From Leisingera sp. JC1 (GTDB lineage Bacteria; Pseudomonadota; Alphaproteobacteria; Rhodobacterales; Rhodobacteraceae), in the NCBI RefSeq assembly GCF_001679925.1, contig NZ_LYUZ01000097.1, forward strand, positions 167 through 41,877: a DNA stretch of 41,711 nucleotides, written 5' to 3'. The position numbers and the translations under genes are program-made. The notes beneath the pieces were generated by a model. That model had not been told where the DNA came from. It saw only the letters and a program-made list of their open reading frames with translations, and did not search any database. Shown here piece after piece: positions 1 to 41,711 of the stretch. Each line of letters opens with the position of its first letter. Position 1 is the stretch's first letter.

Positions 1-246
1 CATTTCAGTGGAGATATCCAGACCGTAGAATGCGGAGTGCGGATACTTGCGTGATGCCCTTTTCAGATTGCGGCCAGTGCCGCAGGCAACTTCCAGCACA
101 TGCGAGCCTTCTTTCGGGGCAAGCCCGTCAATCAGCCGGTCGCGGCCGAGCAGATAGTACTTGCGGGTCAGGTCATAGATCAGCCGCTGGCGCCGGTAAG
201 TCTGGTCCATCAGCACGGCGTGGGTGGTGGAGGCGTTGTCAAGCAT
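1..246 (-). CDS. btaB: BtaB, betaine-lipid N-methyltransferase (5' part only)
   Basis: SAM-dependent methyltransferase that would trimethylate diacylglyceryl-homoserine to the betaine lipid DGTS. Only the first 82 codons are in the window; the gene runs off the left edge. The reading begins MLDNASTTHAVL and contains the class I methyltransferase motif VLEVACGTGRN at about residues 51-61, the glycine-rich SAM loop. It starts 5 bases after the btaA stop on the same strand, so the two are almost certainly cotranscribed. The assignment to BtaB rather than another small methyltransferase rests on this position directly after btaA, the usual arrangement in Rhodobacteraceae. Confidence 0.85.
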   Translation of the reverse strand, partial: MLDNASTTHAVLMDQTYRRQRLIYDLTRKYYLLGRDRLIDGLAPKEGSHVLEVACGTGRNLKRASRKYPHSAFYGLDISTEM

Positions 247-251
247 CGGTC

Positions 252-1469
252 TTAACCTTGGAAGCGGTAAAGGTGAAAGCCGCCATAGATGGCGGAGCGG
301 TCTTGCGCGGTGCCGCTGGCGGACTTTTCTGCGTCATAAGCCCAGCGGGCCAGAATTTCCGGCCGCACCCGGCCCGGCAGAATATCCTCGGTGCCGCCGG
401 TGCGGAAAATCACGCGGGCGCCGGGGGCTGCGGTCCGGGTGATTTCCCGCCACAGCGCATTCAGCTGTTCATCGTTCATCCAGTCCTGCGCATCCAACAG
501 CACATAGCCATGCTTCGAGCCCTTGGCCTGATCTGCAAGCAGACCGGTCAGCGAGCGGTTCTCGATCCGTCCACGGTCCGCGTTGTTCCGAAGCGCCGCA
601 AAGTTCCGCTGCTGCAAGTAGGGCGGCAAGGATCCGTCCGGCGCCGGGTCGTAACAGCGGGCAAAGGCCTGCCAGGCAAAGTAGTTGTCCCGGACCGGGA
701 AATCGCACATCAGCTTGCGGACCCGCTCGCGCAGCACCGGCAGCACGTCCCCGTTGCCATCTGCCGCCAGCTTGTCGTACTGTGCGGGCGGGATGCCCAA
801 GCCGAACAGCGACGCCCGGAAACCTGCCAGTTTGCGCACCAGCCACATATCAAACAGCGGCGCGATGCGGGTATCGAAAAATGCTGTTTGCTCTGCCAGG
901 CTGCGGGCCGTCAGCAGTGGTGCGAAATCCACCCGCCCCAGCCGGGCAATCAGGTGCACCGCCCCCAGAAACCGGCCGAGCAGGCCGTAGCGGTAGAAAC
1001 CTTTACCGAACAGCGAGATCCGGCGGTGGAATGGCTGCCTGCTGTCCCAGAAAGCGCGGGTGCTGCCGTCCAGGCCGGACCGGACATAACGGTCATACAG
1101 CTCCGCATTTCCAGCCATGCCTGCATGGCCGAAAAACTGGTAGAAAGCGGCGTAGTCCGGCAGGGTTTGCGCTGCGGCCAGCTTCAGCCGCCCCAGCGCC
1201 ACATGGGCGGGCGACAGGTCGACTGCGGTCACTGAGGCCGGGCTCGCGGTCAGGTAGGACAGCACATTGCAGCTGCCCGATGCGATGCAGACCAGGTTGT
1301 CGCCCGGCGCGATTTCCAGCGCCTCCATGTCCACCACCGGGTCTTCCCAGATTTGCGGGTAGACCAGCCCCAGAAACAGACGGGAAAACAGACGTTCCAG
1401 GCGGCCGGTTGCGGCATCGCCTTGCTGCAGAACGGCAGCATCTAGCTGCGCCTGGGCTGTGCTACTCAT
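252..1469 (-). CDS. btaA: BtaA, SAM:diacylglycerol 3-amino-3-carboxypropyltransferase
   Basis: Protein of 405 aa of the DUF3419/BtaA family. It transfers the 3-amino-3-carboxypropyl group of SAM to diacylglycerol, giving diacylglyceryl-homoserine, the first committed step of DGTS betaine-lipid synthesis. Visible family features are the N-terminal LVYPQIWEDP block (about residues 35-44), a SAM-site-like segment IASGSCNVLSYL (about 62-73) followed by VTAVDLSP, and the C-terminal VIFRTGG near residue 358. Length is normal for the family. It sits between plcP upstream (15-base gap) and btaB downstream (5-base gap), consistent with one operon that converts phospholipid-derived diacylglycerol into a phosphorus-free lipid. 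No frameshifts are seen. Confidence 0.92.
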   Translation of the reverse strand: MSSTAQAQLDAAVLQQGDAATGRLERLFSRLFLGLVYPQIWEDPVVDMEALEIAPGDNLVCIASGSCNVLSYLTASPASVTAVDLSPAHVALGRLKLAAAQTLPDYAAFYQFFGHAGMAGNAELYDRYVRSGLDGSTRAFWDSRQPFHRRISLFGKGFYRYGLLGRFLGAVHLIARLGRVDFAPLLTARSLAEQTAFFDTRIAPLFDMWLVRKLAGFRASLFGLGIPPAQYDKLAADGNGDVLPVLRERVRKLMCDFPVRDNYFAWQAFARCYDPAPDGSLPPYLQQRNFAALRNNADRGRIENRSLTGLLADQAKGSKHGYVLLDAQDWMNDEQLNALWREITRTAAPGARVIFRTGGTEDILPGRVRPEILARWAYDAEKSASGTAQDRSAIYGGFHLYRFQG

Positions 1470-1484
1470 CGCTTATAGCCTTTG

Positions 1485-2288
1485 TCATACGTTTTCGAGT
1501 CGTTTCTGGCGGGTACGGGCGCGCCGTGCGCGGACCCGGTGGCGGGCTTCACGGGCGGAGCGTTCCCAATCGATTAAGGCGAGCCGGCCGCTGTCCAATT
1601 CCACGGCAGCTGTGCAACTTTCCACCCAGTCGCCGGTATTGACATAGGTGATACCGTTCATGTCGCGGACTGCGGCGCTGTGGATATGGCCGCAGATTAC
1701 CCCGTCATAGCCGCCGCGGCGTGCCTCTGCCGCCAGCACCTTTTCGTATTCGCTGATAAAGTTGACCGCTTGCTTGACCTGCTGCTTGGCCCATTTGGAC
1801 AGCGACCAGTACTGGCCGCCCCACAGGCTGCGCGCGCGGTTCAGCCGGGTGTTGAGCCACAGCATGAAATCATAGGCCCGGTCGCCCAGATGGGCGAGCC
1901 ATTTGGCGTGCATCACGACCGAGTCGAACTGGTCGCCATGAGTCACCAGGTAACGCTTGCCATCACTGGCGGTGAAATCGGCCTTGCTCAGCACCTCGAT
2001 GCCGCCGAAATGGGTGCCCAGGTAGGAGCGCAGGAATTCGTCGTGGTTTCCTGGGATCAGGTAGATGCTGGCGCCGTCGTGCGCCTTGGCCAGCAGCGCC
2101 TGGACCACGTCGTTATGGGCCTGCGGCCACAGGAAGCCTTTGCGCTTGATCCTCCAGGCATCGATGATGTCGCCAACAAGGTAATAGCTCTCGGCTTCAT
2201 AGGTGTTCAGGAAATCCAGCAGCAGCTCTGCCTGGCAGCCTGGTGTGCCAAGATGAATGTCCGACAGAAAGATGGTGCGGTATTTCAT
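1485..2288 (-). CDS. plcP: PlcP-type metallophosphoesterase (phospholipid remodelling)
   Basis: Calcineurin-like metallophosphoesterase of 267 aa related to UDP-2,3-diacylglucosamine hydrolases (LpxH-like). All metal-binding blocks are visible: SDIHLG (D-x-H), VGDIIDAW (GDxxD), PGNHDE (GNHD/E), a later VTHGDQFD, and ICGHIHS (GHxH). In Roseobacter and SAR11 bacteria proteins of this kind next to btaAB or glycosyltransferase genes are known as PlcP, which releases diacylglycerol from phospholipids under phosphate starvation. Here it is the first gene before btaA and btaB. I chose the ATG at 2288 (MKYRTIF) over an in-frame GTG three codons upstream because it gives the usual N-terminus. An LpxH-like role in lipid A synthesis is the alternative but is less likely in this context. 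Confidence 0.8.
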   Translation of the reverse strand: MKYRTIFLSDIHLGTPGCQAELLLDFLNTYEAESYYLVGDIIDAWRIKRKGFLWPQAHNDVVQALLAKAHDGASIYLIPGNHDEFLRSYLGTHFGGIEVLSKADFTASDGKRYLVTHGDQFDSVVMHAKWLAHLGDRAYDFMLWLNTRLNRARSLWGGQYWSLSKWAKQQVKQAVNFISEYEKVLAAEARRGGYDGVICGHIHSAAVRDMNGITYVNTGDWVESCTAAVELDSGRLALIDWERSAREARHRVRARRARTRQKRLENV

Positions 2289-2336
2289 TTGGCACACCCC
2301 AGCTGATTTGCTTACTGGACTGCGTAGTGCGTCAAG

Positions 2337-2376
2337 TTATCAGATCGATGACAGTTCTGAATCGGGCTTTTGACAG
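2337..2376 (-). promoter_or_regulatory. Candidate Pho box upstream of plcP-btaAB
   Basis: On the minus strand, upstream of plcP, there are PhoB-box-like 7-mers: CTGTCAA (2376-2370), CTGTCAT (2354-2348) and CTGATAA (2343-2337). Their starts are separated by 22 and 11 bp, the helical register expected for PhoB repeats (7 bp plus a 4-bp spacer). The proximal pair lies about 49-66 bases before the chosen start. Phosphate-starvation control is known for plcP in related bacteria; its operation here is inferred. Confidence 0.5.
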
Positions 2377-2599
2377 TCCTGGTCAGGCAAGCTCCGCCTC
2401 CCGGCTTTCGCCGGCCTCTTGCAAGTGCTATGCCTGTCAACCTGCGTCCAAAAATGGCTTTGAAGCAGATTTGGTGCAGTCCAACATGCTAAGCGCTGTA
2501 AATCGGCAGGTTTTGGAGGAGGTTGCCGATGGCGTAACAATTTTAACGGCGGGATTTCCTGCCAGCAGGTCTCAGAGCCGATCGGGTCGAGCTTGTTGG

Positions 2600-3960
2600 G
2601 AACACGATCCGGATCCACTCCCGTGCCGCCAAAGCTGCAGTGGCGTGCCCGCGCTGCGGCACGTTTTCACGCTATGTCCACAGCAGGTAGCGCCGTCGGC
2701 CTGCCGATCTTCCTGCGCATGGCCGGAAGGTGGAACTGGTCCTGCTGGTTCGCCGCTTTCGCTGCCGTTCTCTGCGTTGCCCAGCCAAGATATTTGCAGA
2801 GCGGTTTCCGCCGGACGTGACCCGGCCGCATGCGCGGCGTGCCTCCCGTCTTCAAGGACTGGTCCGGCACCTCGGCCAGGCACTTGGCGGGCGTCCGGCA
2901 CAGGCGCTCGCCGCACGGCTCCTGCTGCAGTCAGCAAGGATACTTTCCTCTGCAGTATCCGGGACGCGGCGGTGGCCTCCAGCAGTGATCACCGCGATAT
3001 AGGTATTGACGATTGGGCTTGGCGAAAGGGACAGCGATACGGCTCTGTGATCTGTGATCTGTGATCTGTGATCTGTGATCTGTGATCTGTGATCTGTGAC
3101 CTGTGATCTGGAGCGGCGCCGGGTCATTGATCTCCTGTCAGACCAGGAACCGGCCACGGTCGAAGCCTAGCTGCGGGGCCCGTCCGGGGATTAAGGTCGT
3201 CGCCTGCGACTGCTACGGAGGCCATGGCGATGCCACCACACGGACCTTGCCAAAAGCGGTTCAGTTTGCCGACCGCTGGCACTTGTTAGAAAACGCGAGC
3301 ACGGCTTCCCTGGCCGCTGTACAGCGTAACATGCCTGCCATCCGCAAAGCGATCGGAGCAAAGATACTGGATCCAAAGCTGCTGACGGCCGCTGAAAAGC
3401 TGCAATACGAAGGCTATCTGCGCCGCCAGCAAACCAACCGGATGGTTCGCCGGACAGGGCTCAGCCGCAAGCTCGTCCAGCAGATTTTGCGCGGGGAACG
3501 CGAGGATGTTATCCGCATCCGCGAGAGCAGTCTGACCCCTTGGCTGCCGCGGCTGGAGCGGGAGTGGGCGGGCGGCTGCAGAAACGGCGCCGAACTCTGG
3601 CTCCGGCTGCGGGTCGATGGTTTCCAGAGCAGCCTCCGTGTCGTTGGGGAATGGGCCACGCGCCAGCGCCGTGCCGAACGGGCCGTGCCATAGGGAGCAG
3701 AAAAATCGCCGCCCGCGCGCAAGATTGCCAGCCTATTGACCCTGGGTCGGGATCATCTGTGCAAGGCGGGTGCCATCCAAGTCGCAAGGATCGAAGCTTC
3801 GTTGCCAGCCCTCGCGGCAGCCCGAAGGCTGATCGGCCGGTTTACGGACATGGTACGCAATGCTCGCGAAGACGCGCTGCAAGGATGGCTGAATGAAGCG
3901 GAGGACGGGCTGCTCGGTGCCTTTGCCCACAGGCTGCGGCGAGATCTGAACCGCACCGGG
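2600..3960 (+). pseudogene. ISL3-family transposase remnant (multiple frameshifts)
   Basis: Decayed ISL3-family transposase. Joining frames recovers an N-terminal zinc-finger-like region (CPRCGTFSRYVHSR, then an in-frame TAG, then LLVRRFRCRSLRCPAKIFAERF), a GIDDWAWRKGQRYG block, and the central domain VVACDCYGGHGDATTR...ADRWHLLENAS. The C-terminal part reads LIGRFTDMVRNAREDALQGW...EDGLLGAFAHRLRRDL before it is cut off by the next element. At least three frame changes and two stop codons are visible; one change is caused by the tandem repeat at 3045-3107. The conserved WSNG...EGQINRLK C-terminus is missing, so the element is dead. The left limit is approximate and no terminal inverted repeat was recognised. 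Confidence 0.8.
3045..3107. repeat. Nine tandem copies of a 7-bp unit (CTGTGAT)
   Basis: Nine uninterrupted copies of CTGTGAT run from 3045 to 3107; the eighth copy reads CTGTGAC. The tract lies inside the ISL3 transposase remnant at a codon run (Ser-Val-Ile-Cys-Asp-Leu) that naturally holds about two such units. Seven extra units add 49 bp, which is not a multiple of three and shifts the frame. This looks like slipped-strand expansion. Confidence 0.9.
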
Positions 3961-4000
3961 TTTGCCGGAGGCTTCAACTCCTGAGCAGGATGAAGTCACA

Positions 4001-4324
4001 ATGAGCAAGACAACAAACAAGTACTCTCCTGAGGTCTGCGAGCGTGCGGTGCGTCTGGTGCTGGACAACCAGGGCCAGCACAGTTCCCGCTGGCAGGCAA
4101 TCATGTCGATCTCCGCGAAGATCGGCCGTTCGGCGCACACGCTGAATGAGTGGGTGAAGAAGGCGGAAGTCGACAGCGGCAAGCGGGCGGGTGTTCCAAC
4201 TGTTGTCGCCGACAGGATGAAGGCGCTTGAGCGGGAGAACCGCGAGCTGCGCCAGGCGAACGAGATCCTCCGCAAGGCATCGGCGTATTTAGCGATGGCG
4301 GAGCTCGACCGCCGGTCGAAGTGA
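4001..4324 (+). CDS. IS3-family transposase OrfA
   Basis: Protein of 107 aa with the IS3-type OrfA layout: an N-terminal helix-turn-helix (about residues 8-50, YSPEVCERAVRLVL...IGRSAHTLNEWVKKAE) followed by a leucine-zipper-like coiled coil (ALERENRELRQANEILRKAS, about 74-93). It overlaps the start of the OrfB reading at 4321-4324, as in IS3 elements that use programmed frameshifting or coupling. The element seems to begin near 3961, where the ISL3 remnant stops. OrfA itself is intact, but its partner is broken, so transposition is unlikely. Confidence 0.8.
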   Translation: MSKTTNKYSPEVCERAVRLVLDNQGQHSSRWQAIMSISAKIGRSAHTLNEWVKKAEVDSGKRAGVPTVVADRMKALERENRELRQANEILRKASAYLAMAELDRRSK

Positions 4325-4935
4325 TGGTGTCATTTATAGACATGCATCGCGCGGAGCATGGGGTCGAGCCGATCTGCACTGTCCTGCCGATTGCCCCTTC
4401 CACGTATTACGAGCATCTGGCGCAGCGGGCCGATCCGGCCCGGTTGTCGGACCGTGCCCGGCGTGACGCGGCATTGCGGCCCGAGATCCTGCGTGTTTCC
4501 GAAGAGAACTGGCGGGTCTATGGCGTGCGGAAGATCTGGCGGCAATTGCAGCGGGAGGGTTTCACTGTTGCCCGCTGCACGGTCGCCCGGCTGATGAAGA
4601 GCATGGGTATTCAAGGCATCATCCGGGGCAAGCCGCACAAAAACCACGGTGCCCGACAAAAGGGCCCCGTGCCCGCTGGACAAGGTAAACCGGCAATTCC
4701 GTGTACCCGTGCCCAACATGCTCTGGGTCAGCGATTTCACCGATGTCGCCACCTGGAAAGAGTTCGCCTATGTCGCCTTCGTTATCGATGCTTATGCCCG
4801 CAAGATCGTTGGTTGGCGTGTCAGCACCTCGGCGCATGCCGGGTACGTTCTCGACGCCCTGGAACAGGCTGTTCACGAGCGGCAGCCGACAAAGGCGATG
4901 GGGCTTGTTCATCACTCCGACCGCGGCAGCCAAGG
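4321..4935 (+). pseudogene. IS3-family OrfB remnant (frameshifted, truncated)
   Basis: The DDE transposase partner of the preceding OrfA. The first part reads EHGVEPICTVLPIAPSTYYE ... VYGVRKIWRQLQREG, typical of IS3 OrfB. After about 4640 an extra A in a run of A shifts the frame. The protein then continues in another frame with the catalytic-core segments MLWVSDFTDVATW (first Asp) and GLVHHSDRGSQ (second Asp). It ends abruptly at about 4935 where IS30-type sequence begins, so the glutamate region of the DDE triad is absent. Non-functional. Confidence 0.82.
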
Positions 4936-4979
4936 CGGACTCAAACGGTCGTCGCAACGGTTCCGAATTGGAGGTTGTG

Positions 4980-5440
4980 ATGACAAACCGCAAACGCGCA
5001 TCAGAGCGCAGTACACGAGGTAAACTGCATTCACCGGGGCGGCCACGGGCGGCACTGCGTACCCAGCAAGTCATGTTTTGGCAACTCATCAAGCAAGGCG
5101 TTTCCAGCGAAGAAGCTGGTGTGCAAGCTGGCGCGTCTGCCCCAGTTGGCAGTCGTTGGTTTCGGGAGGCCGGAGGCATGCCGCCATCCAAGTTTGCAAA
5201 TGCATCTCAGCCGCTTTCCGGCCGGTATCTGTGTTTTGCTGAGCGCGAAGAGGTCGCCTTGTACAGAGCGCAAGGCTTCGGTGTCTGTGCGATTGCAAAG
5301 AAGATTGGACGATCCGCCTCGACCGTTTCCCGGGAACTTCGACGGAATGCAGCGACACGCTCAGGGGGCTTTGAATATCGCGCGACAACAGCGCAATGGC
5401 ATGCAGACCGCGCAGCACGCCGTTTCGGGCTGGGCTCAAG
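4980..5440 (+). pseudogene. IS30-family transposase N-terminal remnant
   Basis: Reading frame starting at an ATG with GGAGG 6 bases upstream. It encodes MTNRKRASERS..., then the IS30-type helix-turn-helix LCFAEREEVALYRAQGFGVCAIAKKIGRSASTVSRELRRN (about residues 80-120). The rest of the transposase, including the DDE catalytic core, is absent: IS66-type sequence on the other strand begins at about 5440-5460. The segment from about 4936 to 4979 probably holds the left end of this IS30 element, which truncated the IS3 OrfB. Confidence 0.75.
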
Positions 5441-5449
5441 TCGCGCCGG

Positions 5450-5715
5450 CTTCGGCTCCACGACAATCGCCGCGAACATCGGTTCGTCAGCCGTCTCTGG
5501 GGGTAGAGCCAGCGCGCCGGCCATCAGCTTCTTGCGCCAATCATATACTTGCCAGCGGGTTACCGCATGTCGGCGCGCAACATCTGCAACCTTCATTCCG
5601 GGCACCTTGCTTTCCGCAGCAATCCGTGCCCGCACAGCCTGCTTCGGAGACGCCGGCCCGACCGCCCTTCAAAAACTTCCATCCTGCCCGCGCAGCCATA
5701 CGTTGAGCCGTCCAA
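5450..5715 (-). pseudogene. IS66-family accessory TnpA remnant
   Basis: On the minus strand the sequence reads MEVFEGRSGRR, then after a frame change RARIAAESKVPGMKVADVARRHAVTRWQVYDWRKKL...ALPPE, then MFAAIVVEP. This matches the small IS66-family TnpA (transposase orfA), with its helix-turn-helix and the terminal F.pV-type motif. The 3' end fuses with antisense IS30 sequence. It is truncated and frameshifted, and none of the larger IS66 TnpB/TnpC genes are present. Confidence 0.65.
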
Positions 5716-5850
5716 AGAGACGTCCATTTTGCCGTCCTATCCTGTCTCACTTCGACAGTAGGACTCGCACAGCCAGCATCAACGCGGCAGGAGGGGATCG
5801 GCGTGGCGCTTACGAACATCGCCAAGCCCTATAAATTACAGATCCTGACC

Positions 5851-6336
5851 CTACGCAGTTTCAGAGGTTTTTCGAGCAAGCTCATCCGTGGAAATCCTAG
5901 TGGAGTTCTTGAACTCCTTCACCACAAAGTAGGTCGTGTAGCGTTCGATATAGGGATCGTTGTCAAACAACCTTTCACAAACGCCATGATAATCCTCCAG
6001 GTCAACGAAATTTCCGATCACGATTGCGTCGACGTCACCGGTGGTGCCAAACGTGGCATTGATTGCCGGTTCTTCCAACATGCGTGCAACCAAGTCGGCC
6101 ATCTTGTTTGCCCCGTGGCTATTGGTGGCCACGGAAATGATGGCTTTCAGGCGACGCTCCAGTCTTCGGGAACTCGCCAGAAATACGGATTTTTCAAGGT
6201 ACCCACCGCGCCGAAGAGCGTTAACGCGCCTGATGCAGGTGGAAGGTGTCGATCCCACTTTTTCCGCCAGTTCTGCTTGGGTCAGGGATGCGTCGTCTTG
6301 CAATGCATCAAGGATGCGGATGTCCAGGCGATCCAT
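5851..6336 (-). CDS. Lrp/AsnC-family transcriptional regulator
   Basis: Regulator of 161 aa. The N-terminal winged helix-turn-helix reads MDRLDIRILDALQDDASLTQAELAEKVGSTPSTCIRRVNALRRGGYL, followed by an Lrp-type ligand-binding (RAM/AsnC) domain with a glycine turn at GTTGDVDAIVIGNFVDLEDY. The ATG at 6336 is chosen because AAGGAG lies 6 bases upstream; in-frame codons further upstream lack this. It is divergent from the DmdA-like gene with about 127 bases between them, so it probably senses an amino acid or related metabolite and controls that gene. The ligand is unknown. Confidence 0.88.
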   Translation of the reverse strand: MDRLDIRILDALQDDASLTQAELAEKVGSTPSTCIRRVNALRRGGYLEKSVFLASSRRLERRLKAIISVATNSHGANKMADLVARMLEEPAINATFGTTGDVDAIVIGNFVDLEDYHGVCERLFDNDPYIERYTTYFVVKEFKNSTRISTDELARKTSETA

Positions 6337-6463
6337 CAGAAACTCCTTTTGCATGGGGGCAGTGGTGATTTTCACCGTATATTCGGTTATTTTGACCGCA
6401 ACCACCATCCGATTTCGGCTAGCGTCACATGGAAACAGTGTTGAATAGCTTGCGGAGATGCAG

Positions 6464-7621
6464 ATGGATTTTCTTGTTGGTATCGGATCAAATATCCGCA
6501 AATCCCCCTATTTCGAGGCAACGGTCGCGGACGGCGTGTCGTGTTTTTCCGTTTATAATCATATGTATATCCCGGCTCATTTTGGCGACCCAGCGGCCGA
6601 ATACAAACGTTTGACAGAAGGTGTTGCGATGTGGGACGTCGCAGCGCAGCGTCAGGTCGAAATTGTCGGCCCGGATGCCATGGCATTGATGCAGTATTTG
6701 ACCGCGCGCGATGTCAGCACAACGAAAATCGGTCAAGGGCGCTATGTTCCGCTTTGCGACTACGAAGGCAATCTAATCAATGATCCTGTACTCCTGATGC
6801 TTTCCGACAGCCGCTACTGGATCTCCATTGCGGACAGTGACATGGAACTTTGGGTCAAGGCGGTTGCGCATGAGCGCGGATATGACGTGGAAGTTTTTGA
6901 ACCAGACGTATCGCCAATGGCGGTTCAGGGACCCAAGGCCGAAGACCTAGTCGCCGAACTTTTTGGCGAATGGGTGCGAGATGTAAAATATTTTTGGTTC
7001 CGCGAAACTGAACTGCAGGGGATTCCCCTAGTCCTGGCGCGCTCTGGATGGTCCAAACAGGGTGGGTTTGAACTCTATCTGACCGACGAGTCACGCGGTG
7101 GAGAGTTGTGGAATATAGTCAAAAACGCGGGTTCCAAATATGGAATTGGTCCAGGAGCCCCGAATGATGTCGAGAGGGTCGAAAGCGGGCTGCTTTCTTA
7201 TGGATCGGATGCCCGGCACATCAGTTTTCCGGCCAATCCCTTCGAGCTGGGTCTCGGCAAACTAGTTGATCTTGAAAGCGGTAAGGATTTCATCGGCCGC
7301 GACGCACTTGCAAGGATCAAGGCGGAAGGCGCCAGACGACGTTACACTGGGTTCGTGATATCAGGGAACCCGATCACCGGCAGCGAGAACCAGCACCCTC
7401 TTCTGCGCGGGGAAACAGAAGTCGGCATCATCACTGAGATGGTTTTTTCGCCCCGTCTGAACAGGAATATCGGCATCGGTCTGGTCGATGGCGACATCAC
7501 GGCTGACGCTGATGGGCTGACAGTCGTTCTAAACGGCGCCACGCGAAAAGTCGCCCTTGTGTCAACGGCGGAGCAAAATCCGACCACTGTGCGGAGCAAA
7601 AGTCTGCCAGCCCGTGCGTGA
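6464..7621 (+). CDS. DmdA-like GcvT-family (folate-dependent) demethylase/aminomethyltransferase
   Basis: Protein of 385 aa of the GcvT/aminomethyltransferase fold, which transfers one-carbon groups to tetrahydrofolate. Many blocks recall dimethylsulfoniopropionate demethylase DmdA: VYNHMYIPAHF (near residue 31), VAMWDVAAQRQVEIVGPDA, YWISIADSDMELW, VEVFEPDVSPMAVQGPKAEDL, LARSGWSKQGGFELYL and NDVERVESGLLSYGSD. The C-terminal third diverges from the DmdA sequences I remember, so it may act on another methylated sulfonium or amine. I chose the second ATG (6464) because GGAG lies 6 bases before it, whereas the first ATG (6458) directly abuts that GGAG. A divergent Lrp-type regulator upstream suggests substrate-responsive control. 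No other DMSP genes adjoin it. Confidence 0.75.
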   Translation: MDFLVGIGSNIRKSPYFEATVADGVSCFSVYNHMYIPAHFGDPAAEYKRLTEGVAMWDVAAQRQVEIVGPDAMALMQYLTARDVSTTKIGQGRYVPLCDYEGNLINDPVLLMLSDSRYWISIADSDMELWVKAVAHERGYDVEVFEPDVSPMAVQGPKAEDLVAELFGEWVRDVKYFWFRETELQGIPLVLARSGWSKQGGFELYLTDESRGGELWNIVKNAGSKYGIGPGAPNDVERVESGLLSYGSDARHISFPANPFELGLGKLVDLESGKDFIGRDALARIKAEGARRRYTGFVISGNPITGSENQHPLLRGETEVGIITEMVFSPRLNRNIGIGLVDGDITADADGLTVVLNGATRKVALVSTAEQNPTTVRSKSLPARA

Positions 7622-7763
7622 CCGGCGCCTTGGCAAACGTGCTCCTTATTTAGCTGACGGTTGCCAATGCGCCTTGGTCCGGAAGGTGATATGATCCGCG
7701 AAAACGCCCCCGTTTTTGATTAGAGTTTTCCGCAGAGAATCCCCGGCTGGGAGAGGAGCGGAA

Positions 7764-8090
7764 ACGCATGAAGGCATCAAGGCCTCAGTCGCACGCGTGC
7801 TGAACACGACCTGGCAGCGTTGTCGGGTGCATTTCCAGAGGAACGCTCTTGCGAATGCGGGCAAGAGCAGTCGACGCGTCGTCTCCGCCTTTATCGCCAC
7901 TGCCTTCGCACAGCCGGACCATGCGGCGTCGAAAACCCAATGGCGCAACGTCGCCGACCAGATGCGGGGCAAGCTGCCTAGGCTCTCCGGGTTGATGGAC
8001 GATGCCGAGGAGGGCGTGCTGGCCTACATGACCTTTCCCCAACAGCATCCGACGAAATTGCATTCGACGGATGAGATCGACAAGACTTTT
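7764..8090 (+). pseudogene. IS256-family (Mutator-type) transposase internal fragment
   Basis: An in-frame stretch reads HEGIKASVARVLNTTWQRCRVHFQRNAL, GKSSRRVVSAFIATAFAQPD, and DDAEEGVLAYMTFPQQHPTKLHST. These are the central blocks of IS256-family transposases after the second catalytic Asp. Both ends are missing: 5' sequence before the HEG motif and 3' sequence after HST are unrelated. The sequence from about 8090 to 8324 holds no recognisable gene. Confidence 0.72.
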
Positions 8091-8324
8091 CCGCCGGAAC
8101 CCTCTATTCTTTGGCAGTGCGGTCGACCTCGGGGCGAAGCGTGGCGTACCGGCTGGAAGCGTCACCGGGCAGCCTATTCAGTCCCTGCCGGTTTGAGGCG
8201 GCCGCACACCCTCCTCCCTTTCCAGGTGGACGCGTCCGCCACGCGGCACAAAGTGCTCGTAGCTCTTTTCCTCATGCTCGGCGATCTTGGCTTCCTAGTG
8301 GCGAAGTTCCTTCACGTTGTATGC

Positions 8325-9416
8325 TTAGCTCGGTCCGCGACGGTTACCCTTCTTCTGTGGCTGTCCGGCTGCCAGTTCCATGGCGCGGCGTTTGTGGGTG
8401 ACCAGGCTCGGACGGGCCCAGCGATAGTCTTCCTTTTTGGCCAGCATGTGCCAGCACAGCGTGGCGAGCTTTCGGGCCACGGCAACGGCAGCGATCTGAT
8501 GTCCGCGCCGCGCCCTGATACGAATGAAGAATGCCCGCAGCGGACCCGGTGCTTTCGCCGCGGCCCAGGCCGCCTCGACCAGCATGGCGCGGGCATGGCT
8601 GCGGCCGACCTTGCTGATCCGGCCATGGTGGGCAGGCCCCAGACCGGACTGGCGCACACGCGGGTTCAACCCGAAATCGCTCACCAGTTTCTGCAGCGAT
8701 TTGAACCGCTCGATGCTGCAAATCGCCGCCATCAGCCCCGCGGCGACCGCCAGATTGACCCCGGTGATTGTCAGGAGGCGCTGGATCTCTTCGTCCTCCA
8801 AGGCGTCCTGGGCGATGCCGCGGTCGAGTTGGGCAAGGTCTTCTCCGAGCCGGTCAAGCTCGCGGACATAACGCGCAATCGCGGCCCGTTCATCCTCCGG
8901 CATCGGTTGACGCGCCAACCAGTCGCGGCCGCGCTTGTTGAAGAGATCGGCATGCGGGCATTTCGGGATCAGATGCGCATGCAGGATGGCATGCACCTCG
9001 TTCTTGATCCGGGTCCGGTGCCGGACAACCTGATAGCGGCGCTCCACCAGTCTGCGCATCCGTTCCGTCGCCGCATCCGGGGTCCAGATTTCCGGCAGGT
9101 AGCCGGCCGCATGCAGGCTGGCCAGCGTCCCGGCGTCGACCTTGTCGGTCTTCACATGGGCATGGGCGATCGCCTTGATCTGAAGCGGATTGGCAATCAC
9201 CACCCGCTTCACATAGGGCGACAGGATCCGGGACACCGCCATGCAGTTTCTGGTCGCCTCGATCACCACTTCGTCCGTCTTCTTCAGTTGCCGGCCGAAC
9301 CCCTCCAGGGCCGTACGGGTCATCTCGACCCGGCCTTCGTGACGGCTTAAGCCATTCTCCCAGATCACCACCTCCCCGAAGGTGCGGTGGATATCGATGC
9401 CAATCACGCGTCGCAT
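8325..9416 (-). CDS. IS110-family transposase
   Basis: Full-length protein of 363 aa. The N-terminal RuvC-like DEDD domain reads VIGIDIHRTFGEVVIW, then DEVVIEATRNCMAV and VKTDKVDAGTLASL. The C-terminal transposase_20-type domain contains LLTITGVNLAVAAGLMAAI and FKSLQKLVSDFGLNPRVRQSG...RISKVGRSHARAMLVEAAW with the conserved serine region. I start it at the ATG at 9416 because GGGAGG lies 5 bases upstream; 8 further in-frame codons upstream are unlikely. It appears intact, unlike its neighbours. IS110-family elements lack inverted repeats, so the exact ends cannot be set; a noncoding end that could encode a bridge RNA would lie above 9416. Confidence 0.9.
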   Translation of the reverse strand: MRRVIGIDIHRTFGEVVIWENGLSRHEGRVEMTRTALEGFGRQLKKTDEVVIEATRNCMAVSRILSPYVKRVVIANPLQIKAIAHAHVKTDKVDAGTLASLHAAGYLPEIWTPDAATERMRRLVERRYQVVRHRTRIKNEVHAILHAHLIPKCPHADLFNKRGRDWLARQPMPEDERAAIARYVRELDRLGEDLAQLDRGIAQDALEDEEIQRLLTITGVNLAVAAGLMAAICSIERFKSLQKLVSDFGLNPRVRQSGLGPAHHGRISKVGRSHARAMLVEAAWAAAKAPGPLRAFFIRIRARRGHQIAAVAVARKLATLCWHMLAKKEDYRWARPSLVTHKRRAMELAAGQPQKKGNRRGPS

Positions 9417-9654
9417 GCGCGCCTCCCTTGCCAGTGACAAAAAGCGGGAGCGGCGGGCGACACGACAACTACGGATTCGCGCTCTCGGCGCAACCGGGCG
9501 AGTCGCAGAGGCGGCCAGCTACTAACTCGAGCTCGCAGCTCATCGAATGCATCGGCCTGCCCGCACCTTCGTGCTCCCGGTGCCTCTGTTCCGGATGCTC
9601 GCAGTATACACCCTGATCCAAGAATCGTGGCCGAACATCGGCACCGGGATCTTC

Positions 9655-9861
9655 AAACCGGTTACAAATGCCATCGAAAGCCTGAACCGCGTGATCCGGA
9701 AATCAATCAAGACGCGTGGCTCCTTCCCGACCGATGAAGCCGCGACCAAGCTGATCTACCTCGCCATACGAAAATTTGAGAAGGATGGCCGGAACGTCCG
9801 GGAATGGTTTGCGGCCCGCAATCAGTTCGCCAAAATGTTCGGCGAGCGCTTCGACGCTTGA
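9655..9861 (+). pseudogene. IS256-family transposase C-terminal fragment
   Basis: The frame reads VTNAIESLNRVIRKSIKTRGSFPTDEAATKLIYLAIRKFEKDGRNVREWFAARNQFAKMFGERFDA and stops at 9861, the standard C-terminus of one IS256 subgroup including the region of the catalytic Glu (NAIESLNR). Everything upstream of this is missing. It differs in subtype from the fragment at 7764-8090, which should continue with an NPLERLN-type motif, so the two are not halves of one copy. Confidence 0.75.
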
Positions 9862-10176
9862 GTATTTGAAACCGCATGGGCCGGGCCAGATACACAGACT
9901 TCAGGACACTCCCTCATGCTGGTATTCGCGGGACTTGCAACGTTTCGCAAACGCCATCCTTTGTTAAGAGCAGTTTCACCCCTCAAATCACCGCGCCACC
10001 GGCATGAGATAGTTTCTGTACGAGGCCGCACACACGTTCGCCGCGCAGCCACCAATGCCCGTAGGCATTTTATTGAGACCGCGACTCCACTTGTTATCCG
10101 GCCGATCCCGGTGTTTCTCAGCCTGATCCGGATAAAAAGTCTGCCCGTAACCAGTATCAGATGAATGCTGTTTTCG
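9862..10176. other. Intergenic, no gene recognised
   Basis: These 315 bases lie between the IS256 C-terminal fragment and the 3' end of the catabolic operon. I see no coding signature. A small hairpin AATGCC-CGTA-GGCATT followed by TTATT (10054-10074) could be a weak rightward terminator; no clear terminator for the leftward operon was found. Confidence 0.5.
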
Positions 10177-10935
10177 TCAGGCTACCGCTTGCGAACCGGT
10201 GATTTCTATCAGCGAACCGCAAAGATAGGGGGCTTCGTCTGATGCCAGGAAGGCGACAAGAGCGGCAACTTCTTCCGGCTCGCCGATACGCCCGAAGGGC
10301 ACCAGCGCATTGAGCTCCTCCAGAGACCGGCCAGTGCGCGCCAAGTTGCTTTCAAGCATTGGCGTGCGGACTTCCCCCGGGCAGACTGCATTCACCCGGA
10401 TCTTGTCCTTGGCATAGTCGCGGGCAAGGTTCTGTGTGAAAGCGGCCACAGCAGCCTTGGTGGTGTTATATGCGATATGCCCGGGTGCGGGATGCAGTCC
10501 CCATTGCGAGGCGGTGTTGACGATGGCGCCGCCGCCCTGCCGCTGCATATGGGGCACCACAGCTTGGCACATATGGAAAATGGCGTCGACATTGACCTTA
10601 AACGACCGGGACCAGTCCTGTGGCGTCAGCTCCATAAGGGCGCCGCGCCGGTTGATCCCCGCGTTATTGCACAGCACGTCGATGGTCTGACCCGCATTGG
10701 TGATTTCGGCCACGAAATCGTGGATGGCGTCCGCATCGCACAGATCCAATGCCCGGATATCTGCCTGTGCGCCGGTGCCCCGGATCGACGCAGCCAATGC
10801 CTCAGCAGCAACGGCGTTACTGTCGGCAATCCACACGAAGGCGCCTTCGGATGCAAAACGGCGGCAGATTGCATCGCCGATCCCCCCGGCGCCGCCGGTC
10901 ACAATGACAGTCTTGTTTTCGAAACGGTTTGCCAT
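10177..10935 (-). CDS. SDR-family oxidoreductase (FabG-like)
   Basis: Classical short-chain dehydrogenase of 252 aa. It has the nucleotide-binding TGGAGGIG (residues 13-20), CNNAG (about 89-93), the catalytic Ser in TASQWG (143) and YNTTK (Tyr156, Lys160), followed by the NAVCPGEVRTPM motif. The ATG at 10935 follows GAGG by 5 bases; an in-frame GTG at 10941 is an alternative. It begins 2 bases after the upstream SDR stop and is the last gene of the long catabolic operon. It probably oxidises or reduces a hydroxyl group of the operon's substrate or an intermediate; the compound cannot be deduced from sequence. Confidence 0.85.
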   Translation of the reverse strand: MANRFENKTVIVTGGAGGIGDAICRRFASEGAFVWIADSNAVAAEALAASIRGTGAQADIRALDLCDADAIHDFVAEITNAGQTIDVLCNNAGINRRGALMELTPQDWSRSFKVNVDAIFHMCQAVVPHMQRQGGGAIVNTASQWGLHPAPGHIAYNTTKAAVAAFTQNLARDYAKDKIRVNAVCPGEVRTPMLESNLARTGRSLEELNALVPFGRIGEPEEVAALVAFLASDEAPYLCGSLIEITGSQAVA

Positions 10936-10937
10936 GA

Positions 10938-11693
10938 TCACCTCATCTGGCTTGCGCCGTTCACATCGAGAACGGCGCCGGTTAGGGAGTGCTGGGAGCC
11001 TCGCAGCACAAAGGAAACGAGTTCGCCAATTTCCGCTGGTTCCGCCATTTTGCGGATAGGGATGCCCCCTAAAGCGGCCTCAGCGCCATGTTCGGCAATA
11101 TAGGCCTCGGCCATGCTGGTACGGACCCAGCCCGGCGCGATGGCCACGGCGCTAATCCCCTCGCCGCCAAAGCTGCCAGCGATGGACTGCGTCAGATTGA
11201 TGAGCGCAGCCTTGGAGGCGCCATAGGGCATCGCATCCCCCCGGTATCCGCCCTGCCCGGCGCGGGAGGCGATATTGACGATCCTGCCGCCTCCAATGGT
11301 GCGGAAGTGGAGAATGGCCGCCCGGCAGAGTTCCGCAGCGGCATGAAAATTCACCTGCATCTCCCGCGTCCAGATCGTGTGCCAGTCCTCCAGCGGGTCG
11401 TCGACTTTTATGTGGGAGAGGATGCCTGCATTGTTGACCAGAGCGTTGATTTCACCGGCCTTGGCGAGGGCTTCTTGCCACATCACATCAGGCCCTTCTT
11501 TGGTGGAGAGATCGCCCTCGGCACAGAATGCGCCGTTGCCCAGCTCTTCCGCCAAAGTTTCCGCTGCGGCGCGGTTGCGGCCGAAATGCAGGATCAGCCG
11601 GGCTCCTTCCGCGGACAGCTCTCTCGCGATTGCCGCACCGATTGTGCCGGTGGCGCCAGTGACGAGGACAGTCTTTCCAGAAAGCGTTTGCAT
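10938..11693 (-). CDS. SDR-family oxidoreductase
   Basis: Short-chain dehydrogenase of 251 aa: VTGATGTIG cofactor loop, VNNAG, catalytic Ser in NIASRAG, PYGASK (Tyr157, Lys161), and AIAPGWVRTSM. A second possible start five codons upstream (11708) would overlap the proC-like gene; the ATG at 11693, just after the preceding TGA, fits the compact operon. Next-to-last gene of the operon, adjacent to a second classical SDR. The pair might act on two stereoisomers or two successive intermediates; this is inference. Confidence 0.84.
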   Translation of the reverse strand: MQTLSGKTVLVTGATGTIGAAIARELSAEGARLILHFGRNRAAAETLAEELGNGAFCAEGDLSTKEGPDVMWQEALAKAGEINALVNNAGILSHIKVDDPLEDWHTIWTREMQVNFHAAAELCRAAILHFRTIGGGRIVNIASRAGQGGYRGDAMPYGASKAALINLTQSIAGSFGGEGISAVAIAPGWVRTSMAEAYIAEHGAEAALGGIPIRKMAEPAEIGELVSFVLRGSQHSLTGAVLDVNGASQMR

Positions 11694-11694
11694 T

Positions 11695-12495
11695 TCAGAG
11701 CTCTTCATCAGGACAAGACGGAGGTTTTGCCGCCAGCAACCGCGCGGCGACGCTGTCGAGCGCCGCTGTCAGCGCGCTGGTGCCACCTGCACCGGTAAAT
11801 TCGCCATACATCTGCTCGTTAAGCCCTCCGGGAGTGGAGTGTGCCACGCGCAACTCACTGAAGCTTCTGCCTGTGTCCTGTTCCGCGCGCCGGGCAAGGC
11901 CCAGGAAAACACCGGTGAGATAAGCCTGCGCATCCTGTTCGCCGCAGCCTTGCGCGCAGAGCCAGCCTGTTGCTGTTTCAAGCACCCCGAAATAGGTGCC
12001 CATCAGGGCGCTTGCGGAGGCGTAGGCATCAAACTCGGCGATGCTGTCAGCCGTGACGGCGGTGCCCAGGCAGGAAAACAGGCCGGAGATCTGGCCGGAT
12101 GCCGGGTAAAGCACTGTCACACCGCGCCGCTCTGCAACTGCCGGCAGCGGGATGGCACGTGTGATCTCCACCCCGTCACCGATCCAGCTGTGCAGGCGAT
12201 CATGAGTCAAGGTTGCAATCAGGCTGACCACCTTCTGCCGGTTGCGGAACCGTATCGGACGCAGGACCTGTTCCGCTACCTGGGGCAGCACCGCGAGAAA
12301 CACCACATCGGCCTGGTCCGCAATCTGCTGATTGTCCGAGGTAACGCGCACCCGGCCCGATGCCGCAGCCAAGCGGGTGGAAACCTCGCGGCTGCGTTCC
12401 GAGACAATGATCTCGGCAGCCGGGTACTCAGCCGCTATAAGGCCGGTTACGATGGCCTCGGTTATGACACCGGTTCCTATGAAGCCGAGTTTCAT
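11695..12495 (-). CDS. Pyrroline-5-carboxylate reductase-like protein (ProC family)
   Basis: Protein of 266 aa with an N-terminal Rossmann motif MKLGFIGTGVITEAIVTGL and ProC-type blocks VVFLAVLPQ, VVSLIATLT and RAIPLPAV. The C-terminal dimerisation helix region reads AHSTPGGLNEQMYGEF, matching the usual SPGG(T)-type signature. GGAGG precedes the ATG. Biosynthetic ProC reduces P5C to proline; here, inside a catabolic operon with a proline-racemase homologue and a DadA-like oxidase, it more likely reduces or recycles a related cyclic imine. It lies 54 bases after the racemase-like gene. Confidence 0.8.
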   Translation of the reverse strand: MKLGFIGTGVITEAIVTGLIAAEYPAAEIIVSERSREVSTRLAAASGRVRVTSDNQQIADQADVVFLAVLPQVAEQVLRPIRFRNRQKVVSLIATLTHDRLHSWIGDGVEITRAIPLPAVAERRGVTVLYPASGQISGLFSCLGTAVTADSIAEFDAYASASALMGTYFGVLETATGWLCAQGCGEQDAQAYLTGVFLGLARRAEQDTGRSFSELRVAHSTPGGLNEQMYGEFTGAGGTSALTAALDSVAARLLAAKPPSCPDEEL

Positions 12496-12549
12496 GGCGT
12501 TTGGCCTCCTTTCTGCTTATGCCCTGCCCGCTGCTGTCCGACCGGCAGC

Positions 12550-13566
12550 TCAACCGCCCCAGGTGTCGGACAGAGTAAAGCCTTGCGGGAAGGGGTCAGT
12601 CGGATCCAGGCCGATTTGGCTGATGGCATAGATCCAGCACTGTCCGGACACACGGTTTTGTATAGCTGCATAGGGCCCAACCGCGGTTTCGCCGAGAAAT
12701 TCGGTTGTGAACTCCCCGCCGATGATCGAGCGGGAGGTCAGCACGTCGCCTGGTTTCACGCGGCCATCCGCCTGCTGCACAGCCATGTTGGCGTTCGAAC
12801 CGGTCCCGCAGGGCGAGCGGTCCGCACGCCCGGGCCGGAGCGTGGTGCAAGTGCGGATCACCCCGTCGGGATCAATGGAGCGGAACATGACATAAGCCAG
12901 GCCATTAAGCGCAGGAACAGTGGGGTGAGCCGGGTCTTCCACCTCTGCAATCAGATTGCGCAGGGCGACACCCTTCACGGCCAGGTCGCGGGCGTTTTCC
13001 GGTGTGATCGTGAGACCGGTTTGCTCCACATCCACCAGCGCGTAGAAGACGCCGCCAAAGCAGAGGTCATAGGTAACCGCCCCCCATTCCGGGGTCACGA
13101 TCACTGCGCTCTTCTTGGCGACGAAGGAGGGCGGCATATCGAGCGCCACCCGGGTGACCTTGCCGCCTTCGCAAGCGGCCACAGCACGCACCAGCCCCGC
13201 TGCGGTATCGAGTACCACCACGGTTTCCGGCTCCGCCATCTCTTTCATGCCGGTTTCCAGGATGGCCGTCACCGCACACATAGCGTTGGAGCCAGACATC
13301 GCATGCGCCTGATCCGGCTGCAGCACGATGAACCCCGCGTCCGCCTCGGGCGTGGTAGCGGGCAGCAGCAGGCAGAAAGAGCCCGCCGGGTTTCCGCGCG
13401 GCTCGGAACAAAGGAACCGGCGCAGACTGTCGTCCGTCTTGTTCAGATAGTCGAGCTTGTCCGCCATGGTGGCCCCGGGGATATTCAGGACGCCTCCGGT
13501 GACCACGCGGCCGATCTCGCCCGCACAATGAACGTCAACGGTTTGCAAGGTACGTGTCCAGCGCAT
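12550..13566 (-). CDS. Proline racemase superfamily protein (hydroxyproline 2-epimerase-like)
   Basis: Protein of 338 aa of the proline racemase / 4-hydroxyproline epimerase / trans-3-hydroxyproline dehydratase superfamily. The two catalytic positions can be read: the first, usually Cys in MCGHG, is Ser91 here (AMSGSN); the second is Cys253 in DRSPCGTGSN with Asp249 before it. A Ser/Cys pair is known for some hydroxyproline 2-epimerases of this superfamily and argues against a trans-3-hydroxyproline dehydratase, which has Thr at the second position. In this operon it would convert an L-hydroxyproline-type substrate to the D-epimer for the DadA-like oxidase. The start at 13566 lies 4 bases after the aldehyde dehydrogenase stop. 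Confidence 0.82.
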   Translation of the reverse strand: MRWTRTLQTVDVHCAGEIGRVVTGGVLNIPGATMADKLDYLNKTDDSLRRFLCSEPRGNPAGSFCLLLPATTPEADAGFIVLQPDQAHAMSGSNAMCAVTAILETGMKEMAEPETVVVLDTAAGLVRAVAACEGGKVTRVALDMPPSFVAKKSAVIVTPEWGAVTYDLCFGGVFYALVDVEQTGLTITPENARDLAVKGVALRNLIAEVEDPAHPTVPALNGLAYVMFRSIDPDGVIRTCTTLRPGRADRSPCGTGSNANMAVQQADGRVKPGDVLTSRSIIGGEFTTEFLGETAVGPYAAIQNRVSGQCWIYAISQIGLDPTDPFPQGFTLSDTWGG

Positions 13567-13570
13567 TGCA

Positions 13571-15049
13571 TCAGTCCTTGATGTACCAGCCCCAGGGCTT
13601 GGAGCGGTCGTAGGCGGTAATCTGCTTTGTTTCCAGGTAGTTGTTCAGCCCCCATTCGCCCAGCTCACGGCCAATGCCGGATTGTTTGTAGCCGCCCCAG
13701 GGCGCTTCGGTGAATGTGGGCTGCGAGCAGTTGACCCAGACGATTCCGGCCCGGAAGGCGCGGGCCACGCGGTTGGCGCGCTCCAGATCATTGGACATGA
13801 CGGCTGCGCCCAGCCCGAAGCGGGAGTCATTTGCCAAAGCGACTGCTTCCTCCTCGGTCGTGAAGGGGCGGATGCAAACGACTGGACCGAAGATCTCTTC
13901 GTTCCAGATCCAGCTCTCCGTTGCCACATCGGCAAAGACGGTGGGTTCCACATAGCAGCCGTGCTCCAGCCCCGCAGGCACGCCGCCGCCGCAAACCAGC
14001 TTGGCGCCCTCAGCCTTGCCGCGTTCGATGGCGGCGAGCACTTTCTCGTGCTGGCCCTGGCTGACAAGCGGCCCCAGCAGTACACCGTTCTCCAGCCCGT
14101 GGCCGATCTTGATCTTCTGCGCCTCTTCCTTGAGCCGGGCCATCAGCGGTTCATAGATGGCCTCCTCGATCAAAACCCGGGAAGTGGCAGAGCACACCTC
14201 GCCCTGGTTCCAGAAGATACCAAACATGATCCATTCCACGGCTTCGTCGATATCCGCATCACCGAAGACCACCATCGGAGACTTGCCTCCCAGCTCCAGG
14301 CTGACGGTTTTGATCTCTTGGGCGGCCGTGGCCATGATGCGGGCACCCGTGGGCACAGATCCGGTAAACGCCAGCTTGTCCACACCGGGGTGTTCGGTCA
14401 GCGGCTGGCCGGCCTCAGGGCCAAAGCCGGTAACGATATTCAGAACCCCTGCGGGCAAACCTGCTGCAGTGGCGATTTCGCCCAGTTCCAGCGCCGTAAG
14501 CGGGGTCAATTCGGAGGGCTTCAGCACCATGGTACAGCCTGCAGCCAGCGCCGGGGCTACCTTCCACGAAGCCATGAGCATCGGGAAATTCCAGGGAATA
14601 ATGGCGCCTGCAACGCCTACCGGCTCCTTGACTGCCTTGGCAGTGAATTCGGCCATCGGCAGTTCGATGTCCTGTTCGGCGCTGTTGTCCAGCCGCTCGG
14701 CCAGGCCCGCGTAGAAGTGGAAGCAGCCGGCGGTGTCTTCGATATCCCAGACCGCCTCCGGCAGGGGCTTGCCGTTGTCACGGACTTCCAGACGGGCGAG
14801 TTCATCGGTGCGGCGGGTGATTTCATCGCCCATCTTGCGCAGGATCGCAGCGCGCTCGGCGCCGCTCATCCGCGGCCAGGGGTCGGTGTCGAAGGCCGCA
14901 CGGGCCGCTTTGACGGCTGCATCAATGTCTGCTGCAGCCCCCCGCGCAACCTGGTGAAATGCCTCGCGGTTCGAGGGATCCACCACATCGAAAATTTCGC
15001 CCGAGGCGGCAGCGGTCCATTTGCCATTGATGAAAAGCTGGTTCTTCAT
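13571..15049 (-). CDS. Aldehyde dehydrogenase (betaine-aldehyde/semialdehyde type)
   Basis: NAD(P)-dependent aldehyde dehydrogenase of 492 aa. Visible are IIPWNFPMLMASWK, the nucleotide site FTGSVPTG, catalytic Glu252 in LELGGKSP and catalytic Cys286 in NQGEVCSATSR. The C-terminus PWGGYKQSGIGRELG...NYLETKQIT recalls betaine-aldehyde and aminoaldehyde dehydrogenases. In this operon the expected substrate is 2-oxoglutarate semialdehyde (final step of trans-4-hydroxyproline breakdown); oxidation of a betaine aldehyde is the alternative given the choline-sulfatase-like neighbour. AAGGA precedes the ATG by 7 bases; it is 10 bases after the upstream SDR gene. Confidence 0.88.
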   Translation of the reverse strand: MKNQLFINGKWTAAASGEIFDVVDPSNREAFHQVARGAAADIDAAVKAARAAFDTDPWPRMSGAERAAILRKMGDEITRRTDELARLEVRDNGKPLPEAVWDIEDTAGCFHFYAGLAERLDNSAEQDIELPMAEFTAKAVKEPVGVAGAIIPWNFPMLMASWKVAPALAAGCTMVLKPSELTPLTALELGEIATAAGLPAGVLNIVTGFGPEAGQPLTEHPGVDKLAFTGSVPTGARIMATAAQEIKTVSLELGGKSPMVVFGDADIDEAVEWIMFGIFWNQGEVCSATSRVLIEEAIYEPLMARLKEEAQKIKIGHGLENGVLLGPLVSQGQHEKVLAAIERGKAEGAKLVCGGGVPAGLEHGCYVEPTVFADVATESWIWNEEIFGPVVCIRPFTTEEEAVALANDSRFGLGAAVMSNDLERANRVARAFRAGIVWVNCSQPTFTEAPWGGYKQSGIGRELGEWGLNNYLETKQITAYDRSKPWGWYIKD

Positions 15050-15059
15050 TGATCTGTCC

Positions 15060-15761
15060 TTACATGCTGCGCGTTACACCGCCGTCCACCCGCAGGCTTT
15101 GGCCAGTGATATAGCTGCTGTCGTCAGACAGCAGGAACGCTGCTGCCTTTCCCTGTTCTTCGGCCCGGCCCAGCCGTTTCAAAGAGGACAGCCCGGCGAA
15201 CTTCTCCGGAAGGTCGAGGCTGTCGGTAAAGCCGGGCAGCAGGCAGTTCATGCGGATGTTCGAGACGCCGTAACGGTCTGAATAAAGCTTGGCGAAAGAC
15301 GAAACACCCACGCGGTAAACGCTGGATGTCGGGAACATCAGACTGGGCTCGAAAGCGGAATAGGTGGTGATGCAGACGATCGAACCGCCACCCTGCCGTT
15401 CCATGACCGGAGTGACCAGCTTGGCCATGCGGATGACAGGCTTCAGCACCATGTCATTAGCCTTGTCCCAATCCTCTTCGGTAATTTCCAGCAGATCGCC
15501 CTTAGGCGGCCCCCCGACATGGATCAGCACCGCATCAATGGGGCCATAGGCGGACATCGTCATATCGAACAATGCCTGGGTGTCCGAGGCATTCTCGGCG
15601 ACACCCCGGCACGCGACACCATCCAGTTCTGCTGCCAGTTTCTCACAGCTGTCTGACGGTGACATCAGAGCCAACTGGTAGCCACGTCCGTGCATTTCGC
15701 GGGCAGCCGCCGCTCCCATTCCGCGGCCGCCCCCTACGATCATGCAAACTCTATCGCTCAT
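15060..15761 (-). CDS. Atypical SDR-fold protein lacking YxxxK
   Basis: Protein of 233 aa with an SDR Rossmann fold: VGGGRGMG at residues 9-16, C-terminal LLPGFTDSL and ITGQSLRVDGG. The catalytic tetrad is degenerate. Where YxxxK is expected the sequence reads VYRVGV (Tyr149, then Val153 in place of Lys), and the NNAG motif is HVGG. A divergent SDR subgroup with this kind of active site exists, so the gene is probably not just decayed, but ordinary dehydrogenase chemistry is doubtful. GAGGAG lies close before the ATG. It sits between the DadA-like and aldehyde dehydrogenase genes with short gaps of about 10 bases. Confidence 0.82.
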   Translation of the reverse strand: MSDRVCMIVGGGRGMGAAAAREMHGRGYQLALMSPSDSCEKLAAELDGVACRGVAENASDTQALFDMTMSAYGPIDAVLIHVGGPPKGDLLEITEEDWDKANDMVLKPVIRMAKLVTPVMERQGGGSIVCITTYSAFEPSLMFPTSSVYRVGVSSFAKLYSDRYGVSNIRMNCLLPGFTDSLDLPEKFAGLSSLKRLGRAEEQGKAAAFLLSDDSSYITGQSLRVDGGVTRSM

Positions 15762-15773
15762 TCCGGTATCTCC

Positions 15774-17009
15774 TCAAAAGCGGGTGATGCTGTAGGGGGA
15801 CATGTCGAGCGCAGGCGCCGCCCCCGTGATCAGATCCGTCATCAGCCGCGCGCTGGTGGCGGCATAGGTCAAGCCAAGATGGCCGTGGCCAGTGGAATAG
15901 AACACGCCGGGCGTTTTGGCCGAGGCCGACATCAGGGGCACGGTGTCGGGAAACGCCGGCCGGTGCCCCATCCATTCACTGGTGGTTTTCAGCTGCAATC
16001 CAGGCAAGGCTTCCCTGGCGCGCTTCACCGTGATTTTTGCGCGCCTGTAGTCGGGCGGCGCATCCAGCCCGGCCATTTCGACGGTTCCGCCGACGCGGAT
16101 GCCGCCTGCGGTTGGGCTCACCATAAAGGCTTTGGCAGGCCAGATAACCGAGTGCCGGAGCGTCAGGCCTGGCTCCATGATTTGGGTATGGTAGCCCCGT
16201 TCGGTCTCCAGCGGCATCGGCTCATCCAGAAGTTTCGAAAGCCGCGCCGTGAAAGCGCCTGCGCAAAGCACCACCTCATCCGCTGCAACAGATGTGCCGT
16301 CATCGAGCTGCACGGAATTGATCCGGCTGGATCGCCCGAAGCCGGTTACAGCGGCGCGCAGAACCTCCCCGCCTGCCGCTGTGAACCGCTCAATCAACCG
16401 CATGACGATGGCGAAGGGATCGCGCACCGTGCGGTTGTCGGGTAAAAGGATGGCTTTACTGATCTTCGCATCAATCGCAGGCTCAAGCGCCTCAAGTGCT
16501 TTTCTGTCCAGAATTTCGTAACCGAACCCGTGGCGGTCGAGCATGGCGATCCGCTCGGCATCTGCCCGGAATTCTGCCTCATCGGCATAAAGTGTCAGGC
16601 AGCCCGTTTCTGATATGTGACCCGCCAGCCCGATTTCGGACAAGAGTGCCTCCGTGTCGGACAAGGACTGGTGGCACAATGCCGCCCCGGCTTGTTCCAA
16701 AGCGCGCACGCGGGAAGGAAGACTGGCTGTCATAAATCTGGCAAACCAGGGGATCAGATGCGGCATGTAACCAGGACGTACTCTGATCGGACCTTCGGGA
16801 TCCATCAGCCAGCCCGGCATCTGCCGCCACACCGCCGGGCGGGCGACCGGCATAAACTCACTCACCGCGATCGAGGCCATATTGCCAAACGATGCCCCCG
16901 ACCCGGGTTCTTCCGGGTCGATGAGTGTGACACGGCGTCCGCGTTTCTGCAGCTCATATGCCAGCGCGGACCCGATAATCCCCGCGCCTATGATCACAGT
17001 CTTGTTCAT
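15774..17009 (-). CDS. FAD-dependent D-amino-acid dehydrogenase (DadA-like; D-hydroxyproline oxidase candidate)
   Basis: FAD-dependent oxidoreductase (DAO/DadA family) of 411 aa. The N-terminus carries the dinucleotide site VIIGAGIIGSALAYELQKRG (residues 5-24) ending in an acidic LIDPEEPG. FAD-domain features include GSGASFGNMA, VVLCAGAFTARL, and the C-terminal STGHGHLGLTYAATSARL. DadA-type enzymes oxidise D-amino acids to imino acids; in hydroxyproline pathways the homologue oxidises cis-4-hydroxy-D-proline to the pyrroline-4-hydroxy-2-carboxylate. Placement beside an epimerase homologue and a DHDPS-family lyase supports that role. No membrane segment beyond the Rossmann helix is apparent. 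Confidence 0.87.
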   Translation of the reverse strand: MNKTVIIGAGIIGSALAYELQKRGRRVTLIDPEEPGSGASFGNMASIAVSEFMPVARPAVWRQMPGWLMDPEGPIRVRPGYMPHLIPWFARFMTASLPSRVRALEQAGAALCHQSLSDTEALLSEIGLAGHISETGCLTLYADEAEFRADAERIAMLDRHGFGYEILDRKALEALEPAIDAKISKAILLPDNRTVRDPFAIVMRLIERFTAAGGEVLRAAVTGFGRSSRINSVQLDDGTSVAADEVVLCAGAFTARLSKLLDEPMPLETERGYHTQIMEPGLTLRHSVIWPAKAFMVSPTAGGIRVGGTVEMAGLDAPPDYRRAKITVKRAREALPGLQLKTTSEWMGHRPAFPDTVPLMSASAKTPGVFYSTGHGHLGLTYAATSARLMTDLITGAAPALDMSPYSITRF

Positions 17010-17068
17010 GTGTGTCGCATCCGAAAGAGGCGGGGGCAGCCTCAGGGCCGCCCCCAGTCGGGGAGAGA

Positions 17069-17959
17069 TTACAGATTCAGTACCGGCTCCAGCGCCTCTT
17101 TCAACGCAGCCTTTTCCTCATCCGTGAGCGGGCCAAGCGGCGCACGGCATTCGCCCACAGGCAGACCCTGAAGCTCGCAGCCGTATTTGATCTTTTGCAC
17201 GAACTTGCCGGATTCCAGGATATTCATGACACGATACAGCTTGGCCATAATTTCCTTGGCGCGGTCCAGTTCACCGGCCTTGTAAGCACGATCCAGATCG
17301 CAGCACGCTTTGGCAAGGAAATTGGACGGACCGCAGATCCAGCTGTCAGCGCCCCAGAGCATGAAGTCGAGCGCGATGTCGTCGGAGCCGGACACAAGCT
17401 GGATCTTGCCTTCATACCGCGTTGCGATATCGATGGCGCGCTGCAGCACACCGGAGCTTTCCTTGATACCGATAACCCGCGGATTGTCGGCAAAATGATC
17501 CATCAGCTCAAAGCTGATGTCGGCACCGTCCTTGGCCGGGTAGGAGTACAGCACCAGATTCACGTCGACCTCTGCCAGAACTGTCTCGTAGTGCCTGATC
17601 AGTTCTTCCTGGGTCGGGCGGGTGTAGAAAGGTGGTGCCAGCAGCACATTGTCATAGCCAATTTCCTTGGCCATGGCGGTTTGTTCGATCACTTCGCGGG
17701 TGGCCGCGGCGTTGGTGCCTGCAATCAGGATCTCGTCGTCATTCGAAAAATCCTTGACGAATTGCAGCACCTGGCGGCGCTCGTCATTGGACTGGCTGAA
17801 GTATTCTCCGGTCGATCCGTTCGGCACCCATCCGGTCACTCCCGCTTCGCGAAAATGGGTCAGCAGTTTTTCGAACGCGGTAAAATCGATTTTGCCATCC
17901 GCGCCAAAGGGCGTAACGAGGGCCGGCATGACACCCGAAAGTTTGACGTTGTAGCTCAT
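17069..17959 (-). CDS. DHDPS/NAL-family lyase (pyrroline-4-hydroxy-2-carboxylate deaminase candidate)
   Basis: Class I aldolase of 296 aa of the dihydrodipicolinate synthase / N-acetylneuraminate lyase family. The TIM-barrel landmarks are VPNGSTGEYFSQS (pyruvate-binding GSTGE at residues 48-52), VLYSYPAK with Tyr138, and the Schiff-base Lys166 in VIGIKESSG. Lysine biosynthesis is unlikely for a copy inside a catabolic operon. Family members deaminate/dehydrate pyrroline-4-hydroxy-2-carboxylate to 2-oxoglutarate semialdehyde in hydroxyproline degradation, and that fits the neighbouring epimerase-, DadA- and aldehyde dehydrogenase-like genes. Its ATG overlaps the sulfatase stop (ATGA), indicating translational coupling. 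Confidence 0.85.
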   Translation of the reverse strand: MSYNVKLSGVMPALVTPFGADGKIDFTAFEKLLTHFREAGVTGWVPNGSTGEYFSQSNDERRQVLQFVKDFSNDDEILIAGTNAAATREVIEQTAMAKEIGYDNVLLAPPFYTRPTQEELIRHYETVLAEVDVNLVLYSYPAKDGADISFELMDHFADNPRVIGIKESSGVLQRAIDIATRYEGKIQLVSGSDDIALDFMLWGADSWICGPSNFLAKACCDLDRAYKAGELDRAKEIMAKLYRVMNILESGKFVQKIKYGCELQGLPVGECRAPLGPLTDEEKAALKEALEPVLNL

Positions 17960-19500
17960 GAGAAGGTCCTTCCATTCTTGTAGGGGAGATAGCCGCGTTG
18001 CTCCACTTCCGGGAACGCATCGCCGCGGCGCACATAGTTGGTGTTCTGGGTGAGAGGCCGGGGTATGAAGTCCCAGATTTCTTCGCGGCCGGTGGAAAGG
18101 GCGCTGTCGATCAGTTTGCGCTTCACCTGGCTGGCAATCACGTCTTCCAGCATGGTATCGAGCGGCCAGGTCTGTTCGGCGAGCTCTGTCAGGCGGGCCT
18201 CATCCTGGCTGCCTTGACCTGCCAGGTTGACCATCTCCAGGGGGTCGGCCGCGAGGTCATAAAACTGCGGCGGGTAAGCGCGGGAGAGCACCAGTTTTTT
18301 CTCGCCGTCACGTACACAGACGCGGGGCGCGGAGGTGCCGCCGTCGATGTGTTCGGCGAAGACCGGGCCGCTTAGGGCTTCTCCGCGCAGGGCGGGCACC
18401 AGGCTGCGGCCGTCCAGAGGTGTCTTGATGGCGCTGCCGGAAATGCCACCGATGTCCAGGAGGGTCGGGAAGATATCCAGCAGCGAGACAGGTTCGCCCA
18501 CCCGCCCCGGGGCGTGTTCAGGGTGAGCGATGATCAGCGGGACCTGAATAGCAGGGTTGAACAGGGTCTTCTTGAACCACATACCGCGCTCGCCGATCAT
18601 GTCGCCGTGGTCGGAGGCAAACAGCACCACAGTGTTATCCGCGTAGCCGCTGTCCTTCAGTGCCTGCATCAGGCGGCCGAACAGGTCATCGACATAAGCA
18701 ATCATCCCGTAGTAGCCGCGCCGCGCGTTGCTGTAGTCCTGGTCATCCAGAGCGCATCTATCCTGGCCGTAGTGGTAGAATAGCGACTGGCTGTGGGGGT
18801 CGCGCTCCTCTACCGGGATGTACGGCACCTTCGGGGCGTCAATGGCTTCCTCAGGGTGGCGGTCCCAGTATTCCTGTGTGGTGACATAGGGATCATGCGG
18901 ATGGGTCAGTGAGACCGTCATCATGAAGGAGCGGGTGTCGTCGCTGCGCGCGCGGGTATGGAGCTCGCGCACGGCATGATGGATGACGTCCTCGTCATAG
19001 TCGATTTGCATCGACCGGGCGACAGGTCCGGCATCACGCACGGTGTCGATGGTGGAAACGCCAAAGGTATAGGTACGCTCCTCGTCCTTATTGTAGTCGC
19101 GGAAATCGGCGTCCGGCGTCCAGGACATATCGGCGGGGTAGATTTCGGTTGTCAGGCGCTCTTCGAACCCGTGGTACTGGTCGGGGCCGACAAAATGCAT
19201 CTTGCCGGAGATACAGGTGTAATAGCCGTTTGCCCGCAGGTAATGGGCGAAGGTCGGGGTGGAGGCGGTGAATTCGGCCCCGTTGTCATAGGCACCGATG
19301 CGCGAAGGCAGACGCCCTGCCATCATTCCGAACCGCGACGGAGCACACAGCGGATAGGGACAATAGGCGTGCTCGAACACTGTGCCGCGGGCGGCCAGCG
19401 CGTCGATGTTGGGCGTCTTGCAAACGCTGCCGCCATAGGCGTTCAGCACAAAAGACGTGAGCTGATCGACCATGAAGAGGATGATATTCGGCTTGTCCAC
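17956..19500 (-). CDS. Choline-sulfatase-like type I sulfatase (cytoplasmic)
   Basis: Sulfatase of 514 aa with close overall likeness to choline-O-sulfatase BetC: metal-binding VDQ at the N-terminus, the formylglycine signature Cys52-Ala-Pro-Ser-Arg, GYYTCISGKMHFVGPDQYHGFEERLTTEIYPAD, TVSLTHPHDPY, and the distal FASDHGDMIGERGMWFKK block. No signal peptide is present, so it acts on an imported sulfate ester. The GTG at 19500 is chosen because it gives the family N-terminus just after the transporter ATPase stop; further upstream the frame only antisenses nothing known and overlaps that gene. It is embedded between an amino-acid ABC transporter and hydroxyproline-type catabolic genes, so the natural substrate may be a sulfated amino acid rather than choline sulfate. 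Confidence 0.85.
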   Translation of the reverse strand: MDKPNIILFMVDQLTSFVLNAYGGSVCKTPNIDALAARGTVFEHAYCPYPLCAPSRFGMMAGRLPSRIGAYDNGAEFTASTPTFAHYLRANGYYTCISGKMHFVGPDQYHGFEERLTTEIYPADMSWTPDADFRDYNKDEERTYTFGVSTIDTVRDAGPVARSMQIDYDEDVIHHAVRELHTRARSDDTRSFMMTVSLTHPHDPYVTTQEYWDRHPEEAIDAPKVPYIPVEERDPHSQSLFYHYGQDRCALDDQDYSNARRGYYGMIAYVDDLFGRLMQALKDSGYADNTVVLFASDHGDMIGERGMWFKKTLFNPAIQVPLIIAHPEHAPGRVGEPVSLLDIFPTLLDIGGISGSAIKTPLDGRSLVPALRGEALSGPVFAEHIDGGTSAPRVCVRDGEKKLVLSRAYPPQFYDLAADPLEMVNLAGQGSQDEARLTELAEQTWPLDTMLEDVIASQVKRKLIDSALSTGREEIWDFIPRPLTQNTNYVRRGDAFPEVEQRGYLPYKNGRTFS

Positions 19501-19504
19501 GGCT

Positions 19505-20245
19505 TCAGTGCCCCACGATCTGGCTGAGAAAAGTGCGGGTCCGCTCGTTCTGCGGATTGTCGAAAAACTGATCAGGCGGCGCCTGCTCAATGATTTGCCC
19601 CTCGGCCATGAAGATCACCCGGTCAGCAACTTGGCGGGCAAAGCCCATCTCGTGGGTGACGCAGACCATGGTCATGCCTTCCTCTGCCAGCCCGACCATC
19701 ACATCGAGCACTTCGGAAATCATCTCCGGGTCCAATGCCGAGGTCGGCTCGTCAAAGAGCATGATTTCCGGCGCCATGCACAGCGCCCGGGCGATCGCCA
19801 CCCGCTGCTGCTGACCGCCGGACAATTCGCCGGGATATTTGTGCGCCTGCTCCGGGATCTTGACCCGCGCGAGATAGCGCATCGCGGTTTCCTCGGCCGC
19901 GCCGCGATCGATCTTGCGGGCCAGAACGGGGGCAAGCGTGCAGTTTTCCAGAACGGTCATGTGCGGGAACAAGTTGAAGTTCTGGAACACCATGCCGGCC
20001 TCGCGGCGGATTTCGTCGATATTATCGACATTGTCATCCAGCGGTGTCCCGTTCACCTCGATGACGCCGGAGTGGTGTTCTTCCAGCCGGTTGATACAGC
20101 GGATCAAGGTGGATTTGCCGGAGCCTGACGGTCCGCAGATCACTACTTTTTCGCCTTTGGCGATCTCCAGGTTGATATCCTTGAGGGCGTGAAAGCTGCC
20201 GTAGTATTTATGCATGCTGGCGATGCGGATGGCGGGTTCGGTCAT
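19505..20245 (-). CDS. Polar amino-acid ABC transporter ATPase (AapP-like)
   Basis: ATP-binding subunit of 246 aa. Walker A is GPSGSGKST, the Q-loop lies in [11 protein letters not shown], the signature is [15 protein letters not shown], Walker B is [12 protein letters not shown], and the switch His is in CVTHEMGFA. This sequence type is typical of the polar amino acid (PAAT) family such as AapP, BztD and GlnQ. GGAGG lies 6 bases before the ATG. It follows the second permease by 12 bases and precedes the sulfatase by 4 bases, tying amino-acid-type import to desulfation. Confidence 0.93.
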
Positions 20246-20257
20246 GGGATGCCTCCT

Positions 20258-21352
20258 TTACCGGCGGCCGACGCCAAGGCGGCGTTCGAGATAGGCGCCG
20301 TAGCGCGACAGGGAAAAGACGAAGACGAAGAAGATCAGGCCGACGAAGACGTACATCTCGACCACGGCGAAGTTCCAATCGGCGGTGCCGGACGCGGCGC
20401 GGCCGGAGGCCATCACGTCAAAGAAACCGATGATGGTGACCAACGAGGTTTCCTTGAAGGTTATGACGAACTGGTTGATCGTCGGCGGCAAGGCGTTGCG
20501 GAAGGCCTGCGGCAGTATGATATAGCCAATCCGGTGCCAGTAACCGAGCCCCAGCGCCTTTGCGGCCTCCTCCTGACCGGCGGGCAGCGCCTGCATACCT
20601 CCGCGGATGATTTCAGCCTGGTAGCAGGCAAAGAAAAGCGCATAGCCGACGATAACACGGTAAAGCTTGTCGCCCGTCAGCCCCTCCGGCAGCACAAAGG
20701 GCAGCACGATGGCGAAGGTAAACATGATCGACAAAAGCGGCAGCGAGCGGATCACGTCGATCACAAGCGCCATGGTCCGTGCGATCCAGGGCAGGCTGGA
20801 ACGGCGCAGGAGTGCGAAAACGATGGCCAGCGGCATGCCCAGCAGACTGACGGCGGCAAAGATGAAGATTGTCAGCGACAGTCCGCCCCAGTTCTGCTCG
20901 GTCACCTCGGCCAAGCCGAAGAAGCCGCCGCGCATCAGCACATAGAAAATGGCGAAGCCGGCAGTCCAAAGCAGAGGCAGGCGCTTGGCCGACCAGAACC
21001 ACGGCAGGCAGGACAGGACAGCAACGATAACCATGACGATACAGGCGATGGCCGAACGCCATTGTTCTTCGAACGGGTACAGCCCGAACAGGACGATGCG
21101 CCAGCGCGTGGAAACGACCGACCAGCAGGCACCTCCATGCAGGTCTTCACGGCAGACTTCGCCCGCATTCGGCGCAAATGTTGCATCAAGCAGTGCCCAT
21201 CCGATCAGCGACCAAAGGATCCACGCCACAAAGGCTGCGAAAACGATTGTAACAGCGGCGTCGCGGCGGGTTGCGAAGTAGCGGCTGCGAAGCCAGGTCA
21301 GCACATTCTGGCGCGGCAGTTCGGCGGGTATGACAGGATGATGTGCCGGCAT
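20258..21352 (-). CDS. Polar amino-acid ABC transporter permease (AapM-like)
   Basis: Inner-membrane permease of 364 aa, longer than most PAAT permeases, as in AapM/BztC. It has an N-terminal extension with one membrane segment and a periplasmic loop, several further hydrophobic segments, and the EAA-type cytoplasmic loop GQEEAAKALGLGYWHRIGYIILPQAFRNALPP near residue 280. It forms the channel with the preceding permease. It starts 4 bases after the stop of that gene. Confidence 0.92.
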   Translation of the reverse strand: MPAHHPVIPAELPRQNVLTWLRSRYFATRRDAAVTIVFAAFVAWILWSLIGWALLDATFAPNAGEVCREDLHGGACWSVVSTRWRIVLFGLYPFEEQWRSAIACIVMVIVAVLSCLPWFWSAKRLPLLWTAGFAIFYVLMRGGFFGLAEVTEQNWGGLSLTIFIFAAVSLLGMPLAIVFALLRRSSLPWIARTMALVIDVIRSLPLLSIMFTFAIVLPFVLPEGLTGDKLYRVIVGYALFFACYQAEIIRGGMQALPAGQEEAAKALGLGYWHRIGYIILPQAFRNALPPTINQFVITFKETSLVTIIGFFDVMASGRAASGTADWNFAVVEMYVFVGLIFFVFVFSLSRYGAYLERRLGVGRR

Positions 21353-21356
21353 GGCC

Positions 21357-22523
21357 TCAGATCCTCAGCTGGGTGCCGCGGAGCTTGATCGCGGCGTTGA
21401 CGCGATTCAGCACCCAGGCAATGGAGTAGTTGATAATCAGGAAGCCGCTCATCAGGATGGCGATCAGTTCGAGCGTCTGGCCCGACTGGTTGATTGCGGT
21501 CGAAATCACCATGAAGAAGTCAGTGAAGCTGATGGCAATGCCAATCGTGGTGGCCTTGAACAGCCATACATACTGGTTGATCAGCGTCGGCATGACGATA
21601 CGGATCGCCAGCGGCAGACGGATGCGGCTGAAGATCTGCCAGTTCGTCAGGCCTAAGGCGTGCCCGGCTTCGCCTTGCCCCTTAGGGACGGCATTGAACC
21701 CGGCGCGCACAATCTCGGCTATATAGGCAGCCCCATAGATCGAAATGGCGATGACACAGGCCATGAGCTCCGGAGAGATGCGGATGCCGCCGCGATAGTT
21801 GAGACCCTTTGGTTCTGGAACGCTGAGGAAAGGGGTTTCAGGAAGGCGGCCCAGCCAAAAAGCTGCAACCACGGCCAGCAGTGCCAGCACCCACAGGCCA
21901 CCGCGTTCGCGCCCAGCGTCTTTAAGGTGAAGATTGGGCCAGCGCTTCGCTTTGAGCCAAAGCGAAAGACCGAACGCCAGGAGCAGAATAAGTGCTGCGG
22001 CAAAGACTGCCCCCCCTGCGACGTTGAGGCCCGGAACATAAATACCCCGCCCGGTCAGGGCGATACTTCCCAGCACCGGCTCGGCGTCGCGTGGCGAGGG
22101 CAGCGCCAGAAGAAGCGCATACCAGAAAAGCAATTGCAGGATCAGCGGCACATTTCGGAACAGCTCAACAAAAGTAGCACCGACCAGTTCTGCCATTCCA
22201 TTGCCGGAAGTGCGCATCACACCGACGGTAACACCAAGGATCGTAGCCAGGGGCAGAGCGATGGCACCTAGGAACAAGGAATTCAGTATGCCAACCAGAA
22301 TTGCTTTCCAGTAAGGCGAGGAGGTTGAGTATTCGATCAACGAGAAGCTGATCCGCCAGCCGGTCGAGCGCTCGAGAAACCCGAAGCCCGAAGTAAGCCC
22401 TTGCGCTTCGAGATTAGCTCGAGCGGTCACGGCGAAAACAACTACAACCAGGATGATGGATCCGACAAAGGCGCCTTGCAGCACGGTTTCCCGTACGCGC
22501 CTGTCCTTGAGGATGGCAGCCAT
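21357..22523 (-). CDS. Polar amino-acid ABC transporter permease (AapQ-like)
   Basis: Inner-membrane permease of 388 aa of the AapQ/BztB type, with a long N-terminal half, several membrane segments, and the EAA loop KGQGEAGHALGLTNWQIFSRIRLPLAIRIVMPTLINQY towards the C-terminus. I begin it at the ATG at 22523 because AAGGAG lies 7 bases upstream; an in-frame ATG six codons earlier lacks this. The pair of long permeases is characteristic of broad-range Aap/Bzt amino-acid importers. Confidence 0.92.
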   Translation of the reverse strand: MAAILKDRRVRETVLQGAFVGSIILVVVVFAVTARANLEAQGLTSGFGFLERSTGWRISFSLIEYSTSSPYWKAILVGILNSLFLGAIALPLATILGVTVGVMRTSGNGMAELVGATFVELFRNVPLILQLLFWYALLLALPSPRDAEPVLGSIALTGRGIYVPGLNVAGGAVFAAALILLLAFGLSLWLKAKRWPNLHLKDAGRERGGLWVLALLAVVAAFWLGRLPETPFLSVPEPKGLNYRGGIRISPELMACVIAISIYGAAYIAEIVRAGFNAVPKGQGEAGHALGLTNWQIFSRIRLPLAIRIVMPTLINQYVWLFKATTIGIAISFTDFFMVISTAINQSGQTLELIAILMSGFLIINYSIAWVLNRVNAAIKLRGTQLRI

Positions 22524-22559
22524 AGCCTGCTCCTTCCACACGGCGGATTAAAGGGAGGG

Positions 22560-22580
22560 GGCCCGGCCGTGAGCCGGGCC
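22560..22580 (-). promoter_or_regulatory. GC-rich hairpin after the binding-protein gene
   Basis: A perfect 8-bp stem GGCCCGGC / GCCGGGCC with a 5-base loop lies 9 bases after the binding-protein stop and before the first permease. There is no U-tract, so it is more likely an mRNA-stabilising or partial-attenuation structure that raises binding-protein levels relative to the permeases, as seen in many ABC operons. Confidence 0.5.
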
Positions 22581-22589
22581 AGGGGATCA

Positions 22590-23627
22590 TCAGTCGATGA
22601 TGAACGGATAAAAGACACCGCCCGCATTGTAGAGTGAGTTCACGCCGCGCGGCAGTCCGTAGGGGGAGCCCTCGCCGATGTTGCGGTCATAAATCTCGGC
22701 GAAGTTGCCGACTTCCTTGATCATGTTGTAGGCCCAGTCGTTGGACAGCCCCAGGCGGTCACCATAGCCAGGCGTATTGCCAAGGAACTTGGCCACTGTT
22801 TCCGACGGCGGGTTGGCCTTGAACTCGTCCACATTTTCGGAAGTGATGCCCTCCACCTCAGCGAACCACAGAGAAGACAGCATCCAGTTCTGCACATCCA
22901 GCCAGTCCGGGTCGCCTTCGGGCACGATTATGCCCTCAGCTTCCAGCGCGATGACATCAGGCAGGATAACGTGGTTGTCGGCACCGTCCGGTGCGTCGAC
23001 CCGGCCTGCGGCAAGCGAGGGCGCCCACTCCACCATCGCATCGCAACGGCCTTCGTAGTAGGAATTCCGGAGTTCGTCGCCATTTTCGAAGGTCAGCAGT
23101 TCGGCCTCGATATTGTTGGTCTCAAGGAAGGTCGCCAGCGCGCGCTCGGTAGAAGTGCCGGCGGCCACGCAAAGCGAACCGCCGTCGAGGTCGGCAATCC
23201 GTTCCGCCCCCAAGTCAGCTTTCGCCATCGCTTGAAACGCGCCGATGAAGTAGGGGGTGGAATAAGAAAGGTTCAGCTCGGTATCCCGGCTTTGGGTCCA
23301 GCCGGAAACCTTGATCACCACATCGATGTCGCCTGACTGAAGCGCAGGCCAGCGCTGCGCCCAGCTGATTGGCACAATCTCCAAATGCCCTTCGGACTTG
23401 CCAAAGAGTCCGGCTGCCAGAGCTTTGCAAAGGTCGATATCGACCCCCTTCCACTGGCCTTGGTCATCCACTTCCGCAAAGCCAAGGAACGACCCGTTGT
23501 GACCTGAACACAAGAGCGATCCCCTCTCCAGGACTGTGCCAAGGCGGCCTTCCGCGGCCGCACCGGTTGCCGCCAGCGTCAACACACCGCCAGCCGCTGC
23601 TCCAAGCCATTTCATGTTCGTCGCCAT
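22590..23627 (-). CDS. Amino-acid ABC transporter substrate-binding protein (AapJ-like)
   Basis: Periplasmic binding protein of 345 aa. The N-terminus MATNMKWLGAAAGGVLTLAATGAAAEG is a Sec signal peptide with cleavage near AAA-EG. The mature part has AapJ/BztA-type blocks: RGSLLCSGHNGSFLGFAEVDDQGQWKGVDIDLCKALAAGLFG, STPYFIGAF, GDELRNSYYEGRCDAMVEW, and a C-terminal NSLYNAGGVFYPF. The ATG at 23627 is preceded by GGAGG at 5 bases; 36 upstream in-frame codons run into the operator region and are rejected. It is the first gene of the 13-gene operon, directly downstream of the putative GntR operators. Confidence 0.92.
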   Translation of the reverse strand: MATNMKWLGAAAGGVLTLAATGAAAEGRLGTVLERGSLLCSGHNGSFLGFAEVDDQGQWKGVDIDLCKALAAGLFGKSEGHLEIVPISWAQRWPALQSGDIDVVIKVSGWTQSRDTELNLSYSTPYFIGAFQAMAKADLGAERIADLDGGSLCVAAGTSTERALATFLETNNIEAELLTFENGDELRNSYYEGRCDAMVEWAPSLAAGRVDAPDGADNHVILPDVIALEAEGIIVPEGDPDWLDVQNWMLSSLWFAEVEGITSENVDEFKANPPSETVAKFLGNTPGYGDRLGLSNDWAYNMIKEVGNFAEIYDRNIGEGSPYGLPRGVNSLYNAGGVFYPFIID

Positions 23628-23642
23628 ACTATCCTCCACCGT

Positions 23643-23687
23643 TGTCGACATTTTGTTGACATGATTGTTGTCGACACAGTGGCGACA
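23643..23687. promoter_or_regulatory. Putative GntR operator array
   Basis: Four 8-mers lie between the divergent regulator and the operon: TGTCGACA (23643), TGTTGACA (23654), TGTCGACA (23669) and TGGCGACA (23680). Start-to-start distances are 11, 15 and 11 bp, so they form two similar 21-bp blocks 26 bp apart. Their position 16-60 bases upstream of the binding-protein start fits repression by the adjacent FCD-type GntR protein. Binding is inferred. Confidence 0.6.
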
Positions 23688-23761
23688 AGTCAATAGATTT
23701 GTTTCAAGCACCGTTTCCGCTATCTGCTGGACCACGGAACCTGTTGAAGAAAGGCCGATTC

Positions 23762-24496
23762 ATGAGCGCAAAGACCGCCGCAGAGGCCAAGCAGCCCGCC
23801 AAGCCAGCAAAGGGAGGCGGCGGAAAACATGTCTATGATGTGCTCAAGACGGAGATTCTCTCGCTGGACCTGAAACCGGGTGTGCCCCTGGATGAAACCT
23901 CTCTGGCGCAGCGGTTTACGATGTCACGCGCCCCGATCCGCGAAGCTCTGATACGCCTGTCGGCAGAAGGGCTGGTGGAAATGCTGTCGAACCGGTCAAC
24001 GTTAGTATCGCCGGTGAACCTCGCGGATTTCCCCCGCTACGTTGAGGCCCTGGATCTTAATCAGCGCATCACCATGCGGTTGGCCGCTCAGCACCGCCAG
24101 CCCGCGGACATTGAACGGATGCGGAAAAAGGCGGCAGCTTTTGACGTTGCCTGCAAGAACGGCGGCCATCTGAAAATGTCGGCCACGAACAAGGATTTCC
24201 ACATGGCCGTCGCCGAAGCCGGCCGCAACCCGTATTTCACCCGGTCCTACGGGATGCTCTTGGATGAAGGGCGGCGCATTCTCCACATGCTTTTCGACTA
24301 CATTCAGGAGTCCACTGAAGACGAGCTTCTCGGTTCTGAGCATCATGAGATGATTGACGCAATAGAAGCACGCGACGTGGAGCGCGCGGACGCGCTGGCA
24401 CATGCGCACACCCGGGGGTTTCATGACCGCTTCAGGCGCTTTATGGGCGCCAATTACATCACCGACATTGAGCTGCAGGTCGATCATTCCGAGTAG
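23762..24496 (+). CDS. GntR-family (FCD/FadR subfamily) transcriptional regulator
   Basis: Regulator of 244 aa. After a lysine/alanine-rich N-terminal tail, the winged helix reads HVYDVLKTEILSLDLKPGVPLDETSLAQRFTMSRAPIREALIRLSAEGLVEM (about residues 22-73). It is followed by an all-helical FCD ligand domain with metal-site-type histidines (FHMAVAEAGRN, EHHEMIDAIEARD, AHAHTRGFHDRF). It starts at an ATG preceded by AAAGG. It is divergent from the catabolic operon and is its likely repressor, with the inducer probably an operon substrate or intermediate. Confidence 0.9.
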   Translation: MSAKTAAEAKQPAKPAKGGGGKHVYDVLKTEILSLDLKPGVPLDETSLAQRFTMSRAPIREALIRLSAEGLVEMLSNRSTLVSPVNLADFPRYVEALDLNQRITMRLAAQHRQPADIERMRKKAAAFDVACKNGGHLKMSATNKDFHMAVAEAGRNPYFTRSYGMLLDEGRRILHMLFDYIQESTEDELLGSEHHEMIDAIEARDVERADALAHAHTRGFHDRFRRFMGANYITDIELQVDHSE

Positions 24497-25292
24497 ATCC
24501 CGTGCCGCACTGCTAATCGTGGAGATTGAAAGGTAGAGAGACATCCCGCCTGGGAAACGCAACTGGTTTCACTCTCTCTGGTAGACTTCCCGTGGCATCC
24601 CGCTGCGCCCCAGCAGTTAATCAAATGGCATGCTCGCCTGGAATGTGACACGGATTTCCTTCCTGAAATATGCTGCTTCCCTGCTTCTCCTGGCCGCTTC
24701 CCGGGAAGCGGCGCGGAATTTTTCCTGAAGCAGAGATGGAAGACAGCCATGCGCAAATCCGCTCTGCACACCGCAGGCGGGAAAGCCAGTCTGTTGAATG
24801 GCTTACCGGGTGCTTTGGAGCGCCGGTTTCGGCCCGGAGGCCTCAGATTTGTCCCACACCCCACGCAGCAAGCTGCCGGAGCGCGTTTTCATATGTCCGG
24901 TCACATGACCCAGTATATCTATGAAAACAGCTCCTAAATGTGGATGGCCGAGTGGCTGGTTTCTCCTGAAGTCGCTGACCTCAGGAAATTTTCTAGCGCA
25001 AGTAGGGTCAACATGCCAGCCCCGACAACGGCCCACACTTTCTCATGTTAGATCCTGTGCCCCTAGCTTTCCGGGTTGATACAGACCGTTGAAAGTGAGC
25101 TCCCTGCAAAGCAGAAAATGGGATTCAGAAAGGAAAAGGAACCGCCACTCACTCCTATGGGCTGAGCGAACGCAATGTTTCTGAACTGCCATTTTGGCCG
25201 CTAGCACTCATAACGCGCAATTGTGCTATTCTGGATCCAAGGATTTGTGACTGATGACAAAAAAATTGGTTAGCGACTGTGGAGGGGCAGCG
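24497..25292. other. Intergenic region, no gene recognised
   Basis: About 800 bases between the GntR gene and the decarboxylase. Short open frames here show no family features. It holds a perfect palindrome (24693-24712, listed separately) and a stretch near 24943 that resembles the 5' part of a serine tRNA but lacks a T-arm and acceptor match. Confidence 0.5.
24693..24723 (+). terminator. Candidate rho-independent terminator
   Basis: The 20-bp perfect palindrome GCCGCTTCCCGGGAAGCGGC can fold as an 8-bp stem with a CCGG loop and is followed within a few bases by AATTTTT. It could end transcripts reading rightwards from the GntR gene about 200 bases upstream. Confidence 0.4.
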
Positions 25293-26786
25293 ATGGACAT
25301 TCAACGTCAGGATTCGGCCGAAGAAACTCTGGACCCGTGCGACTGGGAGGCGCTGCAAGGGCTAGCACATCAGGTCATTGACGATGCTATTGCGCATATT
25401 CGGGAGGTGCGGGACCGTCCGGTCTGGAAAGATATGCCCACTCACGTAAGGGAAGCGTTTGCGGCACCGCTGCCAAACCAACCGCACCCGATTTCCGAAG
25501 TTTATCGGGACCTTCAGGAGTTGCTGATGCCCTATCCGATGGGCAACATTCATCCGCGGTTTTGGATGTGGTACATGGGGGCGGGCAGTTTCAGCGGCGC
25601 GTTGGCTGAGTTCATTGCGGCCATTGATGGTTCCAATCTTGGCGGCGGTAACAACGCCGCAGCCTTGATGGACCGCCAGGTCGTGGACTGGCTGAAACAG
25701 ATGATGGGCTTTCCTCAGAACGCAGGGGGGACTTTGGTCAGCGGTGGCTCCATGGCCAATATCATCGGGCTGACTGCCGCGCGCAACGCAATGGCGAGCG
25801 TCGACGTTCGGGCCGAAGGGGTGGCTGCTATCCCGCAACAGCTGCGTTTTTATGGCTCCGATCAAGTACACAGCTGCCATCAAAAGGCGGTTGAGCTCTT
25901 GGGACTGGGCAACAAGGCCTTACGGCGGGTGCCCACAGGGCCGGATTACCGCATGGATGTAAGTGTTCTGAAGCAGATGATCGCCGAGGACCGGGAGGCG
26001 GGCCACCGTCCTGCCTGCGTTATTGCGACCGCTGGCACGGTGAATACCGGTGCCATTGATGACCTGTCGGCGATCAGCGCCCTTTGCAAAGCTGAGAAAC
26101 TTTGGTTCCACGTGGACGGCTGTATCGGCGCGCTGGCCGCAATCGCGCCGGAGAACCGGCAATTGGTCAAAGGGCTGGAAGTGGCCGATTCAATGGCTCT
26201 CGATCCGCACAAATGGCTGCACGTGCCCTTTGAAGCCGGTTGTGCGCTGGTCCGGGACGCAACCACGCATCGGAATACGTTTGCCGTGCATCCAGAGTAT
26301 CTTGAGGAAAAACCGCGCGGTATCGCGGCGACCGAGTATCTGCATGATTACAATCTCCAAACCTCCCGTGCGTTTCGGGCGTTGAAAGTATGGCTGACGC
26401 TTAAGGAGCATGGCGTAGAGAAATTTGGCCGGCTAATAGACCAAAACATTGCGCAGGCCCGCTATCTCAGTGGCTTGATCGAGCGCGCGCCAGATCTGCA
26501 ACTGATGGCGCCAACGGAAATCAACATCGTCTGTTTCCGGTACTCTCCCGGAAGAATGCAAGAGGCCGAGCTGCGTGAATTGAACACGGAGATCATGCTG
26601 CGGATGCAGGAAACCGGCATCGCCGCGGTTTCCGACACCTATGTTGCCGGACATCACTGCCTTCGTGCGGCAATTTGCAACCATCGCACAAGGCGCGAGG
26701 ACCTCGACCTGCTTATTGAGGAAGTATCACGGATCGGTTCCATTTTGACGAACTGCGATAGAAACGATGCTGCACGGCAAAAGTGA
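25293..26786 (+). CDS. PLP-dependent group II amino-acid decarboxylase
   Basis: Pyridoxal-phosphate enzyme of 497 aa of the aromatic-L-amino-acid/glutamate decarboxylase group. Visible are NIHPRFWMWY near the N-terminus, GTLVSGGSMANIIGL (phosphate-binding region), ATAGTVNTGAIDDL, WFHVDGCIGA (Asp binding the PLP nitrogen) and the PLP Lys in DPHKWLHVPFEAG. I chose the ATG at 25293 because GGAGG is 7 bases upstream; the frame opens 13 codons earlier without this. It stands alone, without an amino-acid transporter next to it. The substrate (aromatic amino acid or other) cannot be decided from sequence. Confidence 0.88.
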   Translation: MDIQRQDSAEETLDPCDWEALQGLAHQVIDDAIAHIREVRDRPVWKDMPTHVREAFAAPLPNQPHPISEVYRDLQELLMPYPMGNIHPRFWMWYMGAGSFSGALAEFIAAIDGSNLGGGNNAAALMDRQVVDWLKQMMGFPQNAGGTLVSGGSMANIIGLTAARNAMASVDVRAEGVAAIPQQLRFYGSDQVHSCHQKAVELLGLGNKALRRVPTGPDYRMDVSVLKQMIAEDREAGHRPACVIATAGTVNTGAIDDLSAISALCKAEKLWFHVDGCIGALAAIAPENRQLVKGLEVADSMALDPHKWLHVPFEAGCALVRDATTHRNTFAVHPEYLEEKPRGIAATEYLHDYNLQTSRAFRALKVWLTLKEHGVEKFGRLIDQNIAQARYLSGLIERAPDLQLMAPTEINIVCFRYSPGRMQEAELRELNTEIMLRMQETGIAAVSDTYVAGHHCLRAAICNHRTRREDLDLLIEEVSRIGSILTNCDRNDAARQK

Positions 26787-27160
26787 ACGCAACCAGCCGA
26801 TTGATCAGGCTGGGCATGCTGTAGGTCTGACGAACACCGCTGCCGTTCGGACCAAACGCAGCATTCGGTAGTATGGGCTGCGGCTTCGAGTATTATGTCG
26901 AAGTCAACTGGATATTACGCGACTTGGGGGCGAAAAGGAAAGCGGGCGCCCGAAGGCACCCGCTGACACTGAAGGAAACAGAGCGCCACAGAGCCTGCCA
27001 GCAGGACGCTCATTTACTTTATGCAGGAAGTTCGTTGGTGAAAGGTTTATGTTCCGGCGGAACGCTCGGGAGGTCTCAAAGCATGTTCGCCCACTTCCAA
27101 AACAAGGGATGACCCTTAGAGCCATTGCCGAAGCGCTCAACGAGTGCCGGTGTGCCCACC
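26787..27160. other. Intergenic with terminator and recombinase relic
   Basis: Between two convergent genes. It contains the leftward terminator at 26933-26963 and, at about 27105-27175, a short frame reading MTLRAIAEALNE and then, after a shift, GVPT. That recalls the Recombinase-domain helix of large serine recombinases and may be a decayed scrap. Nothing else is recognisable. Confidence 0.35.
26933..26963 (-). terminator. Rho-independent terminator (leftward)
   Basis: On the minus strand a 9-bp stem GCGGGTGCC / GGCGCCCGC (one G-U pair) with a TTCG tetraloop is followed by TTTCCTTTT. It would end transcription of the membrane-protein gene whose stop is at 27161, or act on readthrough towards the decarboxylase. 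Confidence 0.6.
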
Positions 27161-27718
27161 TCAATGGCCGGCGGAGCGCATGCTGCGGAAGAACAGCATC
27201 AGGGCCAACATCAAGAAGAACAGCCCCGACACATCGCCAATCATGTAGGCAACATACTCCGAGGGAGTGCTGCCCAATACGTTGTTGACCAGGACGGACT
27301 TAATGACAGAGATCAAAATGCCTGCGGTCATTAAACAGATCCAGCAGGACTGTTTGCCCGCCTTCGGGCGAATGTCCAAACCGATTAGTGCCAGCAGGTG
27401 GAAAACGGCCGGAGCAACACAAATAACAATGACGATAGAAATAATCCGGCTCGGAAGAAGGATGTTCATCCCGCCCAAAACCCAGAAGGCATAAATTACA
27501 CCCGGCAGTATCGCCAGCGCCGAACGCCAGCCCAACAACCAGGCCGTCAGAACATAGACACCGAACGGCAGATACAAGAGGCTGGCAAAATGAACGAACT
27601 CTGCAAAGAACAGATTTTGAATCGGCATCCAAACCAAAGAGGTCAACCAGAACGCCGCTATGTATAGCCCAGATACCGTGAGGGTCTCTCGGACCCATAT
27701 CAGCCACCGGGCACTCAT
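27161..27718 (-). CDS. Small multi-pass membrane protein, unknown function
   Basis: Protein of 185 aa with about five to six hydrophobic segments (for example LTVSGLYIAAFWLTSLVW, FASLLYLPFGVYVLTAWLLGW, IISIVIVICVAPAVFHLLALIGL, YMIGDVSGLFFLMLALMLFF) and short charged loops. I do not recognise a family; the layout is loosely like integral-membrane sensor domains, but no signalling domain follows. It starts 8 bases downstream of the winged-helix gene on the same strand, so the two probably form an operon. Confidence 0.65.
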   Translation of the reverse strand: MSARWLIWVRETLTVSGLYIAAFWLTSLVWMPIQNLFFAEFVHFASLLYLPFGVYVLTAWLLGWRSALAILPGVIYAFWVLGGMNILLPSRIISIVIVICVAPAVFHLLALIGLDIRPKAGKQSCWICLMTAGILISVIKSVLVNNVLGSTPSEYVAYMIGDVSGLFFLMLALMLFFRSMRSAGH

Positions 27719-27726
27719 GTGGAAAG

Positions 27727-28035
27727 TCAGTTCTTGGCAGAAGGATGTTTCACGACATACTTGCCCCGGTCGGAGGTGTCGCTTGGCGACAGGTACCCTT
27801 TTTGTACCAGAGACTTCAGCGCACGGAAGAAGGTCGGCCGCGAGATCCCGGCGACTAGCGAATGTTTCTGTAATCCGATTGTGCGAAAATCATCCTGGCT
27901 GTCTGATATATCGCAGGCGGCATAATAAATATCCCGCTCCACTGCTGACAGATTCTCCAACCCCAGAGCTTGCTCCATCCCCAACAGCATTTTTCGCAGC
28001 TCTGCGAGTTTGGAAATTTCACTCATGTTTGGCAC
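27727..28035 (-). CDS. Small winged-helix (MarR-like) regulator
   Basis: Protein of 102 aa consisting of a short coiled N-terminus and one winged helix: LSAVERDIYYAACDIS...LQKHSLVAGISRPTFFRALKSLVQKGYLSPSDTSDRGKYVVK. SRPTFFRALKSLVQKGYL is the recognition helix and wing entry. The true start may be the ATG three codons in (28026, MSEISKL). It precedes a membrane-protein gene by 8 bases. Single-domain regulators of this kind are common in roseobacters; the target is unknown. Confidence 0.75.
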   Translation of the reverse strand: MPNMSEISKLAELRKMLLGMEQALGLENLSAVERDIYYAACDISDSQDDFRTIGLQKHSLVAGISRPTFFRALKSLVQKGYLSPSDTSDRGKYVVKHPSAKN

Positions 28036-28108
28036 CGGTTAAAGTTCAACTGCTTGGAATTCTTGCTTCGTTTTTGAAAGCTTGCAACAGAAATCAAGGA
28101 AGTCTCAT

Positions 28109-28227
28109 GTTGACACTTGAGGGGAGTTCCTTAATCTCTGCTGCAGTCCGGTAGCGATGTTATGTGAGTGGTGGCTACCGAAAGTTCATAGTTTTAAGTT
28201 TGCGGCACCTTCGGGTGCCGTTTTATT
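28109..28227 (+). ncRNA. Candidate small RNA with terminator
   Basis: A TTGACA box at 28109-28114 with a weak TAATCT-like box about 16 bases later is followed by an inverted repeat CGGTAGC (28149-28155) / GCTACCG (28174-28180). A strong terminator follows: CGGCACC-TTCG-GGTGCCG then TTTT (28203-28224). No open frame or rightward gene precedes this terminator for more than a kilobase. A transcript of roughly 85 nt is therefore plausible. It is not a recognised RNA family. Confidence 0.4.
28203..28224 (+). terminator. Rho-independent terminator
   Basis: Perfect 7-bp GC-rich stem CGGCACC / GGTGCCG closed by a TTCG tetraloop and followed by TTTTATT on the plus strand. It ends the candidate small RNA; the opposite strand lacks a U-tract. 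Confidence 0.8.
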
Positions 28228-28371
28228 GACTACCAACTTTAGCCAAATATGCCCACCCCGACAATCCGCCCATGAGAATTGGGCCGTGTGCTTGGTTGAG
28301 CTAATGGGTTGAACTGCCTTCCCACCAAACCGCCGCTATTGTTGCGGGCATAGATGGGGAGAAGAGCGTCT

Positions 28372-28428
28372 GATGGACATCGAGGTTTTGGGCATTGATC
28401 GTTGCTGTTCGGCGAAGGTGATCCTCCC
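28372..28428 (+). pseudogene. IS110-type transposase start, tiny remnant
   Basis: An ATG opens MDIEVLGID, which resembles the first residues of one IS110 subgroup, and then the frame turns into unrelated sequence as the IS3-type left end (CCCCCAGTGAAGTGG) begins. Only about ten codons support the call, so it is tentative. Confidence 0.3.
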
Positions 28429-28474
28429 CCAGTGAAGTGGTCCGCCGTTATGTTTAGGAAAACGGAGGATCAGA

Positions 28475-28540
28475 ATGGGAACGAAGCGGCACAAACCCGA
28501 AGAAATTGTCACGAAGCTGCGGCAGGTTGAGGTGCTTGTC
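28475..28540 (+). pseudogene. IS3-family orfA, 5' part (interrupted by Tn3-type element)
   Basis: With GGAGG upstream, the ATG at 28475 opens MGTKRHKPEEIVTKLRQVEV, the standard start of an IS3-group OrfA. After 22 codons the frame is broken by the transposon at 28541. The reading continues exactly in frame at 40527. The last five bases (TTGTC) are the duplicated target. Confidence 0.85.
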
Positions 28541-28578
28541 GGGGTCTGCTCCTGTAGGGGGCAGGATAGTACGCTAAG
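28541..28578 (+). repeat. Left terminal inverted repeat of the Tn3-type element
   Basis: The 38-bp end starts GGGGTCTGCTCC and finishes GTACGCTAAG, the classical Tn3-family shape. The tnpA stop codon lies 9 bases inside it. It is preceded by the target duplication TTGTC. Confidence 0.92.
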
Positions 28579-28587
28579 CCGGAGTGG

Positions 28588-31473
28588 TCATCGTTTTGGC
28601 CACCTATACTCGCCCGTCAACAGAATATGAGCCCAACCGAGTGGTGAGATGTGCGACAGGAGCTCTGGCGGGCAATCTCGACCATCGTGCAATCTTGCCG
28701 TAACCGCGCGCCCGAGATGATCCGTGTTCCAATAGATGATGATCGCGGCCAATAGATTCAGGCCAGCCATCCTGTAGTGCTGACCTTCAGCCGTGCGGTC
28801 CCGGATTTCACCTTGCCTGCCAATACGCAGAGCATTTTTGAGGGCGTGATGCGCTTCACCCTTGTTCAAACCGACCTGGGCGCGGCGCTGCATGTCGGTG
28901 TCCAGCAACCATTCGATTATGAACAGGGTGCGCTCGATGCGGCCGATCTCCCGCAGCGCTACTGCAAGTTCATGCTGGCGCGGGTATGACGCGAACTTTT
29001 TCAGCAATTGGCTGGGAGGCATGATACCAGCCGCCATTGTCGCAACGGCACGCAATATGTCCGGCCAATTCTGGGCGATCAGATTTTCCCGGACCTTGCC
29101 GCCAATCAGGCCGCGCAGTTCTTTGGGGGCTGTTGAGGGATCGAACACATACAGGTGTTTGGATGGTAGGTCCCGAATACGCGGGATGAACCGATAGCCC
29201 AACAGAGCCGAAACAGCAAAGACATGATCAGTGAAGCCGCCCGTATCGGCATATTGCTCTTTGATCCGCTTGCCGGTTTCATTCATGAGCAAACCGTCGA
29301 GGATGTAGGGCGCTTCGCTTACCGTCGCCGGAATGTTCTGGGTGGCGAATGGCCCGAACTGGTCGGAAACATGGGTATAGGCTTTCAACCCCGGCTCATT
29401 GCCATATTTTGCGTTGATTAGGTTCATCGCCTCGCCCTGACGCGCCGCCGGGAAGAATTGACCATCACTGGACGCGGTGACACCAGCACCCCAGAACTTT
29501 GCCATCGGTAATGTGGATTGTGCGTCAATGACTGTGGCCAATGCCCGGTTGATGGCCTCGCTTTCGATGTGCCATCGGGACAGGCGGGACAATTGGAGGT
29601 AGTCGTGGGTGTTGGTGGCCTCGGCCATCTTGCTCAGTCCAAGGTTCAAGCCCTCGGCCAGCAGAACATTCAGCAGCCCAATCCTGTCCTTGCAAGGCGC
29701 ACCTGTTCGCAGATGGGTAAAGGCGTCTGTGAATCCAGTGGCCTCATCCACTTCCAGAAGCAGGTCGGTGATGCGGATATCTGGTAGTTGCCGATAGAGA
29801 TCGAGGACGAGAGCCTCCGCCTCGTCAGGGACGACGGTTGTTAGGCGCTCGATCTTCAGTGTGCCGTGCTCAATAGAGCCGCCGGGGATGGCTCCGTGCC
29901 TGGTAGCACGTGCTAAACGGTTCAGGCCGTCGGTGATCCGCGCCTTTCGATCCGAGAGCCAAGTGACCGGATCAAGAGGCATGGTCAATCTGGGGATGGC
30001 GGGAACAGCGGAGATTGGCACAAGGGCCTGCTTCAAATCAGCGCAGCGTTTTGAATGCCGCAGCCAGATATCCCCGGATCGGAAGGCATCGCGCAGATGA
30101 AACAGCGCTGCAACCTCCCAGAGGCGCAGGTCATCCTCCGGCTGCGCTTTAAGGTGCCGATGCCATTTCGAGTTTTTGCGCAGAAAATCTGTCGGTTTTA
30201 CCCGGTCGCTTTTTCCGCCAATTAACTCAGCGGCATTCATCAAGGGAATAGCGACTGGGGCGGCCTTGATATCCAACGATTTCAGCATGCGCGGGGCATA
30301 GCGTCGGAACCGGCGATGTCCTTGTATGACATGAGCAAGTGGATCCGCTGCCATGGTCTTGGTCAGCTGCGCCGATGTCGCAACCAGCTCTTCGAGAGCC
30401 GTCCATCCGGGTGTGTCCGAAACAGTGGTTTCGAGGGATACACCATCGCTATGTGCAGCAAGCAAGGCGGTTCCCAACTCGGTGAAGGAGCGCAGGGTTT
30501 GCTGCACAGCGGCCTTTGCGTCGTCAACGCGGGTATCACACAAACTCTTGGCATCGCGCCATGTCTTCCCAACGATCCGATCATGGGTTTCGACAACAGC
30601 ATCAGCGATGGCCGCTTGCCATTCGACGGTGCAAACCGCCAGAATGGCTAGGCGCCGGTCACTGGAAATGTCCCGCAACCCGTCCGCAAAATACCGTTCA
30701 CCCTGTCTGCGCAACCGGGTAATCCGATGAGGTGGCACATCGTCCAGAACTTCTCTCGGAATTCCGAGCGCCTGCAAGAATTCCAGCCGATCCAGAAGGC
30801 GACTGGCACCGGACGAGTTTTTTCCGACCTCAAACTGACGCAGCCAGACAAATCGGCTGACCCGCTCATCGACCAGTTCCGTTAGCAATGAATCCAGTTG
30901 GGCTTGCATGGGTTCATTGAGACGCTCCGCAATACGGCTGTCGATCTTCCGTTCTGCGGCAACCAGGGCATCAGCGCAAAGCCGTTCAACAACGGAGACA
31001 CCGGGCAGGATTGTTTGCGTCTGGCGACATTGCTCCACGAGCCGCCGCGCCAAATCCAAATTTGACCGTGCTGTTTCCGCTTCCCGTACCAACCATGTTT
31101 TCAGATCACGTGCCCCCTGGCCCGAGAACATCTTGTAGCCGTAAATCTCTCGCAGATCGGCAAGGTGTTCGCGTCGGGTTTCGGCCCGGTGCGCGTAATC
31201 TATCAAGTCTTCAGGCGCTATGCCCAACTGTGCCGCCAGAAACTCTGTAATCTCGGATGGAATGACCTCCCCCGGCTGCAACAACCGACCCGGATAGCGA
31301 AAGACACAGAGTTGTAAAGCAAATCCGAAGCGATTGTGTGACCGGCGGCGGGATCGAATGTGTTCGATGTCATCATCAGCCAACGTGTAGTGCCGCAATA
31401 AGGTTGCTTCATCGGCTGGAAGATCAAACAACGCTGCCCGCTGTCGGTCGCTCAAAATCTGGCGTCTTGGCAA
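28588..31473 (-). CDS. tnpA: Tn3-family transposase TnpA
   Basis: Replicative transposase of 961 aa, normal for the family. The N-terminal DNA-binding region (DUF4158 type) reads PRRQILSDRQRAALFDLPADEATLLRHYTLADDDIEHI. The C-terminal Tn3 DDE domain has the first Asp in GAGVTASSDGQFFPAARQGEAMN, the second in AYTHVSDQFGPF, a likely Glu in NKGEAHHALKNALRIGRQGEI, and the family-typical RMAGLNLLAAIIIYWNTDHL. It appears intact. The open frame has no early ATG; I place the start at a TTG giving (M)PRRQIL, with GGAAA a few bases before, though a TTG four codons upstream is possible. It is divergent from tnpR across the res region. Confidence 0.93.
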   Translation of the reverse strand: MPRRQILSDRQRAALFDLPADEATLLRHYTLADDDIEHIRSRRRSHNRFGFALQLCVFRYPGRLLQPGEVIPSEITEFLAAQLGIAPEDLIDYAHRAETRREHLADLREIYGYKMFSGQGARDLKTWLVREAETARSNLDLARRLVEQCRQTQTILPGVSVVERLCADALVAAERKIDSRIAERLNEPMQAQLDSLLTELVDERVSRFVWLRQFEVGKNSSGASRLLDRLEFLQALGIPREVLDDVPPHRITRLRRQGERYFADGLRDISSDRRLAILAVCTVEWQAAIADAVVETHDRIVGKTWRDAKSLCDTRVDDAKAAVQQTLRSFTELGTALLAAHSDGVSLETTVSDTPGWTALEELVATSAQLTKTMAADPLAHVIQGHRRFRRYAPRMLKSLDIKAAPVAIPLMNAAELIGGKSDRVKPTDFLRKNSKWHRHLKAQPEDDLRLWEVAALFHLRDAFRSGDIWLRHSKRCADLKQALVPISAVPAIPRLTMPLDPVTWLSDRKARITDGLNRLARATRHGAIPGGSIEHGTLKIERLTTVVPDEAEALVLDLYRQLPDIRITDLLLEVDEATGFTDAFTHLRTGAPCKDRIGLLNVLLAEGLNLGLSKMAEATNTHDYLQLSRLSRWHIESEAINRALATVIDAQSTLPMAKFWGAGVTASSDGQFFPAARQGEAMNLINAKYGNEPGLKAYTHVSDQFGPFATQNIPATVSEAPYILDGLLMNETGKRIKEQYADTGGFTDHVFAVSALLGYRFIPRIRDLPSKHLYVFDPSTAPKELRGLIGGKVRENLIAQNWPDILRAVATMAAGIMPPSQLLKKFASYPRQHELAVALREIGRIERTLFIIEWLLDTDMQRRAQVGLNKGEAHHALKNALRIGRQGEIRDRTAEGQHYRMAGLNLLAAIIIYWNTDHLGRAVTARLHDGRDCPPELLSHISPLGWAHILLTGEYRWPKR

Positions 31474-31586
31474 TTCTGTTTCCAATGCGTGAGGGGGGCT
31501 TGTCCGTAAGAGGATCGTTCAACGGACGTTTTTCCGCCGCGACATCCCTTCAACAAAACTGACTGAGTGAGTGTCTCATATAGGCA

Positions 31587-31624
31587 GTACGATATAAATT
31601 GCAATGAAGGGGCCTTATTCGTAC
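31587..31624. promoter_or_regulatory. res-type dyad (resolvase-binding site candidate)
   Basis: Imperfect inverted repeat GTACGATATAA (31587-31597) / TTATTCGTAC (31615-31624) between tnpA and tnpR, ending about 10 bases before the tnpR ATG. Tn3-family elements carry resolution sites in this divergent intergenic region, where TnpR also represses both genes. Other subsites are probably present in 31486-31586 but were not resolved by eye. Confidence 0.55.
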
Positions 31625-31633
31625 AGTTCGGCC

Positions 31634-32209
31634 ATGAACACCACACTTATCGGATACGCCCGCTGCTCCACCGACAGCCAGGACCTTACCGCGCAGAAAC
31701 AAGCACTGCAAAAGCTCGGCGTGGCCCCGGATCGCATTTACACGGATCATGGCTTGACCGGCACCAATCGCGCCCGGCCCGGTTTGGATCAGGCCATTGC
31801 AGCTGTGCGGGAAGGCGACACCCTTGTCGTGCCCAAGCTCGACCGGCTGGCCCGCTCTGTGCCCGATGCCCGCGCTATTTCCGACCAGCTCCAGGAGAAA
31901 GGGGTCAAGCTAGCCCTCGGCGCATCCGTCTATGATCCGACAGATCCGATGGGCAAGATGTTCTTCAATATCCTCGCCACCTTTGCCGAATTCGAAGCCG
32001 ACCTGATCCGCATGCGTACCAGAGAGGGCATGGCCATCGCTCGCGCTAAGGGCAAGCTGCGTGGCAAGCAGCCCAAGCTGACAGAGAGGCAACAAAAAGA
32101 ACTGTGCCGTATGCACGGCACCGGCGAATACTCGATCAACGATCTGGCTGAAGTTTTCTCAGTGTCGCGCCCCACCGTCTACAGAACCTTGAAGCGGTAC
32201 CAGAGCTGA
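31634..32209 (+). CDS. tnpR: Tn3-family serine resolvase TnpR
   Basis: Serine recombinase of 191 aa. The catalytic domain begins MNTTLIGYARCSTDSQDLTAQK, with the nucleophilic Ser in the RCST motif, then YTDHGLTGTNRARPGLDQA, LVVPKLDRLARSVPDA and FFNILATFAEFEADLIRMRTREG. A C-terminal helix-turn-helix reads YSINDLAEVFSVSRPTVYRTLKRY. It resolves cointegrates at the adjacent res site. The ATG at 31634 is chosen to match the family N-terminus, dropping ten in-frame codons that overlap the res dyad. Confidence 0.93.
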   Translation: MNTTLIGYARCSTDSQDLTAQKQALQKLGVAPDRIYTDHGLTGTNRARPGLDQAIAAVREGDTLVVPKLDRLARSVPDARAISDQLQEKGVKLALGASVYDPTDPMGKMFFNILATFAEFEADLIRMRTREGMAIARAKGKLRGKQPKLTERQQKELCRMHGTGEYSINDLAEVFSVSRPTVYRTLKRYQS

Positions 32210-32255
32210 CCTTCTATCTAGGTACATATAAAGCATCAGCATTAGCACAACAAAT

Positions 32256-32283
32256 GCTATCCCCGTTTTGCAACGGGGATAGC
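32256..32283 (-). terminator. Terminator of the indigoidine-type operon
   Basis: A perfect 12-bp inverted repeat GCTATCCCCGTT / AACGGGGATAGC with a four-base loop lies 36 bases after the MFS stop. On the minus strand it is followed by ATTTGTTG, a weak U-tract. It lies between the convergent tnpR and MFS genes and may serve both. Confidence 0.6.
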
Positions 32284-32319
32284 GCGGCAGGAGAGAACCT
32301 GCTTGGGGAGGAACTGGTG

Positions 32320-33558
32320 TTAGCCGGCTGCGCGCAGTCCGCGGTCCAGGGAAACGCTGCGCAGCATGGTGGAGAAACGTTTGTAGCTTTCAGGAGAGTA
32401 GCGAACAGCAAGGAAGATCATCAGGAGAGAACCTGCCGCCATAACCAGCCAGACATTGCTAAGGTCCGACATTGCATCCCGCACGGCGCCAGCGGACAAT
32501 GGCACGAAGCTGGCCAGAATATAGCCGCCGCCCTGCACGAAAGAGGTGAAGTTGCCTGCGGTTGTGGGGTCGTCCACGTGATCGATGGCCACGATGATTG
32601 ACAGCGGGAACAGAATGCCAATGCCGACACCCAGCAACGCCATTGCCAGGAAGGACATATCAATCGGGGCGGTGTACAGCACGCCGAAACCCAAAGCTGT
32701 CAGGACAAGCGCAAAGACCAGGGGGCCGCGGCGATCCGGGAAATGATGGATAAAGGCTGCAACGCCCAAGGCCGTAACAGCTTCGATCACCGTCAATGCA
32801 GACAACAACAGGCCTGCGGTCCCTTGATCCTGCCCCTGTTCGAGGTAGAAGGGCGGAATCCAGGCCATCACCAGCATGAAGGCGCCGGTGCCGACCCCGA
32901 AAAACAGCATCAGCGACCAGCAACGCGCGCTGCGCCAGAACTGCGGCGGCGTTGTGCCCGCCGCGGGGGCAGGCGCTGTGCGCTCACTGTCGGCGTTGCG
33001 CGCAGCCATGGCCCAAATCAGAACCGCGAGAACCGCAGGCAGGCTCCAAGCGGCCAGAGTGCCGGTCCATTCCAGCGAGGACGCAAGCCCTGCAGCTGTG
33101 CCCGCTGCAATGGATGCGCCGGCCACGATCCCGGTGGAGTAGAGGCCGATCACCCGGCCGGTTGCGGCACCGAAGTTGCGCTTGGCAAAACCCGGCATCA
33201 GTGATTGCACCATGGCAATGCCGATCCCCGCCCCCGCGGCGGTGACGAGGAGGCCGGGACCTGTGGGCAGCCACATGCGGGCGGCACAGGACACGGCAAT
33301 GATCAGTGCGCCCAGAGTGATGCCGCCGCGCTCGCCCAAGGCCGCGCGCAGCTGGCGCACATAGATGGCGCCAATACCCATCAGGAACACCGGGATCATA
33401 GTCAGGAAGCCGATGATGGTGGAGTTGACGCCGGTTTCGCCCAGGATTTGCGACACCAGCGGGCCGATGGCAGCAACTGCAGGGCGCAGGTTCAGTGAGA
33501 TCAGGAATATCGCGACCAGCAGTAATGCTGGTGACGCTTTGGCGATGCGTGTGGTCAT
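32320..33558 (-). CDS. MFS transporter (CynX/NimT type), putative product exporter
   Basis: Major facilitator protein of 412 aa with about 12 hydrophobic segments. The N-terminus ALLLVAIFLISLNLRPAVAAIGPLVSQI carries the NLRPA motif of the CynX/NimT-like MFS branch, and GIGAIYVRQLRAALGERGGI is the loop 2-3 motif. It is the last gene of the cargo operon, 31 bases after the tautomerase gene. By context it would export the NRPS product, its precursor or a toxic by-product; the direction is not decidable from sequence. From memory, a five-gene indigoidine operon igiBCDFE is described in the roseobacter Phaeobacter sp. Y4I, and this would match its last gene. Confidence 0.85.
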   Translation of the reverse strand: MTTRIAKASPALLLVAIFLISLNLRPAVAAIGPLVSQILGETGVNSTIIGFLTMIPVFLMGIGAIYVRQLRAALGERGGITLGALIIAVSCAARMWLPTGPGLLVTAAGAGIGIAMVQSLMPGFAKRNFGAATGRVIGLYSTGIVAGASIAAGTAAGLASSLEWTGTLAAWSLPAVLAVLIWAMAARNADSERTAPAPAAGTTPPQFWRSARCWSLMLFFGVGTGAFMLVMAWIPPFYLEQGQDQGTAGLLLSALTVIEAVTALGVAAFIHHFPDRRGPLVFALVLTALGFGVLYTAPIDMSFLAMALLGVGIGILFPLSIIVAIDHVDDPTTAGNFTSFVQGGGYILASFVPLSAGAVRDAMSDLSNVWLVMAAGSLLMIFLAVRYSPESYKRFSTMLRSVSLDRGLRAAG

Positions 33559-33589
33559 GGGAAATCCTTTCGATGAGACGTCTGGAAGG

Positions 33590-33823
33590 TCAAACCGCCG
33601 AATAATCCGGCGATTTGATCAGTTCTTGGGGCCGGGTTTCGATGTCCGGAACAAAGACGCTGCCGTGCCAGTCATCCGGTGCCACCGGGCGCAGTGCGAT
33701 TGAGACCGCATGTGCCGAGCAGCCAAAGGCCTGAGTGACCGACCGGGTAATGGCTTCTGAGAGGGTTGCGTGCTGTTCAGCAGTCAGTGTGGCGGCAAAA
33801 TGCTTGATGATAACGTGGGGCAT
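33590..33823 (-). CDS. 4-oxalocrotonate tautomerase-family protein
   Basis: Small protein of 77 aa beginning MPHVIIKHFAATLTAEQHATLSEAITRSVTQAFG. The N-terminal Pro after the initiator Met is the catalytic base of the tautomerase superfamily, and the beta-alpha-beta spacing fits 4-OT. It begins 4 bases after the NRPS stop, so coupled translation is likely. A tautomerase could act on the keto-enol forms of oxidised glutamine products, or process a toxic intermediate; no role is established to my knowledge. Confidence 0.85.
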   Translation of the reverse strand: MPHVIIKHFAATLTAEQHATLSEAITRSVTQAFGCSAHAVSIALRPVAPDDWHGSVFVPDIETRPQELIKSPDYSAV

Positions 33824-33827
33824 GGGA

Positions 33828-36800
33828 TCAGGTCTGTTGCAGGTTGCGGATTGCAGGCTGGGCCGGCTGCCATGCCGGAACGTGACGGCGAATTGCAGCG
33901 GCCAGCTCGGCAACGCCGCCGGGTTTGAGAAGTTCGTAGTGGTCGGCAGCCAGCGTGTGGACTGGTGCCGGAGCGGCCAGAATGCGGGTGGCTTCCTCCA
34001 GGAAGGAGAGATTGTCGCCCGCCGCCTTGAACAGGCGCACCGGCGCGGCCACTTGGCGCTGTTCCATCTGCAGCCCGTATTCGGGCGCATAGGTCTGTGC
34101 CACCAGCCGGGTGATACGGCCGATCATGCCCGGGTCGAGATCCGGCTTTTCGGCGGCGATATACGCGACGAAGCTGTCCAGATCCGAAACCTGTTCGATC
34201 ACCGGAGCCACCCGGTCCGCAGCAATTGTCTGGGCAAAGACCGAATACAGGATGGTCAGGAAGGACGGGTCGCGGAATAGCGCGGGCTTATCCGCGCGCA
34301 CGGGATCGCCGCCGGGCAGCTCTGGAGAGCCTGGCGCGATCAGGGTCAGCTCCGCCACCTCACTGCCTGCCTGCTCCAGCTGATAGGCGGTCTCGTAAGC
34401 CACCCGCGCGCCAAAGGAATATCCCCAAAGCGTGTAGGGGCCTTCCGGTTGCGCCTGACGGATCAGTTCGGCATCGCGAGCTGCCATTTCCTGGATCGAG
34501 CCGCAGACCTGCTCACCAAGGTTCACGCCAGAGGCCTGCACTCCAATGACGGGACGGGGCGTGTCGAGTTCCCGTGCAAGATGACGCAGGTTCATCGGAT
34601 AACCGCCAAGACCGGGCCAGCAAAATACCGGGCTGCCCCTGCCTTTCTTCAATGGCACTGCACGCGACAGGCTGGAGCCAGCACTGCCGCCGTCCAAACG
34701 GCTAGCCAGCGCTTCGATTGTTGTGTCTTCGAACAGCACCTGAACCGGCAGGCTGGCTTTAAAGGCCCGGTTGATGCCCTGCACCAGTTTGACGGCTTTC
34801 AGCGAGTCACCCCCGATTTCAAAGAAATCGTCTCGTACCGAGACCTCCTCAATGCCCATTTGCGCGCACCAGATCTCTGCCAGACGGGTTTCCGTATTGT
34901 TGCGGGGTGCGATGATTTCGCGCTCGGCTGCGGCATCGTCGAACTCCGGGAACGCTTTGAGGGCATTCACATCCACTTTGCCCGATGCGCTGTAGGGCAT
35001 CGATGGCACCAGTGCCAGTTTGCTGGGCACCATATAGTCGGGCAGCGAAGATTGCAGGTCGCGGCGGATCAGTTCAGCCGGGCCTTCCATATGCACGCTG
35101 TCTTCATGCATGCCTTCATGCGCAATCTGTTCGGCGCTGATCTTGCCGAACACCGCACTGTAGCAAGCGCCAGAGGGGAGGCCCTGCGCGTTCAGGATGT
35201 CCTTGAGGCGGGTAGCCGCAACAAGATCATTACCGGATTTGGAGCTGTAGCCCGACGACATGGTTCCGATGCGGCAGCTGTTCTGCTGTATACGCTGCAG
35301 GCTGCGGCCCAGGTCGATATAGGCGTGCCAGCGCTCTGCGTTCCGGCTGACTATCGAGAGCATGCCGCTGGCCCGTTGATAGACACGCTGGTTGATGGCG
35401 ATCACATGGCGCTGTTCCATGATGTGGCGTGAGAACGGCTGCAAACCGCCATCACGGTAGGCGTAATGCCCCGGCTCCAGCCCCGCGACCTTGCTGCCAT
35501 GCGCCTGGACGTAGTAGTCCACCGGCAATTCGGTCTGCCGGTCTGCATGGGCCGTGACCGTATAGCCGGCAATATAGATGTGACCCGGGCCGCACTGCAG
35601 ATGGGGCAGCGCATCCGGCGCATCAGTGCCCGTACCGATGCCCAGCCCATGCGCCGGCAGGACATGGTCCATCAGGCCCAGGATATGGCCGGTCTCAAAT
35701 TCCAGAACTTCGCGGATGTTGTTCTTGTAGACCGGCTCGATGGCCGGGATTTTGCCTACGAAATGCAACTGCATCACCGGCTTGGCCGAGGCCAGGCGCG
35801 GCGCTGTCAGAACCAGTTCATGGCGGGCCGGGTGATAATAATAATAGCCTGGTTCAAACCCCGCGACATTTGCCAGCTCCACATAGACCTGCGTTGCGTT
35901 CAGCGCACCCGGCGAAGCATAGGCATGCTTGGGCAGCAGACGCTCTTCGCTGGTGAACTGACCCAGCCAGCGCAGCAGGTAACCCAGATCACTGGTGCTG
36001 AGCGCCTCAAGCCCGCCCGCAACTGAGGCCGGCTGTTCCGGCTGTGACAGGACCGAAAGCACATCCTGAGCCGAGACCTCCCCGCCTTCATAGAAACGGT
36101 AAGTTTTGCGGGCAAACGCCAGCTTCCGCTGGGCCGCATCCGCATCGCCCCCCGTCAGCGTATAGGTCTTGCGCCCGTCGGTTTCCGCCGAGCTGCGCAG
36201 GCCTGCGCCGGACAGCTGAGCCCGCACTTGCAAGCGGCTTTTCTTGCTGTGGTGATGGGTGCCAGCATTGCCCTGATCCATCAGCGGTGCTTCGCGCGGG
36301 TTCAGCTCAATACCCGCGGCAAGCACCGGCTGGCCGGTGCGGGCATGAGGCTTGATGAATACACCCGCAGCCTTGACCCAGTCGTGGTTCTCGATGGCCA
36401 AGCGGATTTCATCCAGTTCAATCCGGTAGCCGCGGAATTTGACTTGATTGTCGGCGCGGCCCCTGAATTGCAGGGTGCCATCGGGATTTTGGCACACCAT
36501 ATCTCCGGTTTTGTAAAGCCGCAGCGGCATGCCGCCAGCCGGGCTGACCCAGGTGATAAAGCGTTCGGCAGTCAGTTCGACGCGATTGTGATAGCCATTT
36601 GCCAGCTGGCGGCCGCCAATATACAGTTCGCCCGCCGTACCTTCAGCAACCGGCTGCAGGTTTTCATCCAGCACCCAGCAGCTTGTATTTGCGGCTGGCT
36701 GGCCGATCGGGATCATCTCCGGGCCGTCTTCCAGCGTCGCCGGATCCACCGTCTGGGCGGTGGCGTTAATGGTGCATTCGGTCGGCCCGTAAAGGTTTAC

Positions 36801-37769
36801 CAAGCGGCAGCCGGGGCGGGCTTCAAAAATCCTGGTGGCCAGCTTGCGGGTCAGGGCCTCGCCGCCGCTAAACAGGCTGGTGACGGTGGTGCAGCTTTCG
36901 AATTCCGGGAGGTCAACCAGTGCCTGCAGCAAGGTTGGCACCCCCTGCAGCATGGTAACCCCATGCTGTTTGACCTGCTCAATCAGAGCTTCTGGATCAC
37001 GGTAAACGCCGGGACGGCCCATCACAACCTGAACGCCGCAGCAGACCGCCAGCAGTTCCCACTGTGCGGCGTCAAAGCTGACGGGAGTTTTCTGCAGAAT
37101 GACTTCACCCACCCGCAACTTCTGCTCAGTTTGCAGCCAGGTCAGCTGGTTGAGGATCGCGGCATGGGAAATGCCTACGCCCTTTGGCGCGCCGGTGGTG
37201 CCGGAAGTGTAGATCATATAGGCCAGATCGTCCTCCAGAAGAGCAGGGCCGCACAAGCAATCGCTGTCTTCCTGGCCAGAAACCGCATCCAGCGCATCCA
37301 AAGTAATCACGGTAACTTCCGGCAGGATCATCTCAGCCAGGCGGCCCTGCAGCTTGTCCTGGGTGACGATCACTTCAATACCGGCATCACGGATCATGTA
37401 AGTGAGCCGGTCCACTGGATAATCGGTGCCCAGCGGCAGATAGGCACCGCCCGAGAACAGAATACCCCAGAGGCCCGCCATCATCTCGGCGGAGGAGTCC
37501 GCGAACAGCCCCACACGACTGCCCGCGCCGACACCAGCACGTTTCAGGCGAGCGGCCAGGCGAGCGGCGTATTCGGCCAGATCGCTATAGCGCAGCGCGC
37601 TGGTATCGTCGCATACAGCGATTTCTTCGCCGCGGCAGCGCACCTGTAGCATCAGCATATCAACCAACGAGGTGCGTTCCGACGCAGTGCGCAGCAGCGC
37701 GCGGGTGATATCGGTTTGCTGAGGCCGGTTGGTAATGGGTTTGGAAAGGAGCGAATTTGAGGTGCTCAT
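33828..37769 (-). CDS. igiD: Indigoidine synthetase-type NRPS (A-Ox-T-TE)
   Basis: Single-module NRPS of 1313 aa with the BpsA/IndC/IgiD architecture. The adenylation domain (about residues 40-540) has YTSGTTGAPKGVG, NLYGPTE, YKTGD and GRADNQVKFRGYRIE. An inserted FMN oxidase domain of SagB/nitroreductase type (about 550-890) precedes the final A motif PYSASGKVD. The carrier domain has DDFFEIGGDSLK (phosphopantetheine Ser about 989), and the thioesterase has WGYSFGARVAYE (Ser about 1119) and a late DHYELL His. Specificity residues aligned to GrsA read D-A-W-Q-F-G-L-I-N with the A10 Lys, the glutamine-type code of indigoidine synthetases. It would cyclise, oxidise and release two glutamines that dimerise to blue indigoidine. 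The ATG at 37769 has AGGA upstream. No phosphopantetheinyl transferase is in the window. Confidence 0.93.
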   Translation of the reverse strand: MSTSNSLLSKPITNRPQQTDITRALLRTASERTSLVDMLMLQVRCRGEEIAVCDDTSALRYSDLAEYAARLAARLKRAGVGAGSRVGLFADSSAEMMAGLWGILFSGGAYLPLGTDYPVDRLTYMIRDAGIEVIVTQDKLQGRLAEMILPEVTVITLDALDAVSGQEDSDCLCGPALLEDDLAYMIYTSGTTGAPKGVGISHAAILNQLTWLQTEQKLRVGEVILQKTPVSFDAAQWELLAVCCGVQVVMGRPGVYRDPEALIEQVKQHGVTMLQGVPTLLQALVDLPEFESCTTVTSLFSGGEALTRKLATRIFEARPGCRLVNLYGPTECTINATAQTVDPATLEDGPEMIPIGQPAANTSCWVLDENLQPVAEGTAGELYIGGRQLANGYHNRVELTAERFITWVSPAGGMPLRLYKTGDMVCQNPDGTLQFRGRADNQVKFRGYRIELDEIRLAIENHDWVKAAGVFIKPHARTGQPVLAAGIELNPREAPLMDQGNAGTHHHSKKSRLQVRAQLSGAGLRSSAETDGRKTYTLTGGDADAAQRKLAFARKTYRFYEGGEVSAQDVLSVLSQPEQPASVAGGLEALSTSDLGYLLRWLGQFTSEERLLPKHAYASPGALNATQVYVELANVAGFEPGYYYYHPARHELVLTAPRLASAKPVMQLHFVGKIPAIEPVYKNNIREVLEFETGHILGLMDHVLPAHGLGIGTGTDAPDALPHLQCGPGHIYIAGYTVTAHADRQTELPVDYYVQAHGSKVAGLEPGHYAYRDGGLQPFSRHIMEQRHVIAINQRVYQRASGMLSIVSRNAERWHAYIDLGRSLQRIQQNSCRIGTMSSGYSSKSGNDLVAATRLKDILNAQGLPSGACYSAVFGKISAEQIAHEGMHEDSVHMEGPAELIRRDLQSSLPDYMVPSKLALVPSMPYSASGKVDVNALKAFPEFDDAAAEREIIAPRNNTETRLAEIWCAQMGIEEVSVRDDFFEIGGDSLKAVKLVQGINRAFKASLPVQVLFEDTTIEALASRLDGGSAGSSLSRAVPLKKGRGSPVFCWPGLGGYPMNLRHLARELDTPRPVIGVQASGVNLGEQVCGSIQEMAARDAELIRQAQPEGPYTLWGYSFGARVAYETAYQLEQAGSEVAELTLIAPGSPELPGGDPVRADKPALFRDPSFLTILYSVFAQTIAADRVAPVIEQVSDLDSFVAYIAAEKPDLDPGMIGRITRLVAQTYAPEYGLQMEQRQVAAPVRLFKAAGDNLSFLEEATRILAAPAPVHTLAADHYELLKPGGVAELAAAIRRHVPAWQPAQPAIRNLQQT

Positions 37770-37898
37770 GGTATGTCCTGTCAAGTATTGGAATGTTCAT
37801 TACAAAACTGGCGGCCACTCACCGCCGGAGCAGGCCGACAGTGAGTATGTTGCTATTCAGAAAGATGCCAGCAGCAGGTATGCCCGCTACGGGCTGAG

Positions 37899-38648
37899 TC
37901 AGTGGTTTTCGTAAAGAAGACCGCGACCGGAGATCGGGTCGGTCACACCGCAGCTGCGCAGCGCGTGCCAGTAAAGAACCGCATTGTTCGACAGCACCGG
38001 TTTGCCAACCCAGGTTTCGGCAGCAGCGGCAAAATCCGCCATGGGAACATTGGTCCCCACTTGGACAATGGCTTCCACTTCCGGGCGGTCAACGTCCAGC
38101 ACAGCGTCACGCAGGTTTGTTGGGGTAACGTCGGAGATGTTTGACGGCGTCCGTCCGCCAAGACCATGCATGGCCGCAACCTCGATCCCGCTATCGGTGA
38201 AGAACCGCGAAACCGGTTCATCTCCCAGTTCCAGGTAAGGAGAAATCAGGCCAATTCTCCGGATACCGCCAAGCGCTTTTAGCGCTGCCAGGATTGCGTC
38301 TGCGCTCATGATGATCTTTGCACCGCCTGCAGCTTTCGCAAGGCGGCCATGCAAAGCCTCATGCGCAGAGTGGCCTTCCCAATATCCATCTGGAGATACC
38401 GCAACAATAATCGCCCCGGTGCCGCAATGGCGCAGGCTGCGGATGGCGTCCGGGGTGGAGCTGCGGATATTTTCAATGACCCGATTGAAGCCCTCCTCAT
38501 GGGTCAGGGAATCATCGTCGATGATCATCCTGCCGATGTGGTTTGTAACGCCAAAGGGGCGCATGGCCTCCATCTCTGGCTGAGCCGAAGTGTTAGTCGA
38601 TGGAATGGCGACACCGACGCGCAGCCGTTTTCCCAGAAAATTACTCAT
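37899..38648 (-). CDS. Asp/Glu racemase-fold protein (maleate isomerase/arylmalonate decarboxylase-like)
   Basis: Protein of 249 aa. It has N-terminal LRVGVAIPSTNTSAQPEM, the mid-part GGIRRIGLISPYLELGDEPVSRFFTDSGIEV, and C-terminal GKPVLSNNAVLYWHALRSCG, matching maleate cis-trans isomerases and arylmalonate decarboxylases. At the two usual cysteine positions it reads AIIVAVSPDGYW (Val where YAC-type Cys sits) and IVQVGTNVPM (Gly where SC(T/A)-type Cys sits). Both nucleophiles thus appear absent, so isomerase or decarboxylase chemistry is doubtful. AGGA precedes the ATG. It lies between the dehydrogenase and NRPS genes, as I recall for the igi cluster of Phaeobacter sp. Y4I (igiC position). 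Confidence 0.8.
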   Translation of the reverse strand: MSNFLGKRLRVGVAIPSTNTSAQPEMEAMRPFGVTNHIGRMIIDDDSLTHEEGFNRVIENIRSSTPDAIRSLRHCGTGAIIVAVSPDGYWEGHSAHEALHGRLAKAAGGAKIIMSADAILAALKALGGIRRIGLISPYLELGDEPVSRFFTDSGIEVAAMHGLGGRTPSNISDVTPTNLRDAVLDVDRPEVEAIVQVGTNVPMADFAAAAETWVGKPVLSNNAVLYWHALRSCGVTDPISGRGLLYENH

Positions 38649-38705
38649 GACTAAATCCTGTAATTTTGAAATTTTCGATCAATGGCTTGGGGCGCAGCTG
38701 TGCTG

Positions 38706-39599
38706 CTAGGCAAGAAACGTGGCGGCCATATCGGCGCCGCCATGGCCTTGGTCCTGCACCCGCCTGTAGCGGTTCAGGCCTGCCTCGGCCAAATCCAGCT
38801 TCACCCCGGCTTTCAGTGCGGCGTCAACGATCAAAGCACTGTCCTTGACCGCATTATCGATGGTGAATGCTGGAGCGAAATCGCCCGAGGCCATAGCTTG
38901 GGCTTTCATTTGAAAGAAAGGGGTATCCAATGGCCCGCCACGCAGAGTGTCCGCCACTAGCTCCGGATCCAGTCCCAGGCCGCGAGCCAGCGCCAGGCTC
39001 TCTGCCGCTCCGTGTGTCAAAGCGAAGACCCAGCTGTTCAAGGCCAGTTTCAGCCGGGTCGCCATCCCGGGGGCAGTGTCCAGCCAGCGGGTGGCTTTGC
39101 CGACCGCATCCAGCACCGGCTGCACAACTTCCTTGGTGCTGTCCGGTCCGGCCGCCAGCACGAGAAGCTGGCCCGCCTCTGCCGGTTGGCGAGTGCCAAG
39201 CACCGGCGCGTCGATCAGGGTGAGCCCCTTGCGGGCCGCCAACGTCTCCAGTCCGGGCATGTCGGCCGGCCCGACTGTGCTCATCTGCAGCCAGCAGACA
39301 GGTGCCCCGGGCACGCTCTCCGCATCCGGCAGTACTGACATGGCTTCGGCAATGGCCCCTGCGTCTTTCAGCATGGTCACAATGACACTGGCATTCTGAA
39401 CTGCCTCGGCGGGGTCCGCAGCCGGGGTGATACCTGGCCCTGCCAATGAAAACGCCTTGTCGGGGGAGCGGTTCCATACACTGACTTGGCAACCAGCCGC
39501 AGCGATATTGCGGGCCATTGGGCCTCCCATCAGTCCAGTCCCCAGAACTGCCACGTGTAGTACGGGGCGGGACGGCGGCAAAATTGCGTCAGTTGTCAT
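38706..39599 (-). CDS. Beta-hydroxyacid dehydrogenase family (3-hydroxyisobutyrate dehydrogenase-like)
   Basis: NAD(P)-dependent enzyme of 297 aa. The N-terminal Rossmann motif is VAVLGTGLMGGPMARNIAAAG with VWNRSPDKA (Arg suggests NADP preference). The substrate-binding block LIDAPVLGTRQPAEAGQL is followed by the catalytic Lys in MATRLKLALNSWV. The family reduces or oxidises short beta-hydroxyacids; some members reduce imines. GAGG lies 6 bases before the ATG. It is the first gene of the NRPS operon, downstream of the TetR gene and of a palindromic operator candidate. Confidence 0.87.
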   Translation of the reverse strand: MTTDAILPPSRPVLHVAVLGTGLMGGPMARNIAAAGCQVSVWNRSPDKAFSLAGPGITPAADPAEAVQNASVIVTMLKDAGAIAEAMSVLPDAESVPGAPVCWLQMSTVGPADMPGLETLAARKGLTLIDAPVLGTRQPAEAGQLLVLAAGPDSTKEVVQPVLDAVGKATRWLDTAPGMATRLKLALNSWVFALTHGAAESLALARGLGLDPELVADTLRGGPLDTPFFQMKAQAMASGDFAPAFTIDNAVKDSALIVDAALKAGVKLDLAEAGLNRYRRVQDQGHGGADMAATFLA

Positions 39600-39675
39600 G
39601 TTAAACCTCTGTTTTCTGGGTCAAAGCGACCGCTGTAGTGTCAAATCCACTTGGACGGTTGGCATCTGAAACTAC

Positions 39676-39697
39676 TTGTGGACCAATCATTCCACAA
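39676..39697. promoter_or_regulatory. Palindromic operator candidate for the TetR regulator
   Basis: Perfect inverted repeat TTGTGGA (39676-39682) / TCCACAA (39691-39697) with an 8-base centre, in the gap between the TetR gene and the first biosynthetic gene, about 77-98 bases before its start. A TTGACT box on the minus strand (39704-39699) directly abuts it. Size and position fit a TetR-family operator over a promoter. Confidence 0.55.
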
Positions 39698-39732
39698 TAG
39701 TCAACAACCAAAGGGAGATCTTCATGTTGATG

Positions 39733-40314
39733 TTACACCGTTTCGATGGAGGCTTCGACGATACTGTGCAGATAGGGCTTGCGGCAGGCCGCTGGAAGCC
39801 CTTTACTAACAACTCTAAGGCCTTGTATTACAGCAACAAAATACCTGGATAGCATTTGGCAGTCTCGATCAGGCGAAATTTCGCCACCCTTTTGGCCGTA
39901 CTTCAAAAGGCGCAGCAACCCGCTTTCCAACCGCTCGAAATGCTGCGCGACCAGCGCACTGAGTTCCGGATCCCGGCCGGAAATCTCCAGGCTGCTGTTG
40001 GCGGCAAAACAGCCAAAGCCCTCGTGGTCGCTCAACTCGTCGTCAACGATGGACAGCAACAGTGCGCGGAGGCTGCCCCGCACATCAGCGGTCCGGGAGA
40101 TCATCGCGACATTCTCGGTGGTTACCCGTCGATATTCTTTAAGTGCAAGCGCAAAAAGCGTTTTCTTGCCCCCAAAGGAATTGTAAATCGTGCTGCGGGA
40201 CAGGCCGGTTGCTTCCACCAGATCATTCATGGAAGTCGCAGCATAGCCATTGCGCCAGAATGTGCGCATGACTGCGTCAACTACCGCGCCCTCATCAAAT
40301 TCTCTTGGCCTCAT
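39733..40314 (-). CDS. TetR-family transcriptional regulator
   Basis: Regulator of 193 aa. The N-terminal helix-turn-helix reads AVVDAVMRTFWRNGYAATSMNDLVEATGLSRSTIYNSFGGKKTLF. The C-terminal ligand domain contains HEGFGCFAANSSLEISGRDPEL, typical of one TetR subgroup. I start at MRPREF (40314), because the upstream 20 in-frame codons lack family likeness. It is the first cargo gene inside the right end of the Tn3-type element, on the same strand as the biosynthetic genes, and probably controls them. Confidence 0.9.
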   Translation of the reverse strand: MRPREFDEGAVVDAVMRTFWRNGYAATSMNDLVEATGLSRSTIYNSFGGKKTLFALALKEYRRVTTENVAMISRTADVRGSLRALLLSIVDDELSDHEGFGCFAANSSLEISGRDPELSALVAQHFERLESGLLRLLKYGQKGGEISPDRDCQMLSRYFVAVIQGLRVVSKGLPAACRKPYLHSIVEASIETV

Positions 40315-40483
40315 AGTTATCAACCATTTTGTACCGAATGTTTCAAAACTATGCCAGAAGAGAGCTCCATGCAACTATGTTGTGTAGGTGATTGAGCGTA
40401 GCGGGGGAGAGCTACAAAGTGGTAGCCAAACGATAGGTGGTTGGCAGCAACTTCCTTCGGATTTCACTCAAGAAAATTTGGGT

Positions 40484-40521
40484 CTTATCGTACTATTCTG
40501 CCCCTTACCGGAACAGACCCC
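40484..40521 (-). repeat. Right terminal inverted repeat of the Tn3-type element
   Basis: The 38-bp end, read inward from 40521 on the minus strand, begins GGGGTCTGTTCC and differs from the left repeat at five positions. It is followed by the target duplication TTGTC at 40522-40526. No gene lies between it and the TetR start at 40314. Confidence 0.92.
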
Positions 40522-40643
40522 TTGTCGGGCAAGGGATGGCGCGGGTGGATGCGATCCGCGAAGTGCGCATCACCGAGCAGACTTATTACCGCTGGCGCAA
40601 GCAGTATGGCGGGATGGGAAAGCGCCCCGCGACCGGCCATTGA
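40522..40643 (+). pseudogene. IS3-family orfA, 3' part after the transposon
   Basis: After the second TTGTC copy the frame continues GQGMARVDAIREVRITEQTYYRWRKQYGGMG, the helix-turn-helix end of an IS3 OrfA, exactly in frame with the 22 codons at 28475-28540. The rest of OrfA and all of OrfB are missing: the reading departs after GGMG and stops at 40641. So the target IS was either already truncated or lost its 3' part later. Confidence 0.85.
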
Positions 40644-40888
40644 TAGCCGTCAATGGCGGCGCGGCTGAGCCGAGGCTATAAGCGGAAACGGGGATATTTC
40701 TAGGCGGGAAGCTTCCGCCGTTGACGCCCGTCAATGTTGTGCGGTTATCGTGTCCGGTGCGGGCATGGCATCCTCGCTGTTCGCCTCTCCAGAACTATTT
40801 TGAACGGTTTTGCGAAGCGCGCATTGACTGCTGACAAGACTGATCGGGCTATTGTCTCCCATGGCCCGCTGCCCGATGGCGAAAAGGG

Positions 40889-41245
40889 TCAGGGCATGTC
40901 GTCCCAAGAAGGTTGCTGCAGTGATAAGCCTCCCATCAGCGCCAGCACAGAGCCGCAGACCAGTGATTGGGCCAGTGCGGCGGGAACCAGATAGAAACCG
41001 AGCATCCAAGGCGCCCAGATTACCCAAAGCCCAAGCAGCATGATGGCCAGTTCCAGCCATCTGAGAAAGACAAACATTTCCAGCATGGCCAGTGCCGCTG
41101 CCGCTAGACCGGATGCCAGGGAGTTCATGGCGATATGCGTAAGGTCAAGGCCGACAGGCCAGTCGATGCGGAAGGCAAGCGGTGCCAGTAAAAGCCAGAG
41201 GCCAGCAGTGAAACTCACGCAGTCCTGCCAATGGGCGCGGTTCAT
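40889..41245 (-). CDS. SPW-repeat membrane protein
   Basis: Protein of 118 aa with four hydrophobic segments arranged as two similar halves: WQDCVSFTAGLWLLLAPLAF and WLELAIMLLGLWVIWAPWMLGF. The W...G.W....PW pattern is the SPW-repeat signature found in small membrane proteins of unknown function. It ends in a short polar tail. It follows a disrupted BON-domain gene 28 bases downstream on the same strand. Confidence 0.75.
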   Translation of the reverse strand: MNRAHWQDCVSFTAGLWLLLAPLAFRIDWPVGLDLTHIAMNSLASGLAAAALAMLEMFVFLRWLELAIMLLGLWVIWAPWMLGFYLVPAALAQSLVCGSVLALMGGLSLQQPSWDDMP

Positions 41246-41273
41246 TGTGCGAACCTTCTCTGAGTTGGGCAGA

Positions 41274-41460
41274 TCACGGTTCCACGCTGAGACCGTCGAC
41301 TACGCTGCTGACGCCAGGCACCGCCCAGGCAGCTCGTCGGGCGGCATCCCGTTCGGCCTCGGTGCGCACTCGCCCGGTCAATGTGACCGCGCGGTCGTCG
41401 ATATTGATCTGAATGCCCTTCCCTGGCGGCGTCGCGCCGCAGGGCGGTTTCAATGCTCAT
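41274..41460 (-). pseudogene. BON-domain protein, frameshifted and truncated
   Basis: The minus strand reads MSIETALRRDAA and then, after a one-base frame change near 41420, GIQINIDDRAVTLTGRVRTEAERDAARRAAWAVPGVSSVVDGLSVEP. This is one complete BON (osmotic/periplasmic) domain. Proteins of this family usually carry two or three such domains and a stress or membrane-binding role. The upstream part is cut off by an ISL3-family element whose end is at about 41484. Confidence 0.7.
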
Positions 41461-41483
41461 CCTGTGAATCGGCGTGCAAAATT

Positions 41484-41711
41484 GGCTCTGACTCAGTTTT
41501 GGTGCAACTTCGGCCTCCCTCAGATCAGAGCGCTTGAACGAGCCGCGCTTTGAGCAGGTCGATGTTCGCCCTTCCATACATCTGGCGTTTGAGCGTCTTG
41601 AGGCGGTTAATCTGCCCTTCAGTCTGCCCGTTCGACCATGGTTCCCGAAGCGCCGCGGCGACGGCTGCCTGATCGCGCCGCAGCCCGCGGGCAAAGGCAC
41701 CGAGCAGCCCG
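41484..41711 (-). mobile_element. ISL3-family element, partial (transposase C-terminus)
   Basis: From 41711 down to the stop at 41525 the minus strand encodes GLLGAFARGLRRDQAAVAAAL, then EPWSNGQTEGQINRLKTLKRQMYGRANIDLLKARLVQAL, the ISL3 transposase C-terminus with the conserved WSNGQTEGQINRLK block. The IS end probably begins GGCTCTGACTCAG at 41484. The element continues beyond the window. It is a different copy from the decayed one at 2.6-4.0 kb. Confidence 0.85.

Follow-up and report, generated by a model that had tools for sequence, protein, structure and literature searches.

The window, meaning the whole stretch of 41,711 nucleotides from Leisingera sp. JC1 that was analysed, contains a complete Tn3-family unit transposon of 11,981 bp (28541-40521). 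Its left terminal inverted repeat lies on the tnpA side (28541..28578, + strand) and its right one on the cargo side (40484..40521, - strand), both 38 bp long and identical at 33 of 38 positions, which confirms the five mismatches and the 12-kb spacing given in an earlier sequence-only reading of this DNA. The 5-bp target duplication TTGTC, perfect on both sides as that reading had claimed, abuts the two ends at 28536-28540 and 40522-40526. This pair of ends was found by direct comparison and is not listed by automatic inverted-repeat search; the second-best inverted match to the left end inside the window has 17 mismatches, and over the whole genome the end pattern at up to 3 mismatches gave one forward and one reverse match, with none for the reversed-pattern control. 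The ends are of the GGGG...TAAG type, and their length fits the 38-40 bp of Tn3-family repeats.

The transposition genes occupy one end of the element, where they had been placed before. The tnpA gene (28588..31485, - strand) is an open frame for a Tn3-family transposase of 965 aa (NF033527, PF01526; PDB 7qd8/7qd4), which scored 1008 bits against NF033527 in profile search (cut-off 500) and whose residues D674, D747 and E877 align by residue mapping with D679, D751 and E881 of Tn4430, which we take to be the catalytic DDE residues of that transposase. The divergent tnpR gene (31604..32209, + strand) is an open frame for a serine resolvase (PF00239, PF02796; PDB gamma-delta and Tn3 resolvases). 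In the res-like region between them (31486..31633), an alignment of 8 subgroup members revealed the dyad TGTCCG...CGGACG at 31501-31528, a second conserved block at 31573-31604 and a third before 31634. Judged by these blocks, 31486-31633 would act as the res site, and because the conserved region extends up to 31634, the ATG at that position, rather than 31604, is probably the tnpR start. As far as its sequence tells, the 28541-40521 transposon is probably competent for movement.

The six biosynthesis, regulation and export genes all fall within the stretch from tnpR to the right end, at the positions expected from the earlier reading. They are all on the - strand and take their names from PMC5014874: igiR (39733..40314), a TetR-family regulator by Pfam; igiB (38706..39599), a hydroxyisobutyrate-dehydrogenase-like oxidoreductase, and igiC (37899..38648), an arylmalonate decarboxylase/EutA-like protein, both by profile matches; igiD (33828..37784), an indigoidine-type NRPS by Pfam/profile matches and relatives; igiF (33590..33823), a 4-oxalocrotonate tautomerase-like protein of 77 aa by Pfam; and igiE (32320..33558), an MFS/CynX-type transporter by profile matches. 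The operon order igiR-B-C-D-F-E is that of the cluster as described in the part of PMC5014874 consulted. The igiR open frame extends to 40374; in the M527 relative the annotation starts at the position equivalent to 40314. A terminator-like hairpin after igiE (32253..32285) is present in the displayed igi loci except L078 (11 loci compared). Indigoidine, a blue antimicrobial pigment, is made by a single-module NRPS of the order A-Ox-carrier-TE; Pfam detected the A, carrier and TE domains in igiD and gave no match in residues 490-900, the stretch where the oxidase is expected. Full-length relatives of igiD include a protein of Vogesella indigofera (53%) and one annotated indigoidine synthase (43%). 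According to the same part of PMC5014874, Leisingera sp. JC1 produces indigoidine, as determined by LC-MS, and an indigoidine producer in the genus, isolated from squid eggs, inhibits Vibrio fischeri.

Homology and flank comparison showed that the transposon interrupts an IS3-type orfA remnant on the + strand, of which the left part (28424..28540) ends in the left TTGTC and the remainder follows from the right TTGTC onwards (40522..40620). On removal of the transposon orfA is rejoined in frame, as had been claimed, but over 53 codons only, since this IS3 is no more than a remnant and stops near 40620. The search for empty orfA sites, which had been proposed along with this claim, yielded a copy on plasmid unnamed5 of Leisingera M527 that is unbroken at this point and aligns gaplessly with the joined flank over 209 bases (90.9%); in L009 the IS3 copy runs across the junction point. 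The left flank (25140-28423) matches contig G004:C1 at 98.2%, stopping at 28423 where the IS3 begins, and the site in this contig therefore lacks both the IS3 and the transposon, rather than the transposon alone. A filled/empty pair for the transposon alone at the window site was sought and none was found, G004:C1 lacking the IS3 too.

Two sibling transposons resemble the window element in ends, tnpA/tnpR and target duplication and differ in cargo. The first (L007), on plasmid pP36_d of Phaeobacter piscinae P36, is flanked by GAAGT, and the second (L140), in the Leisingera-genus genome G003, by TATAT. Identity to the window is 93% (P36) and 90-95% (G003, where the gene is split over two overlapping frames) for tnpA, and 92% and 91%, respectively, for tnpR. 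In the same slot the P36 element carries a class A beta-lactamase and a LysR gene, and the G003 element Vsr/EamA/oxygenase/PLP-enzyme/MFS genes. A Rhodovulum locus (L011) has tnpR, other genes and the right end, its left end lying beyond view. Ends flanking unrelated DNA without matching duplications had been named as an argument against mobility; in P36 and G003 the duplications match.

Transposon relics were found at the same junctions in 10 of the 12 other Leisingera igi loci examined (L003-L006, L008, L075-L080 and L167; the L. caerulea plasmids H6, H7 and H8 were left out). Six of these loci (L003, L004, L005, L008, L075, L077) have the right end beyond igiR with 0-8 mismatches, while 20 shuffles of the end run against 10 loci produced no match at up to 11 mismatches. 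The other four (L006, L076, L167, L080) have pieces of tnpR directly outside igiE, and among nine tnpR genes compared those of L006, L076 and L080 are nearest to the tnpR of the window, P36 and Rhodovulum; in L. caerulea S185 and M561 a tnpR relic is all that remains at igi. L079 shows weak relics only, with a right-side match that stops at 40514, and L078 has no relic at its igi junctions. In L012 and L015, which share their contigs with L079 and L080, the end scan detected no ends, the tnpR relic of L080 having been found by another search. In all five right-end loci aligned (L008 was not among them), homology on the igiR side ends within 4 bases of the right-end tip (40520-40525), and different DNA follows the tip. 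The window and the relic loci occupy five unrelated sites; where the sequence-only reading had allowed that igi might sit at one conserved locus with no Tn3 ends, there are several loci, with relics at most junctions. The tnpA gene is absent from the fetched stretches of the other igi loci, and of 21 genomes of the genus just three, the window genome, G003 and G012, have a close tnpA (>60% identity); the 8 other igi-bearing genomes have none. These igi loci are therefore unable to move by themselves now, and their target duplications are unreadable because the left ends are lost.

The expectation that the same 12-kb block would be present at other sites with different 5-bp duplications was not borne out in 42 plasmid records or the 21 genus genomes: no plasmid record covers 80% of the query, in a set from which records near the window's genome were possibly left out, and both ends surround igi at up to 3 mismatches only in the window. 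In a search of 394 family genomes, with 2 first-look candidates scored per genome and with the window genome and G016 standing for the genus, igiD was found at 1e-200 only in the window genome. None of the 12 igi loci scanned outside Leisingera is bounded by these ends, counting 9 of 22 loci in one non-Leisingera set (L013, L014, L016, L017, L021, L022, L024, L025, L028) and 3 of 29 plasmid records in another (L164, L165, L166). L024 has one chance-like end match with 12 mismatches, and L166 (Rhizobium CB3171) has a 12-mismatch end that belongs to a distant, frame-broken Tn3 element and points away from igi.

The igi tree largely follows the rpoB clades, so few between-species transfers are needed; the exceptions are G014 and G007, whose igi clearly conflicts with rpoB. 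The rpoB tree, built on 20 frames (G015 is absent, no rpoB having been obtained), is weakly resolved, with 6 of 17 inner branches starred, and rpoB does not reject the joining of G000 and G018 seen in the igi tree (AU test, p 0.27). Host descent explains much of the igi pattern. The suggestion that the transposon caused the patchy distribution of indigoidine production thus stands in part, since movement explains some of it, but outside G014 and G007 the igi tree mostly tracks rpoB.

The anatomy of the element, its target duplication and the junction relics in other copies support the claim that a complete Tn3-family transposon carries the igi cluster as its cargo. Mechanistically this is an ordinary Tn3 element: TnpA would bring both 38-bp ends together and transpose the 12-kb unit replicatively, through a cointegrate that TnpR would resolve at res. 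A single entry of the igi genes into the slot between tnpR and the right end would have preceded the divergence of the Leisingera igi copies; the unit would then have spread to several replicons, and loss of the tnpA end in most copies would have fixed them in place, the operon outliving the mobility genes there. The junction relics, the unrelated sites, the other cargo of the siblings and the unbounded loci outside Leisingera make it probable that a single capture of igi was followed by movement to several sites, and that most copies became immobile when the transposase end was lost. We are highly confident that the best joint explanation is a complete, probably competent Tn3 unit with the igi operon, one capture, multi-site spread and tnpA-end loss. 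With more reserve, we lean towards the wider proposition that all Leisingera igi come from one Tn3 unit that had taken up a complete NRPS operon, reached at least five plasmid and chromosome sites and nearly always lost its transposase end, the subgroup being a general vehicle of multigene operons in roseobacters.

Spread may instead have followed one ancestral Tn::igi insertion through recombination, homologous or illegitimate, and through plasmid exchange, with transposition accounting for the origin and the window copy only, a course of events that we consider possible though rather unlikely. It would fit the presence of both ends and a target duplication at one locus only, the lack of tnpA in the fetched stretches of the other igi loci and of any close tnpA in the other eight genus genomes that have igi, and the 3,158 bp of left flank common to L006 (an L. 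caerulea plasmid) and L077 (a 4-Mb contig of G005), a site that therefore moved between replicons or is ancestral. Yet from one of the five sites to another, neither the left flanks nor the right flanks match among themselves apart from short repeats (the longest cross-site match, 680 bp at 80%, joins the left flank of L077 to the right flank of L080), and homology stops at the right-end tip in three unrelated flanks, as transposition would give.

It is very improbable that igi is an old resident cluster which only in the window genome was engulfed by a Tn3 element, for example through a chance end-like sequence near igiR. The closest relatives of the tnp module do bear other cargo, and the composition check that the sequence-only reading had proposed gave 57.0% GC for tnpA-tnpR, below the 59.9% of the cargo; but right-end and tnpR relics adjoin igi at the same junctions in other species, and we rejected capture in the window alone on these common junctions. 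Moreover, the L. caerulea tnpR relic has 72-73% nucleotide identity to the window tnpR, near the 70% at four-fold sites of igiD, as expected if the two have been linked since an ancestor; four-fold identity for L. caerulea is 85% in igiC, and such date comparisons are therefore rough. Least probable of all is a composite, IS-bounded transposon or an assembly artefact, for despite the IS3 remnant on both sides and a draft genome of 168 contigs, the two IS3 pieces form the halves of a single copy split by the insertion, as copies elsewhere that are unbroken at this point show, no two complete IS copies bound the cargo, and the target duplication sits at the tips of the 38-bp ends.

The interpretation of igi as Tn3 cargo can be set against known systems. 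The Tn3 family, in the part of PMC7157771 consulted, shares with the window element the 38-bp GGGG...TAAG ends, DDE TnpA, serine TnpR, res-like region and 5-bp duplication, and the passengers named there are resistance, metal, virulence, plant pathogenicity, catabolic and toxin-antitoxin genes. The likeness lies in the ends and in the gene arrangement, with divergent tnpA and tnpR, a res-like region between them and the passenger between tnpR and the distal end; the difference is that the passenger here is a whole NRPS pathway. An NRPS biosynthetic cluster as transposon cargo is also seen in Tnces, the cereulide composite transposon of Bacillus weihenstephanensis, for which the portion of PMC4057527 consulted describes clusters at plasmid and chromosome sites and movement of a marked derivative in E. 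coli; unlike the window element, Tnces is bounded by two IS6-family elements with 8-bp duplications and is not a Tn3 unit transposon. For igi itself, parts of PMC5014874 report the same six genes in JC1 and Leisingera sp. Y4I, and parts of PMC3910702 a homologous igiBCDFE cluster on plasmid pCaer_B246 of L. caerulea; the string 'transpos' does not occur in the main text of either paper. The claim that no described Tn3 element carries an NRPS pathway survives for the Tn3 family, none with a complete pathway having been found in the open-licence literature (subscription papers were outside the scope), but not for transposons in general: NRPS pathways look undescribed as a class of Tn3 cargo, while NRPS cargo in a composite transposon has already been published with Tnces (PMC4057527, seen in part).

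The passenger repertoire of Tn3 elements is now extended to a complete NRPS pathway. Patchy distribution is the usual evidence from which the movement of biosynthetic clusters, inside one genome or from one to another, is deduced; for one such cluster the vehicle, its ends, the target duplication and a graded set of decayed copies are directly readable. These results suggest that a jumping gene brought the indigoidine trait to several locations within the genus and, if this is true, Leisingera preserves a series of fossils left by a biosynthetic cluster that moved about as the cargo of a unit transposon.

The transposon occupies 28541-40521 (11,981 bp), with 38-bp inverted repeats at both tips (28541-28578 and 40484-40521) that differ at 5 positions, and TTGTC borders it on the left and on the right. 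When the window was scanned, the second-best inverted match to the left repeat had 17 mismatches, and no third end was found in the window genome (5,190,966 bases in 168 contigs) at up to 3 mismatches from a degenerate pattern. On the left lies tnpA, on the minus strand, which scored 1008 bits against the Tn3-family equivalog. Its product matches the solved Tn4430 transposase over the full length, with D674, D747 and E877 corresponding to D679, D751 and E881, which we take to be the catalytic residues of that enzyme. Right of tnpA comes a res-like region, where a TGTCCG-CGGACG dyad and a further two blocks show conservation in eight relatives; it is followed by tnpR, encoding a serine resolvase, and then, from left to right and all on the minus strand, by igiE, igiF, igiD, igiC, igiB and igiR. 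The sequence-only reading had proposed precisely this Tn3-family anatomy (ends, TTGTC duplications, tnpA, tnpR and res-like dyad) with all six igi genes inside the element and right of tnpR, and each of these parts was observed. The igi genes are named and ordered as in the paper on Leisingera sp. JC1, which also demonstrates indigoidine in this strain by LC-MS (PMC5014874).

The transposon splits an orfA of IS3 type. When its flanks are joined across a single TTGTC, the resulting frame matches, without gaps, a copy on plasmid unnamed5 of Leisingera M527 (90.9% over 209 bases), where the IS3 is unbroken at the transposon insertion point, and this restored frame diverges after 53 codons. The interrupted IS3 is a remnant in its own right, and the proposal that orfA is restored in frame on removal therefore holds for these 53 codons only, the frame departing beyond them. 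The left part of the IS3 has three further copies in the window genome. The window left flank (25140-28423) matches a contig of genome G004 (L162) at 98.2% identity, and the similarity stops at the start of the IS3 remnant. Right of the transposon, 40746-41462 has copies with 98-99% identity in G000 (contig C82) and G001, and 41463-41711 has many copies in G000 and G004; both blocks are probably IS-type repeats.

Across the genus, igiD is present in 9 of 21 genomes including that of the window (8 essentially full length, 1 truncated), and Leisingera plasmids also bear the cluster or part of it. We compared 12 igi loci other than the window (L003, L004, L005, L006, L008, L075, L076, L077, L078, L079, L080 and L167); L012 and L015 are the same contigs as L079 and L080, and three more L. 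caerulea plasmids were left out of this set. Six loci (L003, L004, L005, L008, L075 and L077) keep the right end outside igiR with 0-8 mismatches, that of L075 being identical to the window's (38/38), and 20 shuffled ends used as a control gave no match in ten of the 12 loci with as many as 11 mismatches allowed. In all five right-end loci aligned, the igiR-side homology breaks off at the tip of the right end (window 40520-40525), and the DNA past it is unlike between sites. Pieces of tnpR lie directly outside igiE in four loci (L006, L076, L167 and L080): those of L006 and L076 correspond to window 31658 to 31915-31930 at 72-73% nucleotide identity, and that of L080, which adjoins the igiE junction without a break, is the 3' end of tnpR (80% over 111 bases). 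The tnpR relics compared group with tnpR of the window, Phaeobacter piscinae P36 and Rhodovulum, and not with six more distant tnpR genes. L079 shows weak traces (on the right a 72% match that stops at 40514, and 32 matching bases of tnpR), and L078, alone among the 12, is relic-free, with a truncated igiD. Right-end or tnpR relics at igi junctions in 10 of the 12 other loci thus bear out the cluster as Tn3-family cargo. No tnpA was found in the fetched stretches of the 12 loci; close tnpA genes (>60% identity) occur across the genus in the window genome, G003 and G012 only, and are absent from the other eight igi-bearing genomes, G013 giving just 24%-identity matches. In G012, where igiD has no match, contigs C66, C39, C77 and C10 bear several tnpA genes or fragments of the Tn3 family, at most 75% identical to the window's. 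The truncated igiD of L078 (274 residues matched) and L008 (333 residues matched) mark decaying pigment loci; L078 retains the remaining igi genes, and the stretch fetched for L008 is without igiE and igiF.

Sites were defined by annotation and by comparing the flanks of ten loci and the window, which forms site A. Site B, beside siderophore genes, comprises plasmids of M527, M658, NJS204 and NJS201, the last assigned by annotation and five bases past the end. Site C includes L. caerulea plasmids L006 and L167, contig L076 (G004), L077 (a 4-Mb contig of G005) and L079 (L. aquaemixtae), with 3,158 bp of the left flank of L006 and L076 recurring in L077 and L079 at 93-94%. Site D is on a 3.9-Mb contig of G018 and site F on an ANG59 contig; L078 stands apart, without trace. 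The best cross-site match (680 bp, 80%, L077 left flank against L080 right flank) does not unite these two loci into one site. The igi loci occupy unrelated places, and the window is not alone in having the order tnpR, igiE to igiR, right end.

A like tnp module and like ends hold other cargo in the same slot. In P. piscinae P36 (L007, 8001-14345), a 6.3-kb sibling with perfect GAAGT duplications carries a class A beta-lactamase and a LysR gene. The 12.4-kb sibling of G003 (L140, G003:C5:67500-84500, 1956-14346), with TATAT duplications and tnpA split over two overlapping frames, carries Vsr, EamA, Oxygenase-NA, PLP decarboxylase, Cys/Met PLP enzyme, MFS and 2OG-Fe oxygenase genes and may be a second case of a metabolic operon carried by a Tn3 element; G003 has no igiD match at 1e-150. 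In Rhodovulum P5, LysE/monooxygenase genes run up to the right end, the left end lying outside the stretch viewed. Counting the window genome, 31 of 394 family genomes have a related TnpA (E <= 1e-100) and 25 of 390 order genomes a related TnpR (E <= 1e-80).

Outside the genus, none of 12 igi loci scanned is bounded by such ends, so among the loci seen capture by this transposon is confined to Leisingera. Seven of them (L013, L014, L016, L022, L164, L165 and L166) were also searched for tnp genes, which turned up in L166 only: a tnpR match at 40%, and a distant Tn3 element that begins past the cluster and points away from igi. This element of the Rhizobium plasmid (16885-20410) is frame-broken and sits beside igi, not enclosing it.

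The L. caerulea tnpR relic diverges from window tnpR about as much as igiD four-fold sites do (70%), which fits tnpR and igi having been already joined in an ancestor, the comparison being rough because igiC four-fold identity in the same pair is 85%. The igiC of L006/L076 has 94.9% nucleotide identity to the window and its igiD 87-88%, and the L. caerulea cluster may be a mosaic. Window 40361-40522 (igiR to right end) is 95.7% identical to L075 (G018), above the igi coding identity of 88-92%, which may reflect constraint or recent exchange.

In the Tn3 family, as PMC7157771 describes, TnpA acts at the ends and copies the unit into a cointegrate, which the resolvase resolves at res; that paper names resistance, metal, virulence, plant pathogenicity, catabolic and toxin-antitoxin genes among the passengers, whereas the window element carries an NRPS pathway. 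Tnces likewise has NRPS cargo but is an IS6-bounded composite transposon, a marked derivative of which moves in E. coli (PMC4057527). Among the open-licence papers searched, none was seen to describe an entire NRPS pathway carried by a Tn3-family element. The machinery is ordinary Tn3; the apparent novelty lies in the type of cargo and in the fossil series.

Anatomy, target duplication and relics at common junctions are directly observed, and family knowledge predicts that the window element transposes in the Tn3 manner. The transposon would have captured igi once and spread with it to several sites, where loss of the tnpA end would have frozen the copies in place. Spread between species is putative. 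The igi tree (11 rows, all 8 inner branches starred) groups the window with G018 and has G014 and G007 together on a deep branch. In the rpoB tree, G003, G007, G013 and G017 form a clade supported at 100/100; G014 falls outside it and joins, with weak support, a group that includes the window. rpoB rejects G014 + G007 (p-AU 3e-25), and igi rejects G014 + window (6e-6) and G014 + window + G018 (4e-8); therefore at least one lineage is at odds with host descent, through transfer or through old duplication and loss. The other igi groups fit rpoB or escape rejection by it (G000 + G018, p 0.27), and vertical inheritance combined with loss can account for much of the igi pattern. The proposal that movement of the transposon explains the patchy distribution of the cluster is borne out in part only.
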